Below, one piece after another: positions 1 to 64,000 of a DNA stretch of 64,000 nucleotides. A model generated the notes under the pieces. That model searched no databases. It saw only the letters and a program-made list of their open reading frames with translations, and was not told where the DNA came from. The position numbers were made by a program, and so were the translations under genes. The stretch covers positions 34,218 to 98,217 of the forward strand of contig MFYT01000007.1 in assembly GCA_001789205.1 (NCBI GenBank), given 5' to 3'. The stretch is from Candidatus Raymondbacteria bacterium RIFOXYA2_FULL_49_16. Lineage in GTDB: Bacteria > Fibrobacterota > OXYB2-FULL-49-7 > XYB2-FULL-49-35. Position 1 is the stretch's first letter. Every line of letters begins with the position of its first letter.

Positions 1-490
1 TGAACGGTTCAAAAAGTCCAATGCGGTATATCTTATCAACGCTCTTGGACTCACGGTCGAAGAATCCACGGAACTGCGCCGGAGACTCCGCGAGGCGGAC
101 GTGTATATGAAGGTGCAGAAAAATACGCTTCTTTCCCGTGCTTTCGCCAATGCTGGGATAACCGGTCTCGACGACTATCTCGTTGGTCCCACCGCGGTTG
201 TGGTTGCAGGGGCCGACGAAGTCGCGCCAGCGCGTATCATCACCGAGTTTGCGAAGAAACAGGTTAAAAAACTTCCCGCGTTCAAGAGCGCGGTGGTCGA
301 AGGCAAGGTGATATCCGAGAGCCAGATAGTCGTTCTTTCGACCCTGCCCAATAAAAAACAATTGCTCGGTATGCTGGCCTCGGCGCTCAATCAGCCCACG
401 ACCAAACTAGCCGCTGTCATGCAGGCGCTCACCACCCAGATCGCGTATGCGGTCCAGGCGGTCAAGGAACATAAGGAAAAACAGGAATAG
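1..490 (+). CDS. rplJ: 50S ribosomal protein L10 (5' end outside window)
   Basis: Partial gene: an open frame runs in from base 2 with no start inside the window and stops with TAG at 488-490, leaving about 162 codons. The translated start of the visible part (ERFKKSNAVYLINALGLTVE) and the following Leu-Arg-Arg-Leu-Arg and KVQKNTLLSRAF stretch are typical of L10, which anchors L7/L12 dimers on the ribosomal stalk and autoregulates the rplJL mRNA in bacteria. The gene is followed by rplL after 42 bases, the normal order. Only about the first ten residues are missing. The GTG at 101 is internal, not a start. Confidence 0.96.
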   Translation, partial: ERFKKSNAVYLINALGLTVEESTELRRRLREADVYMKVQKNTLLSRAFANAGITGLDDYLVGPTAVVVAGADEVAPARIITEFAKKQVKKLPAFKSAVVEGKVISESQIVVLSTLPNKKQLLGMLASALNQPTTKLAAVMQALTTQIAYAVQAVKEHKEKQE

Positions 491-532
491 AAATACGACC
501 AAATCATTTTCAGTACAAAAAAGGAGGTAGCT

Positions 533-913
533 GTGTCCGCTGCATTGTCAAATGAAGAAATCGTAACTGCCATAGGGAACAAAACAGTGCTGGAACTGTC
601 AGAACTAGTCAAAATGATCGAGCAGACGTTTGGAGTAACCGCGGCCGCTCCGGTCGCCGTTGCCGCCGGCCCCGCAGCTGCTGCGCCCGCCGCCGAGGAA
701 CAGACTGAATTTGCTGTTGTTCTCGAAAGCGCCGGTCCCGATAAAATCAAGGTCATCAAAGTTGTGCGTGAAATCACTGGTCTTGGTCTCAAGGAGGCCA
801 AAGACCTGGTCGATGGCGCTCCCAAGATGGTCAAAGATGCTCTGCCGAAAGCCGAGGCTGAGGAACTCAAGAAAAAAATTGAAGCACAGGGTGCCAAGGT
901 TGTCTTGAAGTAA
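533..913 (+). CDS. rplL: 50S ribosomal protein L7/L12
   Basis: A 126-residue acidic stalk protein. It has an N-terminal dimerisation segment (about 1-33), an Ala/Pro/Val hinge (about 36-56) and the globular C-terminal domain containing [20 protein letters not shown] (77-96), the surface that recruits translation GTPases. The start is GTG at 533, chosen because a full AAGGAGGT Shine-Dalgarno lies at 521-528 and the protein then has family length. It sits between rplJ and rpoB as in most bacteria, so it is probably co-transcribed with both. Confidence 0.97.
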
Positions 914-976
914 TTATGAAGTAATTATAAAGAGCAGCCCTGTTAAAGCAACCCTCTTTGTATTGAAAGGACCTCA

Positions 977-3900
977 ATGAACGAACGTATGTCGTTTTCG
1001 CGGATAAAGAACAAGGTACCCATCCCCAACCTTCTTGATATCCAGTTGCAGTCCTTCAAGGATTTTTTACAGGAAGACGTGCCACCCACCTCACGCAGGA
1101 AACATGGGTTGCATCAGGTTTTTCTCTATATGTTTCCCATTTCCGATCCCAAGGGGCTTTTTTCCCTGGAGTATGTCGAGTATTCTCTCGGTGTTCCCAA
1201 GTATTCCATAGAGGAATGCAAAGACCGCGACATGTCCTTCTCTGTTCCCTTAAAGGCGGTACTCAGCCTTCTTTCTTATGAAAAAGACGGCGATACCAAA
1301 CGGTTTAAGGAGAAGATCACGAATGAAGTGTATCTGGGCGACATTCCCTATATGACCGAAACCGGCACCTTTGTCATCAATGGCGCTGAGCGGGTTATTG
1401 TCAGCCAGCTTCATCGTTCTCCTGGCGTCTTTTTCGGACAAGAAAGCAGCGTCACGGACCAGAAGCAGCTCAAGGGACGGATTATTCCTTTCAAGGGAGC
1501 CTGGCTCGAGTTTATTATTACGGTCAGGAATGTCATTTACGTCAGTATCGACCGCAGGAGAAAATTTCCGGCCACCACCTTCCTGAGAGCGCTGGGGTAT
1601 TCGAAGAATATAGATATTCTAAATATCTTTTTTGATAAAGAGGAAGTCAGCGTAACGGGAAAGCATAAAGAGTCTTTGCTCAACCGCGTGCTCAGCGAAG
1701 CTATTGTCAACAAGGAAAGCGGTGAGATCGTGGTCGATTCCGGCGAGGTGCTTACCGAAGAGAAAATTGCGCGTATCATCGAGCTTGGGGTAAAGAATAT
1801 CACCGTGGTAAAAGGCGAGGATGTCGCCGGCTCAATTGTACATAGCACACTCGTCAGCGACCCCACCCGGTCCGAGGAAGATGCGCTTATCTTCATCTAC
1901 ACACAGATGCGCGCGGGCGAACCGCCCAACGTCGAGACCGCCCGGCAGTTCTTCACCAAACTCTTTTTCGATCCAAAACGGTACGATCTCGGGGCCGTTG
2001 GACGCTACAAAATTAATCAGAAACTCTACCGGAACCAGGACGAGAAGGCCACCATTCTTAATACCAAGGACATTGTCGAGACGGTGAAATACCTGGTGCG
2101 TGTGTTCGAGGGCGACCCCACCTATATACTCGATGATATTGACCATCTCGGCAACCGCCGCGCCCGCACTGTGGGCGAGCTGCTCACCAGCCAGTTTGAG
2201 GCGGCCTTCATGCGTATGTCACGTACAGTCAAGGAACGGCTTTCCATCAGGGACAACGAGACGCTCACCCCCAAAGACCTTATCAACGCCCGCGCGGTTA
2301 CTTCGGTCATTGGTTCCTTCTTCGGCAGCAGCCAGCTGTCACAGTTCCTCGACGAGACTAATCCGCTAGCCTCACTCACCCATAAGCGCCGCATCAGCGC
2401 CTTGGGCCCGGGCGGCCTTTCGCGCGAACGCGCCGGTTTTGAAGTACGCGACGTGCATCATTCGCACTACGGCCGTTTCTGCCCCATTGAAACGCCTGAA
2501 GGACCGAACATCGGCCTTATTTCCTCACTATGCACCTACGCCAAGTTCAACGAATACGGTTTTCTCGAATCGCCATATTTTGTTGTCAAAAGCGGACGTG
2601 TCACCGAGGAAATCGTCTATCTCAGCGCGGACGACGAAGACCACTATGCCATCGCACAGGCCAACGCGCCGCTTACCCCGAAGCGCACCTTTGCCAACCC
2701 ACTGGTCTCGTGCAGGCAGAAGGGTGATTTTCCCTTCCTGCCGCCGGACAAGGTCGATCTTATGGACGTTTCACCTACGCAGCTTGTCAGTGTTGCCGCA
2801 GGTCTTATTCCTTTTCTCGAACACGACGACGCCAACCGCGCACTTATGGGTTCGAACATGCAGCGCCAGGCGGTTCCACTCCTCATGCCCGAAGCACCCA
2901 TCGTGGGGACCGGTCTCGAGGGCACAGCCGCATACGATTCCGGGGTCATGGCCATTGCAAAGCACGCGGGTGTTGTCGAGCGTGTATACGCCGACCGTAT
3001 TGTCGTACGGCGCAAGGGCAAAGCCCAGGACGATGATGAATACGCTGAATTTCCCGAATTCGACACGTATATTCTTCGTAAATTCAAACGGTCTAACCAG
3101 GACACTTGTTTTAATCAGAAACCCATTGTCGACGCGGGCAACAAGGTCGAAAAGGGCATGGTACTTGCAGACGGTCCGGCAACGCAGAAGGGTGAATTGG
3201 CCTTGGGCCGTAATGTTCTCATCGCTTTCATGCCTTGGCGGGGATACAACTTTGAGGATGCCATTATCCTGAACGAACGCCTTGTCAAAGAGGACGTTTT
3301 TACCTCGGTCCATATCGAGGAATTTCAGCTCGAAGTCCGTGATACCAAGCGCGGCGCCGAGGAGATCACGCGCGAAATACCCAATGTAAGCGAAGACGCC
3401 CTTCGCAATTTGGATGAGAGCGGCATCATCCGCGTAGGCGCCGAAGTTGAACAAGGCGACATCCTGGTCGGTAAAGTCACCCCCCGCGGCGAAACTGAGC
3501 TTACTCCTGAAGAGAGGTTGCTTCGAGCCATTTTTGGCGAAAAGGCAAGCGACGTGAAGGATAGTTCGCTGAAAGTGCCTCCCGGTATCAAGGGTATAGT
3601 TTTAGATACGAAGTCGTTCTCCCGTAAAGACCGGAGTAAAAACGCCCGCAAAAGGGATAAACAGGTCATCGAGAACATGCAGGAGGAAATCGGTCGCCAA
3701 ATCGCGGTTGTCAAGAAATTGCGCGACAAAAAGCTGATAGAACTTCTGAAAGGCGCGGAACTTTGCGAATTCCGCAGTCCCGAGACCAACGAGGTTCTCA
3801 TCAAGGAAGGAACAAAATTTTCCGCCGATTCCCTGAAAAAGGTCGATTTTACCCGGCTCATCTCCTCGCAGGATATTGTGGCCGATAAACGTCTGAATCG

Positions 3901-4747
3901 GAAGATTAAAGAATTGTTGCATATAGCCAATCGTCGCATCATCGAACTTGAAGATCGTCTTGAGAAGGAGATCGACAAGATAGTCCGTGGCGACGAACTC
4001 AAACCTGGCGTACTTCAGCTGGTCAAAGTTTTTATCGCAAAGAAGCGCAAGATATCAGTTGGGGACAAAATGGCCGGAAGGCACGGCAACAAAGGGGTCA
4101 TTGCCAAGATCGTACCTGAAGAGGACATGCCTGTTCTCCCGAATGGTAATACTATCGACGTCATCCTGAATCCTCTGGGGGTTCCCTCGCGTATGAACGT
4201 GGGCCAGGTGCTCGAAACGCACGCAGGTTTTGCAGCCAAAAAACTTGGCGCTACGGTGGAAACCGCGGTTTTTGACGGGGCGAAGTACGGTGACATCACG
4301 GACCTCCTAAAAAGGGCGGATTTACCACTAAACGGAAAAATGCGTCTGCTTGACGGACGTACGGGCGAATATTTTGACGAGGAAATCACCATTGGCCAGA
4401 TGTACCTCATGAAACTGGCTCATCTAGTCGATGATAAAATCCACGCCCGTTCCATCGGACCGTATTCGCTGGTCACGCAGCAGCCATTGGGTGGAAAGTC
4501 GCAGTTCGGCGGCCAGCGTTTCGGCGAAATGGAGGTATGGGCGCTCGAGGCATACGGGGCGGCCTATACCCTCCAGGAACTGCTTACGGTCAAGAGCGAC
4601 GATGTTATCGGCCGTTCACGGATCTACGAATCCATCGTAAAGGGCGAGAATACGCCACGTCCCGGCGTTCCAGAGTCTTTCAATGTACTGGTGAAAGAAA
4701 TCCAGGCGCTCTGCCTCGATATGAGGATCATTGAGGAAGAGAGCTAA
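977..4747 (+). CDS. rpoB: DNA-directed RNA polymerase subunit beta
   Basis: 1256 residues, full-length RNA polymerase beta. The rifampicin-pocket region begins near residue 447 ([17 protein letters not shown]) and continues through [13 protein letters not shown]; the key Asp (FLD), His (THK) and Ser (RRIS) positions carry the common sensitive-type residues. The C-terminal [19 protein letters not shown] near residue 1173 contacts beta prime. No large lineage insertion is obvious at this length. Start ATG at 977 follows GAAAGGACCTCA. Upstream at 929-959 a weak hairpin (AAAGAG/CTCTTT, 19-base loop) lies where attenuators occur in other bacteria. Confidence 0.98.
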
Positions 4748-4806
4748 CCCGATATTCGCCAGATAGAAGTAAACCGGCGTATTGTGTACAATACGGGAGG
4801 AAAACC

Positions 4807-7800
4807 TTGAGCGAAAAAATCACGTCTTCCATCGAGAAATTAGCGGGCATCAGCATAAAGATAGCCTCTCCGGAGGTCATCCGGAGTTGGTCGTTTGGCG
4901 AAGTCACCAAGCCGGAAACTATTAACTACCGTTCATACAAACCCGAGAAAGATGGTCTTTTCTGCGAAAAGATATTTGGGCCTGTCAAAAATTGGGAATG
5001 CTCCTGCGGCAAATACAAACGTATCCGGTATCGCGGGGTCATCTGTGATCGATGCGGCGTTGAAGTAACCCATTCACGTGTACGTCGCGAACGTATGGGA
5101 CACGTTGATCTTGCGGTCCCTGTGGCGCATATCTGGTTTTTCAAGTCAATGCCGTGCAAAATTGGATATCTCCTCGGCATGACCACTTCTGGTCTCGAAA
5201 AGGTCATTTATTACGAAAATTACATTGTTTTGGAACCTGGCGATTCAGGCAAGGCCAAGAAGGAACTTATTAACGAGGAAGAATACCTTGCCCTCGAGGA
5301 AGCGGGCAAGAATTTCAAGGCTGAAATGGGTTCGGGTGCGCTGAAAAAAATGCTGTCAGAACTCAATCTTGATACATTGGCGCAGCAGCTGCGCGAGGTC
5401 TACCGTAAGGATAAATCGGATCAGCGCCGCCTCGACGCCATGAAGCGTCTCAAAGTCGTCGAAGCTTTCCGGAAATCCGGCAACAGGCCAGAGTGGATGG
5501 TACTCGATGTATTACCAGTCATTCCGCCTGACCTTCGACCCCTGGTTCCTCTAGAAGGCGGCCGGTTCGCAACGTCCGACCTTAACGATCTTTATCGAAG
5601 GGTTATCAACAGGAACAACCGGCTGCGAAAACTCATCGAAGTTCAGGCTCCAGAAGTCATTCTCCGAAACGAGAAGCGTATGCTCCAAGAAGCCGTTGAC
5701 GCTTTATTCGACAATGGCAGACGCACCTATACCCTCCGTGGCGAGGGCAAGGCGCCCCTCAAGTCCCTAAGCGAATTGCTCAAGGGAAAACAGGGACGGT
5801 TCCGCCAGAACCTTCTGGGAAAACGGGTCGATTATTCAGGCAGATCAGTCATTGTCGTTGGTCCCGAACTCAAGATTCATCAGTGCGGCCTCCCCAAAAG
5901 CATGGCTCTCGAATTGTACAAGCCGTTCATTATCCGGAAACTTGAGGAGAAAGGCTACGTTCAGACGATAAAAAACGCGAAAAAATTCGTTGAGAAAGAA
6001 CGCCCCGAGGTTTGGGATATCCTTGAGGAGATCATCGAGGACCATCCTGTGCTGCTCAATCGAGCTCCAACGCTTCACCGTCTTGGGATACAGGCCTTCT
6101 ACCCCGTTCTCATTGAAGGCAAAGCCATCCGTCTGCATCCTTTTGTTTGCGCAGCCTTCAATGCGGATTTCGATGGCGACCAGATGGCCGTCCATCTGCC
6201 TCTTTCATACGAGGCACAGCTTGAAGCGCGCGTTATCATGCTCTCTTCGCACAATATCCTCCATCCGGCAAACGGCCTGCCACTCGCGGTGCCCAGCCAG
6301 GATGTGGTCATTGGATGCTATTATCTTACCAAAGAAAAAGCGGGAAAAGCAAAGGCAAAGGGCCTGGAAAACATTTTTAACGGGGCCAATGACGTTCTAC
6401 TAGCCCTAGACATGAAGGCGATCACACTTCACGAACCCATCAAGGTCAGTATCAGCGGCCAAGCCATCCGGACTACTCCCGGCCGCGTTGCTTTTAATCA
6501 GATTGTTCCCGAAGAGCTAGGTTTTGTCAACGATACGCTCGACAAAAAGAAGATCATCAAACTCATCGACCGTTATCACAAAATTGTGGGCAACAGCAAG
6601 GCCTGCGAATTTCTCGACAGGCTGAAGGCGACTGGTTTCGAATATGCCACTCGCGGCGGTCTTACCGTATCTATTGATGATATGCTTATTCCTGATGAAA
6701 AGGAACGGATGATCAAAGAAGCTCAGAAATCGGTCGATGAAGTGAACAGGCAATACCGCAAAGGCGTTATTACCGATGGTGAACGTTACAACAAGGTCAT
6801 CGATGTCTGGACCCATACCACAAACGATGTCGCTGAAGTCATGTTCAACAAGCTTGCGGAAGACCGTGACGGTTTCAACCCAGTCTTCATGATGGCCGAT
6901 TCGGGTGCACGCGGCAGCAAAGACCAGATCAAACAGCTTGCGGGCATGCGTGGTCTTATGGCCAAACCTCAGAAGAAAATCGCGGGTCAGATGGGCGAAA
7001 TCATCGAGAATCCCATCACGTCGAACTTCAAGGAAGGTCTTACGGTCCTCGAATATTTCATTTCAACACACGGCGCGCGCAAGGGTCTTGCTGATACGGC
7101 GCTCAAGACGGCCGATGCGGGATATCTTACCCGCCGTCTTGTCGATGTTGCCCAGGATCTTATCATTTCCGAAGAGGATTGCGGCACGGTGCGCGGTCTC
7201 GAGATCGAGGCGCTTAAAGAGGGTGAGGAAGTCATTGAGAGTCTCGCCAATCGTATTAGAGGACGGTTTCTCCAGCAGGACATCTATCATCCGGTTTCTG
7301 ACAAACTCATCGGTGGTCAGGGTGAATATATCACAAACGATATCGCGGAGGCCATCGAGGATGCGGGAATAGAGCAGGTCATGATCCGGTCGGTTCTCAC
7401 GTGCGAATCGGACCGGGGGGTATGCATCAAATGTTACGGACGCAACCTTGCAGACGGTAAAATTGTCAAGATAGGAGAGGCTATCGGCGTCATGGCGGCC
7501 CAGTCGATCGGGGAACCCGGTACACAGCTTACCCTTCGTACTTTCCATATCGGCGGGACATCGGGCCGTATCGCCGCCCAAACCCGCATGGAAATGAAGA
7601 AAAGCGGTATTATTCGTTACAAAAATGTCAATATTGTCCAGAACGATCTCGGTGTCATCGTCATTTCGCGTAACGGTGAACTTTTCGCTGAAGACGAGAA
7701 CGGCCGCCGTCTCAATCATTATATAGTTCCTTATGGCGCGCAATTACGTGTCAAGGATGGTGACGTGGTTGCCAAGGGCGCTATTTTGTTTGAATGGGAC

Positions 7801-8910
7801 CCGTACAACATGCTCATTTTGGCCGATAAAAATGGCACAGTCAAGTTCGAAGGCATCATTGAACGTGAGACCGTACGCGAGGAATATGACGAAACCACGG
7901 GCCTTAAAAACCTGGTGATCATCGAACACCGCGCTAAAAAAATCCATCCGCAGATTCAATTGCTTGATGAGAAAAGTGAGAAACAGAGCAGCATCTCTTT
8001 GCCGACGGGCGCCTATCTGGTGGTCGAGCAGGGCGCAACGGTTAAAGCAGGCGATACTCTTGTCAAAATCCCGCGCGAAAGTTCAAAGACGCGTGATATC
8101 ACGGGAGGCTTGCCGCGCGTGTCGGAGCTTTTCGAGGCGCGCAAGCCTAAGAATCCCGCCGTTGTCTCCGATGTCGATGGTATCGTCGCTTTCGACGACG
8201 ATGAACGCGGCCAGCGGAAAATAGTGGTTGTTGACGAAAACAATGAAAAACATCCCTACCTCATTCCGCACGGAAAACATCTCCGTGTGCATGCCGGCGA
8301 TCGCGTCTTAGCGGGCGAACGGCTGTGCGAGGGTCCGGTCGATCCGCACGATATTCTCAGGATCAATGGCGAAAGCGCGGTACAGAAGTATCTTGTCAAT
8401 GAAATTCAGGAGGTATACCGTCTCCAGGGCGTAAGTATTAACGACAAACACATAGAATCCATTGTTCGCCAGATGATGCGGCGCGTCCGCGTCACGAGCG
8501 AGGGAGATTCTGATTTTATCGTAGGTGAGAGTACTAGCAAGGCGGAAGTCCAGAAAATCAACCGTATTCTTCAGGAGAGTGGTAAAACCCCTTCCGGATA
8601 CAAACCACAACTGCTCGGTATCACCAAGTCGTCCTTGGCGACTGATAGTTTTATTTCAGCGGCATCGTTCCAGGAGACCACCCGTGTGCTTTCTGATGCG
8701 GCAGTCGCGGGCAGGGTCGACCGTCTCCACGGACTCAAGGAAAACGTTATTATGGGCAACCTCATTCCGTGCGGCACGGGAGCTCCTGCTTATCGCTACC
8801 TGAAGATCAAGGACCTTGATTCTGAAATGAAGCTTGAGATGGAACACGATAGTGAGGATGTCCTTGATATGATGAAGAAAGGGGAGGAGTCTGAAGAGGT
8901 GCTTTATTAA
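4807..8910 (+). CDS. rpoC: DNA-directed RNA polymerase subunit beta prime
   Basis: 1367 residues. The N-terminal zinc ribbon has Cys at about 65, 67, 80 and 83 (CSCGK...CDRCG). The catalytic magnesium loop [12 protein letters not shown] begins at residue 452. The second zinc site is built from EEDCGTVRG and [13 protein letters not shown] (from about 866). The start is TTG at 4807, supported by GGGAGG at 4795-4800 and by the conserved N-terminus. A perfect inverted repeat, CGTATTG/CAATACG at 4778-4784 and 4789-4795, touches this ribosome-binding site. Follows rpoB after 59 bases. Confidence 0.98.
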
Positions 8911-8948
8911 CCCCGTGAATGAGCCACGGTCTCCTGTAATAAAAGGTA

Positions 8949-8978
8949 TTGACATAAACATATGTAATGGGTTATCTT
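8949..8978 (+). promoter_or_regulatory. Candidate sigma70-type promoter for the str genes
   Basis: TTGACA at 8949-8954 is a perfect -35 box. TATCTT at 8973-8978 matches four of six -10 positions with an 18-base spacer. It lies in the 103-base gap between rpoC and rpsL, about 28 bases before an AAAAGAGGA ribosome-binding site region. It would start transcription of rpsL-rpsG-fusA and possibly the S10 genes. Prediction from sequence only. Confidence 0.6.
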
Positions 8979-9013
8979 TTAAGACTTTACAAAAAAGAGG
9001 ATTTTGACACAAA

Positions 9014-9391
9014 ATGCCGACGATCAACCAGTTAATCAGAAAAGGGCGGTCAAAGGTTTTTTCCAAGACCTCTGCGCCAGCCCTCCGAGGAAGTCCGCAG
9101 AAACGGGGCATCTGTACCCGTGTGTACACCACAACGCCCAAGAAGCCGAATTCGGCGCTCCGGAAAGTGGCGCGCGTCCGTCTGACAAACAAGATGGAGG
9201 TCATTTGCTATATTCCCGGTGAAGGCCACAATCTGCAGGAGCATTCCATTGTTCTCATCCGCGGCGGCCGTGTCAAAGACGTTCCCGGCGTGCGCTATCA
9301 TATTGTGCGCGGTTCTCTCGACGCAAGCGGCGTCGAGGGTCGCAAACGGAGCCGTTCGAAGTATGGTGTCAAACGTCCGAAAAAGGCCTAA
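9014..9391 (+). CDS. rpsL: 30S ribosomal protein S12
   Basis: 125 residues, decoding-centre protein of the small subunit. Starts [12 protein letters not shown] and contains [17 protein letters not shown] and [17 protein letters not shown], the two loops where streptomycin-resistance changes occur; both carry the ordinary lysines. ATG at 9014 is the only start giving the conserved N-terminus. First gene of the str group, downstream of a good promoter and 18 bases before rpsG. Confidence 0.98.
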
Positions 9392-9409
9392 CCCCACTAG
9401 GGAGAAATC

Positions 9410-9883
9410 ATGTCACGTAGAAGAAGAGCTGAAAAACGCCCAGTAATACCGGATCCAAAGTTTAATAATGTTCTTGTCGCTCTTTTTATTAACGGGATTA
9501 TGCGTCGCGGCAAGAAGGGTACTGCCGAGCGTATTCTTTACCGTGCCATAGATATTGCTGGCGATAAGCTCAAGACCGATGGAATCAGTGTGTTAAAAAA
9601 GGCCATAAACAATGTCAAACCCACTGTCGAAGTAAAGTCTCGCCGTATTGGAGGCGCAAACTATCAGATCCCCATCGAAGTACCCCCGGATCGACGGATG
9701 GCGCTTTGTATCCGCTGGCTCTCCGAAGCGGCCTGGGAACGCAAGGAAAAATCTATGGCGGAAAAACTGGGTTTGGAAATAGCAGCGGCTTCGAACAATG
9801 AAGGAATAGCAATCAAGAAAAAGGAAGATACGCACCGCATGGCCGAGGCAAACAAGGCCTTTGCGCATTTCCGCTGGAGATAA
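9410..9883 (+). CDS. rpsG: 30S ribosomal protein S7
   Basis: 157 residues, primary 16S rRNA 3'-domain binder and head-assembly protein. Starts MSRRRRAEKRPVIPDPKFN and ends with the HRMAEANKAFAHFRW segment seen in bacterial S7. The AGGGAGAA ribosome-binding site precedes ATG 9410. Its stop lies three bases before fusA, the classic arrangement in which S7 and EF-G are translated together. Confidence 0.97.
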   Translation: MSRRRRAEKRPVIPDPKFNNVLVALFINGIMRRGKKGTAERILYRAIDIAGDKLKTDGISVLKKAINNVKPTVEVKSRRIGGANYQIPIEVPPDRRMALCIRWLSEAAWERKEKSMAEKLGLEIAAASNNEGIAIKKKEDTHRMAEANKAFAHFRWR

Positions 9884-9886
9884 TCA

Positions 9887-11974
9887 ATGGCTTCCGGCGA
9901 TGATGGCATGCCGCAACGCATACGCAACATCGGAATCATTGCCCATATTGATGCGGGAAAAACGACAACGACTGAGAGGATTTTACTTTATACAGGAAAA
10001 ATACATAGGCCCGGCGAAGTCCACGATGGAAATACTATCATGGATTGGATGGACCAAGAGAGGGAACGAGGCATAACAATCACCGCGGCAGCAACGACCT
10101 GCAGGTGGAAAGAGCATACGATCAACATCATCGATACGCCGGGGCATGTTGATTTTACTGTTGAAGTTGAACGTTCTTTGAGAGTTCTGGATGGCGCTGT
10201 AGTAGTGTTTTGCGCTGTCGGGGGCGTGCAGCCCCAGTCCGAGACCGTCTGGCACCAGGCGGACAAATACCGGATACCACGTCTTACGTTTATCAATAAA
10301 ATGGATCGCGTGGGAGCTGATTTTCTTGGAACGGTCGAGGCAATGAGAAAAAAGCTCAATGCCCGGCCGCTCATCCTTCAGATGCCTATCGGTTCTGAAG
10401 AGGCGTTTATCGGTATTGTTGACCTGGTCGAATTCAAGGCGGCCTATTTTTCAGAGGACGATTATGGTTCTCATGTTCGGTACGAAGAAATACCGGAAGG
10501 ATTGGTTGCAGAGGCACGTACGCGACGAATGGAAATGCTTGAAGAGCTGTCGCACGACAGTGATGTCATTCTGGAAAAGCTTCTTGAGGATAAGGAGATC
10601 GAGGCGGTCGAAATCCAGCAGGCCCTGCGAACGGCAATAGTTCAATCGCGTATGTTTCCCGTATTGTGCGGAAGCGCGTTCAAGAACAAAGGCGTTCAGC
10701 AGCTGCTCGATGCGGTCGTTGCATATCTTCCATCGCCCCTAGATCGGGGAACTGTTTCAGGACATTCGCTGAGAACGCCCGAGGATATAGAGACCCGTTT
10801 CCCATCGGAAAAGGAGCCTTTATCGGCACTGGCATTCAAAATTCAGAGTGATCAGTTTGTCGGAAGGCTCGTGTTTACGCGGGTATATTCAGGAATTCTT
10901 CGGGTTGGTGATGCTGTGTTTAACGCCAATACAGGGAAACGAGAAAGGGTCCAACGAATTTTCCAGATGCATGCCGACAAACGAATCGAAATAGACCGGG
11001 CTAGATGCGGCGACATCGTCGCGCTCACCGGATTGCGGCAGACAGTTACCGGCAATACGCTTTGCGATGACAAACGCCCCCTTCTTTTTGAAGCCATCTC
11101 GTTTCCGACACCGGTCATTGAGATTGCAATCGAACCCAAGTCAAAGGCTGATCAGGAAAAGTTAGGAATGTCTCTGGCAAAATTGAGCGAAGACGATCCA
11201 ACCTTCAAGGTCAGAAGTGATGAAAACACGGGCCAGACACTTATTTCGGGAATGGGCGAGCTTCATCTTGAGGTTATTACAACCCGGCTGATGCGGGAGT
11301 TTCATGTCGAGGCAAATGTCGGTAAGCCATATGTCTCGTACAGTGAAACGATCACCCGGAGCATTGATCGCGATTTCCGGTATCAGAAGCAGACCGGTGG
11401 CAAAGGACACTATGCGCATATCATCTTTTCGGTTGGTCCGGGAAAGCCCAATAGCGGCTTTATCTTCAGGAACGATATTGTCGGCGGTCAGGTTCCCCGC
11501 GAATTTATTCCTGCTATTGAGCATGGCATGAAAGATGCGCTCAATTTCGGGCCGCGAGCTGGATATCCGGTCACCGATGTTCAGGTGGTGCTTACAGGAG
11601 GCAGCAGTCATTCGGTTGATTCGTCAGATCTTGCCTTCAGGATTGCTGGTTCATTGGGAATCAAGGAAGCGCTGGCTCAGGCCGCACCGATTATCCTTGA
11701 ACCAATTATGAAGGTAAACGTGTTTGTTCCGGAAGAATATACCGGACAAGTGACTGGCGACATTAATAAAAGGAACGCGCAGATTCTCGGGATTGAGAAC
11801 AAGGGCAATTTTCAAATCATCACAGCCGAGGTGCCGCTTGCCGAAATGTTCGGTTATGCGACAACGGCGAGATCACTCAGTCAGGGAAGGGCGTCGTTCG
11901 CAATGGAGTTCTCACACATAAAAGAGGTTTCGAAGGAAACATATAAACGTCTGACCGGAGATATGACGGTCTGA
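9887..11974 (+). CDS. fusA: Translation elongation factor G
   Basis: 695-residue translocase GTPase. P-loop [15 protein letters not shown], switch I ending [18 protein letters not shown], switch [17 protein letters not shown] and [10 protein letters not shown] are all present, followed by domains II-V to [20 protein letters not shown]. Switch I reads GNTIMDW where many bacterial EF-G proteins read GAATMDW, a small difference in an otherwise canonical factor. Starts three bases after rpsG. The next gene is rpsJ, not tuf: the 55-base gap holds no remnant of EF-Tu. Confidence 0.96.
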
Positions 11975-12029
11975 CGACCAAACATAAAAGAAAGTATTTA
12001 AAAGAGAATATTGGAAACAGGGGAAGACC

Positions 12030-12338
12030 GTGGCAGGAGAAACAATTCGCATTAAGTTGAAGTCGTTCGACCATAATATGCTTGATAAGTCGGCGGCGGA
12101 TATTGTCCGTACGGCAAAGACGTCGGGTGCACGTATCTATGGGCCTATTCCGTTACCGACCAAGAAAAAAGTGTATACTGTGCTGAGGTCACCATTCGTA
12201 AATAAAAAGTCCCGCGAACAATTCGAGGTGCGTGTACACAAGCGTCTCATTGACATCATTGATTCAACGCCTCAAACCATAGATTCGCTTATGAAACTCG
12301 ATCTGCCCGCTGGCGTCGATGTTGAAATCAAAGTATAG
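12030..12338 (+). CDS. rpsJ: 30S ribosomal protein S10
   Basis: 102 residues; also the NusE antitermination partner of NusB. Contains [14 protein letters not shown] at the N-terminus and [18 protein letters not shown]. The GTG start at 12030 follows a GGGGAAG ribosome-binding site and gives the usual N-terminal [10 protein letters not shown]. First gene of the S10 group; rplC follows after nine bases. Confidence 0.97.
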
Positions 12339-12347
12339 GACATAGAT

Positions 12348-12980
12348 ATGCTGAACAAAGTATTTGCAAAGAAAATAGGAATGACCTCCGTGTTCAATAG
12401 TGAAGGACAGCGGCTCGGCGTCACGGTGCTTCAGGCCTTTCCATTGAAAATTCTTCAGATCAAGACAAAAGAACATGATGGGTACAACGCTTTGGTCGTC
12501 GGATTTAACCGGTGCAGGGAGAAATCAATCCGCGCTCCGCAGCGAGGCCTGTTAAAAAAGGCCGGTTCTGATCCGGTTCGCTGTATTGCCGAGACGACAG
12601 CTGACGATTTTTCGAAATATTCCGTTGGTCAGGAAGTCGGACTCGACGCTTTTACAGGGGTCTCCAAGGTTGATATTTCAGGGACCTCAAAAGGGCGAGG
12701 ATTTGCGGGCGGTATAAAACGCCATCATTTCCATCGTGGACGAGAAACCCACGGAAACAAGATGCATCGTGAAGGCGGTTCTATTGGTCAGCATACTGAT
12801 CCATCGAACGTCTGGAAAGGGAAGCGCATGGCCGGACGCATGGGCGGGAAACCGGCCACGGTCCGAAATGTTGAGATTTTCAGCATTGATACTGAAAAAA
12901 ACATCATCATCATAGAAGGCGCTGTTCCGGGCGCTAACAGCGGTGTTATCAATATTACCCGCGCATACGGAAGAAAGTAG
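12348..12980 (+). CDS. rplC: 50S ribosomal protein L3
   Basis: 210 residues, early-assembly 23S rRNA binder whose extension reaches the peptidyl-transferase centre. Begins MLNKVFAKKIGMTSVF and contains the GTSKGRGFAGGIKRHHF and GRETHGNKMHREGGSIG stretches that define L3. Co-directional and nine bases from both rpsJ and rplD. Confidence 0.97.
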   Translation: MLNKVFAKKIGMTSVFNSEGQRLGVTVLQAFPLKILQIKTKEHDGYNALVVGFNRCREKSIRAPQRGLLKKAGSDPVRCIAETTADDFSKYSVGQEVGLDAFTGVSKVDISGTSKGRGFAGGIKRHHFHRGRETHGNKMHREGGSIGQHTDPSNVWKGKRMAGRMGGKPATVRNVEIFSIDTEKNIIIIEGAVPGANSGVINITRAYGRK

Positions 12981-12989
12981 GCTATCTCT

Positions 12990-13631
12990 ATGACAGAAGC
13001 AGTAGTGTATACAAAAGAAGGCGTGCAAAAAGGAACAGTAATGCTTGATGCCGCCCTGTTTGAAAAAAAAGTGAACGATAATCTCATATGGGAATATGTA
13101 AAGCATTTTCAGACCAACCAGCGTCAGGGAACCGCCAAGGCAAAAGGACGCGGTGAAGTGTCGGGTGGCGGAATTAAACCTTGGCGGCAGAAAGGAACGG
13201 GACGGGCTCGTTCAGGATCAAACACATCACCCATCTGGGTACGCGGCGGCAAGGCCTTTCATCCGGTTCCCCGCGATTATTACGATGCGCTTCCGCGGCG
13301 TAAACGCCGTGCTGCTATGCTTGCGGCTCTTTCACTCAGGGCCCAGGAGAACAATGTCCGGGTCATCGAAGACTTATCGGTGCAAAGCGGCAAAACCCGT
13401 GACTTTGTTTCTGTGTTGGATGCTTTGAATCTGGGCGATGGACGTGTTTTGTTTATCACCGAAAATAATAATAAGAGTCTCTATCTGGCCGCTCGTAATG
13501 TTCCGAATGCGGATGTCCAGAGCGTCGCTACGGTCAATGCCTACGATGTTATCAAGTGCGCAAATGTCGTTCTTTCGGCAAAGGCGATTGAGGGGCTCAA
13601 GAAGAAATTGTCAGAAGAAAAGGACGGCTAA
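12990..13631 (+). CDS. rplD: 50S ribosomal protein L4
   Basis: 213 residues. The exit-tunnel loop is recognisable as GTAKAKGRGEVSGGGIKPWR followed by QKGTGRARSGS. The C-terminal half has the YLAARNVPNADVQSV segment. In many bacteria L4 represses its own operon; no such leader can be verified here. The TAA stop overlaps the rplW ATG by one base (TAATG), suggesting coupled translation. Confidence 0.96.
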   Translation: MTEAVVYTKEGVQKGTVMLDAALFEKKVNDNLIWEYVKHFQTNQRQGTAKAKGRGEVSGGGIKPWRQKGTGRARSGSNTSPIWVRGGKAFHPVPRDYYDALPRRKRRAAMLAALSLRAQENNVRVIEDLSVQSGKTRDFVSVLDALNLGDGRVLFITENNNKSLYLAARNVPNADVQSVATVNAYDVIKCANVVLSAKAIEGLKKKLSEEKDG

Positions 13632-13918
13632 TGTTGTACCGTGACCTCATCCGTGTACCATCGGTAACGGAAAAGAACAATATCATGCGGATGGAACAGA
13701 ATAAATATGTTTTTGAAGTGGATCCATCGGCGAATAAAATAGAGATCAAGAAGGCCGTTGAAACCATATTCAACGTGAAAGTGATCTCGGTCAATACGCA
13801 GAACATCATGGGTAAAATGAAACGCATGGGCCGGTACGCGGGCCAACGGCCATCATGGAAAAAAGCGGTGGTTAAGTTGCAGAAGGGCGCTTCCATCCCG
13901 ATTTTTGAGGGAGCATAA
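13631..13918 (+). CDS. rplW: 50S ribosomal protein L23
   Basis: 95 residues, located at the tunnel exit where it docks SRP and trigger factor. [20 protein letters not shown] and the core [20 protein letters not shown] are diagnostic. ATG 13631 overlaps the rplD stop; an internal ATG at 13685 would remove the conserved first strand, so it was not used. Confidence 0.96.
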
Positions 13919-13920
13919 GC

Positions 13921-14760
13921 ATGGGCATCAAACGCTTTAAACCAGTAACCAAGACACTTCGGTTCAAAACAATGCTCGATTTTTCCGAGCTGTTGAAAAA
14001 AGAACCTGAGAAATCCCTTTTAGCGCCTCTGCATAAAACAGGCGGCAGAAACGCACGTGGCCGTATTACTTCCCGCAGGCGCGGCGGCGGACATAAGCAG
14101 AAATACCGCATTGTCGATTTTACACGCAACAAAGTCGGTATCTCGTCAGTTGTCGTGGGAATTGAATACGATCCCAATCGAAGTGCTCGTATCGCGCTTC
14201 TTAAATATGCTGATGGCGAGCGCGCCTACATTTTGTCCCCAGCCGGGTTGAAAACTGGTGATGTGGTAATTTCAGGTTCTCAGGTGCCAATCAAGACAGG
14301 CAATGCTATGCCTCTTGGCGAGATACCGGCTGGTACCGATGTCCACAATATCGAACTAGTACGCGGTAAGGGCGCGCAAATAGCACGGTCGGCAGGATCG
14401 TACTGCACTGTCATGGCAAAAGAAGGTGATATGGTTCAGTTGCGCCTTCCATCAGGTGAAATCCGTATTGTCCACAATAATTGCTTTGCGACCATTGGAC
14501 AAGTGGGGAACGCCGACCATGAGAATGTTTCGTTGGGCAAGGCAGGCCGAACCAGATGGCTTGGCCGGCGACCCAAGGTTCGTGGTATGGTGATGAATCC
14601 TGTTGACCATCCTATGGGGGGCGGCGAAGGCCGTTCAAAGAGCGGTGGCGGCAGGCAGCACCCGGAATCACCGTGGGGTCTTAACGCCAAAGGTAAAAAA
14701 ACCAGGCGAAGGAAGAAGGCCAGTTCTCGTTTTATCATTAGTCGGCGCACCAAGAAATAG
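13921..14760 (+). CDS. rplB: 50S ribosomal protein L2
   Basis: 279 residues, needed for subunit association and peptidyl transfer. [18 protein letters not shown] begins the protein; the C-terminal [20 protein letters not shown] contains the conserved catalytic-centre histidine loop. Starts two bases after rplW and precedes rpsS by 15 bases with a GGGAGG ribosome-binding site. Confidence 0.97.
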
Positions 14761-14775
14761 CCGGGAGGAAAAGTA

Positions 14776-15072
14776 ATGGGCCGTTCAATCAAAAAGGGAC
14801 CGTTCATCGATCTGCATCTGTTAAAAAAGATCCTTGAGCAGAACGAAAAGAGTGAGAAGAAGATAATCAAAACGTGGTCACGGCGTTCCACTATAACACC
14901 CGATTTTATCGGGCACACCTTTTCTGTATACAACGGCAAGAAGTTCATTCCGGTGTATGTCACTGAAAACATGGTCGGGCACAAGTTGGGTGAGTTCGCT
15001 CCTACCCGTACCTTTAAAGGTCATAGTGGAAAACTTTCTGAGCGCACACCGGCAACAACCACAGTCAAGTAA
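14776..15072 (+). CDS. rpsS: 30S ribosomal protein S19
   Basis: 98 residues. [19 protein letters not shown] and the RTFKGHSGK tail segment ([14 protein letters not shown]) identify S19, which pairs with S13 in the subunit head. ATG 14776 lies after GGGAGGAAAAGTA. Standard S10-operon position between rplB and rplV. Confidence 0.97.
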
Positions 15073-15089
15073 CGCGGAGCACAAACGTC

Positions 15090-15428
15090 ATGGAAAAGAA
15101 AGCATTGCTGAAATATACCAAGATCGGACCTCGTAAAGCCCGACGCATCGCTGACCAGATACGAAAGAAAACGGTCGACCAAGCGCTTTTTTTTCTTGGC
15201 GCCATGAAAAATCGGCAGAAGGCGATTGAACCCATTGAAAAAACGCTCAAGTCGGCGGTGGCAAATCTAGCGGTTGAGCAACCGAATATCGACACGGAAA
15301 AACTTTTTGTGAAGGAAGTCCTGGTCGATGGAGGTCCCATGCAGAAACGCATACGGCCCCGCGCACAGGGCCGTGCGTATAGCAGGCTCAAAAGAACAAG
15401 CCATATCACCATCATTATTTCAGATTAA
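15090..15428 (+). CDS. rplV: 50S ribosomal protein L22
   Basis: 112 residues lining the nascent-chain tunnel. [18 protein letters not shown] and the hairpin region [19 protein letters not shown] match the family, including the RAQGRA motif affected in macrolide resistance. Ends 19 bases before the rpsC start. Confidence 0.96.
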
Positions 15429-15447
15429 CGAGGAGTGGAGGAACAAG

Positions 15448-16098
15448 TTGGGACAGAAAGTAAATCCGATCGGCCTGCGGCTGGGAATTAATAAGACCTG
15501 GAGTTCCCGATGGTTTGCAAAAAGCAATAAGTTTGCCGACCTGCTCAAAGAAGACATGCTTATTAGACGATATATCGGTATTCGTCTGCAGAAAGCAAGC
15601 ATCTCCAGTGTGGGTATCGACCGTACCGCGAAGAAGATTATCGTAAATATTTTCACCGCTCGACCTGGTATTGTCATTGGAAAAAAAGGTGAGGAAGTAG
15701 AACGTCTCAAGGAAGAGTTGCAGCAGATTACGCAGAAAGAAGTGTATATAAACATCCGTGAAATAAAACGGCCCGAGATTGACGCACAACTGGTGGCCGA
15801 AAATATTGCCCACCAGATCGAACGGCGCATTTCCTTTAAAAGGGCCATGAAGAAATCAATATCCTCTGCTGTCAAGATGGGGATACAAGGGATTAAAATA
15901 AAATGCGGGGGCAGACTCGGCGGTTCTGAAATAGCCCGAACGGCAGAAATGAAGGAGGGACGTATTCCGCTGCATACGCTCCGGGCCGATATCGATTACG
16001 CCACTTCACTTGCAAAGACTACGTATGGCATTATCGGTATTAAGGTCTGGATTTTCAAGGGAATGATCATTAAAGTAGAAAAACAACAAGAAAATTAA
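15448..16098 (+). CDS. rpsC: 30S ribosomal protein S3
   Basis: 216 residues from the chosen TTG start at 15448. The reading frame is open much farther upstream (to 15328, inside rplV), but GAGGAGTGGAGG lies just before this TTG and the product then begins [18 protein letters not shown], the family N-terminus. It contains the KH-type loop [16 protein letters not shown] and the C-terminal [15 protein letters not shown]-like region with [17 protein letters not shown] (here [10 protein letters not shown]). Partner of S10 and S14 at the mRNA entry site. Confidence 0.95.
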
Positions 16099-16116
16099 TA
16101 CTGGCGTGGAGCATAC

Positions 16117-16527
16117 ATGTTAAGTCCGAAAAAAGTAAAATGGCGCAAGGTTATGAAGGGCCGGATCCGGGGGCATGCGACTCGCGGGCAGCATCTCAGC
16201 TTCGGTGATTACGGTCTCCAGGCAGTGGAGGCCGGGTGGATAACTAACCGGCAAATTGAAGCGGCCCGCGTGGCTATCTCCCGGTTCGTGAAAAAGGGTG
16301 CCAAATTGTGGATCCGTATTTTTCCGGACAAACCAATAACCAAGAAGCCCGCTGAAACCCGTATGGGTGGCGGTAAAGGCAACCCTGAATACTGGGTGGC
16401 AGTCATCAAACCGGGACGGATACTGTTCGAACTAGCGGGTTGCGATTCTGCGCATGCGCAGGAGGCGTTGCGGCGGGGCGGGAACAAGCTGCCTCTGAAC
16501 ACCGGTTTTGTCACAGAAGAGGGATAA
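16117..16527 (+). CDS. rplP: 50S ribosomal protein L16
   Basis: 136 residues, binds near the A-site tRNA elbow. [19 protein letters not shown] and [20 protein letters not shown] are diagnostic, including the conserved MGxGKG arginine/glycine loop that is hydroxylated in some bacteria. Next to rpmC after seven bases. Confidence 0.97.
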
Positions 16528-16534
16528 TTACACT

Positions 16535-16759
16535 ATGGCAAAGGCAAAAGACCTCCGCGTACTCGCGGATACTGAGTTGCAACAAAAAGAACTCGACCTC
16601 CGTGAAGAGTTGTTTAACGTCAGATTTCAGCAGACCGTTGGACAATTGGAAAACCCGGTCAGAAAACGCCTGCTGCGAAAGGATATCGCACGGGTCAAGA
16701 CACTTAAGCGCGAACGGGCCTTATCGGCGAACATAGCGCAAGCCAAGACGGGAGCATAA
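16535..16759 (+). CDS. rpmC: 50S ribosomal protein L29
   Basis: 74 residues from ATG 16535; the frame is open to an upstream start at 16508 inside rplP, but MAKAKDLRVLADTELQQKEL gives the expected N-terminus. Two-helix protein at the tunnel exit with ELFNVRFQQTVGQLENPVR as the conserved core. Its TAA abuts the rpsQ ATG directly. Confidence 0.93.
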   Translation: MAKAKDLRVLADTELQQKELDLREELFNVRFQQTVGQLENPVRKRLLRKDIARVKTLKRERALSANIAQAKTGA

Positions 16760-17014
16760 ATGGACCGCAACAAGAGAAGGGTACGGACAGGTATCGTCAT
16801 AAAAAATGCGATGGATAAAAGCATTGTGGTGAAGGTCGAACGAGCGCAGGCGCATTTGTTGTACGATAAAGTTGTTAAGAAAAAAAGCACATTCATGGCG
16901 CACGACGATAAAAATGAGTGTAACATCGGCGATTTAGTTGAGATTGCGGAAACGCGGCCCTTGAGCAAAATGAAGCGGTGGCGCCTTACGCGAATTATAC
17001 AGAAAGTGCAGTGA
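16760..17014 (+). CDS. rpsQ: 30S ribosomal protein S17
   Basis: 84 residues, OB-fold primary 16S rRNA binder. Contains RTGIVIKNAMDKSIVVKVER and a C-terminal IAETRPLSKMKRWRLTRII. ATG 16760 begins on the base after the rpmC stop, so the two are almost certainly translated in a coupled way. Confidence 0.96.
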   Translation: MDRNKRRVRTGIVIKNAMDKSIVVKVERAQAHLLYDKVVKKKSTFMAHDDKNECNIGDLVEIAETRPLSKMKRWRLTRIIQKVQ

Positions 17015-17042
17015 TTGAACGTTTTGACGGTGGAGTGACACC

Positions 17043-17411
17043 ATGATTCTTGCAGAAACAAGACTGTTGGTTGCGGATAACTCGGGTGCTAAAAAGGTCG
17101 CTTGCATCAAGGTATTGGGTGGTAGCAAGCGGCGGTATGCATCCGTGGGAGACATTATTGTCGCGTCTGTAAAAGATGCGTTACCAACGAGCAATGTGAA
17201 AAAAGGCGATGTTGTGAGAGCCGTAGTCGTCAGGACTCTTAAGGAAATGTCCCGTAAGGACGGTACATATGTGCGATTCAGCGACAATGCGGTGGTTCTG
17301 ATCAATCCTCAGAACGAGCCGATTGGCACCCGTATTTTCGGGCCTATAGCCCGTGAATTACGCGATAGAAACTTCATGAAAATCGTGTCGTTGGCGCCAG
17401 AAGTTCTCTAG
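17043..17411 (+). CDS. rplN: 50S ribosomal protein L14
   Basis: 122 residues, at the subunit interface and contact for the silencing factor Rsf[21 protein letters not shown] and [20 protein letters not shown] are near-universal L14 sequences. Length exactly typical. Confidence 0.98.
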
Positions 17412-17430
17412 TGAGTAAGGAGTAGATACA

Positions 17431-17754
17431 GTGAAACTGAAAAAAGGTGATCAGGTTCAAATTATCGCGGGCAAAGGCGCCGCCGGCAACAAGGTTGTCA
17501 CCGGCAAGGTACTCAAAGTGTTCCTGAAAAAGGACCGGGTGCTGGTCGAAGGTTACAATATGATCAAGCGCCATCGGAAGCCAACGTCCAAAAGTCCGCA
17601 AGGCGGTATCATCGAGAAAGAAGCGCCCATCCACGTTTCAAATGTCATGCTCGTGTCTCCAAAATCGGGAAAGATAACGCGTGTTGGGGCGAAATTTCTT
17701 GAGAATAACAAGAAGGTACGCTATTCACGCACACTACAGGAAGAGATTGACTGA
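17431..17754 (+). CDS. rplX: 50S ribosomal protein L24
   Basis: 107 residues with an N-terminal KOW motif (LKKGDQVQIIAGKGAAGNK) and VEGYNMIKRHRKPTSKSPQ. Assembly initiator of the 50S subunit. The GTG start at 17431 follows AGTAAGGAG. rplE begins two bases after the TGA. Confidence 0.95.
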   Translation: MKLKKGDQVQIIAGKGAAGNKVVTGKVLKVFLKKDRVLVEGYNMIKRHRKPTSKSPQGGIIEKEAPIHVSNVMLVSPKSGKITRVGAKFLENNKKVRYSRTLQEEID

Positions 17755-17756
17755 TT

Positions 17757-18374
17757 ATGACACGTCTAAAACAGTATTATCACGAACAAGTTGTTCCTAC
17801 CCTGATGCAGAAAATACAGTATAAAAATGTGCACCAGGTGCCCACAATCAAGCGGATTATTCTCAATGTCGGTACAGGCGAACCGTCAGCCAATCCTGGT
17901 CTGCATGAGGATGCCCTGAAGACGCTTTCTCTCATTACCGGCCAGAAAGCGGTGCCTACCAAGGCAAAAAAGGCGATTTCGAATTTCAAGATCAGACTCG
18001 GACAGCCCATCGGCTGCAGAGTTTCACTCACGGGCGACCGCATGTGGGAATTTCTCGACCGTTTCATCAATCTTGCGGTACCCCGTATACGCGATTTCAG
18101 AGGGCTTTCGCGCCGCGGCATGGACGGCAGGGGCAATTTTACACTCGGCCTCAAGGAACAGATTATCTTTCACGAGGTCGATCCTGACAAGATCAAGAAG
18201 CTCCACGGTATGAATATCACGGTCTGCACATCGGCCCCCACTGACAACGAGGGTATAGAACTGCTTGGGGCCCTCGGCATGCCCTTTAGAAAAGAAAAGG
18301 AAAATCTTGATAAAAAGAAGAAGAGGAAAAAGGTTCAGTCGTCTAACCAAGAAATTCCGCAAGAGAAAGAATAA
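17757..18374 (+). CDS. rplE: 50S ribosomal protein L5 with a basic C-terminal tail
   Basis: 205 residues, 5S rRNA binder. The family core is complete to the usual end near residue 180 (NEGIELLGALGMPFRK). After it runs a lysine-rich extension of about 25 residues (KKKKRKK then a Gln/Glu tail), which most bacterial L5 proteins lack. The extension is in frame, ends 12 bases before rpsN and keeps a ribosome-binding site (AAGGAGG) after its stop, so it looks real rather than a frameshift artefact. Confidence 0.95.
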   Translation: MTRLKQYYHEQVVPTLMQKIQYKNVHQVPTIKRIILNVGTGEPSANPGLHEDALKTLSLITGQKAVPTKAKKAISNFKIRLGQPIGCRVSLTGDRMWEFLDRFINLAVPRIRDFRGLSRRGMDGRGNFTLGLKEQIIFHEVDPDKIKKLHGMNITVCTSAPTDNEGIELLGALGMPFRKEKENLDKKKKRKKVQSSNQEIPQEKE

Positions 18375-18386
18375 GGAGGTATGTGA

Positions 18387-18572
18387 GTGGCCACCAAGTG
18401 CTGGGTTGAAAAATCGAAACGAAAGCCGAAATTTAAAACGCGTAAGGTAAACAGGTGCCAGCGGTGCGGAAGACGCCGCGGCTATATGGGTGATTTCGGC
18501 CTGTGCAGAATATGTTTCCGGGACATGGCCCTCAATGGGCTCATACCCGGGGTAACCAAAGCCAGCTGGTAA
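18387..18572 (+). CDS. rpsN: 30S ribosomal protein S14, zinc-binding short form
   Basis: 61 residues with the C+ (type Z) signature: CQRCG near residue 24 and CRICF near 40, forming a four-cysteine zinc site. GTG at 18387 is the start; an ATG at 18381 is followed at once by a stop. AAGGAGG precedes it by about ten bases. Retention of this zinc form is ancestral; no zinc-free copy is visible here. Confidence 0.95.
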
Positions 18573-18607
18573 AGCGGGCCACTAAAACAAAGGAGAAGGC
18601 TAATCTC

Positions 18608-19003
18608 ATGGCAGTCACCGATCCAATTGCAGATATGCTCACGCGGATCAGAAATGCGATCCAGGCCCGGCAGAAGACGGTCTCTTTTCCAGCATCGTAC
18701 GTAAAGCGGGAAATCTGCCGCATCCTTGTGGAGCGTAAATTTTTGCGCAAATTCGTTGTCGTCAGCGAAGGCAACCGGAATGTTATAAAAGCCCTGCTGA
18801 AATTCAAAAATGGCGAGAGCGTGATACAGGGTTTGCAACGCATCTCTACTCCCGGACGGCGCGTTTATCGAAGTGCCGATACTCTGCCCAAGGTTCTGAA
18901 TGGTCTGGGCATCGCCATCATCTCAACCTCGCGCGGCATGATGACCGATTACGACGCCAAACAGAACAAGGTGGGCGGCGAAGTCATGTGCAAGGTGTGG
19001 TAA
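18608..19003 (+). CDS. rpsH: 30S ribosomal protein S8
   Basis: 131 residues starting at ATG 18608 (MAVTDPIADMLTRIRNAIQA); the frame extends upstream to 18503 but the shorter start matches the family and follows AAAGGAGAAGG. C-terminal ISTSRGMMTDYDAKQNKVGG is diagnostic. In many bacteria S8 represses spc-operon translation by binding near rplE. Confidence 0.96.
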   Translation: MAVTDPIADMLTRIRNAIQARQKTVSFPASYVKREICRILVERKFLRKFVVVSEGNRNVIKALLKFKNGESVIQGLQRISTPGRRVYRSADTLPKVLNGLGIAIISTSRGMMTDYDAKQNKVGGEVMCKVW

Positions 19004-19021
19004 TATGAAGAAGGGGAACCC

Positions 19022-19558
19022 ATGTCACGGATAGGAAAATTACCGATTTCAATTCCCGATAAAGTCAAAGTCAATCTTACTGGGTGTACGCTTAGCGTGC
19101 AGGGGCCAAAAGGAGCACTTTCCCAGGAAATTAATCCTCTGGTTAGTGTTGAGATTTCCGGGAATACAGTCGTTATCAAACGCAGCTCTGATGAGAAAAC
19201 GGTGCGTGCACTTCACGGATTGTACCGAGCGCTTGTTCAGAATATGGTCGTGGGAGTAACTCAAGGATATGAAAAGGCGCTTGAGGTTATCGGCGTGGGT
19301 TACAAGGCGATTATGAAGGGCAGGGACGTGGAAGTATCAGTGGGTTTCAGTAGCCCGCGTCTTTTCAAATGTCCGGAAAATGTGAAGGTCGCTTGCGAGG
19401 GAACGAATAAAATCCGTATTTCAGGGTGTGATAAAAAATTGGTCGGCCAAGTTGCCGCGAATATTCGTAAGATCCGTCCACCAGAACCGTACAAAGGTAA
19501 AGGCATCAAATACGCTGACGAATACATTAAGCGCAAGGTTGGTAAGGCAACCGCATAA
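19022..19558 (+). CDS. rplF: 50S ribosomal protein L6
   Basis: 178 residues, two related domains. MSRIGKLPISIPDKVKV at the start and IRKIRPPEPYKGKGIKYADE near the end identify L6, which sits by the sarcin-ricin loop. GAAGGGGAACCC precedes ATG 19022. Confidence 0.97.
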   Translation: MSRIGKLPISIPDKVKVNLTGCTLSVQGPKGALSQEINPLVSVEISGNTVVIKRSSDEKTVRALHGLYRALVQNMVVGVTQGYEKALEVIGVGYKAIMKGRDVEVSVGFSSPRLFKCPENVKVACEGTNKIRISGCDKKLVGQVAANIRKIRPPEPYKGKGIKYADEYIKRKVGKATA

Positions 19559-19575
19559 CCAGCACCGAGGACACT

Positions 19576-19929
19576 ATGAGCACATACAAATCACGGCATG
19601 AGCGGCGCGAAGCCAAAAAAAAGGCGATCCGGGAAAAGCTTATGCTCTCTCCCGGCAGGCCCCGTCTTTGCATACGCAGGACCCTTCAGCATATGATTGC
19701 GCAGGTCGTCGATGACTCCAAAGGAGTCTCGCTTGTCCAGATCAATTCAAAGGCACTCAATATTAAAGGTAAAAAGACGGCAGTGGCAAAGGAACTGGGA
19801 AAGGCCATGGCCGAAAAACTCATTGCCATGGGTATTTCAAAGGTCGTTTTTGACCGGAGCGGATACCTGTATCACGGCCGTGTCAAGGCACTGGCCGATG
19901 GCGCGCGTGAAAAGGGCCTTGTATTTTAG
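19576..19929 (+). CDS. rplR: 50S ribosomal protein L18
   Basis: 117 residues with a basic N-terminus and the 5S-binding core; the C-terminal segment [20 protein letters not shown] is nearly invariant in L18. Lies 17 bases after rplF and 18 before rpsE. Confidence 0.96.
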
Positions 19930-19947
19930 GCGTAGAGGAGGGTTCGT

Positions 19948-20448
19948 TTGATAGCACAACATGTCATGGACGGCAGCGACCGGAGAGCTGAAGGCAGCGA
20001 ATTCGAGGAACGTGTCGTATCCATCAAGCGGGTCGCCAAAGTCGTAAAGGGCGGTCGGCGGTTCGGATTCAGCGCTTTCGTGGTTGTTGGCAACAAAAGC
20101 GGCAAGGTGGGCATTGGTCTTGGAAAAGCAAATGAAGTGTCCGCAGCGATCCACAAGGGAACCGATGTTGCCAAACGGCATCTGGTAGACATTGTATTAC
20201 GCGGTAATACTATTCCCCACGAAATGCTGGGAGAGTTTAATGCGGCAAAGGTGGTATTGCGTCCTGCTGCACCGGGAACGGGTGTTATTGCTGGCGGCGC
20301 TGCGCGTGCGGTACTTGAACTCGTGGGAGTTTCCGATGTACTCACTAAGTCCCTGGGATCAAACAATGCCCAGAATATTGCGAAAGCCACTCTCGAAGGT
20401 CTCAAGGCCCTCAGAGACAAATCACAGTTTACCGAGTTACGCAACTAA
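19948..20448 (+). CDS. rpsE: 30S ribosomal protein S5
   Basis: 166 residues. It has the double-stranded RNA-binding fold with [20 protein letters not shown] and [23 protein letters not shown] at 19948 is preferred because GAGGAGGG sits just upstream; an in-frame ATG at 19966 is possible. Fidelity-related protein near the decoding centre. Confidence 0.95.
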
Positions 20449-20469
20449 CTTTTTTTGAACGGACGAGGT

Positions 20470-20652
20470 ATGGCAGGAAAAATTAGAATTATTCAGAAGC
20501 GGGGCCTTTCAGGCTGCACACAGCGTCAGATCGATACGGTCAGGGGGTTGGGTCTCCGGAAAATCCGGCATGCTGTTGAACAGAACAAGACTCCGGCGGT
20601 CTTGGGTATGGTTAAAACTGTTTCACACTTAGTAACCATAGAGGAAATCTAA
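20470..20652 (+). CDS. rpmD: 50S ribosomal protein L30
   Basis: 60 residues from ATG 20470 (MAGKIRIIQKRGLSGCTQRQ), the usual length. The start is uncertain: the only GAGG lies one base before this ATG, which is too close, while an upstream TTG at 20455 has no ribosome-binding site at all. Translation may depend on ribosomes ending on rpsE 21 bases upstream. GLGLRKIRHAVEQNKTPAVL is the conserved core. Confidence 0.9.
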   Translation: MAGKIRIIQKRGLSGCTQRQIDTVRGLGLRKIRHAVEQNKTPAVLGMVKTVSHLVTIEEI

Positions 20653-20657
20653 ATCCT

Positions 20658-21101
20658 ATGTATCTTTCAAATCTTACACGAAACAAAGGCGCCGCCCGGA
20701 AATCCAAGAAAATTGGACGGGGTAGCGGTAGCGGGCATGGTTGTACCGCTTGCAAGGGAAACAATGGGGCAAACGCGCGATCAGGTGCTCGTCACAAGCC
20801 TGGTTTTGAAGGCGGTCAGATGCCGCTCCAGCGTCGGCTCCCCAAGCGCGGATTCTATAACCATTTCAGCGAAGAACTGGTCGCGGTCAATTTGAGCGAC
20901 ATTGTGCGTCATTTGGGCGACGCTTCCTTAGTGGATACGGAATTTCTGTTTAAAAAGGGCATCGTGAAGTCACCAACAGTCCCGGTCAAGGTTTTAGGGG
21001 ATGGTAACCTCGATAAGGCAGTCACTATACGTGCAGCCAGTTTCAGCGCCTCTGCCAAAGAAAAAATCGAAAAAAATGGCGGTAAGGCCGAAATTGTTTA
21101 A
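20658..21101 (+). CDS. rplO: 50S ribosomal protein L15
   Basis: 147 residues. The glycine-rich N-terminal extension KIGRGSGSGHGCTACKGNNG and PLQRRLPKRGFYNHF are typical of L15, a late-assembly protein that penetrates the 50S core. It precedes secY by 55 bases, as in the spc operon of most bacteria. Confidence 0.96.
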   Translation: MYLSNLTRNKGAARKSKKIGRGSGSGHGCTACKGNNGANARSGARHKPGFEGGQMPLQRRLPKRGFYNHFSEELVAVNLSDIVRHLGDASLVDTEFLFKKGIVKSPTVPVKVLGDGNLDKAVTIRAASFSASAKEKIEKNGGKAEIV

Positions 21102-21156
21102 GCAGAGAGTTCTGGGTGTTTTAGATAAACTATAATAGGGAAAAGGATACTGACTT

Positions 21157-22482
21157 TTGACAGACCTACTCGAAACCTTTAAAAATATTTTAAAGATTCC
21201 CGATCTCCGGCGGAAAATCGGGTATACCTTATTTATTCTCGCCATCTATCGACTCGGTGGCCATGTCCCAACGCCAGGCATTGATCCCATTGCTCTGGGA
21301 GAATTCTTTAAAGAATCTCAGAATACGCTTTTTGGCCTATACGATATGTTTGCCGGAGGTGCTTTCAAGCGGGTAACCGTCTTTGCCCTTGGGATCATGC
21401 CGTATATCAGCGCTTCAATTATTCTGCAGCTTCTTGGCACTGTTTTTCCTGTTCTTCAGAAATTGCAGCGTGAAGGCCAGGAAGGGCGCCAGAAAATTAC
21501 CCAATATACGCGGTATGGAACCGTTCTGCTTTCGATGGTTCAGGCTTTTGGTATCGCAATATTCCTTGAAAACATTCAGACTAGGTCGGGCCAGGGAGTG
21601 GTTCTTTTTCCCGGCCTTGGCTTCAAATTCCTGACAATGCTTATTCTGACAACTGGTACCATGTTTATTATGTGGCTTGGTGAGCAGATCAATTCCAAGG
21701 GAATCGGAAATGGCATTTCCCTGATTATTTTCATTGGGATTGTAGCCCAGCTTCCTAACGCTATTTTTTCTGAAGCCCAGGCTTTTTTAACGGGCACCCG
21801 GTCTTTAGTTCAGGAAATTGTCCTTCTTGCAATCGTATTTGCCACAGTGGGATTTATTGTCCTTGTTTCCCAAGGTATTCGAAAGATCCCGATACAGACA
21901 CCGAAACGGGTTATTGGCAGAAAAGTATATGGCGGCCAGACTTCGCACTTGCCGTTGCGGGTGAATACCGCGGGAGTCATTCCAGTTATCTTCGCTTCTT
22001 CAATCATGTTTGCGCCCAATACTCTCGCCCAGTTTTTGCCCAATGTTGAATTCGCCCAGAACATTAGTCTCTGGTTTTCTCCTGGCGCAGCAATGTACAA
22101 TATTTTCTACGGACTATTAATAATCTTTTTTACCTATTTTTACACGGCTATCATTTTTAATCCCGTGGATATTGCAGACAACTTAAAGAAAAATGGGGGC
22201 TTTATTCCCGGCATCCGCCCCGGCAAGCATACAGCTGAATTTCTTGATAAAATCCTTACCCGCATAACCCTGCCGGGAGCTATTTTCCTGGCATTTATTT
22301 CGATCGCCCCCTTTGCTCTTATCAGCGTCATGAATGTATCATTTTTTCTTGGTGGTACCAGCGTGCTTATTGTCGTCGGTGTTGCGCTCGACTTCATCCA
22401 GCAGCTTGAGTCGCATCTATTGATGAGGCATTACGATGGGTTTACTAAAAAGGGACGGATAATAGGACGACGCGGGTATTAA
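21157..22482 (+). CDS. secY: Preprotein translocase subunit SecY
   Basis: 441 residues, ten-helix channel of the Sec translocon. N-terminal KIPDLRRKIGYTLFILAIYR leads into helix 1 and the plug (GGHVPTPGIDP). The cytoplasmic loop with YTRYGT and the C-terminal LLMRHYDGFTKKGRIIGRRG are also family features. TTG start at 21157 with AAAAGGA about nine bases upstream. No adk follows; map is next. Confidence 0.96.
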   Translation: MTDLLETFKNILKIPDLRRKIGYTLFILAIYRLGGHVPTPGIDPIALGEFFKESQNTLFGLYDMFAGGAFKRVTVFALGIMPYISASIILQLLGTVFPVLQKLQREGQEGRQKITQYTRYGTVLLSMVQAFGIAIFLENIQTRSGQGVVLFPGLGFKFLTMLILTTGTMFIMWLGEQINSKGIGNGISLIIFIGIVAQLPNAIFSEAQAFLTGTRSLVQEIVLLAIVFATVGFIVLVSQGIRKIPIQTPKRVIGRKVYGGQTSHLPLRVNTAGVIPVIFASSIMFAPNTLAQFLPNVEFAQNISLWFSPGAAMYNIFYGLLIIFFTYFYTAIIFNPVDIADNLKKNGGFIPGIRPGKHTAEFLDKILTRITLPGAIFLAFISIAPFALISVMNVSFFLGGTSVLIVVGVALDFIQQLESHLLMRHYDGFTKKGRIIGRRGY

Positions 22483-22515
22483 TGCTCTTTGACAGCGCAG
22501 GTAATATACGGTGAT

Positions 22516-23262
22516 ATGATCAATATCTACTCACGGGAAGAGATTGATAAGATCCGTAAAGCCTGTAGTCTGATCCCAGCAATATTCCGGAATATCCGGG
22601 ATATGATACAGCCGGGAATCCAGACCAAAGAACTTAATGACATCATCGAAAGCCTGATTCGTGAAGGAAATGCGGAACCGGCTTTTCTCGGATATCGTGG
22701 GTTTCCTGCGGCATCGTGTATTTCGGTGAACGAAACGGTGGTGCATGGTATACCCGGCGACCGGCGGATTAGGGAAGGTGATATAGTTTCAATAGATATC
22801 GGAATATATCGTGATGGATTTTATGGGGACGCAGCCTTTACCTATCCGGTCGGGCGCATTGGCCGGGAGAAGGAGCGGCTCATCGCTATCACACGCAAAG
22901 CACTCGATGAAGGTATCAAGAAAGCGGTTGCGGGAAACCGGATTTCGGACATTTCAGCGGTTATCGAAGATGTGGTAACCGCCGAAAAGTGCAGTCCGGT
23001 ACGCGAACTTGTTGGGCACGGAGTGGGGCGGATGCTCCACGAGGAGCCCCAGATCCCCAACTATCGTTCGCAGGGGACAGAGTATCGCATTAAGGAAGGC
23101 ATGGTCATGGCAATTGAACCCATGATCAATTTGGGAACGTATGAAGTTGAAACACTTGATGATCAATGGACCGTGGTCACCAAAGACCGGAAATCGTCGG
23201 CCCATTTTGAGCATACAGTTGCCATTGTAAATGGACGGGCTGAAATTTTGACAAACGAGTAG
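22516..23262 (+). CDS. map: Methionine aminopeptidase, type I
   Basis: 248 residues from ATG 22516 ([20 protein letters not shown]). A TTG at 22489 in frame adds nine residues and is an alternative. Metal ligands of the pita-bread fold are visible: the [17 protein letters not shown] loop (two Asp), the [15 protein letters not shown] histidine region, and Glu residues in MAIEPMIN and AHFEHTVAI. Removes the initiator Met from new proteins. The secY-map-infA order is typical apart from the missing adk. Confidence 0.95.
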
Positions 23263-23267
23263 TATTT

Positions 23268-23486
23268 ATGGCAAAGGTCGAAGCAATAAAAATCGAAGGT
23301 ACCGTGCTGGAAGCACTGCCAAACGCGATGTTTAACGTCGAGCTCGAGAGCGGCCACAAGGTACTTGCTCACATTTCCGGTAAAATGCGTATGCATTATA
23401 TCCGCATTTTACCTGGGGACAAGGTCATGCTGGAATTGTCCCCCTATGACCTGACCAGGGGACGCATAACGTACCGGCAAAAATAA
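23268..23486 (+). CDS. infA: Translation initiation factor IF-1
   Basis: 72 residues, OB fold blocking the ribosomal A site during initiation. [20 protein letters not shown] and [20 protein letters not shown] match the family end to end. Starts five bases after map and is followed at once by rpmJ. Confidence 0.98.
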
Positions 23487-23496
23487 AGGAGCACGC

Positions 23497-23610
23497 ATGA
23501 AAGTGCAGGCCTCAGTAAAAAAAATATGTGAAGACTGTAAAGTTGTTAAAAGAAAAAGACGGGTATATATAATCTGTAAGAACCCGAAGCATAAACAGAG
23601 ACAAGGTTAA
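23497..23610 (+). CDS. rpmJ: 50S ribosomal protein L36, zinc form
   Basis: 37 codons, short but clear. [20 protein letters not shown] begins the protein and it ends with the [11 protein letters not shown] tail. Zinc ligands are Cys11, Cys14, Cys27 and His32, the C+ form. ATAAAGGAGCACGC supplies the ribosome-binding site for ATG 23497. Lies exactly where expected between infA and rpsM. Confidence 0.97.
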
Positions 23611-23622
23611 AGGAGGTGCAGA

Positions 23623-24003
23623 TTGGCTCGTATTGCTGGCGTTGATATTCCAAATAACAAGCAGGCGGAAATAGGTCTTACATACATTTTTGGATTGGGT
23701 CGCACCAGTGCTCGCAAAGTGCTGGTAGAAGTCAATATAAGTCCCGATAAAAAAATTGGGGACCTCACTGAAGAAGAGATTGGCGCCATTAGGCGCGTTC
23801 TTGAATCGAAGTATCAGGTCGAGGGCGCTCTTCGCACTGAACGCATGATGAACATCAGACGTCTTATAGATATTGGTTCGTACCGTGGACTGCGTCATCG
23901 TCGTGGTTTACCGGTACGGGGACAGCGTACGCGGACAAATGCGCGTACAAGGAAAGGGCCTCGTAAAACAATCGCGAACAAGAAAAAAGCAGTTGTAGGA
24001 TAA
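23623..24003 (+). CDS. rpsM: 30S ribosomal protein S13
   Basis: 126 residues. TTG start at 23623 behind a strong [29 protein letters not shown] and the C-terminal [18 protein letters not shown] are diagnostic; the protein bridges the small-subunit head to L5. First of the alpha-operon genes rpsM-rpsK-rpsD-rpoA-rplQ. Confidence 0.97.
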
Positions 24004-24015
24004 GGAGTACCGCGC

Positions 24016-24414
24016 ATGACGACTACTGTCACACAGAAAAAAGAAGTAAAAAAAACAAAAAAACGGGTTGAGGTTGCCGGTGTTGCCCATATCAGGGCGA
24101 CCTTCAACAACACGATTATTTCCATTGCGAATCCCAATGGTGAAGTTGTGGCGTGGGCCTCATCGGGGCGCGCTGGTTTTAAGGGATCACGCAAGAGCAT
24201 GCCCTATGCGGCAACCGTGGCAGCCGAAGGTGTTGCCAAGGCAGCGCTCGATGCAGGCATGAAAAAAGTAGATGTTCATATCAGAGGGGGCGGCGCTGGA
24301 CGCGAATCAGCCGTCCGCGCCCTGAAGGCCGCGGGTCTAGAAATTCTCTCGTTGAAGGACTTCACGGCGATACCCCACAACGGATGCAGACGGCCGAAGC
24401 GAAGGAGAATATAA
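24016..24414 (+). CDS. rpsK: 30S ribosomal protein S11
   Basis: 132 residues with a lysine-rich N-terminus and core [20 protein letters not shown]. The platform segment [18 protein letters not shown] is the standard C-terminus. rpsD starts two bases after its stop. Confidence 0.97.
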
Positions 24415-24416
24415 TC

Positions 24417-25052
24417 ATGATTGTTTCAAACGGTCCCCAATGCAAACTCTGCCGCAGGGAAGGCGCCAAGCTCATGTTGAAGGGCAACCGGTGCTATCTC
24501 GATAAATGCGCCATGGAACGTCGCGACTACGCACCTGGACAGCATGGGGCGGTACAGCGCCGTAAAAAATCATCAAGTGGTTTTGCCGAACAGCTTCGTG
24601 AAAAACAGAAGATCAAACGCATGTACGGTCTGCGCGAACAGCAATTCAGAAACACTTTCAAGAAAGCGGTCCGTATGCCTGGTGTCACCGGCGAGAATTT
24701 TTTGCGGATACTCGAGTTGCGGCTTGATAATATTGTTTTCCGCATGGGATTCGCTCCTTCGCGAAATGCCGCGCGTCAGCTGGTAAAGCACGGTCATTTT
24801 CTTGTCAATGGAAAGAAGGTTGACATACCATCGTTTCAACTGAGAGCCGGTGACGTCGTCTCTATCAAAGAGCGGAGCAGAAAGGTTGAAGTTGTCCATG
24901 CGGCGCTTTCGAACCAGGGGCGGGGGGTTTCCATTGATTGGATACAGGTTGACAAGGTAAAGCTCAGCGGTACAGTGGCCGCCGTTCCCACACGGGACCA
25001 GATCCCAACACCGGTCAATGAGCTGCTAGTCGTTGAATTGTATTCTAAATAA
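24417..25052 (+). CDS. rpsD: 30S ribosomal protein S4, zinc-type
   Basis: 211 residues from ATG 24417; an upstream in-frame ATG at 24384 lies inside rpsK and was rejected because the GAAGGAGAA ribosome-binding site and conserved N-terminus favour 24417. Four N-terminal cysteines (CKLC, then Cys in NRCYLDKC) form a zinc site, the C+ variant. The S4 RNA-binding motif is near [20 protein letters not shown]. Assembly initiator and likely autoregulator. Confidence 0.96.
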
Positions 25053-25077
25053 TTCATTTTGAAAGGAAATAGACCTC

Positions 25078-26061
25078 ATGAAATGGAAAAATCTTCAGAT
25101 ACCCAAGGGCTACTCGAAGGACGACAGTTCCGACGAGAAAAGCAATTACGGGAAGTTCGTTGTCGAACCTCTGGAACGGGGATTTGGGATAACCATCGGC
25201 AATGCGTTAAGGCGCACGCTGCTCTCTTCGCTTACCGGCGCGGCGGTCACGCATGTCCGCATCGGCGGTGTGCAGCATGAATTTTCAACCATTCCCGGAA
25301 TCGCAAAGGAAGACGTGTCCGAAGTCATGCTTAATCTGAAAAAACTTCGTTTCAACCTTAAAGTCGATGAACCGGTGGTCCTGAAACTCGATGTGCAGGG
25401 TGAAGGCGCCGTTACGGCTGAAAATTTTGAGGAAAATCCCGACTGCGATATTATCTCCAAGGACCAGCATGTCTGTACCATCAACGAGGACGCGGATCTT
25501 TCCATGGAAATCACCGTATCTCCCGGGCGGGGATACAAGACCGCCGAGATGAACAAAAGGGAAAATGATCCTATCGCTATCATTCCTATTGACGCGAATT
25601 TCTCCCCGGTCACCAAAGTCAATTTTTCTATCGAAAATACCCGTGTAGGACAGCGGCTCGATTACGACAAATTGTTGCTTGAAATTTGGACCGATGGCAG
25701 CATCAAACCAGAAGATGCTTTGGCATACGCGGCAAAGCTTTTAAGTAATAATTTAAAGATTTTTATCAATTTTGAGGGTGAGCTCAAGGAAGCCGAGGAG
25801 GCCAAGAGTGAGGATGCTGATAAGAAGCGTATCAGGGAACTCTTAAAAATGCGGGTTGACGAACTTGAACTTTCGGTTCGTTCGAGTAATTGCTTGCGTC
25901 TCGCGAATATCCATACCATAGAGGATTTAGTAAAGAACAAGGAGAGCGAGATCCTGAAATACAAGAATTTCGGACGGAAGTCACTTATCGAGCTGAACGA
26001 GATTCTCCAGAAAATGGGACTTTCGTTCGGTATGGATTTGGTATTATACCGGGATAATTAA
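25078..26061 (+). CDS. rpoA: DNA-directed RNA polymerase subunit alpha
   Basis: 327 residues. The N-terminal dimerisation domain has ERGFGITIGNALRRTLLSSL; an acidic linker follows near 240. The C-terminal domain (about 255-320) contains MRVDELELSVRSSNCLRLAN and ILKYKNFGRKSLIELNEIL, the DNA UP-element and activator contact surface. Starts MKWKNLQIPKGYSKDD at ATG 25078 after GAAAGGAAATAG. Confidence 0.98.
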   Translation: MKWKNLQIPKGYSKDDSSDEKSNYGKFVVEPLERGFGITIGNALRRTLLSSLTGAAVTHVRIGGVQHEFSTIPGIAKEDVSEVMLNLKKLRFNLKVDEPVVLKLDVQGEGAVTAENFEENPDCDIISKDQHVCTINEDADLSMEITVSPGRGYKTAEMNKRENDPIAIIPIDANFSPVTKVNFSIENTRVGQRLDYDKLLLEIWTDGSIKPEDALAYAAKLLSNNLKIFINFEGELKEAEEAKSEDADKKRIRELLKMRVDELELSVRSSNCLRLANIHTIEDLVKNKESEILKYKNFGRKSLIELNEILQKMGLSFGMDLVLYRDN

Positions 26062-26079
26062 TCAAAAGGACTATGAATC

Positions 26080-26526
26080 ATGCGGCATCAGAAACGGGGA
26101 CGAAAACTTAACAGAACCTCCGAACACCGCAGAGCCATGCTCTGTAATCTGGCGACCTCAATTTTCGAATTCCACAGAGTAGAAACCGGGCATGCAAAGG
26201 CGCTTGAAGTGCGCCGGGTTGTAGAGCGCCTGATCACCTATGGTAAACGGGGAGATCTCAATTCACGTAGAATGGCGTCGAGGTATATCCGCAACAAGGC
26301 AATACTGCGGAAACTCTTCCAGGAAATTGCGCCCAAATTCCAGGAACGCAATGGTGGATATACCCGGGTCATTAAAAAGGGGTTCAGACGAGGCGATAGT
26401 GCCGCTGTTTCTATCATCGAACTAGTGGGTATACCCAGGATCGAAAAGAAGGCAGTTGTTCCTGAGACGACGGAAAAAGCGTCAGACGGGAAGAATACCG
26501 AGTCCAAGGAACAATCGAAAAAATAG
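26080..26526 (+). CDS. rplQ: 50S ribosomal protein L17
   Basis: 148 residues. MRHQKRGRKLNRTSEHRRAM starts the family core, which ends near residue 118 (SIIELVG). The last 30 residues are a hydrophilic Lys/Glu/Thr/Ser tail not needed for the fold. Last gene of the ribosomal block; a strong terminator follows 25 bases after its stop. Confidence 0.96.
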   Translation: MRHQKRGRKLNRTSEHRRAMLCNLATSIFEFHRVETGHAKALEVRRVVERLITYGKRGDLNSRRMASRYIRNKAILRKLFQEIAPKFQERNGGYTRVIKKGFRRGDSAAVSIIELVGIPRIEKKAVVPETTEKASDGKNTESKEQSKK

Positions 26527-26551
26527 CGGCATCGTACTTTCTAGAGTGTAC

Positions 26552-26592
26552 ACTGGCCCTTTCCCTGCATGGGAAAGGGCCAGTTTTATTTT
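26552..26592. terminator. Bidirectional intrinsic terminator between rplQ and cca
   Basis: Perfect 14-base-pair stem, ACTGGCCCTTTCCC (26552-26565) with GGGAAAGGGCCAGT (26571-26584), five-base loop TGCAT, then TTTATTTT. It separates two convergent genes; the minus-strand gene ends at 26586 inside the T-rich flank, so it can terminate both transcripts. Confidence 0.9.
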
Positions 26593-27923
26593 GTATCCAG
26601 TGGAAAAGTAGTTCGGACAAATTGTTCCGCTTCCTCAAACGTTTGTATGGTTTCTTCGAGCTGAAGGTCTTCAACAGCGGTCAGCATTTCCTTGAAACGG
26701 GGCCCGGGCGCATATCCCATCTCAAGGAGTTGTTTGCCTGTGAGGAGTGGGGGGGGGGAGATCTTTTCGTTTCCAAATTCCTGAATTTTCCTTTTAAGGA
26801 AATCGTATGTCGAGAGGTCGCCATGACTGGCTAAACAGTCCAGACGGTGAAGGTCTAACTCGACGGCAAAAACGGGATGCCTGATAAAACGTTTGAGCCG
26901 GTTTTGGCGCATTTTGGGAGCATTGATGAAATTCATATGGTTATTGACGATATGACAAACGTTTTTAATGGTGTCATTCGGGATTCGCCACCGTTTGAGC
27001 AGTTCGCCGGAAATCCGGCTTCCCACATAATTATGGTTGTGGAAACGAATGCGGTCTTCAGCCTCTCTGAAGGTCGCTGGTTTTCCGATGTCGTGCAGAA
27101 GTATCGCAAGCACAAGAGTCTCGTTCCGTTCAACAGTATCAAGGGTGTCGAGAAGGCGGAACATCTTCAGCGTATGGTCGTATACATCGCCTTCTGGATG
27201 GAATTCCTCTGGCTGGCGTACTCCTTTCAGCGCATGTATTTCAGGGGCAATGGACAGAAGAAGCCCGCTGGCGAATAGAAGCTCAAGAGCGGTTACGGTA
27301 TTTTGCTGCAGAAGCATTTTTAGCAGCTCATCGCGGATACGTTCCCAACTGACCGCGAGAATGCCAGGAGCGGTCCTTGTAAGAGCAGACCAGGTATTTT
27401 TTTCAATGATAAAGTCGAAACGCGCGGCAAAACGTATGGCCCGCATAAGGCGCAGTTTGTCTTCGTCAAACCGCTGGAGAGGGTCGCCGATAGTGCGGAT
27501 TGTTTTTGAAGCGATATCATCCAGTCCTTGTATATAATCTATTACTTTGTCCCGGATAATATCGAACAAAAGACCATTAATGGTGAAATCACGGCGCATG
27601 ACATCTTCGCGGGCGGATACAAAACGGACTGATTCGGGGCGCCTGCCATCGATATACCGGTCGTCTGCGCGAAATGTGGCTACTTCGAACTGGTTGTCCC
27701 CTTCGAGGACCAGGACAACTCCGAATTGGGCGCCGACCGCCACGGTATGGGGGAAAAGACGCATGACCTGTTCCGGTGGCGCCGAAGTGGCGATATCGAA
27801 GTCGGCTATTGGCCTATGCATAACCATGTCGCGGACGCAGCCGCCGACCAGATAGGCCTCGCATCCATCAGCGTGAAGATGGCGGATGATTTTATAGGCA
27901 ATGTCTTTTTTTGACTGCGCCAT
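26586..27923 (-). CDS. cca: CCA tRNA nucleotidyltransferase (poly(A) polymerase family) with HD domain
   Basis: 445 residues. The class II nucleotidyltransferase head has YLVGGCVRD (about 24-32) and the metal aspartates in ADFDIATSA (41 and 43), then RRDFTINGLLFD and RFDEDKLRLMRAIRFAARF. An HD domain follows (LAILLHDIGKPATF, then HNHNYVGS), common in bacterial CCA enzymes with repair activity. Adds or repairs the 3' CCA of tRNA; the tRNA-Ser of this window lacks an encoded CCA, which fits. A poly(A) polymerase role cannot be excluded from sequence alone. Transcribed after trxA with a 20-base gap. Confidence 0.88.
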   Translation of the reverse strand: MAQSKKDIAYKIIRHLHADGCEAYLVGGCVRDMVMHRPIADFDIATSAPPEQVMRLFPHTVAVGAQFGVVLVLEGDNQFEVATFRADDRYIDGRRPESVRFVSAREDVMRRDFTINGLLFDIIRDKVIDYIQGLDDIASKTIRTIGDPLQRFDEDKLRLMRAIRFAARFDFIIEKNTWSALTRTAPGILAVSWERIRDELLKMLLQQNTVTALELLFASGLLLSIAPEIHALKGVRQPEEFHPEGDVYDHTLKMFRLLDTLDTVERNETLVLAILLHDIGKPATFREAEDRIRFHNHNYVGSRISGELLKRWRIPNDTIKNVCHIVNNHMNFINAPKMRQNRLKRFIRHPVFAVELDLHRLDCLASHGDLSTYDFLKRKIQEFGNEKISPPPLLTGKQLLEMGYAPGPRFKEMLTAVEDLQLEETIQTFEEAEQFVRTTFPLDTK

Positions 27924-27943
27924 GGAAGGGCAACCGGGGAAGG

Positions 27944-28267
27944 TCAGTTTTTTAACGCGGCCGTGATGCGATCCTGGAGGTCTTTTTTTGAGAGCGCGCC
28001 GACGATCTGGTTTATCACAGCGCCGTTCCTGAATATAAGGAGCGTTGGAATGGACATTATGCCGTATCTGCCGGCAATATCAGGACAGTCGTCAACATTC
28101 ACTTTCCCGATCGTGATGGTCTCCTTCATGGTTTCGGCAAGTTCTTCCAGGGCCGGTGCAATGGCCTTACAGGGTCCGCACCAGGGGGCCCAGAAGTCGA
28201 TGAGGACCGGTTTCTGCGCATTGAGCACTTCAGCGTCAAAATTTGAAGCATTGAATTCTTTTGCCAC
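27944..28267 (-). CDS. trxA: Thioredoxin
   Basis: 107 residues, single thioredoxin fold with the active site WAPWCGPCK (Cys30 and Cys33) and cis-proline in SIPTLLIF. Cytoplasmic disulfide reductant. GTG start at 28265-28267 on the minus strand behind AGGAGGA. Upstream of cca on the same strand. Confidence 0.95.
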   Translation of the reverse strand: MAKEFNASNFDAEVLNAQKPVLIDFWAPWCGPCKAIAPALEELAETMKETITIGKVNVDDCPDIAGRYGIMSIPTLLIFRNGAVINQIVGALSKKDLQDRITAALKN

Positions 28268-28400
28268 AACATCCTCCTGTTATAATTCCTGAATTCCGTA
28301 TAAAATCTAATATTCGCGGGCAAAGTATGCAAATACTTTTTCTGGCAACGTTCAATTCATTTTCATGGAATGAGCGGGCCGTGTTTTTTATTTTAAGAGC

Positions 28401-29174
28401 ATGAAGGTAACCTTTCTAGGAACCGGAACATCGTTTGGGATCCCTATCCCCGGATGCCGCTGCAGGGTATGCGGTTCAACAAAGAGCAAAAACCGGCGCC
28501 TGCGGCCCGCAGTCCTGGTGTCGACCGGAGGGAAAAACATCCTGATCGACACTCCACCAGAGCTTCGGATTCAGCTTGTCGAAAATTTTGTCGACCGGAT
28601 CGATGCAATCTTGTTCACCCACTGTCATGCGGACCATGTATACGGACTCGATGATATCAGGGTGTTCAGCATGGTAAAGCGAATGCCTGTCTATGGGTCA
28701 CCAAACACGTTAAACGAAATAAAGAGGATTTTCCCATACATTTTCATCAGGACGCAGCAAGGCGGGGGAAAACCCAAACTCAAACTCACAGGGGTACATG
28801 GCAGGTTCAGGTTTTCGGGAATCACTATTATCCCCCTTCCTGTGTTTCATGGAAAGCGGAGTGTTTTTGGGTTTCGGATAGGCGCTTTTGCCTATATCCC
28901 CGATTGCAGCGCTATTCCAGCGGCAACATTCGTGCTTTTACGCGATCTTGATGTCCTCGCGCTTGATGGCCTTAGAAAAGAGCCGCACCCCACTCATTTT
29001 TCCTTGGATCAGGCCATTGAGGCCGCACGTCGCATTGGGGCTCGCCAGACTTTTCTGACGCATATCAGCCATAATCTTGATCATTATTCAACAAACGCGG
29101 CTTTGCCCGCAGGCGTGCAGCTGGCCTACGACCGGTTGCACGTCACTATTCGACAAACGAGGGAGCCAAGATGA
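28401..29174 (+). CDS. MBL-fold metallo-hydrolase, PhnP/RNase Z-like
   Basis: 257 residues of metallo-beta-lactamase fold. FLGTGTSFGIPIPGC begins the protein, followed by a Cys cluster (CRCRVCGS), the metal motif THCHADHVYGLDD (His74, His76, Asp78, His79) and a late THISHNLDH. The family includes the cyclic phosphodiesterase PhnP and related coenzyme or RNA hydrolases; no phosphonate genes are nearby, so the substrate is unknown. ATG 28401 has no clear Shine-Dalgarno. Its stop overlaps the sppA ATG by four bases, making it the first gene of the 28.4-36.5 kb string. Confidence 0.85.
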   Translation: MKVTFLGTGTSFGIPIPGCRCRVCGSTKSKNRRLRPAVLVSTGGKNILIDTPPELRIQLVENFVDRIDAILFTHCHADHVYGLDDIRVFSMVKRMPVYGSPNTLNEIKRIFPYIFIRTQQGGGKPKLKLTGVHGRFRFSGITIIPLPVFHGKRSVFGFRIGAFAYIPDCSAIPAATFVLLRDLDVLALDGLRKEPHPTHFSLDQAIEAARRIGARQTFLTHISHNLDHYSTNAALPAGVQLAYDRLHVTIRQTREPR

Positions 29175-30073
29175 ACGAATCAAAACGATGGAAAGTCGGT
29201 ATAGCAATCCTTGTGCTTCTTTTCCTTGGCGGGGTCGGTATCGTTACTGTGCTGGGAATTTACTCCTATATGTCCAAGGACAGTGTTGTGGACGGAATGC
29301 TAGCCAGCGACCGTATCGCGGTAATCAGGGTCGACAATATCATTATCGCCTCTGAAACAACGGTGGACCGGCTTGAGAAGTTGAGGACAGACGCGTCGGT
29401 AAAGGCGATAGTTCTTCGCCTCAACAGCCCCGGCGGAGGTGTTGCCGCATCGCAGGAAATCTACGAGGCGGTGAAGAACTGCAAGGCAGAGGGAAAAAGG
29501 ATCGTCGTATCAATGGGCAGTGTCGCGGCATCTGGAGCGTACTATATCGCCTGCGCCGCGGACACAATCGTAGCGAATCCAGGGACCATCACCGGCAGCA
29601 TAGGCGTCATTTTTCAATTCCCTTATGTTAAAGATCTTTTCGATAAGATCGGCGTTTCGTTCGAGGTGGTAAAAAGCGGCCGTTACAAGGACGCTGGGTC
29701 GGCACACCGCAAGATAACACCCGAAGAACGCAGGCTCTTTCAAGGCCTAATTGACGATACCTGGATGCAGTTTGTAGAAGCGGTGGTCCAGGGCAGGCGG
29801 ATGCCAGCTGATTCTGTGAAAGCCATTGCCGATGGCCGTATTTTTACGGGCAGGCAGGCGAGGGAAATTGGGCTGGTGGATGTACTGGGAACCTTCGAGG
29901 ACGCGAAATCCCTGGCAAAGAAGATGTGCGCTCTTCCGGACGACGCAGGTGTCCGCGAATTCCTGCCGCGGCGTAAGCTGCTGGATTGGCTCTCCGGCGA
30001 CCTGGACAACCTGTTTGGTGCAGTCCGTGAAAAGGCTGGTCTAAGCGGGCTCTATTATCTTTTTTCTGAATAA
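29171..30073 (+). CDS. sppA: Signal peptide peptidase SppA, short form
   Basis: 300 residues: a single N-terminal membrane anchor (about 10-32) and one ClpP-fold protease domain. The Ser/Lys dyad is visible as Ser121 in GSVAASGAYYIACAADT and Lys173 in VVKSGRYKDAGS; PGGGVAASQEIYEA forms the oxyanion region. Short bacterial SppA assembles as an octamer on the outer face of the inner membrane and degrades cleaved signal peptides. Start overlaps the upstream gene (ATGA). Confidence 0.92.
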   Translation: MNESKRWKVGIAILVLLFLGGVGIVTVLGIYSYMSKDSVVDGMLASDRIAVIRVDNIIIASETTVDRLEKLRTDASVKAIVLRLNSPGGGVAASQEIYEAVKNCKAEGKRIVVSMGSVAASGAYYIACAADTIVANPGTITGSIGVIFQFPYVKDLFDKIGVSFEVVKSGRYKDAGSAHRKITPEERRLFQGLIDDTWMQFVEAVVQGRRMPADSVKAIADGRIFTGRQAREIGLVDVLGTFEDAKSLAKKMCALPDDAGVREFLPRRKLLDWLSGDLDNLFGAVREKAGLSGLYYLFSE

Positions 30074-30085
30074 AAAGGAACAGGC

Positions 30086-30736
30086 ATGGCCACGATCCCG
30101 GGGATCTACCGGCTTCTGAATGCATGGTATGGCGATTGCGGATGGTGGCCGGGTCATTCCCGGCTCGAAATAATCATAGGCGCCATTCTGACCCAGAATA
30201 CCGCCTGGAGTAATGTCGAAAAAGCCATAGCTTCCCTGAAACAGTATCGGTTGCTTTCACTTGCCCGGCTACGGGTTATCCTCTGTGCGCGCCTTGCGCG
30301 CCACATCAGACCTTCAGGATATTTTAATCAGAAGAGCAAACGGATCAAAAATTTTATTACATTTCTTGATACTCGCTATCGCGGTTCGTTGCGCGTCATG
30401 GCGGCGGCCCCTACTGCCGATCTTCGCGAACAGCTTCTTTGCATCAACGGTATTGGCCCTGAGACCGCGGACTCAATTCTTCTCTATGCATGTGATAAGC
30501 CGGTTTTTGTCGTTGATGCGTATACGCGGCGCATTTTCAGCCGTATGGGACTGTTGAAGGAAGATGAGACCTACGATGCCATACAACGGTTTTTTGAAAA
30601 GCGAATGCGGTCAGACATCCGGGTATACAACCAATATCACGCCCTCATAGTCAATGTAGGTAAGGATTTTTGCCGGAAACTTGACCCTCGCTGCGGTACG
30701 TGTCCCTTAGGCAAGGAGTGCGCATGGCAGGGTTAA
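30086..30736 (+). CDS. Endonuclease III-like HhH-GPD DNA glycosylase
   Basis: 216 residues. Helix-hairpin-helix LLCINGIGPETADSILLYAC (118-137), catalytic Asp144 in VVDAYTRRI, and a C-terminal [4Fe-4S] motif Cys196-x6-Cys203-x2-Cys206-x5-Cys212. At the position where Nth has its Schiff-base lysine (GRKTA) this protein has Glu126 (GPETA), so lyase activity is not expected; it resembles the COG2231 branch of EndoIII relatives. The substrate base is unknown. Starts 12 bases after sppA. Confidence 0.88.
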   Translation: MATIPGIYRLLNAWYGDCGWWPGHSRLEIIIGAILTQNTAWSNVEKAIASLKQYRLLSLARLRVILCARLARHIRPSGYFNQKSKRIKNFITFLDTRYRGSLRVMAAAPTADLREQLLCINGIGPETADSILLYACDKPVFVVDAYTRRIFSRMGLLKEDETYDAIQRFFEKRMRSDIRVYNQYHALIVNVGKDFCRKLDPRCGTCPLGKECAWQG

Positions 30737-31521
30737 CAGGGTACATACTGGTGTTCACGGGCCTTGGCGGGCTTGCTTTTACCATCTTTAACTCGGGAAA
30801 GGCCGGGATCAGGCGGCCACTTGTCCTGCTTGCGTCGGTGAATGCGCGTTTTGCGCTTTTGGCGCAGAGGCGCTTGTATTCCCTCAAAGCGGCTTGCGCG
30901 GGCGCGTCGTTTCCTTTTACCTTCGATGAATTTCTCGCTCTCAGAGAGGCGCTTGCTCTTGGCGTTTTTCTGTGTGTCTGGTTCGGATTAGGTATTCCGG
31001 CCTCAGCGGCAGGAATATGCGGCGCTCTCGGTTTTTTTCTCCCTTCCCTTAAACTTAACGACATTGTCAAAAAACGCAGGGCTGAATTCAGACGGTCGTT
31101 CATTATATTTCTCGATCTGTTTCTCCTGATTCTCGAATCAGGACTCGATTTCGGGCGCGCATTAAAGCTGCTGCTCGATAAATTTCCCCCGGGAATGCTG
31201 ACAGACGAATTTGAACGCATGCTAGTGGACATGCGCCTGGGCCATTCCCGTGAAGAAGCGCTGTGGCATATGGCCGAACGGATTGGCGATGAGAATTTTT
31301 CCGATTTTGCATCCGCAGTGGTGCAGTCCGACAGGACTGGCGGGTCGCTTTCACATATAGTGCATGGTCTCCTGGTTTCCATAAAGACCCGGCGCGTGCA
31401 GGCTGCTGAAAAAATGGCCCATGAGGCTCCGGTAAAACTTCTTGGCCCCCTGGTTCTTTTTATCTTCCCCGTTGTTTTCATTGTTCTATTCGGCCCCATT
31501 GTTATAGGATTGCTCCAATGA
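30724..31521 (+). CDS. TadC-like type II secretion system F-domain membrane protein
   Basis: 265 residues from ATG 30724, which follows AAGGAG at 30713-30718; an upstream GTG at 30700 is less likely. It overlaps the glycosylase gene by 13 bases. Hydrophobic helices lie near 5-25, 70-100 and 240-265. The T2SSF domain is recognisable: RRSFIIFLDLFLLILESGLD, then ERMLVDMRLGHSREEALWHM and VVQSDRTGGSLSHIVHGLL. TadC pairs with TadB to form the platform of Flp pilus machines. No tadA or tadB is in the window, but two Flp-like pilins lie 8 kb downstream. Confidence 0.85.
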   Translation: MAGLTGYILVFTGLGGLAFTIFNSGKAGIRRPLVLLASVNARFALLAQRRLYSLKAACAGASFPFTFDEFLALREALALGVFLCVWFGLGIPASAAGICGALGFFLPSLKLNDIVKKRRAEFRRSFIIFLDLFLLILESGLDFGRALKLLLDKFPPGMLTDEFERMLVDMRLGHSREEALWHMAERIGDENFSDFASAVVQSDRTGGSLSHIVHGLLVSIKTRRVQAAEKMAHEAPVKLLGPLVLFIFPVVFIVLFGPIVIGLLQ

Positions 31522-32318
31522 CCGTCTATACTCTTGTACCAACGGACAGCGCTGCCGGCATGGTTCCAACAGCGCTTGAAAAGGCAGAGACGGTTGTGGG
31601 ACGCTGGGCACCCGATTCTCTGCCCGATATTGAAATCAGCGGTCCGGGTATTTCACGCAGGCACCTAGTGCTGAAACGGGATAACGACAGGCTCTTTGCG
31701 GTCAATCCTGGGTCACGGGATATCCGGATTAATGGAGAGCCGCTTTCCGGTGAACGGCAATTGCATGGTGGGGAACGCATTGATTTGCTCGATCTGTCAT
31801 TTGATGTGAAAAAAGGTGCTACCGCTGTTTCCCGAAGGCATTTTGTCTTTATTTTCCTGTGCCTTTTGGCTGTCGGCGCGTGTTTGTATATTTCACGGCA
31901 AACGGCCAACACTGCCGGATCAACCGCGCTTCCCCCGGTGGAAGCAGCCTATGGTACACATGCGTCATCGTACGTGGAAACGGATGGTCATTCGCTTGCA
32001 TATGCCACTATACTCCTCCGTGACCGGGAAATCCATCCAGCGAACCGGTTTCTCGCATGCGCTGAATTCAAAAAAGCCGCCCAGTCCGGAGTGCCTGATA
32101 GCGTGCGCGTTTATTTTGAAAATACCGCGCATCGTCTTGAAGCGGAAATTGATTCACTCTATCACGAGTACCGCGACCTTGCCGATATCAGTTTCCGTCA
32201 GAAACAATACGGTACAAGCAGGCGTTATCTGAACGGGATTATGCGCATGATCCCTGATGTGCGCGACGCGCGATATATTTGGGCGGCCACCACACATAGC
32301 AGGATATCAGGCAAATGA
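31518..32318 (+). CDS. Membrane-anchored FHA-domain protein
   Basis: 266 residues. N-terminal forkhead-associated domain (about 15-97) with GR at 28-29, GISRRHLVL at 44-52 and RINGEPL at 70-76, the phosphothreonine-binding features. One transmembrane helix at 108-125 puts an unrecognised C-terminal region, ending in a helical ELYHEY/RRYLNGIMRM type segment, outside the inner membrane. Overlaps the genes on both sides by four bases. Its place directly before two Ser/Thr kinases suggests it is a kinase substrate or docking partner that links phosphorylation to the TadC-like protein. Confidence 0.87.
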   Translation: MTVYTLVPTDSAAGMVPTALEKAETVVGRWAPDSLPDIEISGPGISRRHLVLKRDNDRLFAVNPGSRDIRINGEPLSGERQLHGGERIDLLDLSFDVKKGATAVSRRHFVFIFLCLLAVGACLYISRQTANTAGSTALPPVEAAYGTHASSYVETDGHSLAYATILLRDREIHPANRFLACAEFKKAAQSGVPDSVRVYFENTAHRLEAEIDSLYHEYRDLADISFRQKQYGTSRRYLNGIMRMIPDVRDARYIWAATTHSRISGK

Positions 32319-33778
32319 ACCAGGACAAAACCAGGATCATTGTTCCAGCGCAGGGTGTGGATCCGTATCAGACGCGCCATTCCTCCGTACCGGTTGAATT
32401 CGAGGAAAAAAAAGGGGCGTGCTTTGGTGATTGCGTTATTGAGCATCCCCTGGGAATGGGCGGGGCTGCCGCTGTTTACCTGGCAAAACACCAGAAGCTG
32501 GAGGTCCTGCGCGCGATCAAGGTGCTCAAAGGGCAATTCCGTAATGATTCCCAGTTTAAAAAACGGTTTTTAAAGGAGGCAAAGCTGGTCGCGGGCCTCG
32601 ACCACCCGGCAATCGTCAGAATACACACAGTGGGAGAGGCTGACGGTAAGCCTTTTATCGAAATGGAATGGATCGATGGGACATCGCTCCGCAGGCTTTT
32701 TGAAGAACGGGGAGCCATGCCGCCCGCTGTGGCAGTGGCCATTGCCGAACAGGTGGCCCATGCGTTGGCGTATGCACATACGGCACCTATCGCCGATGGG
32801 GCCGGAGTGGTCCATCGCGACATTAAACCTGAGAATATTCTAGTACAGAAGGATGGACGTATCAAACTGGTCGATTTCGGTATTGCACGAACCATGGAGT
32901 CGTCGAACGATACCGTGGCCGGCACAATCATTGGAACGCTCCACTATATGTCACCAGAACAGATCGATGGTAGAAATGCTGACGCGCGTTCGGATTTATA
33001 TTCCTTGTCTGTAGTCCTATACGAGATGCTGACTGGTTTCGCTCCTTTTACGGCAGCGACTTTTACCGCTATAATTAAAAAAATATCAGAAGGCAGGTAT
33101 GTTTCCCTGAAGCGGGTGAATCCCAGAACTGCGCGTATAGTATCTGACATTGTGCGTAAAGGACTGCGGTCTCAGGCAGAGGAGCGGTTTCAGACAGCGA
33201 CCGAGTTGTCTGAGGCGTTCAGAGCCCTGCGCGTTAGAACACGGCTGGATCCTGACCAAATTGTGCGTGAATGGCTTTTTTCCGGAAAGGCGCCGGATCT
33301 GGTGAATACCCGAAAACGGATCCGGTATTTCGTATATGCGTGTCTGTTCGCGGGCGCTGCCGGCTTATATTTCTACGCAGATCACAATCCGCGTGCAGAG
33401 GAAAAGGCCGTTTATACTCAACCTGTTATGGCCGATTCAGCAGTCCCGATTGTACCTGTGAGGGACACCCTCTCCCGCGCAGTGCCGCAAGGGCAAGAGA
33501 CCATTATTCCCTCTCAGTCGCTTGTCCGGAAAGTACGTGTTTTTCCAAAGCTGAAACCAATTGCAAAGAATATGCCGCGGCAGGTACAAAGCCCGGCTGA
33601 AACGCGATTCGAGCAGGCTGCGGCGCTTGATCAGCGCTACCGCAGGGGTGAAGTTGAATTGCGCGACGCTGTCCGGGGGGCTTGGCAGACGTATATTAAG
33701 GAATACAGCAAGGATCCGGCATCTGAAAAGTTTGTTTCCGATGCAAAGAAAAGGTTATTATATATTATAAACAATTAA
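32315..33778 (+). CDS. Transmembrane serine/threonine protein kinase
   Basis: 487 residues. Complete Hanks-type kinase domain at about 40-305: glycine loop HPLGMGGAAAVYLAKH, catalytic Lys69 (RAIKVLK), HRD 168-170 in VVHRDIKPENILV, DFG 187-189 and GTLHYMSPEQ activation segment. The arginine before the catalytic Asp marks a phospho-activated kinase. A transmembrane helix at 338-354 leads to an extracytoplasmic tail of about 130 residues without a recognised domain. Overlaps the FHA gene by four bases and is followed six bases later by a second kinase. Confidence 0.93.
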   Translation: MNQDKTRIIVPAQGVDPYQTRHSSVPVEFEEKKGACFGDCVIEHPLGMGGAAAVYLAKHQKLEVLRAIKVLKGQFRNDSQFKKRFLKEAKLVAGLDHPAIVRIHTVGEADGKPFIEMEWIDGTSLRRLFEERGAMPPAVAVAIAEQVAHALAYAHTAPIADGAGVVHRDIKPENILVQKDGRIKLVDFGIARTMESSNDTVAGTIIGTLHYMSPEQIDGRNADARSDLYSLSVVLYEMLTGFAPFTAATFTAIIKKISEGRYVSLKRVNPRTARIVSDIVRKGLRSQAEERFQTATELSEAFRALRVRTRLDPDQIVREWLFSGKAPDLVNTRKRIRYFVYACLFAGAAGLYFYADHNPRAEEKAVYTQPVMADSAVPIVPVRDTLSRAVPQGQETIIPSQSLVRKVRVFPKLKPIAKNMPRQVQSPAETRFEQAAALDQRYRRGEVELRDAVRGAWQTYIKEYSKDPASEKFVSDAKKRLLYIINN

Positions 33779-33784
33779 CCTTAT

Positions 33785-36520
33785 ATGGCCACTAAAACCA
33801 TCAAAGACTTCAAAGACACGCCAACCACCCTGCGTAAGCTTGATACCACAAAGCTGGCCACGGGGACAAAGGTAGGCCAGTATGTTATCATGAACGAGAT
33901 TGACCGGGGCGGCATGGCGGTTGTGTACAAGGCACGGCAGCTTGGACTCGACCGGGAGGTGGCGCTCAAGGTGCTGCCGCCGTCAATCTCTTTGCAGAGC
34001 AAATTTACTGAGCGCTTCGCAAAAGAGGCGCGCGCCATTGCGCAACTGACTCACCCGAATATTGTCCGCATCATTGAGGTGGGCGGTGACGCCGGCATCT
34101 ACTTTATTGCCATGGAATTCCTTGATGGACTCAATCTTTACAAGTATATGGTCCGTTTCGAGCCGACAGTGTATACGGTCATCCAGATCATCAAGCAGCT
34201 TGCCGATGCTCTTGAATACGCGCACAGCCGCAATATCATCCATCGCGACTTGAAATTGAACAACGTTATCATGAAGGACAATGCCATTCCCATTCTTATC
34301 GATTTTGGCCTGGCAAAAGCGCGGGAAGCAGACAGTGGCGTGACCATTTCAGGTGAAATCATCGGTTCGCCGTCGTACATGTCGCCCGAACAGGCGCTGG
34401 GTAATCATGTAGACGAAAGGACCGATATCTATTCGCTGGGCATTATGGCCTACGAACTACTTACTTCCAAGAACCCCTTCTTCGATAAACGGGGATATCA
34501 ACAGACTATCTGGAACGTCATCCACGGCGAAGCGAGGCCGCCGCGCGAGGTTTCGGACTGGATTCCGCGGGATATCGAAGTCATAATCATGAAAGCCCTG
34601 GAAAAGGACCGGGAAAAACGATATCAAACCATGCGTGCCTTCCGCATGGACCTTGAACGGTATCAGGCCGGGGAACCTATTCTTGCCCGCTCACCTTCGA
34701 TCCTGGAACATGTGGTACGCCAGGTCCGAAAGCGGAAGGGACTCTTCATGTCCGTGGCAGCGATCACCATTCTTCTCGCGCTTTTTGGATCGTATTACCG
34801 GTATCAGACCAATCTGGAGAAGGCTGATTGGAAGGAGGTCCGGTTTGAGGCGGATATGTACACGAATCTCGACCAGCTCTGGGAAGGCAAACACGATGGT
34901 GAGGACCTCAAGTTTATTTCCATGGATTCGCCCTGGGTGGGGAGCAGCGGCCGTATACAGGTTTCCGCTGACGGATATACCTGGATTACCTGGCGCAGGA
35001 AAAACTCGAACGATATGCGGCTTGAATTCACCATTGAGGCGAACCGCGACCAGAACCGGGAATTTGGTTTTTTTATCAATGGCACTGATCCCGAAACCGG
35101 GTATACCTTCAGGTTCCTTAATGATGGCATATACCTGTCAAAAAAATCGCGCCAGTATATTATAAACCGTATTCAGCCGCGCCTTCTCAAAAAAGGCGAA
35201 CATGTACGGATCCGCGCTGAAAAGGATGGATATCGGATAAATCTTTTTGTCAATAATCGCCTGAAAATGTCTTTTGATGACTATACACCCCTTTCCTCAA
35301 GTGTGCAGAATTCGATGGGGTTTTATGTGGACAACGGGAGCGTGATCCTTTCCGATATAATGCTTTACCAGTTGGGAGTGCCTCTGAAAACCCAGCCTAT
35401 TGAGACCGCGGACCGTTTCTTTGAACACCGCTATTTCAAGGACGCCATTGACGAATACCTCACCATAGCAGCCCTCTATCCCAACGATCCCATGGCGGTA
35501 CGCGCCCAATACAAAATAGGATTGTCATATATGGAAATGGGTGAATTGGAAACCGCCATTTCCGAATTTGAAAATATTCTGCGTACCAAGAACAATAATC
35601 TGATTCCATCGGCCATGGGACAGATAGTCCGCTGCTATACCAGTCTCGGCGACGATTTCCGGGCTGAAAAGATGCTGCTACGGTTGCGCGACCGGTATCC
35701 TGACTCACCTACTGTTATCGCCCTGCTTTCGGAAACCAGTAGCCGGCTGATCGGGATCATGGCCAAAGACAAACCCGCATTGTCCGCTGTTGTTGAGGAA
35801 AGACTCGATTTCCTGATGAAAAATTTCGCACCGCAGGAACGGTTTTTCATAGATGCGCATATGGCTTTTGGCGAATGGCATCTTAAATGGCGCGACTATG
35901 CCAAGGCGAAAAAAATATTTGAGAGCATTGAGAAGGGATATCTTCCCGGTATCGACCAGGCGGTCATCGCTTCGGTGCGGATCGGCGACATTGAAGCCTA
36001 TACCGGTTCCCTGTCAAAGGCCGTTGAAAAATACAATACAATCCTTTCCCTACACCATGCCAATGGCCGGGCATGCGCTGAATCGTGGATGGGCATCGGA
36101 TGGGTTGATCGGGCCCTCTGCAAAGCTGATGATGCTCTGAAGAGCTATGATTTCGTAATCAAGGAGTTCGGCTATTTCCGCGATCTTGGGGCCAAGGCAA
36201 CCATCAACAACGCCTTTGTCTATCTTGAAAAGACCGTGCCTGAAAAAGCCTCTGAAGAAATTTTTAAGAGGGTCCTCCAGAAATATCGCGATTATGACGC
36301 TGAAACATGCATTGCCCGGTTCATGCTCGGGCTTTCTGATGAAAAAGAATTGGCAAGAAAATTTGCACCAGCCATGCTTAATTATTATATTGCAGAAAGG
36401 TACCGGTATCTGGGCGATAAACGGAACGCAATTGTTTATTTCTCAAAGTTTAAGAAGGATGCGGGAAACAACCAGTTGCTCATAAGACTCGTGGAAAGCC
36501 AAATGGCATATGTCAGATAG
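33785..36520 (+). CDS. Large transmembrane Ser/Thr kinase with LamG-like and TPR sensor regions
   Basis: 911 residues. Kinase domain about 33-300 with Lys62 (EVALKVLP), HRD 153-155, DFG 173-175 and GSPSYMSPEQ. The catalytic loop reads HRDLKLNNVIM where most family members have KPxN. Transmembrane helix near 319-337. The extracytoplasmic part starts with a beta-rich region (about 345-530) that resembles concanavalin/LamG-like sugar-binding folds, with alternating WITWRRK and FGFFINGTDPETGYTF strands, and continues with many TPR-like helical pairs (about 540-905; for example YKIGLSYMEMGELETAISEF). It could sense envelope components. SD-poor start six bases after the first kinase. Confidence 0.9.
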   Translation: MATKTIKDFKDTPTTLRKLDTTKLATGTKVGQYVIMNEIDRGGMAVVYKARQLGLDREVALKVLPPSISLQSKFTERFAKEARAIAQLTHPNIVRIIEVGGDAGIYFIAMEFLDGLNLYKYMVRFEPTVYTVIQIIKQLADALEYAHSRNIIHRDLKLNNVIMKDNAIPILIDFGLAKAREADSGVTISGEIIGSPSYMSPEQALGNHVDERTDIYSLGIMAYELLTSKNPFFDKRGYQQTIWNVIHGEARPPREVSDWIPRDIEVIIMKALEKDREKRYQTMRAFRMDLERYQAGEPILARSPSILEHVVRQVRKRKGLFMSVAAITILLALFGSYYRYQTNLEKADWKEVRFEADMYTNLDQLWEGKHDGEDLKFISMDSPWVGSSGRIQVSADGYTWITWRRKNSNDMRLEFTIEANRDQNREFGFFINGTDPETGYTFRFLNDGIYLSKKSRQYIINRIQPRLLKKGEHVRIRAEKDGYRINLFVNNRLKMSFDDYTPLSSSVQNSMGFYVDNGSVILSDIMLYQLGVPLKTQPIETADRFFEHRYFKDAIDEYLTIAALYPNDPMAVRAQYKIGLSYMEMGELETAISEFENILRTKNNNLIPSAMGQIVRCYTSLGDDFRAEKMLLRLRDRYPDSPTVIALLSETSSRLIGIMAKDKPALSAVVEERLDFLMKNFAPQERFFIDAHMAFGEWHLKWRDYAKAKKIFESIEKGYLPGIDQAVIASVRIGDIEAYTGSLSKAVEKYNTILSLHHANGRACAESWMGIGWVDRALCKADDALKSYDFVIKEFGYFRDLGAKATINNAFVYLEKTVPEKASEEIFKRVLQKYRDYDAETCIARFMLGLSDEKELARKFAPAMLNYYIAERYRYLGDKRNAIVYFSKFKKDAGNNQLLIRLVESQMAYVR

Positions 36521-36548
36521 GTCAATCACCACAAAGAAGGAGGATTTT

Positions 36549-37265
36549 ATGGTTATCAGGTTTTTAGCCGCAACAATGCTCATGCTTGCGGTGTCCGCCT
36601 ACACCGCTGAAATCGGCGGAAAGTTCGCTTTTGGGTTTGAACAAGGCGTTTCCGTGGGAGGCGATGAATCGAACGGTGTGCTTGGCAAGGGTATATCGTT
36701 CAAACTATGCTTAAGCAATGTTATTGCAGTACAAGCTGCTGTTGGTTTTAATTACAGCCAGCAGACAAACGATATTTTCAATTCGGACAACACAGAACTA
36801 CTATACAAAGAAGACCAGGACAGGATTGATTATAGCGCTGCCGCATATGGAATATTGGTCTTTAGAAGGTTTGAACGCGTTCATTTGAACGGCATGACTG
36901 GTATTCTCATTGCATCGCGCAGCAACCATTTCAAGGACGAGGCGCTTGCCTCGGTATCGAATCCTTCTTATGGGCGCGGTGATGGTACAAATGGAGCATT
37001 TATTTTGTCTGGAGAACCGAGCAAGATGACTGATGTGCATCTTCGTATTCTTATGGCGCCAGAAATATTTTTATTTCCCAACTTTTCTTTGGAATATAAA
37101 TACGGGTTTGATATTGCCCTTACGAAAGATCCTATTGTGCTCCAAAATACTGGTTCAGGTTACACAACAGCCAACTATGTTGTCAATGAACGCAAACGCT
37201 TGAAAATCGATGTGATCGGCGATCTCAATCTGGTGAATAGCGCATCGGTCCACTTTTATTTCTAA
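36549..37265 (+). CDS. Small outer-membrane-barrel-like secreted protein
   Basis: 238 residues from ATG 36549, which follows AAGGAGGATTTT; the frame reaches 36510 but that start lies inside the kinase gene. Residues 1-20 form a signal peptide ending SAYTAE. The rest alternates polar and apolar residues with many aromatic ends (GKFAFGFEQG, VQAAVGFNYSQQ, FSLEYKYGFDIALT) and finishes with an aromatic residue (HFYF), like an eight- to ten-strand barrel. Not matched to a named family. Probably last gene of the kinase transcription unit because a terminator follows. Confidence 0.72.
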   Translation: MVIRFLAATMLMLAVSAYTAEIGGKFAFGFEQGVSVGGDESNGVLGKGISFKLCLSNVIAVQAAVGFNYSQQTNDIFNSDNTELLYKEDQDRIDYSAAAYGILVFRRFERVHLNGMTGILIASRSNHFKDEALASVSNPSYGRGDGTNGAFILSGEPSKMTDVHLRILMAPEIFLFPNFSLEYKYGFDIALTKDPIVLQNTGSGYTTANYVVNERKRLKIDVIGDLNLVNSASVHFYF

Positions 37266-37291
37266 GCGTATATAACTCGTATGGATTAAAT

Positions 37292-37325
37292 CCCGGTCCC
37301 AAAAAGCATGGGGCCGGGTTTTTTT
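37292..37325 (+). terminator. Intrinsic terminator ending at the next start codon
   Basis: CCCGGTCCC (37292-37300) pairs with GGGGCCGGG (37310-37318), nine pairs including one G-T, followed by seven T. It ends the kinase gene string. Unusually, the ATG of the next gene begins on the base after the T run. Confidence 0.85.
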
Positions 37326-38168
37326 ATGGAATATGCCCGCCTAGCCTACCTCTTTGCCGTGCTTCCGGTACTTAAGGTCCTGGTTGTTTTTTTTCCATTT
37401 TTTCTGTGCGGCCTGGTAATCCGGTTCCTGAAAGAACGCATTGATACTGTGTTGATCAATGAATATGGCAGAATACCTTATTTTATCTTTGCCGCCCTGG
37501 GCACGCCTGTGCATGAATTGAGCCATATCATAGCAAGCCTGCTCTTTGGCCACAAGGTAAAAAGGTTCAGTCTTTTTTTTCCCAGAAGAGACGGTCAACT
37601 GGGATACGTTGAACACGCGTATAATCCTGACAGTCTGTACCAGCGTGTGGGGTGTTTTTTCATCGGCATGGCGCCGGTAGTCATGGGATGCGCCTTTTTT
37701 TTCCTGCTTACACGGCTTTTTTTCCCAGGTTTCAGGTTCGCTGACGAGATATATGTCTCTTTCAAGGGCGTTGCGTCATTGAAAAGTATTTCAGCACTAT
37801 CATCTTTTTTTTCCGGTCTGGCCGTTTTTTTCAAGTCTTTTATCATGGAATTTATTGGACGTATTGCAGCGGGCGATTGGAAGCCGGTTTTCTATCTGCT
37901 TCTAACCACTGGTATTGGGAGCCATATGTTTCCAAGCAGGGCTGATTTTTCCGGCACAGTCCCGGGGATTATCGTTCTCTATACCGTCATTGTTGTGTCT
38001 AATTTTGTGCTGTTTCTGCTCAGTGTGCATTTTGACAGGGTCGTCGCCATGGGTATTGCCTGGACCGCGCTCTGGGTCAATATCATGCTTCTTATTATCC
38101 TGGTCCTTGCCTTTGCCGGTGTGGCCCTTTATGCCCCAGTGCTGATAAAACGCGCTCTTTCAAGTTGA
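37326..38168 (+). CDS. Polytopic membrane protein with HExxH zinc-protease motif
   Basis: 280 residues from ATG 37326; a second in-frame ATG at 37308 lies inside the terminator loop. Several transmembrane helices. GTPVHELSHIIASLLFGH (60-76) contains HExxH (His63, Glu64, His67) in the first third, as in membrane-embedded M50-like metalloproteases, but Gly after the third position is Ser and no clear second metal motif (NxxPxPxLDG) is seen. It may be a divergent site-2-type protease or an inactive relative. The gene carries four runs of eight T and two of seven. No Shine-Dalgarno is available because the terminator abuts the start. Confidence 0.7.
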   Translation: MEYARLAYLFAVLPVLKVLVVFFPFFLCGLVIRFLKERIDTVLINEYGRIPYFIFAALGTPVHELSHIIASLLFGHKVKRFSLFFPRRDGQLGYVEHAYNPDSLYQRVGCFFIGMAPVVMGCAFFFLLTRLFFPGFRFADEIYVSFKGVASLKSISALSSFFSGLAVFFKSFIMEFIGRIAAGDWKPVFYLLLTTGIGSHMFPSRADFSGTVPGIIVLYTVIVVSNFVLFLLSVHFDRVVAMGIAWTALWVNIMLLIILVLAFAGVALYAPVLIKRALSS

Positions 38169-38186
38169 AGTCAACGTCCCTATAAT
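38158..38186 (+). promoter_or_regulatory. Candidate promoter of the tRNA-Ser gene
   Basis: Perfect -10 TATAAT at 38181-38186, 34 bases before the mature tRNA 5' end. The best -35 is TTTCAA at 38158-38163 (three of six) with a 17-base spacer, overlapping the end of the upstream gene. Confidence 0.45.
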
Positions 38187-38220
38187 GTATATTTTCCTCT
38201 CATTGCAGGCTTACGTGTTC

Positions 38221-38308
38221 GGAGAGGTCGCATAGTTGGCCTAGTGCGCTGGTTTGCTAAATCAGTGTGGGGTTACACCCACCGAGGGTTCGAATCCCTC
38301 CCTCTCCG
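38221..38308 (+). tRNA. tRNA-Ser, anticodon GCU
   Basis: Folds as a class II tRNA with a long variable arm. Acceptor GGAGAGG (38221-38227) pairs with CCTCTCC (38301-38307) and G is the discriminator base, as in serine tRNAs. The anticodon stem-loop is CTGGT-TTGCTAA-ATCAG, giving anticodon GCU for AGC/AGU codons. T arm GAGGG-TTCGAAT-CCCTC. CCA is not encoded, so it must be added by the CCA enzyme. A T6 run follows and may terminate transcription. Confidence 0.96.
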
Positions 38309-38329
38309 CTTTTTTAAATTTTTTAGCAT

Positions 38330-38722
38330 ATGCCGCTCGAACACTCCACTGATATCATGGTCCGGTATGCAGAGACAGATCAGATGGGCATGGTACACCA
38401 TGTTTCCTATGCCGTATATTTTGAAGAGGCGCGTACAAAAAACCTGGCTGCAGCTGGTCTTCCCTATCACCTCATGGAGGAGCGAGGTGTACTGTTGCCC
38501 GTGGTTGAACTGACACTGCAGTATCTGAAACCAGCGAAATTCGGCGAATATGTGACTGTGAAATCCGTTATTTCTCCGCCCCAGGGTGCACGCCTTCGAG
38601 TCGAATACCGCATTCTCAGAGGCGATGACCTCCTGGTGACCGGGAGTACTATTCACGCCTTTATGGGGAAAAACGGCCGTCCTATCAGGCCCCCCGGTGA
38701 TATTATTGCTGTTCTTTCATAA
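38330..38722 (+). CDS. Acyl-CoA thioesterase, YbgC/FcbC 4HBT family
   Basis: 130-residue single hot-dog domain. The signature RYAETDQMGMVHHVSYAVYF (12-31) carries the catalytic Asp in the AETDQMG loop and the following helix. Family members hydrolyse short or medium acyl-CoA or act with the Tol-Pal system; no tol genes are near, so the substrate is open. Starts 21 bases after the tRNA with no obvious ribosome-binding site. Confidence 0.88.
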   Translation: MPLEHSTDIMVRYAETDQMGMVHHVSYAVYFEEARTKNLAAAGLPYHLMEERGVLLPVVELTLQYLKPAKFGEYVTVKSVISPPQGARLRVEYRILRGDDLLVTGSTIHAFMGKNGRPIRPPGDIIAVLS

Positions 38723-38727
38723 TATTA

Positions 38728-38758
38728 TTGACATTACACACTTGAAAACTGCTATTTT
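38728..38758 (+). promoter_or_regulatory. Candidate promoter giving a near-leaderless pilin mRNA
   Basis: Perfect TTGACA at 38728-38733 and TATTTT at 38753-38758 with a 19-base spacer. The ATG of the first pilin starts only ten bases after the -10 box, so transcription would begin within a few bases of the start codon. No Shine-Dalgarno is present. Confidence 0.5.
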
Positions 38759-38767
38759 ATAGCTTCT

Positions 38768-38932
38768 ATGAACAACAGAGGACAGGCATTTGCGGAATAT
38801 ACGCTCATTGTCTCGGTTTTAGCACTTTTTCTGGGAGCGGTCATTGCCCCCAGGTCGCCGCTGAACATTGTCGCGGCGCTTAAAAAATATCAGAATAATC
38901 TGGTTAAAGCCATAAATAATCCAATACCCTAA
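38768..38932 (+). CDS. Flp/type IVb pilin-like short protein 1
   Basis: 54 residues, too short for usual gene finders. It has a class III signal arrangement: a short polar head MNNRG, then QAFAEYTLIVSVLALFLGAV with Glu five residues after the glycine and an adjacent Tyr, followed by an 18-residue hydrophobic helix and a basic tail. This is the Flp prepilin pattern, cleaved after Gly by a TadV-type peptidase. It is followed 13 bases later by a second protein of the same design. Confidence 0.75.
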   Translation: MNNRGQAFAEYTLIVSVLALFLGAVIAPRSPLNIVAALKKYQNNLVKAINNPIP

Positions 38933-38945
38933 CTCAGGAGGTTGT

Positions 38946-39146
38946 ATGCGAAAGATCAGGAACATCAAAGGACAGGGAATGACCGAATATATTATTATCG
39001 TGGCTATAGTGGCCATTGCAGCCGTTGCGGCGTTTAAAATGTTTGGTCACAGGATACGGACCAGCCTTTTTAAAACGGGAACTCAGCTTGAAACCGAGGT
39101 TACTGGTGAAGACGGTATCAATAACACCGACGATGGTTCAGAATAA
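38946..39146 (+). CDS. Flp/type IVb pilin-like short protein 2
   Basis: 66 residues starting at ATG 38946 behind CAGGAGG. MRKIRNIKGQGMTEYIIIVA shows the same signature as its neighbour: basic head, G-Q-x-x-x-E-Y and a hydrophobic helix, then an acidic tail (GEDGINNTDDGSE). Mature protein would be about 55 residues. It probably forms the major Flp pilin, with the preceding gene as a minor pilin. The TadC-like gene at 30724 is the only visible assembly component. Confidence 0.82.
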   Translation: MRKIRNIKGQGMTEYIIIVAIVAIAAVAAFKMFGHRIRTSLFKTGTQLETEVTGEDGINNTDDGSE

Positions 39147-39173
39147 TACCAAGCGTTCATAGTAATAAAATTG

Positions 39174-39204
39174 TGCCGGATTTTACGATCCGGCATTGTT
39201 GTTT
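39174..39204 (+). terminator. Terminator-like hairpin abutting the next start codon
   Basis: TGCCGGAT (39174-39181) pairs with ATCCGGCA (39188-39195), eight pairs and a six-base loop, followed by TTGTTGTTT. The next ATG is at 39205. It probably ends the pilin transcript, and repeats the layout seen at 37292-37326. Confidence 0.75.
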
Positions 39205-39777
39205 ATGAGCTTATATAAAGACGGTATCAGGTTTACCTGCCAAAAGTGCGGGGTGTGCTGCATTTCGCAGTCAGACACAATGTGCGTGCATTTGTTTAAA
39301 CCCGATATTCTGGCGCTTGTCTTTTTTTTGAAAATAGACCCCAAGGCGTTCGTGGATCAACACTGTCTGGCGGTACGAGATACATTTCTTTTTACCGATT
39401 GCACCATTGTTCAGGATAGAATTGAACTGCGGAAGAAGAGGGGTGGGGCGTGCGTTTTTCTGGAAAAGAACCAGTGCTCGGTCTATGCGGCCCGGCCTTT
39501 TTTATGCAAGGCAGGCCCTTTTATTTCGGGTTTCATGTACAGCCGGTTGTTCTGGAAATTATTCAAGTCGTACTGCATCGGGGTTGGAACCGGAAAGTTC
39601 CATTCAGCCGATGAGATAGACCGCACAATTGCCCGGGAACAGGCAGTGGACGAGGAATATGAAAATGACCTTTGCGTGGATCCGTTTTTGAAAGATATAT
39701 TTAAAAAGTCCGCGGTCGTTCGCCGGGAGATAAAAATCGACGCCACGTACGACCGTTACAGGAAATCAAAAGCATGA
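39205..39777 (+). CDS. YkgJ-like CxxCxxCC cluster protein
   Basis: 190 residues from ATG 39205 (MSLYKDGIRFTCQKCGVCCI). CxxCxxCC at about 11-18 and further conserved cysteines (GGACVFLEKNQCSVYAARP and FLCKAGP) mark the UPF0153/YkgJ family, thought to bind zinc or an iron-sulfur cluster; function unknown. No Shine-Dalgarno. Its TGA overlaps the ATG of the next gene by four bases. Confidence 0.82.
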   Translation: MSLYKDGIRFTCQKCGVCCISQSDTMCVHLFKPDILALVFFLKIDPKAFVDQHCLAVRDTFLFTDCTIVQDRIELRKKRGGACVFLEKNQCSVYAARPFLCKAGPFISGFMYSRLFWKLFKSYCIGVGTGKFHSADEIDRTIAREQAVDEEYENDLCVDPFLKDIFKKSAVVRREIKIDATYDRYRKSKA

Positions 39778-40352
39778 TACGAATAGTTGCGGGGGCCGCG
39801 ATCCTCTTGTTCCTGACTTCCGGGCAGGCCAGCGCCGGGTACGAGGACCTTGCATGGAGGGCGCCTTATAGAGTGGTCAAGCGGAGTTTTCCGGGCATCT
39901 CCCGGGTACGCGATCTCTGCTATTTTGAAGGCGTCAACCTTTTCGGCCAGGATTCTCTTGTCGTATTCGAAGAAAAGCAGCCCCTGGACGGTGTACGGCG
40001 CAGACTCTTTGTTTTTCAGCAGGGAAAGCTGGTGGCCGTGGAAATGCAATACGATAATTCAGCCGTTACCGATTCTCTGTTCCAATACAGCATCATCGAG
40101 CCGCTGGTCCAGAAATATGGTAAAAAGAAGATGAAATACAAGCAAGAGCGAAACCGTACCAAGGAGAACAAATACTTTATTTGGGACCAGAAAGACGACA
40201 TTATTGTTGCCGTCTACGGCCATTTCAAGAAGGTTTCCCCTGATAATCTTGATTGGGTCAGGGTCAAATACTACGATAAAGATTACTATTATCAGTGTGG
40301 AACAGGTGACCAGCGCGCCTCAAAACGGGCGGGCGGACGGATATACTTCTAA
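39774..40352 (+). CDS. Secreted protein of unknown function
   Basis: 192 residues. Clear signal peptide MIRIVAGAAILLFLTSGQASA with cleavage after ASA. The mature part is mixed alpha/beta and basic (KKKMKYKQERNRTKENKYFI) with several Tyr/Asp-rich stretches near the end; no recognised domain. Overlaps the YkgJ-like gene and is likely co-transcribed. Confidence 0.75.
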   Translation: MIRIVAGAAILLFLTSGQASAGYEDLAWRAPYRVVKRSFPGISRVRDLCYFEGVNLFGQDSLVVFEEKQPLDGVRRRLFVFQQGKLVAVEMQYDNSAVTDSLFQYSIIEPLVQKYGKKKMKYKQERNRTKENKYFIWDQKDDIIVAVYGHFKKVSPDNLDWVRVKYYDKDYYYQCGTGDQRASKRAGGRIYF

Positions 40353-40442
40353 AAGACTCCCTCTGTCCACACATCTCCCTGTTTTATTATATTTATCAGG
40401 GTATTTGAAAAGGTTTGTTTTTCAAAGGAAAGGACAGCCACC

Positions 40443-40541
40443 ATGCCGTGTGGGAAAAAACGTAAGAAGCACAAGATCAATGTCCACAAACTGAAGAAAC
40501 GCCGCCGGAAAAACAGGCACAAGAAGAAGAGAAAATCTTAG
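40443..40541 (+). CDS. bS22/mS38-like AURKAIP1-COX24 mini ribosomal protein
   Basis: 32 residues, extremely basic: MPCGKKRKKHKINVHKLKKR followed by RRKNRHKKKRKS. The KxKxKxxKHKxxKRRRKxR pattern matches the bacterial AURKAIP1/COX24-domain peptides, relatives of mitochondrial mS38 and mycobacterial bS22, which bind the small subunit near the decoding site. AAAGGACAGCCACC precedes ATG 40443. Its stop overlaps the stop of the convergent downstream gene by four bases. Family call is from pattern memory, not alignment. Confidence 0.75.
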   Translation: MPCGKKRKKHKINVHKLKKRRRKNRHKKKRKS

Positions 40542-41530
40542 ATTTTTCTCGCTTCACGCTCACGGTCGAGTCTGATTACCGTGCAGTTGCCGCGGCCGCG
40601 CAGGGAGAACTCGCTCGCATAGTGTTTTATGATGAGCAGTCCCCTGCCGTGCGGCTTTCCAAGATTTTCAGGCAGCAGGGGGTTGGGTATATCAGTTTCA
40701 TTGTATCCGGCCCCCTCATCAACAATTCCCACTCGTACATATCCTGCTGTCACCGATGCCAGGACGACCACTTTTTTGGCAGAGTCGTATTTGTTTCCAT
40801 GGATGATGGCGTTGGTCAGAAGCTCAAGTAATACCAGTCTGAAGCGCTTCTGGTATTTAATTGAATAACCGATATTGTCGGTTTCCTTGGTAAGATGGTC
40901 GATGATCGCGGACATATGGTCAAAATCGTGGATGGTCTTCATGTATACGCGCGCTTCTCCAGTCATACTGCAGAGATTGAGGAACGCGTCTATGCGACGG
41001 CTTCCGGTAATGGCAATATGTACCTGGTCATCGTATTTGTCTAAACCCATTCGAAACGAGTCGCCGGGGAACAACTCGAGTGTTGTCTCGCTGACCGGGA
41101 AGTCCTGGAATATGCCTATCGCAGGTCCGGCATTGTTGAGTGGTTGCGCGGATTGGGTCTTTTCTCGCGTCAGGGTGAGCAGGGATGAACCAGCAGTGCA
41201 ATATCTGAGCGCATTGGTCCGCAGATCAAAAATGCCGAGAGAACCGTCAATATAATTGACAGTTTTTATAGTCTGAGAAAGGGCCATGTTTGTCTGCCGG
41301 ATGATCTCGCCCGGCCGTGCATCGGGTTTCAGGTAGAAGCGGAGCGCCATTCTGGTCATTGCCGCGATATACGGCACCGCAATGGACTCACCTGCAACGG
41401 AAAAGAAATAAAAAGCGATTTCATCGTCTTCGAGCGGTATTGCTTCCCAGATCAATCCCTGAGAAGGGAGGGGACCGGCGGGAACCGAACAGGATAGTTC
41501 CGGTATGCTGGGAAAGTGGAGTTTCATCAT
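40538..41530 (-). CDS. Degenerate SpoIIE-type phosphatase fused to an anti-sigma HATPase
   Basis: 330 residues. The N-terminal half (about 10-172) follows the PP2C/SpoIIE layout, but the metal-binding GDVSGHG motif is FSVAGES (43-49) and the late TDG motif is GLDKYDD, so phosphatase activity looks lost. The C-terminal half is an RsbW-like GHKL ATPase: N box LLELLTNAIIHGN (Asn240), G1 VDEGAGY (271-275) and G2 GRGLLI. Such pairs normally control partner-switching of sigma factors or antagonists; none is adjacent. It starts with two ATG codons directly behind a candidate promoter. Confidence 0.8.
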   Translation of the reverse strand: MMKLHFPSIPELSCSVPAGPLPSQGLIWEAIPLEDDEIAFYFFSVAGESIAVPYIAAMTRMALRFYLKPDARPGEIIRQTNMALSQTIKTVNYIDGSLGIFDLRTNALRYCTAGSSLLTLTREKTQSAQPLNNAGPAIGIFQDFPVSETTLELFPGDSFRMGLDKYDDQVHIAITGSRRIDAFLNLCSMTGEARVYMKTIHDFDHMSAIIDHLTKETDNIGYSIKYQKRFRLVLLELLTNAIIHGNKYDSAKKVVVLASVTAGYVRVGIVDEGAGYNETDIPNPLLPENLGKPHGRGLLIIKHYASEFSLRGRGNCTVIRLDREREARKI

Positions 41531-41540
41531 ACTTGAAGAA

Positions 41541-41570
41541 GATATAATTAGCTGGCGTAAAGGCTGTCAA
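41541..41570 (-). promoter_or_regulatory. Candidate promoter giving a near-leaderless mRNA
   Basis: On the minus strand TTGACA (plus coordinates 41565-41570) and TATATC (41541-41546) are separated by 18 bases. The ATG at 41530 follows the -10 box after ten bases, and no Shine-Dalgarno precedes it. Confidence 0.55.
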
Positions 41571-41653
41571 GACACAAAAAAAATCCAGTGATTGCTGACT
41601 CTTGCCGGATAAATTATGTATTTTGTTGCCCTATCACTACTAGGGGAAATCAT

Positions 41654-42727
41654 ATGAAAAAAACAGCCTTGTACGAACGTCACCTATCATCGAAGGCGAA
41701 GATGGCGGAATTTGCCGGGTACCTAATGCCGATTCAGTACACCAGCATTGTCGAAGAACATCTTCAGGTACGAAAAAAAGCGGGCATATTCGACGTCTCA
41801 CACATGGGGACTTTGTTTGTCAATGGAAAGGAGGCGAAGAATTTTCTCCAGCGTATTGTGACCGGCAACATCAATGCACTGCCAAAAGGCAAGGTCCTGT
41901 ATACACTGATGTGCACTGAGAACGGAACCGCAGTGGACGACCTTTTTGTGTGTTCTTTGGAGGACACCAGGTATCTTATGGTGGTAAACGCCTCAAACGT
42001 GGACAAAGACCTTGCCTGGCTGAACAGGTTCAAACCTGGCGAGGTGCAGATAACCAATGCCACCCCGGGAAATTCGATCATTGCAGTGCAGGGGCCCCTG
42101 GCAGTGGGTATTATGGATTCGATCTGTTCAACACCCCTTTCTGCCCAGCCATCTTTTTCGATAAGGCCGAATTTCGTGAACGGACAACCAATGCTGATTT
42201 CGCGCACCGGATATACGGGTGAGGATGGTTGTGAAATCTACGTTGCGAATGACCATGCGGCCATGGTATGGGACTTGCTGATCGAAAAAGGGGCCTTGCC
42301 CGCTGGCCTTGGCGCCCGCGATACGCTCCGTCTCGAAATGGGATACACACTCTATGGTCACGAGATCAGCGACAGCACCAATGTGCTCGAAGCCGGCCTT
42401 GGTTGGATTATCGACCTTGCCAGCAAAGATGATTTCATTGGCAAGGCGGCCCTTGTTAAATCTAAAGAAGCTGGTTTGCAGTTCAAACTGGTGGGGTTGC
42501 TTGCCGAATCCAAGGGCATTCCGCGGCAGGGGTGTCCAGTTGTGGAAAACGAGATACTGATAGGTCATGTGACTTCAGGCGGGTATTCTCCTGTTCTCGA
42601 GAAAGGCATTGCCCTTGCCTATGTTCCCCTGGATAAAAGCGTGGAAGGTCTCAATCTTTCCATTGACATACGAGGACGGTTACTGCCGGTTACAGTTGTG
42701 AAACGGAAATTTCTGCATGGAAAATGA
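41654..42727 (+). CDS. gcvT: Aminomethyltransferase (glycine cleavage T protein)
   Basis: 357 residues from ATG 41654 (MKKTALYERHLSSKAKMAEF), after TAGGGGAAA. Family features: GIFDVSHMGTLFVNGKEA, ISRTGYTGEDGCEIYV, GLGARDTLRLEMGYTLYGHE and a C-terminal beta-barrel. GcvT moves the methylene group from aminomethyl-lipoyl-H protein to tetrahydrofolate. gcvH and gcvP are not adjacent, so they would be elsewhere; alternatively it serves another folate-linked demethylation. Overlaps the thiD2-like gene by 11 bases. Confidence 0.9.
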   Translation: MKKTALYERHLSSKAKMAEFAGYLMPIQYTSIVEEHLQVRKKAGIFDVSHMGTLFVNGKEAKNFLQRIVTGNINALPKGKVLYTLMCTENGTAVDDLFVCSLEDTRYLMVVNASNVDKDLAWLNRFKPGEVQITNATPGNSIIAVQGPLAVGIMDSICSTPLSAQPSFSIRPNFVNGQPMLISRTGYTGEDGCEIYVANDHAAMVWDLLIEKGALPAGLGARDTLRLEMGYTLYGHEISDSTNVLEAGLGWIIDLASKDDFIGKAALVKSKEAGLQFKLVGLLAESKGIPRQGCPVVENEILIGHVTSGGYSPVLEKGIALAYVPLDKSVEGLNLSIDIRGRLLPVTVVKRKFLHGK

Positions 42728-43118
42728 GAAGATACTGCGGATACTCGACGCCAATTTCAACAGGCTGCGCGAAGGTCTGAGGGTCATTGAAGAGGTAGAA
42801 CGGCTGGCGAACAATGATGAAAACACTTTTCATCAACTTAAAACCTTGCGTCACGATCTGGCGGAATGCTGCAGGCTTATACCCCGGGACATTCTGCTCG
42901 CGGCGCGGGACAGCGAGCACGACGTGGGCAGGGACCGCATCTGCGCGTCAGAGGCGGAACGGAAAGATCTGACAGCGCTCTCTGCGGCAAATTTCAAACG
43001 GTGCCAGGAAGCGGCCCGTGTTATTGAGGAATTCGCCAAATTGACCTACCCGGCAGTGGCTGAGAAGGCGAAAAAAATCCGGTTTTCCCTCTATGACTTG
43101 GAAAAACTTTTTCTTTGA
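42717..43118 (+). CDS. thiD2: Stand-alone ThiD2-like protein
   Basis: 133 residues. RILDANFNRLREGLRVIEEV (8-27) and LKTLRHDLAECC (about 42-53) followed by SAANFKRCQEAARVIEEFAK match the ThiD2 domain, usually found fused to the N-terminus of thiamine phosphate synthase ThiE and proposed to phosphorylate the HMP pyrimidine. Here it is separate and no thiE is visible. Translationally coupled to gcvT. Confidence 0.72.
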   Translation: MENEKILRILDANFNRLREGLRVIEEVERLANNDENTFHQLKTLRHDLAECCRLIPRDILLAARDSEHDVGRDRICASEAERKDLTALSAANFKRCQEAARVIEEFAKLTYPAVAEKAKKIRFSLYDLEKLFL

Positions 43119-43144
43119 ATTTACCTGGTCTATATAGCTATCTT
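43115..43144 (+). promoter_or_regulatory. Candidate ssb promoter
   Basis: TTGAAT (43115-43120) and TATCTT (43139-43144) with an 18-base spacer, followed by a GCGGAGG ribosome-binding site at about 43159. The -10 is identical to that of the str promoter at 8973. Confidence 0.45.
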
Positions 43145-43170
43145 TTTTTATTCATTCGCGGAGGTTTTTC

Positions 43171-43647
43171 ATGGCATCTGGAGTCAATAAGGCAATCCTA
43201 ATCGGCAATTTAGGCAAAGATCCCGAACTGCGCTATGTCTCTACTGGAAACGCGGTTGCAAACTTTTCTCTTGCCACAACCGAAAATTTTAAGGACAAAT
43301 CGGGGCAGAAACAGTCCCGGACCACCTGGCACAATATTGTTATATGGGGCAAGCTGGCTGAAATTGCCAACCAGTACCTGAAGAAGGGGGGCCAGGTATA
43401 TCTTGAAGGCCGTATAGACAACCGTTCGTACGATGATAAAAGCGGCAACAAACGGTATGTGTCTGAAGTAGTTGTTGATATGAATGGTAAATTGGTCCTT
43501 TTGGGCGGCAGAGGAGGGACGGCTGGCGCTGGCGATAGCGGCGTTGATGCAGGCAGTGGCGAAGACCCGTCTCTTGGTTCCGCAGGCAATGCTTCCATGC
43601 CTCCTTCGGGCAGCCCTATTCAGAGCAGTGATGATTTGCCTTTTTAA
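43171..43647 (+). CDS. ssb: Single-stranded DNA-binding protein
   Basis: 158 residues. N-terminal OB fold (about 1-112) with [20 protein letters not shown] and [17 protein letters not shown] Gly/Ser/Ala-rich linker and the acidic tip SSDDLPF follow; the DDLPF end recruits repair and replication proteins. Full length, with its own ribosome-binding site. Confidence 0.96.
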
Positions 43648-43723
43648 CTGTAGCTTTAAACAGAAACGTACATATTCACGTTTATTACATTAACCTATTA
43701 TTTTTACACGGAGGGTTCTTTTT

Positions 43724-46700
43724 ATGGCATGCAAAATGGTTCCCCACGATGGCAATACAGCGGTTGCGCACGTAGCGCATGCTACCAATGAAGTAATTGC
43801 GATTTATCCTATTACCCCATCCTCGGTCATGGGTGAAGTGTCTGATGAAAAGTCGGCGCGAGGGGAAAAGAACATATGGGGAACGGTTCCCGTGGTGTCC
43901 GAGCTTCAGTCCGAAGGAGGCGCATCGGGCGCTGTCCATGGCGCTCTCACAACCGGCGCCCTGACTACCACGTTTACCGCCTCACAGGGCCTGCTGCTTA
44001 TGATCCCTAATATGTACAAGATAGCCGGCGAACTTATCCCCACTGTTTTCCATGTTTCAGCCCGGTCTATCGCGTGCCAGGCGCTCTCTATTTTCGGCGA
44101 TCATTCTGATGTCATGGCCTGCCGGCAAACCGGGTATGCCATGCTTGCTTCATCAAATGTTCAGGAGAACATGGACTTTGCCCTTATTGCCCAGGCAGCC
44201 ACGCTCGAATCGCGAGTTCCTTTCCTTCATTTTTTCGAAGGGTTCAGGGTGTCGAGCGAAGTCCTCAAAATATGCGAGCTGTCGTTCGACGACATGCGCG
44301 CTATGATCGACCCGGCGCTGGTGCATGCCCACCGTGCGCGCGGTCTCAATCCATTCAACCCCATGCTCAGGGGTACCTCACAGAATCCTGACGTCTATTT
44401 CCAGGGCCGCGAGACGGTCAACAAGTATTATGACGCCTGCCCTGCCATTGTCGAAAAAGCGATTGAGAAATTCGCCGCTATTACCGGCAGGAAATACGGA
44501 CTCTTTGAATACTATGGCACGCCTGACGCAGATCGCGTGGTCATTGTCATGGGATGCGGCAGCGAAGTGTGCCGTGAAACCGCTGAGTACCTCAATGCAA
44601 AAGGCGAGAAGGTTGGTGTGGTCAAAGTCCGCCTGTACCGGCCCTTTAGCGTGAAGCATTTTGTCGCGATGTTACCAAAAACGGTCAAGAAATTGGCTGT
44701 TCTCGACCGCACCAAGGAACCTGGTTCACTGGGCGAACCCCTGTATGAGGATGTACGGACAGCCATTGGTGAAGCCATGCACGAAAAGCTGGTTTCTTTC
44801 TCTGATTATCCGGTCATTATTGGCGGCCGTTACGGCCTTGGGTCCAAGGAGTTTACACCGGGCATGGCAAAGGCGGTGTTTGACGAACTCAAGAAACCAG
44901 AGCCCAAGAACCATTTTACCGTGGGTATCAATGACGATGTTACCAATACCAGCCTCCCATTCGATGCCAATCTTTCCATTGAGACCGGCGTCTACCGCGC
45001 CCTTTTTTACGGGCTGGGTTCGGATGGTACTGTGGGCGCAAACAAGAATTCCATCAAGATCATTGCTGATGAGACGGACAATTACGCCCAGGGTTATTTT
45101 GTCTATGATTCAAAAAAAGCGGGCAGTGTTACCGTATCGCACCTTCGTTTTGGTAAAAAACCCATTCGCAGCCCGTATCTGGTTTCTCAAGCTGATTTTA
45201 TCGCATGTCACAATTTTACCTTCCTTGAAAAGTACGATATGCTGAAGAACGCGGTAGCGAACGGCATCTTCCTTCTGAATTCACCCTATAGTAAGGATGA
45301 CGTGTGGGACAAAATGCCTCGCGAGGTCCAGAAACAGATACTGGACAAGAAACTCAAATTTTTCGTCATTGACGCCATAAAAATTGCTGAGGCAATAGGG
45401 CTTGGCGAACGGGTAAATACGATAATGCAGGCCGCATTTTTCACCATAACTAAGGTTATTGACGAGACCATTGCCATTGGCGCCATTAAAAACGCCATTA
45501 AAAAGACCTATGGTAAAAAAGGTGAAAACGTGGTCAAAATGAACGTGGCTGCCGTGGACAAGGGCATTACCGAGTTCCATGAAGTTACTGTTCCCGCGTC
45601 AGCCTCTAGCGCAATTGCCATGCCTCCGGTGGTTCCGGCCAATGCTCCTGATTTTGTTCAGAAGACCACGGCAAAAATCATACGCCAGGATGGCGATGCT
45701 GTGGCGGTAAGCGAAATGCCCTTTGATGGCACATGGCCCACGGGAACCACCCAGTACGAGAAGCGCAATATCGCGGTCAATATTCCTGTCTGGAACCCGG
45801 ACACCTGCATCCAGTGCAACCAGTGTTCGCTTGTATGCCCGCATGCCGCGATTCGTCCCAAGGTATATGACGCCTCGCTGCTCGCCAAGGCGCCCAAGGC
45901 ATTTAAATCAAAGGATGCTGTGGGCAAGGAGTTTGCGAGCATGAAGTATACGCTCCAGGTTGCGCCCGAGGATTGCACCGGATGCGGCACCTGCGTGTAC
46001 AATTGCCTGAAGAAGGACAAGGAAGCCATTAAGATGATGCCCCAGATTCCCCTGCGCGAACAGGAACGGGAAAATTTCAGCTTTTTCCTTGGTATTCCCG
46101 ATCCTGACCCAAAGAAATTCAACAGGAACAATATCAAGGGGTCGCAGTTCCTTAAGCCTCTTTTTGAATTTTCCGGCGCGTGCGCAGGATGCGGTGAAAC
46201 AGCCTATGTCAAATTGTTGACGCAACTTTTTGGCGAGCGGGCCATTATCGCCAATGCAACGGGTTGCTCATCCATCTATGGCGGTAACCTGCCAACAACG
46301 CCCTACTGCAAAAAGGCCGACGGAAGCGGACCCGCATGGACAAACTCCCTGTTCGAGGACAATGCAGAGATAGCCATGGGCATGCGCCTGACCGCAGACA
46401 AGCTGAACGAGTATGCGCGTGAACTTTCGCAGAAGATGGCTGCCGCGGGCAGCGGCAGCAAGGCGCTGCTCGAAGAAATCATTAGCGCTGTGCAGACCAC
46501 TCCCGATGAGATCGATCTCCAGAAGGGAAGGGTTATGACGCTCAAGGCGGCTCTTGCAAAAGAGAGCAGTGCCGAAGCAAAGGAACTGCTGAGTGTTGCC
46601 GACTATTTGGTCAAAAAGTCGGTCTGGGCGGTTGGCGGTGATGGTTGGGCCTATGATATTGGTTATGGTGGCCTGGACCATGTGCTTGCTTCGGGCAAAA

Positions 46701-47278
46701 ACGTGAACGTACTGGTGCTTGATACGGAAGTATATTCGAACACTGGCGGACAGGCCTCAAAATCCACGCCGCGCGGCGCGGTTGCCCGTTTTGCCGACGG
46801 CGGCAAGCCTGTTGGTAAAAAAGACCTGGGGCTTCTGATGATGAGCTATGGGAACGTATTTGTGGCAAAGGTGGCCATGGGTTCGAGTCCTGCTCAGGTG
46901 GTCAAAGCTTTTGTAGAAGCTGAGGCGTATAATGGTCCGTCCATAATTATCGCATACAGCCATTGCATTGCCCATGGTATAAACATGGAGACAGGTCTGG
47001 GTGAACAGGAAAAAGCGGTCAATGCAGGCCATTGGATGCTCTACCGGTATAATCCCGATCTTTTGTCCCAGGGCAAGAATCCCTTGCAACTCGACAGTAA
47101 GATGCCGTCCATTAAAATGGAGGAATTCGAGAGCAGCGAAAATCGCTTCAAGTCGCTTACCAAATCAAAGCCTGAGGCGGCAAAGCAGTTCTTGACAATG
47201 GCCCAGGCTGATGCGGACAACCGGTGGGTGTATTACAAGGCGCTCTCCGAGATCGATTACTCAAAGAAACAGGCTTAA
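43724..47278 (+). CDS. nifJ: Pyruvate:ferredoxin (flavodoxin) oxidoreductase
   Basis: 1184 residues, single-chain PFOR. Domain I starts AHATNEVIAIYPITPSSVMG; a ferredoxin domain holds CIQCNQCSLVCP (from about 695) and CTGCGTCVYNC (from about 751); the C-terminal thiamine pyrophosphate domain begins GACAGCGETAY (near 820) with NATGCSSIYGGNLPTTPY and DTEVYSNTGGQASKSTP. It interconverts pyruvate and acetyl-CoA + CO2 with reduced ferredoxin, a marker of anaerobic metabolism. Monocistronic: GGAGGG before ATG 43724 and a terminator after it. Confidence 0.97.
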   Translation: MACKMVPHDGNTAVAHVAHATNEVIAIYPITPSSVMGEVSDEKSARGEKNIWGTVPVVSELQSEGGASGAVHGALTTGALTTTFTASQGLLLMIPNMYKIAGELIPTVFHVSARSIACQALSIFGDHSDVMACRQTGYAMLASSNVQENMDFALIAQAATLESRVPFLHFFEGFRVSSEVLKICELSFDDMRAMIDPALVHAHRARGLNPFNPMLRGTSQNPDVYFQGRETVNKYYDACPAIVEKAIEKFAAITGRKYGLFEYYGTPDADRVVIVMGCGSEVCRETAEYLNAKGEKVGVVKVRLYRPFSVKHFVAMLPKTVKKLAVLDRTKEPGSLGEPLYEDVRTAIGEAMHEKLVSFSDYPVIIGGRYGLGSKEFTPGMAKAVFDELKKPEPKNHFTVGINDDVTNTSLPFDANLSIETGVYRALFYGLGSDGTVGANKNSIKIIADETDNYAQGYFVYDSKKAGSVTVSHLRFGKKPIRSPYLVSQADFIACHNFTFLEKYDMLKNAVANGIFLLNSPYSKDDVWDKMPREVQKQILDKKLKFFVIDAIKIAEAIGLGERVNTIMQAAFFTITKVIDETIAIGAIKNAIKKTYGKKGENVVKMNVAAVDKGITEFHEVTVPASASSAIAMPPVVPANAPDFVQKTTAKIIRQDGDAVAVSEMPFDGTWPTGTTQYEKRNIAVNIPVWNPDTCIQCNQCSLVCPHAAIRPKVYDASLLAKAPKAFKSKDAVGKEFASMKYTLQVAPEDCTGCGTCVYNCLKKDKEAIKMMPQIPLREQERENFSFFLGIPDPDPKKFNRNNIKGSQFLKPLFEFSGACAGCGETAYVKLLTQLFGERAIIANATGCSSIYGGNLPTTPYCKKADGSGPAWTNSLFEDNAEIAMGMRLTADKLNEYARELSQKMAAAGSGSKALLEEIISAVQTTPDEIDLQKGRVMTLKAALAKESSAEAKELLSVADYLVKKSVWAVGGDGWAYDIGYGGLDHVLASGKNVNVLVLDTEVYSNTGGQASKSTPRGAVARFADGGKPVGKKDLGLLMMSYGNVFVAKVAMGSSPAQVVKAFVEAEAYNGPSIIIAYSHCIAHGINMETGLGEQEKAVNAGHWMLYRYNPDLLSQGKNPLQLDSKMPSIKMEEFESSENRFKSLTKSKPEAAKQFLTMAQADADNRWVYYKALSEIDYSKKQA

Positions 47279-47296
47279 AATTCGTCAAGCGATTAA

Positions 47297-47333
47297 AAGG
47301 GCCGGACATCAGATTGTTCGCTGTCCGGCCCTT
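47297..47333 (+). terminator. Terminator after the PFOR gene
   Basis: AAGGGCCGGACA (47297-47308) pairs perfectly with TGTCCGGCCCTT (47322-47333), 12 pairs with a 13-base loop. Only CCATTAA follows, so the T run is weak, but position and stem strength favour termination. Confidence 0.7.
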
Positions 47334-47361
47334 CCATTAACAGTATTTAGGAGGAGGTATT

Positions 47362-47559
47362 GTGCCCAAAGGAAAAGTTAAATGGTTCAACGACAAAAAG
47401 GGATTCGGCTTTATTGTGACCGAAGAGGGAAAAGACGTGTTTGTTCATATCAATGATATCAACCGCGGCGATATCCTGCTTGAAAACGAAGAGGTTGAGT
47501 TCGAACTTGCCCCTGGTAAAAATGGCCAGAAGGCCGTGAATGTCAGCGTTTTCCGGTAA
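47362..47559 (+). CDS. csp: Cold-shock domain protein
   Basis: 65 residues, one nucleic-acid-binding cold-shock fold. RNP1 is KGFGFIV and RNP2 is VFVHI. The GTG start at 47362 follows a very strong GGAGGAGG. Acts as an RNA chaperone. Stands alone between the PFOR terminator and a convergent CotH gene. Confidence 0.96.
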   Translation: MPKGKVKWFNDKKGFGFIVTEEGKDVFVHINDINRGDILLENEEVEFELAPGKNGQKAVNVSVFR

Positions 47560-47609
47560 TTTTTCGTCAGTTTAGCAGATGTGCATTGGTTGTCCGAAAA
47601 AAGAGACCC

Positions 47610-50147
47610 TTATTTAATCAACATCATCCTGCGGATACCAGTATAGGTTTCTGCATGCATATGGCAATAATAGATCCCGCTGGACAGGCGTGAGTTCTGT
47701 AGTGTCAGTGAATGGCGCCCCTTTGGCAAATTCTGATCAAGAACCTGTAAAACCATTTTTCCATCAATCGAAAAGACCCGCAGCGTGACATGGCTGGCAG
47801 TTGCCACATAGAGACCGATCATAGTACTCGCGTTGAAAGGGTTGGGGCGGTTTTGTTCCAGTATGGTGGTCCTGGTATCCCGTGGTCCGTTGTTCTCAAC
47901 ACCGATACTGTCGATGATGAAATTAACCCTAATGGTTGTGTCTGCGCTGGAGGTCAGATAAAAGGAGTTGGCAGAGACGTCCAAGCCTCCCCAGTCTTTA
48001 AAAGCGTAACCTGGTTTTGCGATTGCGACCAGCGGCAGCGGGTTTCCATTGAAATACCCGCCTGACCAGAGACTATCCGCAACAGGAACCGTGTTTACCA
48101 TGACGCTGCCTTTTTCAGGATCAGGATTGCGTATGGTCAGAACATATGTGCCGCTGAGGTTGAATTTCTGAAGCACATGGTCCCGAACGACCGGACGCCG
48201 GTTGTTGGCGAAGTAATACAGGACCTGCGTGTAATTTTCCCAATCCGGAATTCCGCCCAGGTATGCTGAACCGAATGGATCGTAGGTGCCGGCCCATTTT
48301 TCAATATGCCGGGGAATTTCCTGATCTATGAGGGCCTTGATGGAATCGATTCTCTGGCAGACATGCGCGGGGTCAAAGGTCGTGTTCATGCGGTCGGCGA
48401 ATGTGTTGATGAACCTGACTTTGAACGAGTCGCATGCGAGAAGGTTTCTGAGCAACTCGGTTGAAATGGGTTTGTTCGGATAGCTGGGTCCATTGGGGTC
48501 GGTTGCTGCGTCCAGGGAGTTTCTGGTGTAGGTCGCCGCAGTCATTGAACCCCATTGCCTTTGGCCCCATGCGCAGTCAGTATCGAAGAGGAGCCATCGC
48601 CACTTGCCTCCCGGCGTTTTCGCCTTCCACCGGCGGTAGTTGGGGCCGGGCCAGTCTGTATTGTCAATATAGATTTCAGTCACGTAATAATTTATGCAAT
48701 TTTGGATGTCCATTTTAGAACGCAGCTCTTCGTAGGTTGCGGAATCGTTCAGGTCCTGGGTCTTTACGAAATCTTGGAACAGGGTCCAGTCAACCGAGTC
48801 TCCCTCAGTCACCTGCATGCCGCCGGGGTGCCGGGACATGAGATCCACGCTATCGGGATTGACCCCATGGTGCGCCTCGAAATAATACCGGTCGTATTTC
48901 TCCCGTATATTATGGATGCCCCAGTACTTGCCGTTTAAAAAGAGCAGCGATGGCCGGTAGGCCTGGATGTCCATGTCAAGGTCCTCGGCGAGGCTGGTGA
49001 TCATTGCGTCGCGGAACATGGTCTGCTCCCAGTCGTTTCCTGAATTCCGGAAGAGCACCCGTGTATAGCTTATATACGGCAGGTTGGGAAAGATCCGGTA
49101 CGCGATTTGGTCGTAATCGTAATCACCGCGTGCATAGATGGCAAGTGTTTTCTCCGGTGATTCTCGTGTGTTGCCCCCGTAAATTTTCACTCCAGCTTCC
49201 ATGTTCAGGACTTGTTGCTTGTCTGTTTCAAAAAACTCAAGGTGAACAGGACGTTCCCAATCTTCATGGAAATTCGCGCCAACCCAAGGATAGAAAGGCG
49301 AATAGTCTGTCCCAAAGGTATAGATGCCCATACTGTCGTCAAAGAAGTTGACTGGATCGGTAACCAGCGAAATGACCGGCAGGCTCGAAGAGTCGTTTAT
49401 AAAATAGGTTTTGGAAATAACCGGACTTGGCGCCATGTTCGCTTCAATGGTCCGGGCCCTGATAACCGTGGTATGTGAAATTGATACTGGCGTAGTGTAC
49501 GGGGTTGCCTGGGCGTTTGGTTCGCTGCCATCGAGAGAATAATAGACGGTCCCGGTTGTTCCTTGGCGGGCAAGGGTCACCAGTATCTGGTCAGCGTAGA
49601 ACCCGCTTTCCATGGAAAAGACGGGAGAGAGGGAGATCCCACTCCCGGGCGCAGTGCTGTTTGCGGCAATGGGCGTTGGACGATCAAAAAAATAGTGCGA
49701 GGTGTCGCCATCAGGATACCTGCCATAGCTGATGTCTCTGTAGAGCGCGGGTACATTGCACATGTCGACAAGCACGCCAGCGCTGTTGTGCAGAAATATG
49801 GCCTCACCGTTGGCGCTTATCTTAAAATTTGTATGCATGGGGTCTGTGTCTTTCCTGTCCTCTTCAGACGCGAATACGGCCATGTAGGCGTGGGGTTGCA
49901 GTGTTGTGGCGGGAAAGACCCATTTGAAGGGTTGGCTGTAATTGTCCGAGATGCCAAAACCGGAGAGGTCTACCGTTGAGTCACCGGTATTATACAGTTC
50001 AATCCAGTCTTCGTATTTCCCTTCCGCCGTGGAAAGGGTGAAGACATTGGATGACATCACTTCATTGATAACGATTGATTGGCCTGGCGCATATGCCGCC
50101 GGACCCATGATGGCAGCGGCGCACAATGCCAGGGTGTGGAGACGCAC
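47610..50147 (-). CDS. Secreted CotH-family protein with lamin-tail, chitobiase-like and T9SS-type C-terminal domains
   Basis: 845 residues. Signal peptide about 1-23; lamin-tail domain about 24-150 (INEVMSSN, DWIELYNTGDSTVDLSGFGI); chitobiase C-terminal-like domain about 175-255 (YYSLDGSEP); CotH domain about 260-590 with GVKIYGGNTR, LNGKYWGIHNIREKYD and KWRWLLFDTDCAWG; an InlB-type repeat about 690-770; and an 80-residue end domain with NRPNPFNAST and a GIYYCHM strand, as in T9SS/FlgD sorting domains. CotH proteins include atypical kinases. The GTG start immediately follows the stop of the upstream UroD-like gene with no Shine-Dalgarno, so translation is probably coupled. Confidence 0.85.
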   Translation of the reverse strand: MRLHTLALCAAAIMGPAAYAPGQSIVINEVMSSNVFTLSTAEGKYEDWIELYNTGDSTVDLSGFGISDNYSQPFKWVFPATTLQPHAYMAVFASEEDRKDTDPMHTNFKISANGEAIFLHNSAGVLVDMCNVPALYRDISYGRYPDGDTSHYFFDRPTPIAANSTAPGSGISLSPVFSMESGFYADQILVTLARQGTTGTVYYSLDGSEPNAQATPYTTPVSISHTTVIRARTIEANMAPSPVISKTYFINDSSSLPVISLVTDPVNFFDDSMGIYTFGTDYSPFYPWVGANFHEDWERPVHLEFFETDKQQVLNMEAGVKIYGGNTRESPEKTLAIYARGDYDYDQIAYRIFPNLPYISYTRVLFRNSGNDWEQTMFRDAMITSLAEDLDMDIQAYRPSLLFLNGKYWGIHNIREKYDRYYFEAHHGVNPDSVDLMSRHPGGMQVTEGDSVDWTLFQDFVKTQDLNDSATYEELRSKMDIQNCINYYVTEIYIDNTDWPGPNYRRWKAKTPGGKWRWLLFDTDCAWGQRQWGSMTAATYTRNSLDAATDPNGPSYPNKPISTELLRNLLACDSFKVRFINTFADRMNTTFDPAHVCQRIDSIKALIDQEIPRHIEKWAGTYDPFGSAYLGGIPDWENYTQVLYYFANNRRPVVRDHVLQKFNLSGTYVLTIRNPDPEKGSVMVNTVPVADSLWSGGYFNGNPLPLVAIAKPGYAFKDWGGLDVSANSFYLTSSADTTIRVNFIIDSIGVENNGPRDTRTTILEQNRPNPFNASTMIGLYVATASHVTLRVFSIDGKMVLQVLDQNLPKGRHSLTLQNSRLSSGIYYCHMHAETYTGIRRMMLIK

Positions 50148-51248
50148 TTAGTACCGTCCGAATTCGAGCGCAGCCTCGTACATGGCCACGATGTTTTCGG
50201 GAGGAACGTCGTCCTGGATGTTATGGGAGGGTGCGAGTATGTATCCGCCGCCGGGCGCCATGATATCGAGTATGCGTTTCACCTCATCCCGGACTTCCTG
50301 GGGCTTTTTATAGGGGAGTACTTTTTGAACGTCAATACCGCCGTGGAAAGTGATCTGTTTGCCGAATTCCTTTTTTAGCCTGGCAGGGTCCATGTCAGCG
50401 GCTGAGATTTGGACCGGGTTGAGTACCTGCACGCCAGCTTCCATGAGACCTGGAATGAGTTGATAGACCGAACCGCAGCAGTGGTGAAAGATGGCGGCTT
50501 GAGTCCGCTTTTTTACCGCGTCCATGTAGCGTTTCTGATAGGGAACGATGAGTTCCCTGTACATTTCAAGAGAGAAAAAGGGGCCGGTTTGCATGGCAAG
50601 GTCGTCGCCAAATTGCGTCATGTCGACAAGGCTGCCGCATGCACTGTAGTAGTTGAGCGCGAATTTTTCCTGCAGCTGGGTTATTTTTTCGAACAGGGCA
50701 TGGACAAAATCCAGGTCAGCGACAATATCCATGAGCATGCGCTCAAATCCGCAGAGCCAGCATGATAGTTCAAACACGCCGTCAATATCGGGCTGCGCGA
50801 CAACGGCAAAACCTTTTTCGCGTAATACTTGGGCGGCATCGTACGTATGCTCGTACCTGCCCGTACCCGAATCATCGGGCCAGGGATATGAAGCAAGGTC
50901 TGCTATTGACGCATTTTTGAGGACAAAGTCAACGATCTGATTGTCGCCGCTGGAATATATACGGGTTATGCCCCATTCGTCGGTTGTGGAGCCATCGGGA
51001 TTACCTCGCGTTTGGGCATGGGCGGGCTTTTTAGCGTCAACGCGTCTGAAATCAATGTCAAAATGCTCCAGGATTTTTTCAGACGGAGTGTAACTGTCGT
51101 CGCCTGCTTTGAAGGGGACGCCCATGTACGCGCAGAGGCGTTTATAGGCAGCTGGTTTTATGCCACAAAGCCATCCGCCGAAATCAACAGGGACTCTGTC
51201 CGCTTCCTGGTGGGCGAAGCATTTCAGAACGCGTTCGCGATGAGTCAT
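50148..51248 (-). CDS. UroD-superfamily methyltransferase, paralogue A
   Basis: 366 residues. Starts THRERVLKCFAHQEADRVPV, the form of MtaA/MtgB-like methyltransferases; the HemE substrate motif (RQAGR) is absent. A His256-x-Cys258 pair (FHHCCG) sits at the zinc position of MtaA/MtbA, but the third ligand position carries His342 (APSHN) instead of Cys. Family members move methyl groups between a corrinoid protein and a thiol or substrate. It starts three bases after the corrinoid-protein gene, strong evidence that the two work together; the substrate is unknown. Confidence 0.85.
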   Translation of the reverse strand: MTHRERVLKCFAHQEADRVPVDFGGWLCGIKPAAYKRLCAYMGVPFKAGDDSYTPSEKILEHFDIDFRRVDAKKPAHAQTRGNPDGSTTDEWGITRIYSSGDNQIVDFVLKNASIADLASYPWPDDSGTGRYEHTYDAAQVLREKGFAVVAQPDIDGVFELSCWLCGFERMLMDIVADLDFVHALFEKITQLQEKFALNYYSACGSLVDMTQFGDDLAMQTGPFFSLEMYRELIVPYQKRYMDAVKKRTQAAIFHHCCGSVYQLIPGLMEAGVQVLNPVQISAADMDPARLKKEFGKQITFHGGIDVQKVLPYKKPQEVRDEVKRILDIMAPGGGYILAPSHNIQDDVPPENIVAMYEAALEFGRY

Positions 51249-51251
51249 GAC

Positions 51252-51890
51252 TTAGGCTGCAAGCAATGACCTGCAGAGTTCAGCAGCACGGCTTGCGTCG
51301 GGTGCATATCCCGAGGCGCCGATTTCATCCGCGTATTTCTGGGTTACCGGAGCGCCGCCAATGACCGTTTTCACGGTACCTGAAAGGCCAGCCGCTTTGA
51401 CTGCGTCGACAGTGGCTTTGATCATGGGCATGGTGGTGGTGAGAAGCGCGGAAAGGCCTATGAGCTTGACGTTAGGATTTGCCTTGAGGAATTCCACGAA
51501 TTTTTCCGGTGACACGTCGATGCCCAGGTCGTGCACTTCGATGCCGCTTCCCTCGACCATGATTTTTACCAGGTTTTTTCCGATGTCGTGCAGGTCGCCT
51601 TTGACTGTTCCAATCACCATTGAACCCCTGGACGAGGACGTACCGGCAATCAGGTGGGGCTTTAAAAGCGTGACCCCTGCATTAAAGGCGCGGGCGCCAA
51701 CGAGCACATGGGGAACGAATATCTGGTTATTCTTGAATTTTTCACCGATAATGGACATGGCCGCGAGGAGACCTTGATCAAGGATCTCGTTGGCCTTGAC
51801 GCCTTTGGCCATATGGTCGTTTACAATTCTTTTTACATCTTCCGCTTTGCCTTTTTGGACCATGTCAATGAGTTCATTGTATTCAGCCAT
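51252..51890 (-). CDS. Corrinoid (B12-binding) methyl-carrier protein, MtaC/MtbC-like
   Basis: 212 residues from ATG 51890, behind AAGGAGG; a longer frame to 51965 crosses the promoter and was rejected. N-terminal helical cap (about 1-85), then the cobalamin fold: GTVKGDLHDIGKNLV with the Asp99-x-His101-x-x-Gly104 His-on motif, the GLSALLTTTM loop (145-154) and VIGGAPV (177-182). It would carry a methyl group on cobalt between two methyltransferases. First gene of a unit with UroD paralogue A and the CotH gene. Confidence 0.93.
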   Translation of the reverse strand: MAEYNELIDMVQKGKAEDVKRIVNDHMAKGVKANEILDQGLLAAMSIIGEKFKNNQIFVPHVLVGARAFNAGVTLLKPHLIAGTSSSRGSMVIGTVKGDLHDIGKNLVKIMVEGSGIEVHDLGIDVSPEKFVEFLKANPNVKLIGLSALLTTTMPMIKATVDAVKAAGLSGTVKTVIGGAPVTQKYADEIGASGYAPDASRAAELCRSLLAA

Positions 51891-51936
51891 AAAGACCTCC
51901 TTAAAAAGTGTTTTTATCTCCTGAATTTCATACAAA

Positions 51937-51965
51937 TATATATAATTGCAGACAACAAATCCCAA
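51937..51965 (-). promoter_or_regulatory. Candidate promoter for the corrinoid-protein operon
   Basis: On the minus strand TTGGGA (plus 51960-51965) and TATATA (51937-51942) with a 17-base spacer, about 40 bases before the corrinoid gene's ribosome-binding site and start. It lies in the 125-base divergent gap shared with the UroD-thioredoxin gene. Confidence 0.5.
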
Positions 51966-52015
51966 TATCTATGTTATTAATGTAATGTAGATACAGATTC
52001 TAAAAGGAGCGCCAA

Positions 52016-53635
52016 ATGACAGGCAGGGAAAGAGTCCGTAATGCGTTGCAACTCAAAGAGGTAGATCGGGTGCCGTGGGTCCCTTTTGTCGGTTGCCATG
52101 GCGGGTATCTGATCAATGTGCCAGCAGAAGAATACCTGAAATCAGAGAACCATATTCTTGCGGGAATAGATGAGGCAGTAAAACGATATGCGCCCGACGG
52201 TCTGCCGGTCATGTTCGATTTGCAGGTAGAGGCTGAAGTGCTCGGGTGCAACCTGGTTTGGGCAAAGGAGAATCCACCAGCGGTCTCGACTCATCCGCTT
52301 GCAGAGGGGCACTCACTCACTGATCTGTGTATTCCCGGACCTGATGAAGGCCGGATAAGGACCGCGCTTGCCGCTGTCCGAAGAGCCCGTGAAAAATATC
52401 CTGATTTGGCCCTCTATGGGCTTGTTACCGGACCTTTCACTCTGGCCATGCATCTTGCAGGAACCGATATATTCATGAAGATGTTCGATGATCGGGACTC
52501 TGTCCGCACATTGCTCGCGTTCTGCCGGGACGTGTCGTGCGCAATGGCTGGATATTATATCCAGGCAGGATGCGATGTGGTCGGCGTTGTGGATCCCATG
52601 ACCAGTCAGATCGGACCCGACGAATTCAGGCAGTTTGTCACACAGCCGGCAACAGCAGTCTTTGATCATATCAGGAACCAGAGTGCGTTTGGCTCCTTTT
52701 TTGTATGCGGTCATGCGGAACAGAATATTGAGGCAATGTGCGAATGCAGACCCGACAATATTTCCATTGATGAAAACATCCCCCTGGACTATGTCCGCGA
52801 CATATGCCTGGCCCGCAACATCAGCTTTGGCGGAAATCTCCAGCTCACGGTGGTACTCCTTCTGGGGTCCGCTGAAGACGCAATGCGCAATGCCATTGGA
52901 TGCCTTGAGACCGGCGGGACAAAGGGTTTTATATTGGCGCCGGGTTGCGACCTTCCTTTTGCCACGCCCCCCGCCAATCTTGAGGCAGTGACCAGAATAG
53001 TGCAGGACCCCTATCAGCGCGAGGTTGTCAATGCCATGGCGCATAAACAGACCGCGGAGAAAATTCTGGACATGAGCCAATACGGGCAGGCGGACAAGGT
53101 GGTAGTGGATATTATTACGCTCGATTCCGAGTCATGCGCCCCATGCCAGTATATGGTTGAAGCGGTGAGGAGCGTGACTCCGGAATTCGAAGGTATTGTT
53201 GAGTGGCGCGAACACAAGATCAAGCAGAAGGAATCCATTGTGTTTATGACAGCCCTCATGGTGCGCAATATTCCGACAATCTGTATCGACGGGCAGATAA
53301 CCTTTGTATCGCGCATTCCTCCGCGGGAAGAGCTGGTTGCCGCGATCCAACGGCGGATCAATGAGAAGCTGAAGAAAAAAATCCAGGCAAAACAATCGGT
53401 CATGTATGTGCTGGGCACAGGCTGTGAGGCGTGTGAAACTGTCAAGAAGCATGCGGTACAGGCAATCAAGGAATTGGGCGCCAATATTGTCATTAAAGTA
53501 ATCAAGGACGAGGATGAAATCCGTTCTTTCGGGGTGTCCAAGACCCCCGGCGTGGTCATTGAGCGCAGGCAGATCAAGTCAGCGGGCGCCATTCCCTCGG
53601 TCGAGGTGATAAAAGAATGGGTGAAGGAGTTGTGA
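52016..53635 (+). CDS. UroD-superfamily methyltransferase fused to two thioredoxin-like domains, paralogue B
   Basis: 539 residues. Residues 1-345 form an MtaA-like UroD barrel beginning TGRERVRNALQLKEVDRVPW; the zinc region reads Phe229-Val-Cys231 (HxC has lost its His) and Cys311 in APGCDLPF is kept. Two thioredoxin-like modules follow: one with Cys374-Ala-Pro-Cys377 and a cis-Pro at 420 (RNIPTICIDG), and a smaller one with Cys470-Glu-Ala-Cys473 and Pro511 (SKTPGVVI), resembling archaeal MTH895-type thioredoxins. The tail could reduce a thiol acceptor or the corrinoid. Strong AAAAGGAG start; overlaps the CobW-like gene by 19 bases and is divergent from the corrinoid operon. Confidence 0.88.
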   Translation: MTGRERVRNALQLKEVDRVPWVPFVGCHGGYLINVPAEEYLKSENHILAGIDEAVKRYAPDGLPVMFDLQVEAEVLGCNLVWAKENPPAVSTHPLAEGHSLTDLCIPGPDEGRIRTALAAVRRAREKYPDLALYGLVTGPFTLAMHLAGTDIFMKMFDDRDSVRTLLAFCRDVSCAMAGYYIQAGCDVVGVVDPMTSQIGPDEFRQFVTQPATAVFDHIRNQSAFGSFFVCGHAEQNIEAMCECRPDNISIDENIPLDYVRDICLARNISFGGNLQLTVVLLLGSAEDAMRNAIGCLETGGTKGFILAPGCDLPFATPPANLEAVTRIVQDPYQREVVNAMAHKQTAEKILDMSQYGQADKVVVDIITLDSESCAPCQYMVEAVRSVTPEFEGIVEWREHKIKQKESIVFMTALMVRNIPTICIDGQITFVSRIPPREELVAAIQRRINEKLKKKIQAKQSVMYVLGTGCEACETVKKHAVQAIKELGANIVIKVIKDEDEIRSFGVSKTPGVVIERRQIKSAGAIPSVEVIKEWVKEL

Positions 53636-54552
53636 GCAGGCGTCCCATCCCCGTTATCCTGATCACGGGGTTTCTTGGCGCTGGTAAGACAACGTTTCTG
53701 AATCACCTGCTCGGACTTCCTGAAATTTCCTCCCAAAAGCTTGCCCTGATCATCAATGAGTTTGGCGCTATTGGATTCGACAGCGCGCTTGTTGCCAAAG
53801 GATCCCATGCCACCTACGAACTCAACAAGGGAAGTCTTTTCTGTATCTGCATTAAAACGGATTTCATAAAGACCCTTGATGCAATAACCGCAGCTTCTGA
53901 TATCGAACTGGTTATTATCGAAGCCACAGGGGTTGCGGAGACGCGCGATATTGAAGGTTTTTTCTCCGCACATCAGACAGCGGGCCTTTTTGAGATACAT
54001 GCCAATCTCTGTCTTGTTGATGCTCTCAATTTTATCACCGTGGTCCCGTATCTCAAAGCAGTCCGCAGTCAGGTTGCCTGGGCTGACGGCATTGTTCTGA
54101 ATAAAACAAGCTTGATTTTAGCGCAAGAGACGGATAAGCTTGTATCGGTCCTGAGGTCGATAAATCCAGCAGCGCCCATTCTGAGGACCGATTTTGGCAG
54201 CATCCCCTTTGATTTTCTTGCAGGACTGAAACATGTACGTCGAGACGGACCATTGCTTGATGCGCCACCTGAGGCAGTGGTTTCCGTTTCAATTGAAAGA
54301 GATGCGGTGCTGGATCGGGAGGCGTTCATCAGGCTGACGGAACAGATTAAGGGAAATATTCTGCGGCTTAAAGGTCATACTGATTTCGGTTCTGGCCCGG
54401 TGTTCGTTGAAATAGTGGGGGGGCGCCTGCTGGAAAAAGCGGTTTCGTACCAGATAACAACCAGGACCGCTTTTACCGTGATCGCCTGGAAGATGAGGCG
54501 CGAAGAACTGACCAGATTGTTCTCGCAGGTCTTTAAAGAGCCTTTTACTTGA
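53617..54552 (+). CDS. CobW/COG0523-family GTPase
   Basis: 311 residues from ATG 53617, preceded by GAGGTGAT. G3E GTPase fold with Walker A GFLGAGKTTFLN (18-29), INEFG (46-50) and IIEATGVAE. The metal-binding loop, usually GCxCC, is shifted to GSLFCIC (72-78), retaining a Cys76-x-Cys78 pair. C-terminal CobW domain with LRLKGHTDFG. COG0523 proteins insert metals or service cofactors. Its overlap with a methyltransferase gene suggests it delivers zinc to, or reactivates, the corrinoid/methyltransferase system. Confidence 0.88.
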   Translation: MGEGVVSRRPIPVILITGFLGAGKTTFLNHLLGLPEISSQKLALIINEFGAIGFDSALVAKGSHATYELNKGSLFCICIKTDFIKTLDAITAASDIELVIIEATGVAETRDIEGFFSAHQTAGLFEIHANLCLVDALNFITVVPYLKAVRSQVAWADGIVLNKTSLILAQETDKLVSVLRSINPAAPILRTDFGSIPFDFLAGLKHVRRDGPLLDAPPEAVVSVSIERDAVLDREAFIRLTEQIKGNILRLKGHTDFGSGPVFVEIVGGRLLEKAVSYQITTRTAFTVIAWKMRREELTRLFSQVFKEPFT

Positions 54553-54583
54553 AAACCGCTTCACTAAAACCTATTTTCTTTAC

Positions 54584-54892
54584 ATGGCATTACTTTGCAA
54601 ATCACTGGTGTTGTTAGTGGCGGCGTTCTTGCTGTGCGCTCCAGTAGACAGTTTATCCGGTCTTCAGTCTTCGAATGTTCAAATTGAACAGACCGGTTCG
54701 TGCACTGACACTCCATGTTTTAGTGTCAGTGTCCGTTCGGTGCGCCAAGTCCGGCACGTGCATACGTCATCTGCCCATGTCGTGGCCTCGCATCCTTTTC
54801 TGAATCAGGCGTCCGAGGCTTTTCGCGTGGGAAGCAAGGCGCCTGTACACACACCTCCCAGTTTACTCGCCTCGGTTATTCTCAGAAACTGA
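54584..54892 (+). CDS. Small secreted protein of unknown function
   Basis: 102 residues. Hydrophobic signal segment MALLCKSLVLLVAAFLLCAP followed by a Ser/Val/His-rich region with Cys in GSCTDTPCFSV and three His in HVHTSSAHVVASH. No Shine-Dalgarno is seen. Lies 31 bases after the CobW-like gene on the same strand, so it might be a co-expressed metal-related protein. Recognisable domain absent; coding status moderately supported by the signal peptide and position. Confidence 0.5.
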   Translation: MALLCKSLVLLVAAFLLCAPVDSLSGLQSSNVQIEQTGSCTDTPCFSVSVRSVRQVRHVHTSSAHVVASHPFLNQASEAFRVGSKAPVHTPPSLLASVILRN

Positions 54893-54939
54893 TTTTTCTT
54901 TTCCCAATTTATAATCAATTTATTATAAAGGAGAGGCAT

Positions 54940-55149
54940 ATGCCAAAACTACATAGATTTATCAAAGTGAAAAAAGAGGCCCGGTTTTTTGAACCGCATG
55001 TTTCCAACGCCTTACTGCAAATGGGAGCGAATCTTGGTGATGGGAAACTTGAAGGGTTTCAGGTGGTGAATGTTAACGCGAAAAACCGCGAAAGCGTGAT
55101 AAAATATCTCGAGGAAAACGGATATTCTATTGAAGATACTGAGCAGTAG
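54940..55149 (+). CDS. Conserved-looking 69-residue cytoplasmic protein
   Basis: 69 residues behind a strong AAAGGAGAGG. MPKLHRFIKVKKEARFFEPH starts a small alpha/beta protein ending VIKYLEENGYSIEDTEQ. No signal, no Cys, family not recognised. The good ribosome-binding site and balanced composition make it a likely real gene. Confidence 0.65.
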   Translation: MPKLHRFIKVKKEARFFEPHVSNALLQMGANLGDGKLEGFQVVNVNAKNRESVIKYLEENGYSIEDTEQ

Positions 55150-55156
55150 GGGTTGA

Positions 55157-56050
55157 TCAGCAACCGAACCGTTTCAATAGTCCATTATAGGCGTCGATTC
55201 GCCGGTCACGCAGGAATGGCCAAGCGCGGCGGACCTTTTCCGTGCGATTCAGGTCCAGGGCCGTAACAACAAGATCCTCCTTGGTATCTGATGCTCTGGC
55301 AAGAATTTCTCCCTGAGGACCGGCAATAAAACTGTTTCCCCAGAACACGATACCTTTGTTTGTCTTTGTAGCATGCTCAGGACTTTTTTCAAGGCCGACT
55401 CTGTTTATAGAGACAACATGGAGGCCATTGGCAATTGCGTGGCTTTGCTGCATTGTTGTCCATGCGAGCAACTGGCGCTTCTTTTCAGCGGCCGTGTCTG
55501 ACGGCTCCCAGCCAATTGCCGTGGGGTAGATAAGCAGGTCTGCACCGTTTAAAGCCATGAGACGCGCTGCTTCAGGATACCACTGGTCCCAGCACACCAG
55601 GACACCGAGTTTGCCCACTGACGATGCAATAGGGGTGAAGCCGAGGTCACCAGGAGCAAAATAATATTTTTCGTAATACGAGGGGTCGTCGGGGAGGTGC
55701 ATTTTTCTGTATATACCTGCAATCTTACCTGTTTTTTCAATCACCACGGCCGTGTTATGATAGAGGCCTGCTGAGCGGCGTTCGAAAAGAGAGCCGACAA
55801 GCACGGTTTTTGTCTTTTTTGCAGCGGTACAGAGGAATTTCATGGTTGGCCCAGATATGGGTTCGGCAAAATCGAAGCATGCAGGGTCTTCGGTCTGGCA
55901 AAAATAGGGGGTTGCGTGCAGCTCCTGAAGACAGACCAGACGCGCTCCTTTTCTGGCAGCTTCGGCTATTTTTTGCCCTGCTTTTTCCAGATTTTGTTTT
56001 TTTGACGGACCGCAGGTCATTTGTACCAATGCAATAGTCATAGGTTTCAT
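55157..56050 (-). CDS. aguB: N-carbamoylputrescine amidase
   Basis: 297 residues from ATG 56050 (MKPMTIALVQMTCGPSKKQN); a start twelve codons upstream is possible. Nitrilase-superfamily triad: Glu43 (LQELHATPYF), Lys116 (YRKMHLPDDP) and Cys153 (LVCWDQWYPE). The IGWEPSD and AWTTMQQSHAIANG segments are typical of AguB. Hydrolyses N-carbamoylputrescine to putrescine, CO2 and ammonia. Overlaps aguA by four bases, so the pathway enzymes are coupled. Confidence 0.94.
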   Translation of the reverse strand: MKPMTIALVQMTCGPSKKQNLEKAGQKIAEAARKGARLVCLQELHATPYFCQTEDPACFDFAEPISGPTMKFLCTAAKKTKTVLVGSLFERRSAGLYHNTAVVIEKTGKIAGIYRKMHLPDDPSYYEKYYFAPGDLGFTPIASSVGKLGVLVCWDQWYPEAARLMALNGADLLIYPTAIGWEPSDTAAEKKRQLLAWTTMQQSHAIANGLHVVSINRVGLEKSPEHATKTNKGIVFWGNSFIAGPQGEILARASDTKEDLVVTALDLNRTEKVRRAWPFLRDRRIDAYNGLLKRFGC

Positions 56051-57084
56051 GAGAGTACCCCTGCGGGAAGCTGCATGGTAAGGCAATGGAGAGAACCGCC
56101 CTGTTCAATAACAGGCAGGCAATTGATGCCTATTATTTTTCGTTTTGGAAAGGCCATACTGATTCGCGCCAATGCGATCTGGTCGTTTCGTTTTTGGCCA
56201 TAGGTGGGGACAAGGACAGCATTGTTGATCACAAGAAAATTCGCATAGGTTGCGGGACATCTCTGGTTTTTCCGGCCAAAACAAGGGTCGGGAAGCGGTA
56301 AGCCGGCGAGACAATAGCGAGTTCCCCGGGAAGTGGTATATAATTTCAGTTCCGATTCCATGGCTTGCAGTCCTTCATAATGGACATCGCGCGGATTGCC
56401 GCACTGTACGTAGAGAATGGTATTTCCCGGGGCAAACCGGGCAAGAGTGTCGATGTGGGAGTCCGTATCGTCTCCTTCAAGACCGCCATGGTTGAGCCAG
56501 AGAATCGAGCGGGCGCCCAGAAAGGTTTTCAACTTTTTTTCAATGGCTGTTTGCGATAAAAGGGGGTTTCTCCTCTTTTCACGCAGGCACTGCGCAGTGG
56601 TCATAATTGTTCCCGCGCCGTTGCTATCAATACTACCACCCTCCAGGACCATGGCGGCTGTTTTATGATGCGCTCCGGGAAAAGAACCGCCCGCATGCAT
56701 GGTATGAGTGGCTCTGTTGTCGAGATTCGCGGCATGTTTACGGCCCCAGCCATTGAACGAGAAATCGAGCATGACCGGCTTTTTTCCGGAATACACGGTG
56801 ATCGGGCCATAATCGCGCGTCCAGATATCATTGGTCCGCATGGGTACGTATACAATGCGCGAAAGCAACGCGTTTTTTATCCGTAAAAATTGTTTGACAT
56901 GCGTTTCTTTCCCCGTGGGAACAATGAGCACCACTCTTTCGTAGCGGGTGATTACGGCCACTATATGTGCGATGACTGGTTCTATGGCGTTGAGCATTGG
57001 CGCCCAGTCAGAATGTTCGTGGGGCCACGCGAGAAGAACCGCGTCCTGGGGTTCCCATTCAGCGGGCAGGCGAAAAGAAGGCAT
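56047..57084 (-). CDS. aguA: Agmatine deiminase
   Basis: 345 residues. Contains the guanidino-modifying motifs RTNDIWTRDYGPI (about 83-95), the Asn-rich LDFSFNGWG region, GGLEGDDTDSHIDTLARF and the catalytic Cys334 in GGSLHCLTMQ. Converts agmatine to N-carbamoylputrescine, feeding AguB. The gene follows the ABC-F gene by 16 bases in the minus-strand operon. Confidence 0.94.
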   Translation of the reverse strand: MPSFRLPAEWEPQDAVLLAWPHEHSDWAPMLNAIEPVIAHIVAVITRYERVVLIVPTGKETHVKQFLRIKNALLSRIVYVPMRTNDIWTRDYGPITVYSGKKPVMLDFSFNGWGRKHAANLDNRATHTMHAGGSFPGAHHKTAAMVLEGGSIDSNGAGTIMTTAQCLREKRRNPLLSQTAIEKKLKTFLGARSILWLNHGGLEGDDTDSHIDTLARFAPGNTILYVQCGNPRDVHYEGLQAMESELKLYTTSRGTRYCLAGLPLPDPCFGRKNQRCPATYANFLVINNAVLVPTYGQKRNDQIALARISMAFPKRKIIGINCLPVIEQGGSLHCLTMQLPAGVLS

Positions 57085-57100
57085 GAAGCAAAAATACTAT

Positions 57101-58957
57101 TTATTCCAGGCCAAGCGCGCGCTCCTCTTGGTCGAAAAGCTGTTTTTCAGCCTCATAGTGCTCTGATGTACGGTGCCATTCGTGATACAGACTGTCTATC
57201 TGTTCCCGGGCATGGTCAATGGATTTTGAAAGGCGCACCATTTCCTCCCGGTCAGGGACCCGTGAGGCTTCAACCAGTTCGTGGCTCTCGGTTTCGATTC
57301 GCTTTTCGAGTGAGGGGATGGCAGTTTCTATCTCCTCCAGGCGCTGTTTTAAAGGGTTGATCGCCTTTGCCCGCCGTGTGAAAAAATCAGCGCGAGCTTT
57401 ACGAGTATCTTTTCGTGAAACCGTTTTATCGTCGCGTTTTTTTTGATTTTGTTGCGATAGAGGCGTTGCATCCTCTTCCTCTTCCCAGCCAATACGCTCA
57501 AGAAATTCGTCGTAGGTTCCGTGAAAGACCAGGATGCGGCCTTTCTGGAACACAATGAGTTTTTGCGCAACGGCCCGCAGCAACCGTTCGTTGTGAGTGA
57601 CCACGATCGATGCGCCTTCGAAGCGATTGAGCGCATCGATGAGCGCCTCGCCTGATTCCATATCGAGGTGGTGGGTTGGTTCATCGAGGAGCAGCAGGTT
57701 GGCTGGCGCGGCGATTATTTTTCCCAGCAGAACACGGCATTTTTCGCCGCCCGATAGAACAGCGATTTTTTTAAGCGCATTGTCGCCCTGGAACATCATA
57801 GAGCCGCAGATGTCGCGCGCTGCTTTGCGGCCCGCTTCGGGATAGGATGCCGCAATTTCCTCCTCGACCGACAGCGTATCGCACAAACCAGCGGTATTCG
57901 CTTGTTCAAAGTAGGACATGCGTACCTGCGGATGAAAGGCGATTCTCCCGGCTTTTTTTTCGAGCCCGCCGGCGAGCAGCTTGAGCAGGGTCGTTTTTCC
58001 CTTGCCGTTTTTCCCGATCACGCAGATGCGGTCGCGTGCGGTCACGTCGATGGAAAAGCCGCTGATGAGGGTGTTGTCACCGTATCCAAAGCCGAGATCG
58101 CGCACCTCAAGCACGTATTTTGCCGGAAAGTCAGCTTTTCTGAACGAGAAGGAGAGCGTGGTAATGGCGTCGAGCTTGTCTTTTTTCTCCATTTTCTCCA
58201 GAGTTTTGATGCGCGACTGTACCATATTGGCTTGCCGCGCCTTTGCCCTGAATTTGCTGATAAATTCCTCCATTTGCCGCTGTTTGCGTTCGGTGTTCAT
58301 CCGTTCCTTCTCGTAGACCTCCTCTTCGAGCGCCACCTGGCCATAGTAGTCGCTTGTTTTACCGCTTATTTTTTTTGCCCGGGCCCGGTGAATGCCTGCG
58401 ATATGCGTGGCAATGGAATCCATAAAACCGCGGTCGTGGCTTATGAACAGAAGTTCGCCGTCCCACGCGCATATAAAACGAACGAGCCATCTGATTGAGA
58501 CAATGTCGAGAAAATTTGTGGGTTCGTCGAGCAGCAGGCAGTGGGGATCGGAGACCAGCACTTTGGCCAGGTTTATGCGCACTTGAAAACCACCGGAAAA
58601 CTCAGCTGGGGGGCGTAAAAAATCGGCTTCTGAGAAACCCAGGCCCACCAGCACCTTACAGACGCGCCATTCGTTTGTCGCCCGGTCCGCCCGCAAGCCT
58701 GTGCAGGCCTCGTCGAGTACTGTGGGCTTGGTGAACCTGATGTGCTGTTCCAGATATCCAATGCGGAAATCTTTCTGAAATGTGATGGTGCCAGTGTCGG
58801 GTAGTTCACTGCCTGCGATGATCCTGAAAAGCGTGGTCTTTCCATGGCCGTTTCTGCCCACCACACCTACCCGTTCACCGGGGTTTACGGTAAAGGTAAC
58901 GTCCTCGAAGATACGCTGGGTGCTGTAGCTTTTTGAAAGGCCCTGGATGGAAATCAT
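57101..58957 (-). CDS. ABC-F family ATPase (Uup/EttA-like)
   Basis: 618 residues, two ABC cassettes and no membrane segments. First cassette: Walker A GRNGHGKTT, signature FSGGFQVRINLAK, LLLDEPTNFLD. Linker about 190-290 is charged and helical. Second cassette: GKNGKGKTT, signature SGGEKCRVLLGK and LLLDEPTHHLD. A basic linker and C-terminal coiled coil (about 540-618) resemble Uup. ABC-F proteins act on the ribosome; resistance or housekeeping roles cannot be separated here. The gene lies seven bases after UroD paralogue C. Confidence 0.93.
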   Translation of the reverse strand: MISIQGLSKSYSTQRIFEDVTFTVNPGERVGVVGRNGHGKTTLFRIIAGSELPDTGTITFQKDFRIGYLEQHIRFTKPTVLDEACTGLRADRATNEWRVCKVLVGLGFSEADFLRPPAEFSGGFQVRINLAKVLVSDPHCLLLDEPTNFLDIVSIRWLVRFICAWDGELLFISHDRGFMDSIATHIAGIHRARAKKISGKTSDYYGQVALEEEVYEKERMNTERKQRQMEEFISKFRAKARQANMVQSRIKTLEKMEKKDKLDAITTLSFSFRKADFPAKYVLEVRDLGFGYGDNTLISGFSIDVTARDRICVIGKNGKGKTTLLKLLAGGLEKKAGRIAFHPQVRMSYFEQANTAGLCDTLSVEEEIAASYPEAGRKAARDICGSMMFQGDNALKKIAVLSGGEKCRVLLGKIIAAPANLLLLDEPTHHLDMESGEALIDALNRFEGASIVVTHNERLLRAVAQKLIVFQKGRILVFHGTYDEFLERIGWEEEEDATPLSQQNQKKRDDKTVSRKDTRKARADFFTRRAKAINPLKQRLEEIETAIPSLEKRIETESHELVEASRVPDREEMVRLSKSIDHAREQIDSLYHEWHRTSEHYEAEKQLFDQEERALGLE

Positions 58958-58964
58958 CGGCGTT

Positions 58965-59969
58965 TTACTGGTTCTGCAACACGTCGATCATTGCCGCGAT
59001 GTTTTCAGGCCGTGCGTCCGCGGGTGTGTCGTGGGCGGGCGAGGCGATATACCCGCCGTTTTTTCCCACCACATCGAGCAGACGGCGTACTTCATCGCGT
59101 GTTTGCGCGGGTGTTCCGTAGGGAAGGGTCTGCTGGGTGCTTATGCCGCCGTAGAAGGTAAGTGATTGGCCAAATGTTTCCTTCATCTTCGCCACATCGA
59201 TGACCTCGGGCTGAAAAGGGTTGAAAATATTGAGCCCGCATTCGATAAGGTCGGGAAATATCTCATCGATTTTTCCGCATGAATGAATGGAAACGAATTT
59301 ATCTTTGGATCTGGCCAGGCCATACATCTTTTTCACACGGGGTTTTATATATTCACGCCACATATCGGCGCCCATGATAAGACCGTTCTGCTGGCCCCAA
59401 TCGTCGCCAAAATGCATGATATCGATGTCAAAGGAGCAGGCGCGTTCAATGATCCGGAGGTTAAAGTCGAGGATTTTGTCCATAAGCCGATGTACAAAAT
59501 CAGGATCTGTGATCATATACATGAGCAGATTTTCCATTCCCGTCAGCGTCCATGCCCGTTCAAAAAGGCTAAAACCAATAGATGAAAAATACAGTCCATG
59601 GGGATTGTCTTTAATGATTTTTGAATACGCCGCGTACCGTGATGGGTCGTTGGGGTTTGGAAATACGAATTCGTCGAAGGTTTCTGCGGTTATGGCGGTG
59701 TTGCAAACCACGCCAATATCCTTGTCCACACTCCGGTCCCAATGCACGCCGAATTGGTCGCGCCAGATGTCCGGTTTTATTTCTTGCCATGCACCGTCAG
59801 GTTCAGTGGAAAGCTTGCAGAAACAATTCCCCAGTTTTTTATCGAATTCCGGATCATTGTAGTATTTCACCATTTTTTCCCGGGCCGCAAGGGTAAAGTT
59901 GATGTTGTAGGGGATTTTATCCGGTTGCCTGTGATTCAGGGTAGTAAGCACACGTTTCCGTATTTCCAT
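58965..59969 (-). CDS. UroD-superfamily methyltransferase, paralogue C
   Basis: 334 residues behind AAGGAGCAGAC. N-terminus MEIRKRVLTTLNHRQPDKIP is MtgB/MtaA-like; no HemE RQAGR motif. Zinc-position residues are His229-Ser-Cys231 (HSCG) and His313 (SPAHD), the same pattern as paralogue A. It contains MHFGDDWGQQNGLIM, the conserved barrel segment before the substrate loop. Downstream of the sulfatase by 30 bases in one minus-strand operon, so the two may process one compound. No corrinoid gene is beside it. Confidence 0.85.
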   Translation of the reverse strand: MEIRKRVLTTLNHRQPDKIPYNINFTLAAREKMVKYYNDPEFDKKLGNCFCKLSTEPDGAWQEIKPDIWRDQFGVHWDRSVDKDIGVVCNTAITAETFDEFVFPNPNDPSRYAAYSKIIKDNPHGLYFSSIGFSLFERAWTLTGMENLLMYMITDPDFVHRLMDKILDFNLRIIERACSFDIDIMHFGDDWGQQNGLIMGADMWREYIKPRVKKMYGLARSKDKFVSIHSCGKIDEIFPDLIECGLNIFNPFQPEVIDVAKMKETFGQSLTFYGGISTQQTLPYGTPAQTRDEVRRLLDVVGKNGGYIASPAHDTPADARPENIAAMIDVLQNQ

Positions 59970-59999
59970 GTCTGCTCCTTATTGGCCGTAAAAGTCCCT

Positions 60000-61400
60000 T
60001 CAAAATGTCCGTTTGTCCCATGTAATGGGAACCGTGTCAACCGTATCCAGCAGCCAGTGCAGCAGCATTTCACGCATATCTTCGCATGTAGACGCATGTG
60101 CGTTGTCATGCGCGCAATTGCGCGTTTCGCGGGGATCGTTGAGCAGGTCGTACAATTCGTGGTGTTCACCTGGGCAGTAAATATACTTGTACTGGTTTGT
60201 CCTGACCATCAGGGTCTTGGCAAAGACTGCGGGGTCTTTTGCCGGCAGGTGGGTCTTTTCCCGGTATATTCCCGAGCTAATCAATGGTTCGCGGCAATGC
60301 GCTTCGTCCGGGAGGTGGCCCGCTTCGGCAAAGACCGCGTTGCGCAATGCGCTGGAAAAAAGGCTCCTGCTGAAGGTGCGGTTCTTTGGTTTGATCCCGG
60401 CGATATCGAGGACTGTTGCGTAGAGATCGGTCATCTCGACGAGGCGGTTGCACGCGCCTTCCGGTTTTTTGCCAGGCGCTTTTATTACCAGGGGAACGTT
60501 GATAATGCAGTCCTCGAACCCGGTCCACCATTTTTCCGTGAGCCCGTAGTCGCCTGTGTAATCACCATGATCAGAGAAAAAACAGAGCGCGGTCTCATCG
60601 TAGAGTCTTGTATCGTGCAACGTGCGCACAATACGGCCAAAGAGATCGTCCATTCTGCTGATCATGCCGTAATAGATACCCTTGATTTCCCTGAATTCAT
60701 CGGTGGTAAGGCCATTGAGACCATAGGCCTCATGAATCATGCGCGCATATCGCCGTTTCTCGTTGCCGCAATAGGGGACGGGTTCAGGAAGTTTTGACCG
60801 GTCGTGCAAAGAAAACCAGGGTTCTTCAACCTCGTACGGAGGATGGACAAACTCCAGAGGTAAAAAAAGACAGAAAGGTTTTTCATGCTTTTGGCCGAGG
60901 AATTGCACTGCGCTCTCGATGCATGCCCAGTCGAAATCCTTCCACTCGGTTCCCGGCCGCTTGCCGTACAAAAATGATTTTTCGAGACGGTGTCCCTGCG
61001 GCCATGGATTTGCCATGTGCTCTTGTGCTTTTTTTATTGGAAGATTGACCCTGTCAAAGCTGAGCGAGACCGACTCCTCCGCCAGCAGGTCGTTTTTCCC
61101 GAAACAGACCGTGTGATATCCGGCCTCTTTGAGGTCGCGGAAGAGGTTTCGCTCGTGCGCATGGAGAAGATGGGCAAGGGTCCGGTGGCCATGCACATGC
61201 GGATACAGCCCAGTGAACATGCTGCAGCGCGACGGAGTGCAGACCGTATGCTGGGAGAAACAATTGGTGAAGGTTGTGGCTTCAGCGCGGAATTGATCGA
61301 GGTGGGGCGTTTGCGGTCTATAGGGCGCTTTGAACAACACATCGGCCCGCAAAGTTTCGGGCATGAAAAGGACGATATTAGGAGGACGCTTTGCTCGCAT
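60000..61400 (-). CDS. Cysteine-type sulfatase without signal peptide
   Basis: 466 residues. Sulfatase signature Cys54-Thr-Pro-Ser-Arg58 in HTVCTPSRCSMFTG, so it needs formylglycine maturation (not encoded here). Later metal site FSDHGDYTGDYGL (Asp277, His278). The usual N-terminal metal pair Asp-Asp/Gln is Glu-Thr (MPETLRAD), an unusual choice. The start MRAKRPPNIVLF has no signal peptide, implying a cytoplasmic enzyme acting on an imported substrate. It may alternatively be a phosphonate or phosphoester hydrolase relative, but the CxPxR motif favours sulfatase. Lies between two UroD-like genes. Confidence 0.88.
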   Translation of the reverse strand: MRAKRPPNIVLFMPETLRADVLFKAPYRPQTPHLDQFRAEATTFTNCFSQHTVCTPSRCSMFTGLYPHVHGHRTLAHLLHAHERNLFRDLKEAGYHTVCFGKNDLLAEESVSLSFDRVNLPIKKAQEHMANPWPQGHRLEKSFLYGKRPGTEWKDFDWACIESAVQFLGQKHEKPFCLFLPLEFVHPPYEVEEPWFSLHDRSKLPEPVPYCGNEKRRYARMIHEAYGLNGLTTDEFREIKGIYYGMISRMDDLFGRIVRTLHDTRLYDETALCFFSDHGDYTGDYGLTEKWWTGFEDCIINVPLVIKAPGKKPEGACNRLVEMTDLYATVLDIAGIKPKNRTFSRSLFSSALRNAVFAEAGHLPDEAHCREPLISSGIYREKTHLPAKDPAVFAKTLMVRTNQYKYIYCPGEHHELYDLLNDPRETRNCAHDNAHASTCEDMREMLLHWLLDTVDTVPITWDKRTF

Positions 61401-61402
61401 GG

Positions 61403-62569
61403 TCAGCAGACCCCGTAGGTACGGGTGAGATCAGCGATTTTTCGGACCATTTCAATGTCTCCCCGGTTCGGCATAATATCGCCCACGTTGAGAATGAGCC
61501 GGTCGTTTACTTCATCGATGATCCTTTTTGCGAAATCAAGGATTTCCCCCTCTTCCATGCGCTGGATGAAGAAGGGCGACGGCACGCCGCAATAGGCGTA
61601 TTGCCGTGAAGCAAGCGCGGCCCGCAGGGTACGCGGTTCAAAATCGTTCATGGGCGCGGGCGTGCACCCATCGAGCACGTCGAAGCCGTTGTCCTTCACC
61701 ATGGGGAGCAGATTGGTCATGCGGCCATCCATGTGCGTAAGGGTCTTTTTACCCGTTTTTCCGTGGATGTATTCGTTGAACCGCTGGTAGTAGGGGAGGA
61801 AATAATCGCGGTACCAGTCGGGCGCAATGAGGAACTCGTCCATATTGTCGCACAGGTAGATCACTTTACCGGGCGATCCGGCCACTAATGGCCAGACGCG
61901 CTGACAGTTTTCGTCAAGTACCTGCAGGATACGCTTGACTTTGTCAGGCTCGTCGAACAAGGCAAAGGCCGTTTGTTCAATGCCCATATAGTCGTGCACC
62001 AGATTGCCCATGGGTGAACGGCCAACCACCATGTTCACATATCCCTGGCTGTCCACGGTATCAATCGCTGTTTGCGCCCGAGCATAGTCGGCCGTATATT
62101 CGCGGTCGGTTACGATGTATTCGAGAATCGGAAAATCGTCCGGGCTTTTTACCATGTATTCGCGCGTGCACGAGCTATGGTCATCGGCCCTGGAGGTGAG
62201 GGCCCGAAGGGTCCCCTTGGGTGTTACATAGGTGGTTATGGTGTCTTTGTCCCTGGTCTCCGTTGTTATCTTCACGGTTTTATAGGTGGTTTTCATGAAA
62301 ATGCCATACCCGTGAATGGGTATGCCAAAATCAACATCGCGCGCGATCTGAAATAAGTTCATGTCTTTATATCGTTCCGGCATAATGCCGGGCCTGCTGT
62401 TTATTTCGGCATCGGGTGGGATAATACCGCCTGGCGGATAGACCTTGGGCCACTGCTGCTCGTCACCATACCGTTGCCATTGGTACCACATGGAAATGTC
62501 GGGGAAAAAGGGAACGCGATCAACAGACTTTCCGCTGATACGGTTGAGAAAACGGTCGCGATGGGTCAT
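61403..62569 (-). CDS. Divergent UroD-superfamily protein, paralogue D
   Basis: 388 residues from ATG 62569 (MTHRDRFLNRISGKSVDRVP), behind AGGAG. It is the most divergent of the four: the zinc-site positions read His279-Met-Asp281 (THMDG) and Asp364 (VGDIMP), with no Cys at either. An insertion-rich N-terminal half contains FFPDISMWYQWQRYG. Same barrel layout (LDEPDKVKRILQ-like FDEPDKVKRILQVLD, WYRDYFLPYYQRFNEYI). Possibly a different chemistry than cobalamin methyl transfer. First gene of the operon that continues to aguB. Confidence 0.8.
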   Translation of the reverse strand: MTHRDRFLNRISGKSVDRVPFFPDISMWYQWQRYGDEQQWPKVYPPGGIIPPDAEINSRPGIMPERYKDMNLFQIARDVDFGIPIHGYGIFMKTTYKTVKITTETRDKDTITTYVTPKGTLRALTSRADDHSSCTREYMVKSPDDFPILEYIVTDREYTADYARAQTAIDTVDSQGYVNMVVGRSPMGNLVHDYMGIEQTAFALFDEPDKVKRILQVLDENCQRVWPLVAGSPGKVIYLCDNMDEFLIAPDWYRDYFLPYYQRFNEYIHGKTGKKTLTHMDGRMTNLLPMVKDNGFDVLDGCTPAPMNDFEPRTLRAALASRQYAYCGVPSPFFIQRMEEGEILDFAKRIIDEVNDRLILNVGDIMPNRGDIEMVRKIADLTRTYGVC

Positions 62570-62586
62570 TATGCACTCCTGTGTTG

Positions 62587-62616
62587 AAGTATAAATATAA
62601 AAAAAACATGCGTGCA
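62587..62616 (-). promoter_or_regulatory. Candidate promoter of the uroD-D/sulfatase operon
   Basis: On the minus strand TTGCAC (plus 62611-62616) and TATACT (62587-62592), 18-base spacer, five of six -10 matches. An inverted repeat CATGC-N7-GCATG at 62606-62622 covers the -35 box and could be an operator. Confidence 0.5.
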
Positions 62617-62624
62617 ATGCATGG

Positions 62625-62654
62625 GTTGTTTTAACGAGTCCGCAACAGCTATTT
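62625..62654 (+). promoter_or_regulatory. Candidate promoter of the 62685 gene
   Basis: TTGTTT (62625-62630) and TATTTT (62649-62654), 18-base spacer, about 30 bases before ATG 62685. Divergent from and adjacent to the operon promoter at 62587-62616. Confidence 0.4.
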
Positions 62655-62684
62655 TATCCTGACGGAAGATAGAGGGAAAAAACA

Positions 62685-63239
62685 ATGCGGGTAAAGGGCT
62701 TGGCCGTACAATCAATTTCTCAATTTGTGCGCAAGAAATTTCCCTTGCGGTACGACGAATGGCTGCGTTCCCTGCCGCCGATTGCCCAGGGCATATTTTT
62801 AAATCCGCTGGTTTCCAGCGAATGGTACGACCTGAACGACGCCATGTCAATCCCGACCCGGAAGCTCTGCGACTTGTTTTACAAGGGCGGGCTCGAAGGC
62901 GCGTGGGAATGCGGAAAATTCAGCGCGGACCAGGCGTTGTCGGGCATTTATAAAGTTTTTGTCAGGCTTGGTTCACCGGGGTTTATTATCAACCGCGCCA
63001 CCTCGCTGTTCACCACATATTATTCTCCAAGCGCACTTAAAATCGTGACCAATGAGAAACATCACGCGGCGGTACAGGTTGTGCAGTTTGCGGACATCAA
63101 TCCAATGGTAGAACACCGCATTGGCGGGTGGATGGAGCGGGTGCTTGAAATAAGCGGGTGCAGGGGGATATCCCTGAAAATAACTCGCGCCATTTCCAGC
63201 GGTCATCCGGTCACCGAGTACGACGCGCGGTGGCAATAA
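62685..63239 (+). CDS. Hypothetical protein, possibly DUF2378/V4R-like
   Basis: 184 residues, soluble, start ATG 62685 after AGAGGGAAAAAACA. A helix-rich N-terminus (SISQFVRKKFPLRYDEWLRS) is followed by a beta-rich half ending ITRAISSGHPVTEYDARW. This layout and end resemble the DUF2378 (TIGR02265) and V4R-type small-ligand folds, but the match is by impression only. It precedes era by 13 bases and probably shares its transcript. Function unknown. Confidence 0.6.
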   Translation: MRVKGLAVQSISQFVRKKFPLRYDEWLRSLPPIAQGIFLNPLVSSEWYDLNDAMSIPTRKLCDLFYKGGLEGAWECGKFSADQALSGIYKVFVRLGSPGFIINRATSLFTTYYSPSALKIVTNEKHHAAVQVVQFADINPMVEHRIGGWMERVLEISGCRGISLKITRAISSGHPVTEYDARWQ

Positions 63240-63252
63240 GAAAGGCGCACCC

Positions 63253-64000
63253 ATGAATTCCGTTCCTTCGGCAACCTTTAGCGGCGCCGTTGCCATTGTA
63301 GGCGCGCCCAATGTGGGCAAATCAACGCTCCTCAACCGGATAATTGGCAAGAAGATTTCCATTGTTTCGCACAAACCCCAGACCACCCAGGGCCGTATTT
63401 TGGGCATTCTCACGCGCGCAGACCGGCAGATAATTTTCATCGATACTCCCGGCATTGGCAAGCCCCTGGGCAAACTGGCCTCACACCTCAACCGGGTGGC
63501 GGAGAACGCACGTTACGAAGCTGATTTTATTGTCGCGGTCCTTGATGCGTCAAAAGGTTTGAGAGACATAGACCTTGGTATTCTTGAGGGAGTTGCGCAG
63601 GCTCGTTTACCGGTGTTCGCGGTCATCAACAAAATGGACCTTTCGACCAATGAGCGGACCATTCCCCTTGTCAGCACATTGAGCGGACGCTTTGGCATTG
63701 AGGAGTTTTTTCCAGTGTCCGCAAAGACCGGCGACGGACTTGAAAGGCTGGTCGACGGCCTGCTCAAGCGTCTCCCTGAAAACCCTCATATATACGAACC
63801 CCATGAGCAGACTGACCAGACCCCGGAATCCGTGGTCGCTGAATTCGTACGCGAACAGATATTCCTGAACGCTGAGCAGGAACTTCCCTATTCGATCATG
63901 GTGAAGACCGAGGAAGTGGATATTGAGGGAGAAATCGTGCGCGCCGCGGCCGTGATTTACGGGTTGAACGCGCGGCACCGCAAAATCCTGATAGGCGATG
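63253..64000 (+). CDS. era: GTPase Era (3' end outside window)
   Basis: 249 codons visible, no stop before the window ends. G domain: GAPNVGKSTLLNRIIG (P-loop), HKPQTTQGRILG (switch I), DTPGIGKPLGKL (switch II), NKMDL and SAKTGDG. The start of the KH domain appears at the window edge (LPYSIMVKTEEVDIEGEIVR). Era binds the 3' end of 16S rRNA and promotes 30S maturation. The start ATG 63253 follows GAAAGGCGCACCC. Confidence 0.96.
   Translation, partial: MNSVPSATFSGAVAIVGAPNVGKSTLLNRIIGKKISIVSHKPQTTQGRILGILTRADRQIIFIDTPGIGKPLGKLASHLNRVAENARYEADFIVAVLDASKGLRDIDLGILEGVAQARLPVFAVINKMDLSTNERTIPLVSTLSGRFGIEEFFPVSAKTGDGLERLVDGLLKRLPENPHIYEPHEQTDQTPESVVAEFVREQIFLNAEQELPYSIMVKTEEVDIEGEIVRAAAVIYGLNARHRKILIGD

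Follow-up and report, generated by a model that had tools for sequence, protein, structure and literature searches.

Do the corrinoid protein and the UroD-like proteins encoded at this locus of an anaerobic bacterium form a methyl-transfer system, and if so, which protein takes the methyl group from its donor and which one passes it on? Methyltransferases of the UroD superfamily give anaerobes access to methylated compounds, and to our knowledge most of them have no known substrate. The initial annotation of the window (i.e. of the whole 64,000-nt stretch of DNA analysed here) had suggested such a system, made up of one carrier and four UroD-like proteins, paralogues A to D. Drawing on gene content, protein families, active-site residues, conserved neighbourhoods and the partner genes present, we favour with moderate confidence the reading that the core of the locus is a corrinoid-dependent methyl-transfer module consisting of paralogue A, the carrier, paralogue B and a CobW GTPase, which probably strips methyl groups from a methylated compound.

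Results

Gene organization of the core locus

All gene positions given in the initial annotation were verified in the window (Table 1). The core is a divergent pair, with the corrinoid gene and A on one side and B and CobW on the other. The corrinoid gene and, after a gap of 3 bp, A make up one operon, and the start of the CobW gene overlaps the end of the B gene (53617 versus 53635). A strong ribosome-binding site (AAGGAGGTCTTTATG) belongs to the corrinoid gene start at 51890, and the start of B reads AAAAGGAG..ATG, which indicates that the two genes diverge over about 125 bp. Gene calls, the 3 bp gap and start sites thus agree with the coupling of the carrier to A, divergent from B and CobW, as originally described. 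An Rfam scan near the core revealed no riboswitch. C, the sulfatase and D constitute an operon of their own, and ABC-F and agmatine-degradation genes lie between it and the core.

Table 1. Features of the core locus and of the sulfatase operon in the window.
Feature	Position	Strand	Description
UroD paralogue A	50148..51248	-	Pfam URO-D 5.8e-31; proposed substrate-specific corrinoid methyltransferase (MT1)
Corrinoid methyl-carrier protein	51252..51890	-	212 aa, MtgC/MtbC-like, Pfam B12-binding + B12-binding_2
Divergent promoter region, corrinoid gene/B	51891..52015	.	sequence
UroD paralogue B	52016..53635	+	Pfam URO-D 7.9e-53 + Thioredoxin_3; MtaA-like domain, two Trx domains
CobW/COG0523 GTPase	53617..54552	+	Pfam cobW 1.7e-34; proposed metallochaperone of B
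UroD paralogue C	58965..59969	-	Pfam URO-D; ligand positions H-C-H; sulfatase operon
Sulfatase	60000..61400	-	Pfam Sulfatase 6.2e-40; between C and D
UroD paralogue D	61403..62569	-	Pfam URO-D; ligand positions H-D-D; sulfatase operon

Properties of the carrier and of paralogue A

The carrier contains the B12-binding (3.9e-25) and B12-binding_2 (4.9e-17) domains together with the DxHxxG motif, which reads GDLHDIG, i.e. the domain and motif expected of MtgC/MtbC/MtaC corrinoid proteins, and it matched 1y80 with an E-value of 1.2e-60. Scores in the NCBIfam corrinoid models were about 150-190 bits, under the equivalog cut-offs, and no known substrate system was reached (bits/cut-off: MtgC_2 189.9/370, MtbC 169.4/350, MtaC 101.7/420). 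The description of the locus as having the one carrier was nearly right, the genome having one further free corrinoid protein, an orphan amid signalling genes.

The model of paralogue A (pLDDT 87.5) has a UroD fold (Z 25-28) in which HemE (Z 27.9) and MtaA (Z 25.6) are not separated. A reads H-C-H at the zinc-ligand positions of MtaA and is devoid of the Cys of the PGC motif. It scored 58.1 bits in mtaA_cmuA (cut-off 235.4) and 30.4 in HemE (cut-off 302.95); as B reached 64.1 of 302.95 bits in the latter, HemE identity was rejected for both proteins. CdmB, the sole characterised UroD-type O-demethylase/CdmB member compared, gave no significant match to A (E-value 0.27) and was absent among the structural matches listed for A or B. 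In the tree, A groups with C and many UroD paralogues of the genome. A has only a small number of close relatives, and these are divergent (at 37% in a phylum-mate, where the corrinoid gene is not adjacent; clade support no higher than 73/87), which weighs against the module reading.

Paralogue B and its CobW partner

As judged from sequence and model, B is a UroD protein that resembles MtaA, an enzyme of methanogens, and is fused to two thioredoxin domains. Its UroD fold is closest to MtaA (Z 42.5, rmsd 1.8 Å and 25% identity over 324 residues, versus Z 37.0 for HemE), and B has the highest URO-D score of the whole genome. All scores were nevertheless under the cut-offs of MtaA (128.8/400 bits), MtbA (118/600) and mtaA_cmuA (148.6/235.4). 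The B family (support 100/100) joins the SCMT/Mlp group in the tree with a support of 83.4/93. Both A and B fall outside the MtaA branch and below the curated MtaA, MtbA, MtaA/CmuA and HemE cut-offs, in line with the proposal that the locus differs from the described families. The His-Cys-Cys zinc-ligand triad of MtaA is Phe-Cys-Cys in all 46 B-family sequences collected, and having lost the histidine, B may not bind zinc as MtaA does. The CxxC of the first thioredoxin domain, which weakly resembles the HUIPC (seleno)thioredoxin, is invariant across the family.

The CobW protein, with a G3E GTPase domain in Pfam, is the only COG0523 protein encoded in the genome, and no CobW gene was detected around the other UroD paralogues. 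In place of the GCxCC metal motif it carries FCxC (FCIC), and xFCxC was found in 32 of the 37 CobW homologues in the neighbourhood set. A search of the open-licence literature yielded no paper on FCxC CobW proteins, on UroD-thioredoxin proteins or on the Desulfoluna methyltransferase loci described below.

Conservation of the neighbourhood

The B-CobW pair recurs across about nine phyla (hosts include Planctomycetota, Bacteroidota, Desulfobacterota and Clostridia), often with a corrinoid protein and RACo and sometimes with a homocysteine methyltransferase or MttB. CobW lies within 400 bp of B in 27 of 46 testable B loci, and a corrinoid protein and RACo are found in 19 and 10 of 54 B loci, respectively. 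In an unselected Pfam tally, CobW (32/210 proteins) and B12-binding (12/210) were the commonest and second commonest neighbour domains of B among the matches listed; that most planctomycete B-CobW loci there have no corrinoid gene nearby counts against the module reading. The full set recurs in distant phyla, as the proposed system would lead one to expect: Desulfoluna limicola (L042) has an A-relative, corrinoid protein, B, RACo and CobW together, an Anaerolineae locus (L051) an A-relative, B, CobW, UroD and corrinoid protein, and a phylum-mate (L121) a similar gene set. Since A-relatives thus adjoin B, the corrinoid protein and CobW elsewhere, A is likely the substrate-specific methyltransferase of the module. 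This recurrence and the scores below the curated-family cut-offs bear out the earlier notion of corrinoid-dependent methyl transfer with a UroD-type first methyltransferase.

Alternatively, A might not be a corrinoid methyltransferase and would, with the genome's large UroD-like group, contribute by a different chemistry to the breakdown of polysaccharides or sulfated sugars, leaving methyl transfer to B and the carrier only. We consider this unlikely: the missing PGC cysteine, the grouping of A with C and many paralogues, some of which neighbour AraC regulators or secreted-protein genes, and the one or two free carriers versus 20 UroD genes would fit, whereas the proximity of A to the carrier gene, the A-relatives that other phyla have next to carrier, B and CobW and the recurrence of UroD-corrinoid adjacency in further loci (L133, L136, L137) argue against it.

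In other Desulfoluna loci, B is kept while MttB-type first methyltransferases take the place of the A-relative, which fits B as a general partner. Homocysteine methyltransferase or MetH-activation-like genes are found near B in L021, L033, L038, L054, L119 and L121, and no folate-type (pterin) transferase was detected near B among the listed matches of a single-sequence profile and Pfam. These loci bear on a donor-side role of B, like the one suggested for Mlp2 in type 1 MGCs (PMC10418091). B would then take the methyl group off a methylated sulfur, selenium or arsenic compound and load it onto the carrier, its thioredoxin reducing a mixed disulfide or the released selenol or thiol, with A as a second donor-side enzyme and the enzymes on contig C78 (see below) as acceptors. 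In favour of this role, a site rich in Cys is suited to soft ligands (PMC10418091), the first thioredoxin has its weak likeness to HUIPC, SelA is present in the genome, and the homocysteine methyltransferase adjoining B in L021, L038, L119 and L121 would be a separate acceptor enzyme. We regard this role as doubtful though possible, given that it would be redundant beside the MttB-type enzymes in Desulfoluna and that no selenium or arsenic gene was seen at the window locus.

Paralogues C and D and partner genes in the genome

The count of four UroD-like proteins proved too low, as the 5.4 Mb genome has 20 UroD-domain genes. D clusters in the tree with a UroD protein from a different sulfatase operon (contig C86) and had no match among PDB sequences. 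The idea that C and D belong to the same methyl-transfer chain found no support: they sit in a separate sulfatase operon, like other UroD paralogues near AraC or secreted-protein genes. A scheme in which A to D are all alternative first methyltransferases on one carrier, and C and D use methylated compounds derived from the sulfatase substrate, would account for few carriers alongside many UroD genes and for the H-C-H that C shares with A; we find it rather improbable in view of the separate operon with no adjacent carrier and of the H-D-D in D.

The reported lack of a classical MtaB or MttB partner holds for the window and extends to the entire genome. MtgB, which had been counted among the UroD-type proteins, belongs by family knowledge to the MttB superfamily. 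A Bathyarchaeia 'mtgB' reported to have no homology to known methyltransferases (PMC10989822) is no guide here. GcvT and PFOR, previously named as the downstream route, were rejected as partners, as neither recurs among the neighbour domains listed for related loci. A plausible route is instead provided by contig C78, which encodes a RACo, a pterin-binding (folate-type) methyltransferase and a homocysteine methyltransferase, together with CODH/ACS on contig C79, where the second RACo of the genome is located. The contig of the core locus has no RACo; neither RACo nor the acceptor transferases are linked to the core, which counts against the module reading.

Discussion

In the module that we favour, A, whose gene shares an operon with that of the corrinoid protein, would take a methyl group off the donor and place it on the carrier's Co(I), and the RACo on C78, or that on C79, would reactivate the cobalt. 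B would handle the thiol side, where it most likely methylates a thiol acceptor at the expense of the methylated carrier; its thioredoxin would provide or shield a thiolate at the unusual Cys-Cys metal site, and CobW would load or repair the metal of B. The carrier may also give methyl groups to folate or homocysteine via the C78 enzymes and on into CODH/ACS. The B-CobW pair looks like a shared component working with different substrate enzymes, and its oddities (lost zinc ligand, fixed thioredoxin, metallochaperone motif) bear on how corrinoid-bound methyl groups reach thiols outside methanogens. A bolder version, which we hold to be distinctly improbable, has the B family as a self-contained relay from methyl to thiol, in which the thioredoxin CxxC replaces the metal-site histidine and may thus itself provide the thiolate that accepts or donates the methyl group, and the FCxC CobW loads the metal; if true, one B-CobW unit would serve many different first methyltransferases across phyla.

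Comparison with known systems

Type 1 mlp gene clusters (MGCs) are defined by at least two SCMT-like Mlps, a carrier and Ram in the same direction within 2 kb (Kountz & Balskus, PMC10418091), with no folate methyltransferase within 20 kb (PMC10418091). The locus shares with them a carrier, several UroD-type proteins, a RACo in the genome and the lack of a folate transferase within 20 kb, pterin-binding genes being restricted to C58, C96 and C78. Membership was rejected, since the contig has no RACo, the genes diverge and only B is SCMT-like. That the locus is a degenerate or split MGC is very improbable: no Ram lies within 2 kb, B has Phe-Cys-Cys versus the His-Cys-Cys of MGCs, A is not SCMT-like, and a different phylum member has an MGC-like cluster (L122).

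COG0523 GTPases have already been linked to corrinoid methyltransferases (PMC2770081). As in COG0523 subfamily 13, a G3E GTPase adjoins MtaA-like and corrinoid genes here, but FCxC stands in place of the conserved GCxCC (PMC2770081). In the O-demethylase and haloalkane systems of the UroD superfamily (MtvB, OdmB, VdmB, MtoB, CdmB; PMC13222342), the first methyltransferase is of UroD type, as proposed for A, and has a small carrier at its side; like A, it is devoid of the His-Cys-Cys triad. The cluster studied here differs in being without a folate transferase or RACo. Split MetH resembles the B loci of relatives in which homocysteine methyltransferase, carrier and an activation-like domain are each encoded by a gene of their own; it differs in that the methyl donor here would be a compound handled by the UroD proteins and not methyl-folate. 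With the SCMTs MtaA and MtbA, B shares the UroD fold, both Cys ligands and a place beside a corrinoid protein and a COG0523 GTPase, but it differs in its bacterial host, in the exchange of the His ligand for Phe throughout the family and in its C-terminal thioredoxin domains.

Gene layout of the corrinoid locus

All genes named in the initial annotation were recovered where it had placed them, and their families were borne out by Pfam. The gene of the corrinoid protein (carrier), with a strong ribosome-binding site at its start (51890), is separated by 3 bp from that of the UroD paralogue A on the same minus strand, while the overlapping genes of the UroD-thioredoxin protein B and the GTPase CobW occupy the plus strand; the two operons are divergent, with about 125 bp between them. 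The UroD paralogue C, the sulfatase and the UroD paralogue D are successive genes of a separate run on the minus strand, which extends on to genes for ABC-F and agmatine degradation. Of the four-paralogue system initially proposed, A and B were retained together with the carrier and CobW, and C and D, which sit with the sulfatase, were set apart. We saw no reason to count the CotH/LTD gene within the methyl-transfer module; it is possibly read through from the carrier-A operon. The locus is real and looks functional.

Features of the window and of further loci discussed in the text
Feature	Location	Coordinates	Strand	Remark
CotH-kinase/lamin-tail (LTD) protein	window	47610-50147		secreted, Por secretion tail; next gene downstream of A
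A, UroD paralogue	window	50148-51248	-	
Carrier, corrinoid protein	window	51252-51890	-	
B, UroD with two thioredoxin domains	window	52016-53635	+	
CobW, COG0523 GTPase	window	53617-54552	+	
C, UroD paralogue	window	58965-59969	-	
Sulfatase	window	60000-61400	-	
D, UroD paralogue	window	61403-62569	-	
Orphan corrinoid-binding protein	host contig C50 (L068)	8537-9163		
B-family gene	Subdoligranulum variabile plasmid (L135)	119-1495		
YGCCEP/YGCCER protein	L121	10179-11456		
Sugar transporter-corrinoid run	Peptoclostridium acidaminophilum plasmid (L133)	3572-7616		
Type 1 MGC-like cluster	phylum-mate G054 (L122)	6584-11000		

B defines a distinct MtaA-like family

Among solved structures B matched MtaA (4.8e-23), and its AlphaFold model (mean pLDDT 87.6) superimposed on MtaA with Z 42.5 and an rmsd of 1.8 over 324 residues, compared with Z 37.0 at best for HemE. 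B stays under the curated cut-offs of MtaA, MtbA, mtaA_cmuA and HemE. The His-Cys-Cys ligands of MtaA are replaced by Phe-Cys-Cys in 46/46 aligned family members, some of them near-duplicate Desulfoluna sequences; a more diverse set of 26 members shows no variation at F229, C231, C311, D312 or the first-thioredoxin cysteines C374 and C377. The CxxC of the second thioredoxin domain is present in the window protein only and lost in the other long members compared. The family is monophyletic (100/100) and groups with MtaA and the Mlps (83.4/93). One member (42% identity) adjoins a radical-SAM-like gene on a 26-kb plasmid of the gut bacterium S. variabile.

The window CobW carries FCxC, as do 32 of 37 neighbourhood homologues; COG0523 proteins have a GCxCC motif (PMC2770081). 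The association of CobW with corrinoid methyltransferase genes as such was known beforehand, mtaA/mtaB and corrinoid genes having been reported as neighbours of subfamily 13 (PMC2770081). In open-licence papers we found no description of the FCxC variant or of thioredoxin-fused B.

Neighbourhoods of the B family

The 54 B loci come from Planctomycetota, Lentisphaeria/Verrucomicrobiota, KSB1, Spirochaetes, Bacteroidales, Clostridia, Desulfobacterota, Anaerolineae and Acidobacteriales. A CobW gene is found no more than 400 bp from B in 27/46 testable loci, and the same tblastn search found none near the other UroD genes of the host genome. When 210 neighbour proteins from 42 loci were scanned against Pfam without selection, CobW was the commonest domain among the matches listed (14 + 18), followed by B12-binding (2 + 10), then URO-D, the corrinoid-reactivating protein RACo and PocR. 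Of the 54 loci, 19 include a corrinoid gene and 10 include RACo; most planctomycete loci hold B-CobW without further partners.

Most full-set Desulfoluna loci combine B, RACo, two MttB-type proteins, a corrinoid protein and CobW, and in L042 an A-relative stands where the others have MttB. That B remains while the first methyltransferase is now A-type, now MttB-type speaks for B as an acceptor-side or general component. Locus L021 holds a regulator, B, CobW, a corrinoid protein, UroD, homocysteine methyltransferase, a MetH-activation-like protein (PF02965) and UroD; homocysteine methyltransferase also adjoins B in L038, L119 and L121. The repeated Desulfoluna clusters L044, L047, L048 and L058, some with HisD-like and DegT genes, are possibly undescribed quaternary-amine-type systems. 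PocR-AraC regulators adjoin B-family genes in several phyla (L032, L034, L054, L057, L061) and may point to an inducing compound. In L121, L026, L045 and L061 the neighbour is a protein of 370-445 aa with a YGCCEP or YGCCER motif, picked up by the UroD profile (the L121 copy has no Pfam match), possibly a further type of first methyltransferase.

Within the host's phylum, B occurs in 3/167 genomes and a close A-relative in one. The module is therefore patchy, and probably moves horizontally.

A, C, D and the genomic UroD paralogues

The model of A (pLDDT 87.5) has the UroD fold and resembles HemE and MtaA alike (Z 25-28). At the MtaA ligand positions A and C carry H-C-H and D carries H-D-D. 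In the tree all three lie outside the MtaA/Mlp/B group, in a broad UroD-like assemblage whose inner branches are weakly supported; D clusters with the UroD of another sulfatase operon of the same genome (98.1/96). Two observations connect A with methyl transfer: it shares an operon with the carrier, and its relatives again accompany B, CobW and a carrier in L042, L051 and L121.

Elsewhere in the host genome, the UroD paralogues of L073, L074, L075, L077, L085, L086 and L087 often neighbour divergent AraC regulators, sulfatase and DeoC aldolase, or secreted proteins. The AraC regulators, Pfam-confirmed in L074, L077, L086 and L087, hint at substrate-induced catabolic roles; a sugar-linked expansion is possible, and methylated or sulfated sugars may be involved. 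The P. acidaminophilum run, comprising a sugar ABC transporter, DUF4091, corrinoid protein, UroD and MetH-activation-like protein, points to a carbohydrate-type compound as the substrate of corrinoid demethylation.

Genomic context and proposed mechanism

The host genome, 5.4 Mb in size and 100% complete, encodes 20 UroD-domain proteins, with B scoring highest and A and B far under the HemE cut-off. Its three B12-binding_2 proteins are MetH, the window carrier and an orphan on C50; phosphodiesterase, PAS and STAS-like genes surround the orphan, a possible B12-based sensor with no methyltransferase near. MttB and MtaB are absent from the whole genome, SelA is present, and the window CobW is the single COG0523 protein, the other match being a 224-aa HypB/UreG-like frame. 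One of two RACo genes adjoins CODH/ACS genes on contig C79 (alpha/beta subunit 1046 bits, cut-off 800; gamma 496, cut-off 306). The second, on C78, is near a 293-aa homocysteine S-methyltransferase (PF02574) and a 291-aa pterin-binding protein most like methyl-folate:corrinoid/Fe-S protein methyltransferase. With RACo, CODH/ACS and the C78 transferases, each step of a corrinoid methyl pathway can be assigned a candidate, although these genes are unlinked.

From the observed gene content, residues and neighbourhoods, our preferred inference is that A would move a methyl group from a donor onto the carrier, which RACo would hold in the reduced state; B would act on the thiol side with metal from CobW, and the C78/C79 enzymes could pass the methyl on to folate, homocysteine and acetyl-CoA.

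Comparison with known systems

A related arrangement of one carrier and several UroD proteins is the type 1 mlp gene cluster (MGC) of Kountz and Balskus, who showed selenide methylation by an Mlp2 (PMC10418091). The window locus lies outside their type 1 definition. A type 1 MGC-like row of a corrinoid protein, two H-C-C Mlps and RACo is found in G054. The window locus is a member of the known UroD-superfamily class of corrinoid methyl-transfer systems, and its UroD-thioredoxin/FCxC-CobW subfamily is apparently undescribed and widespread.
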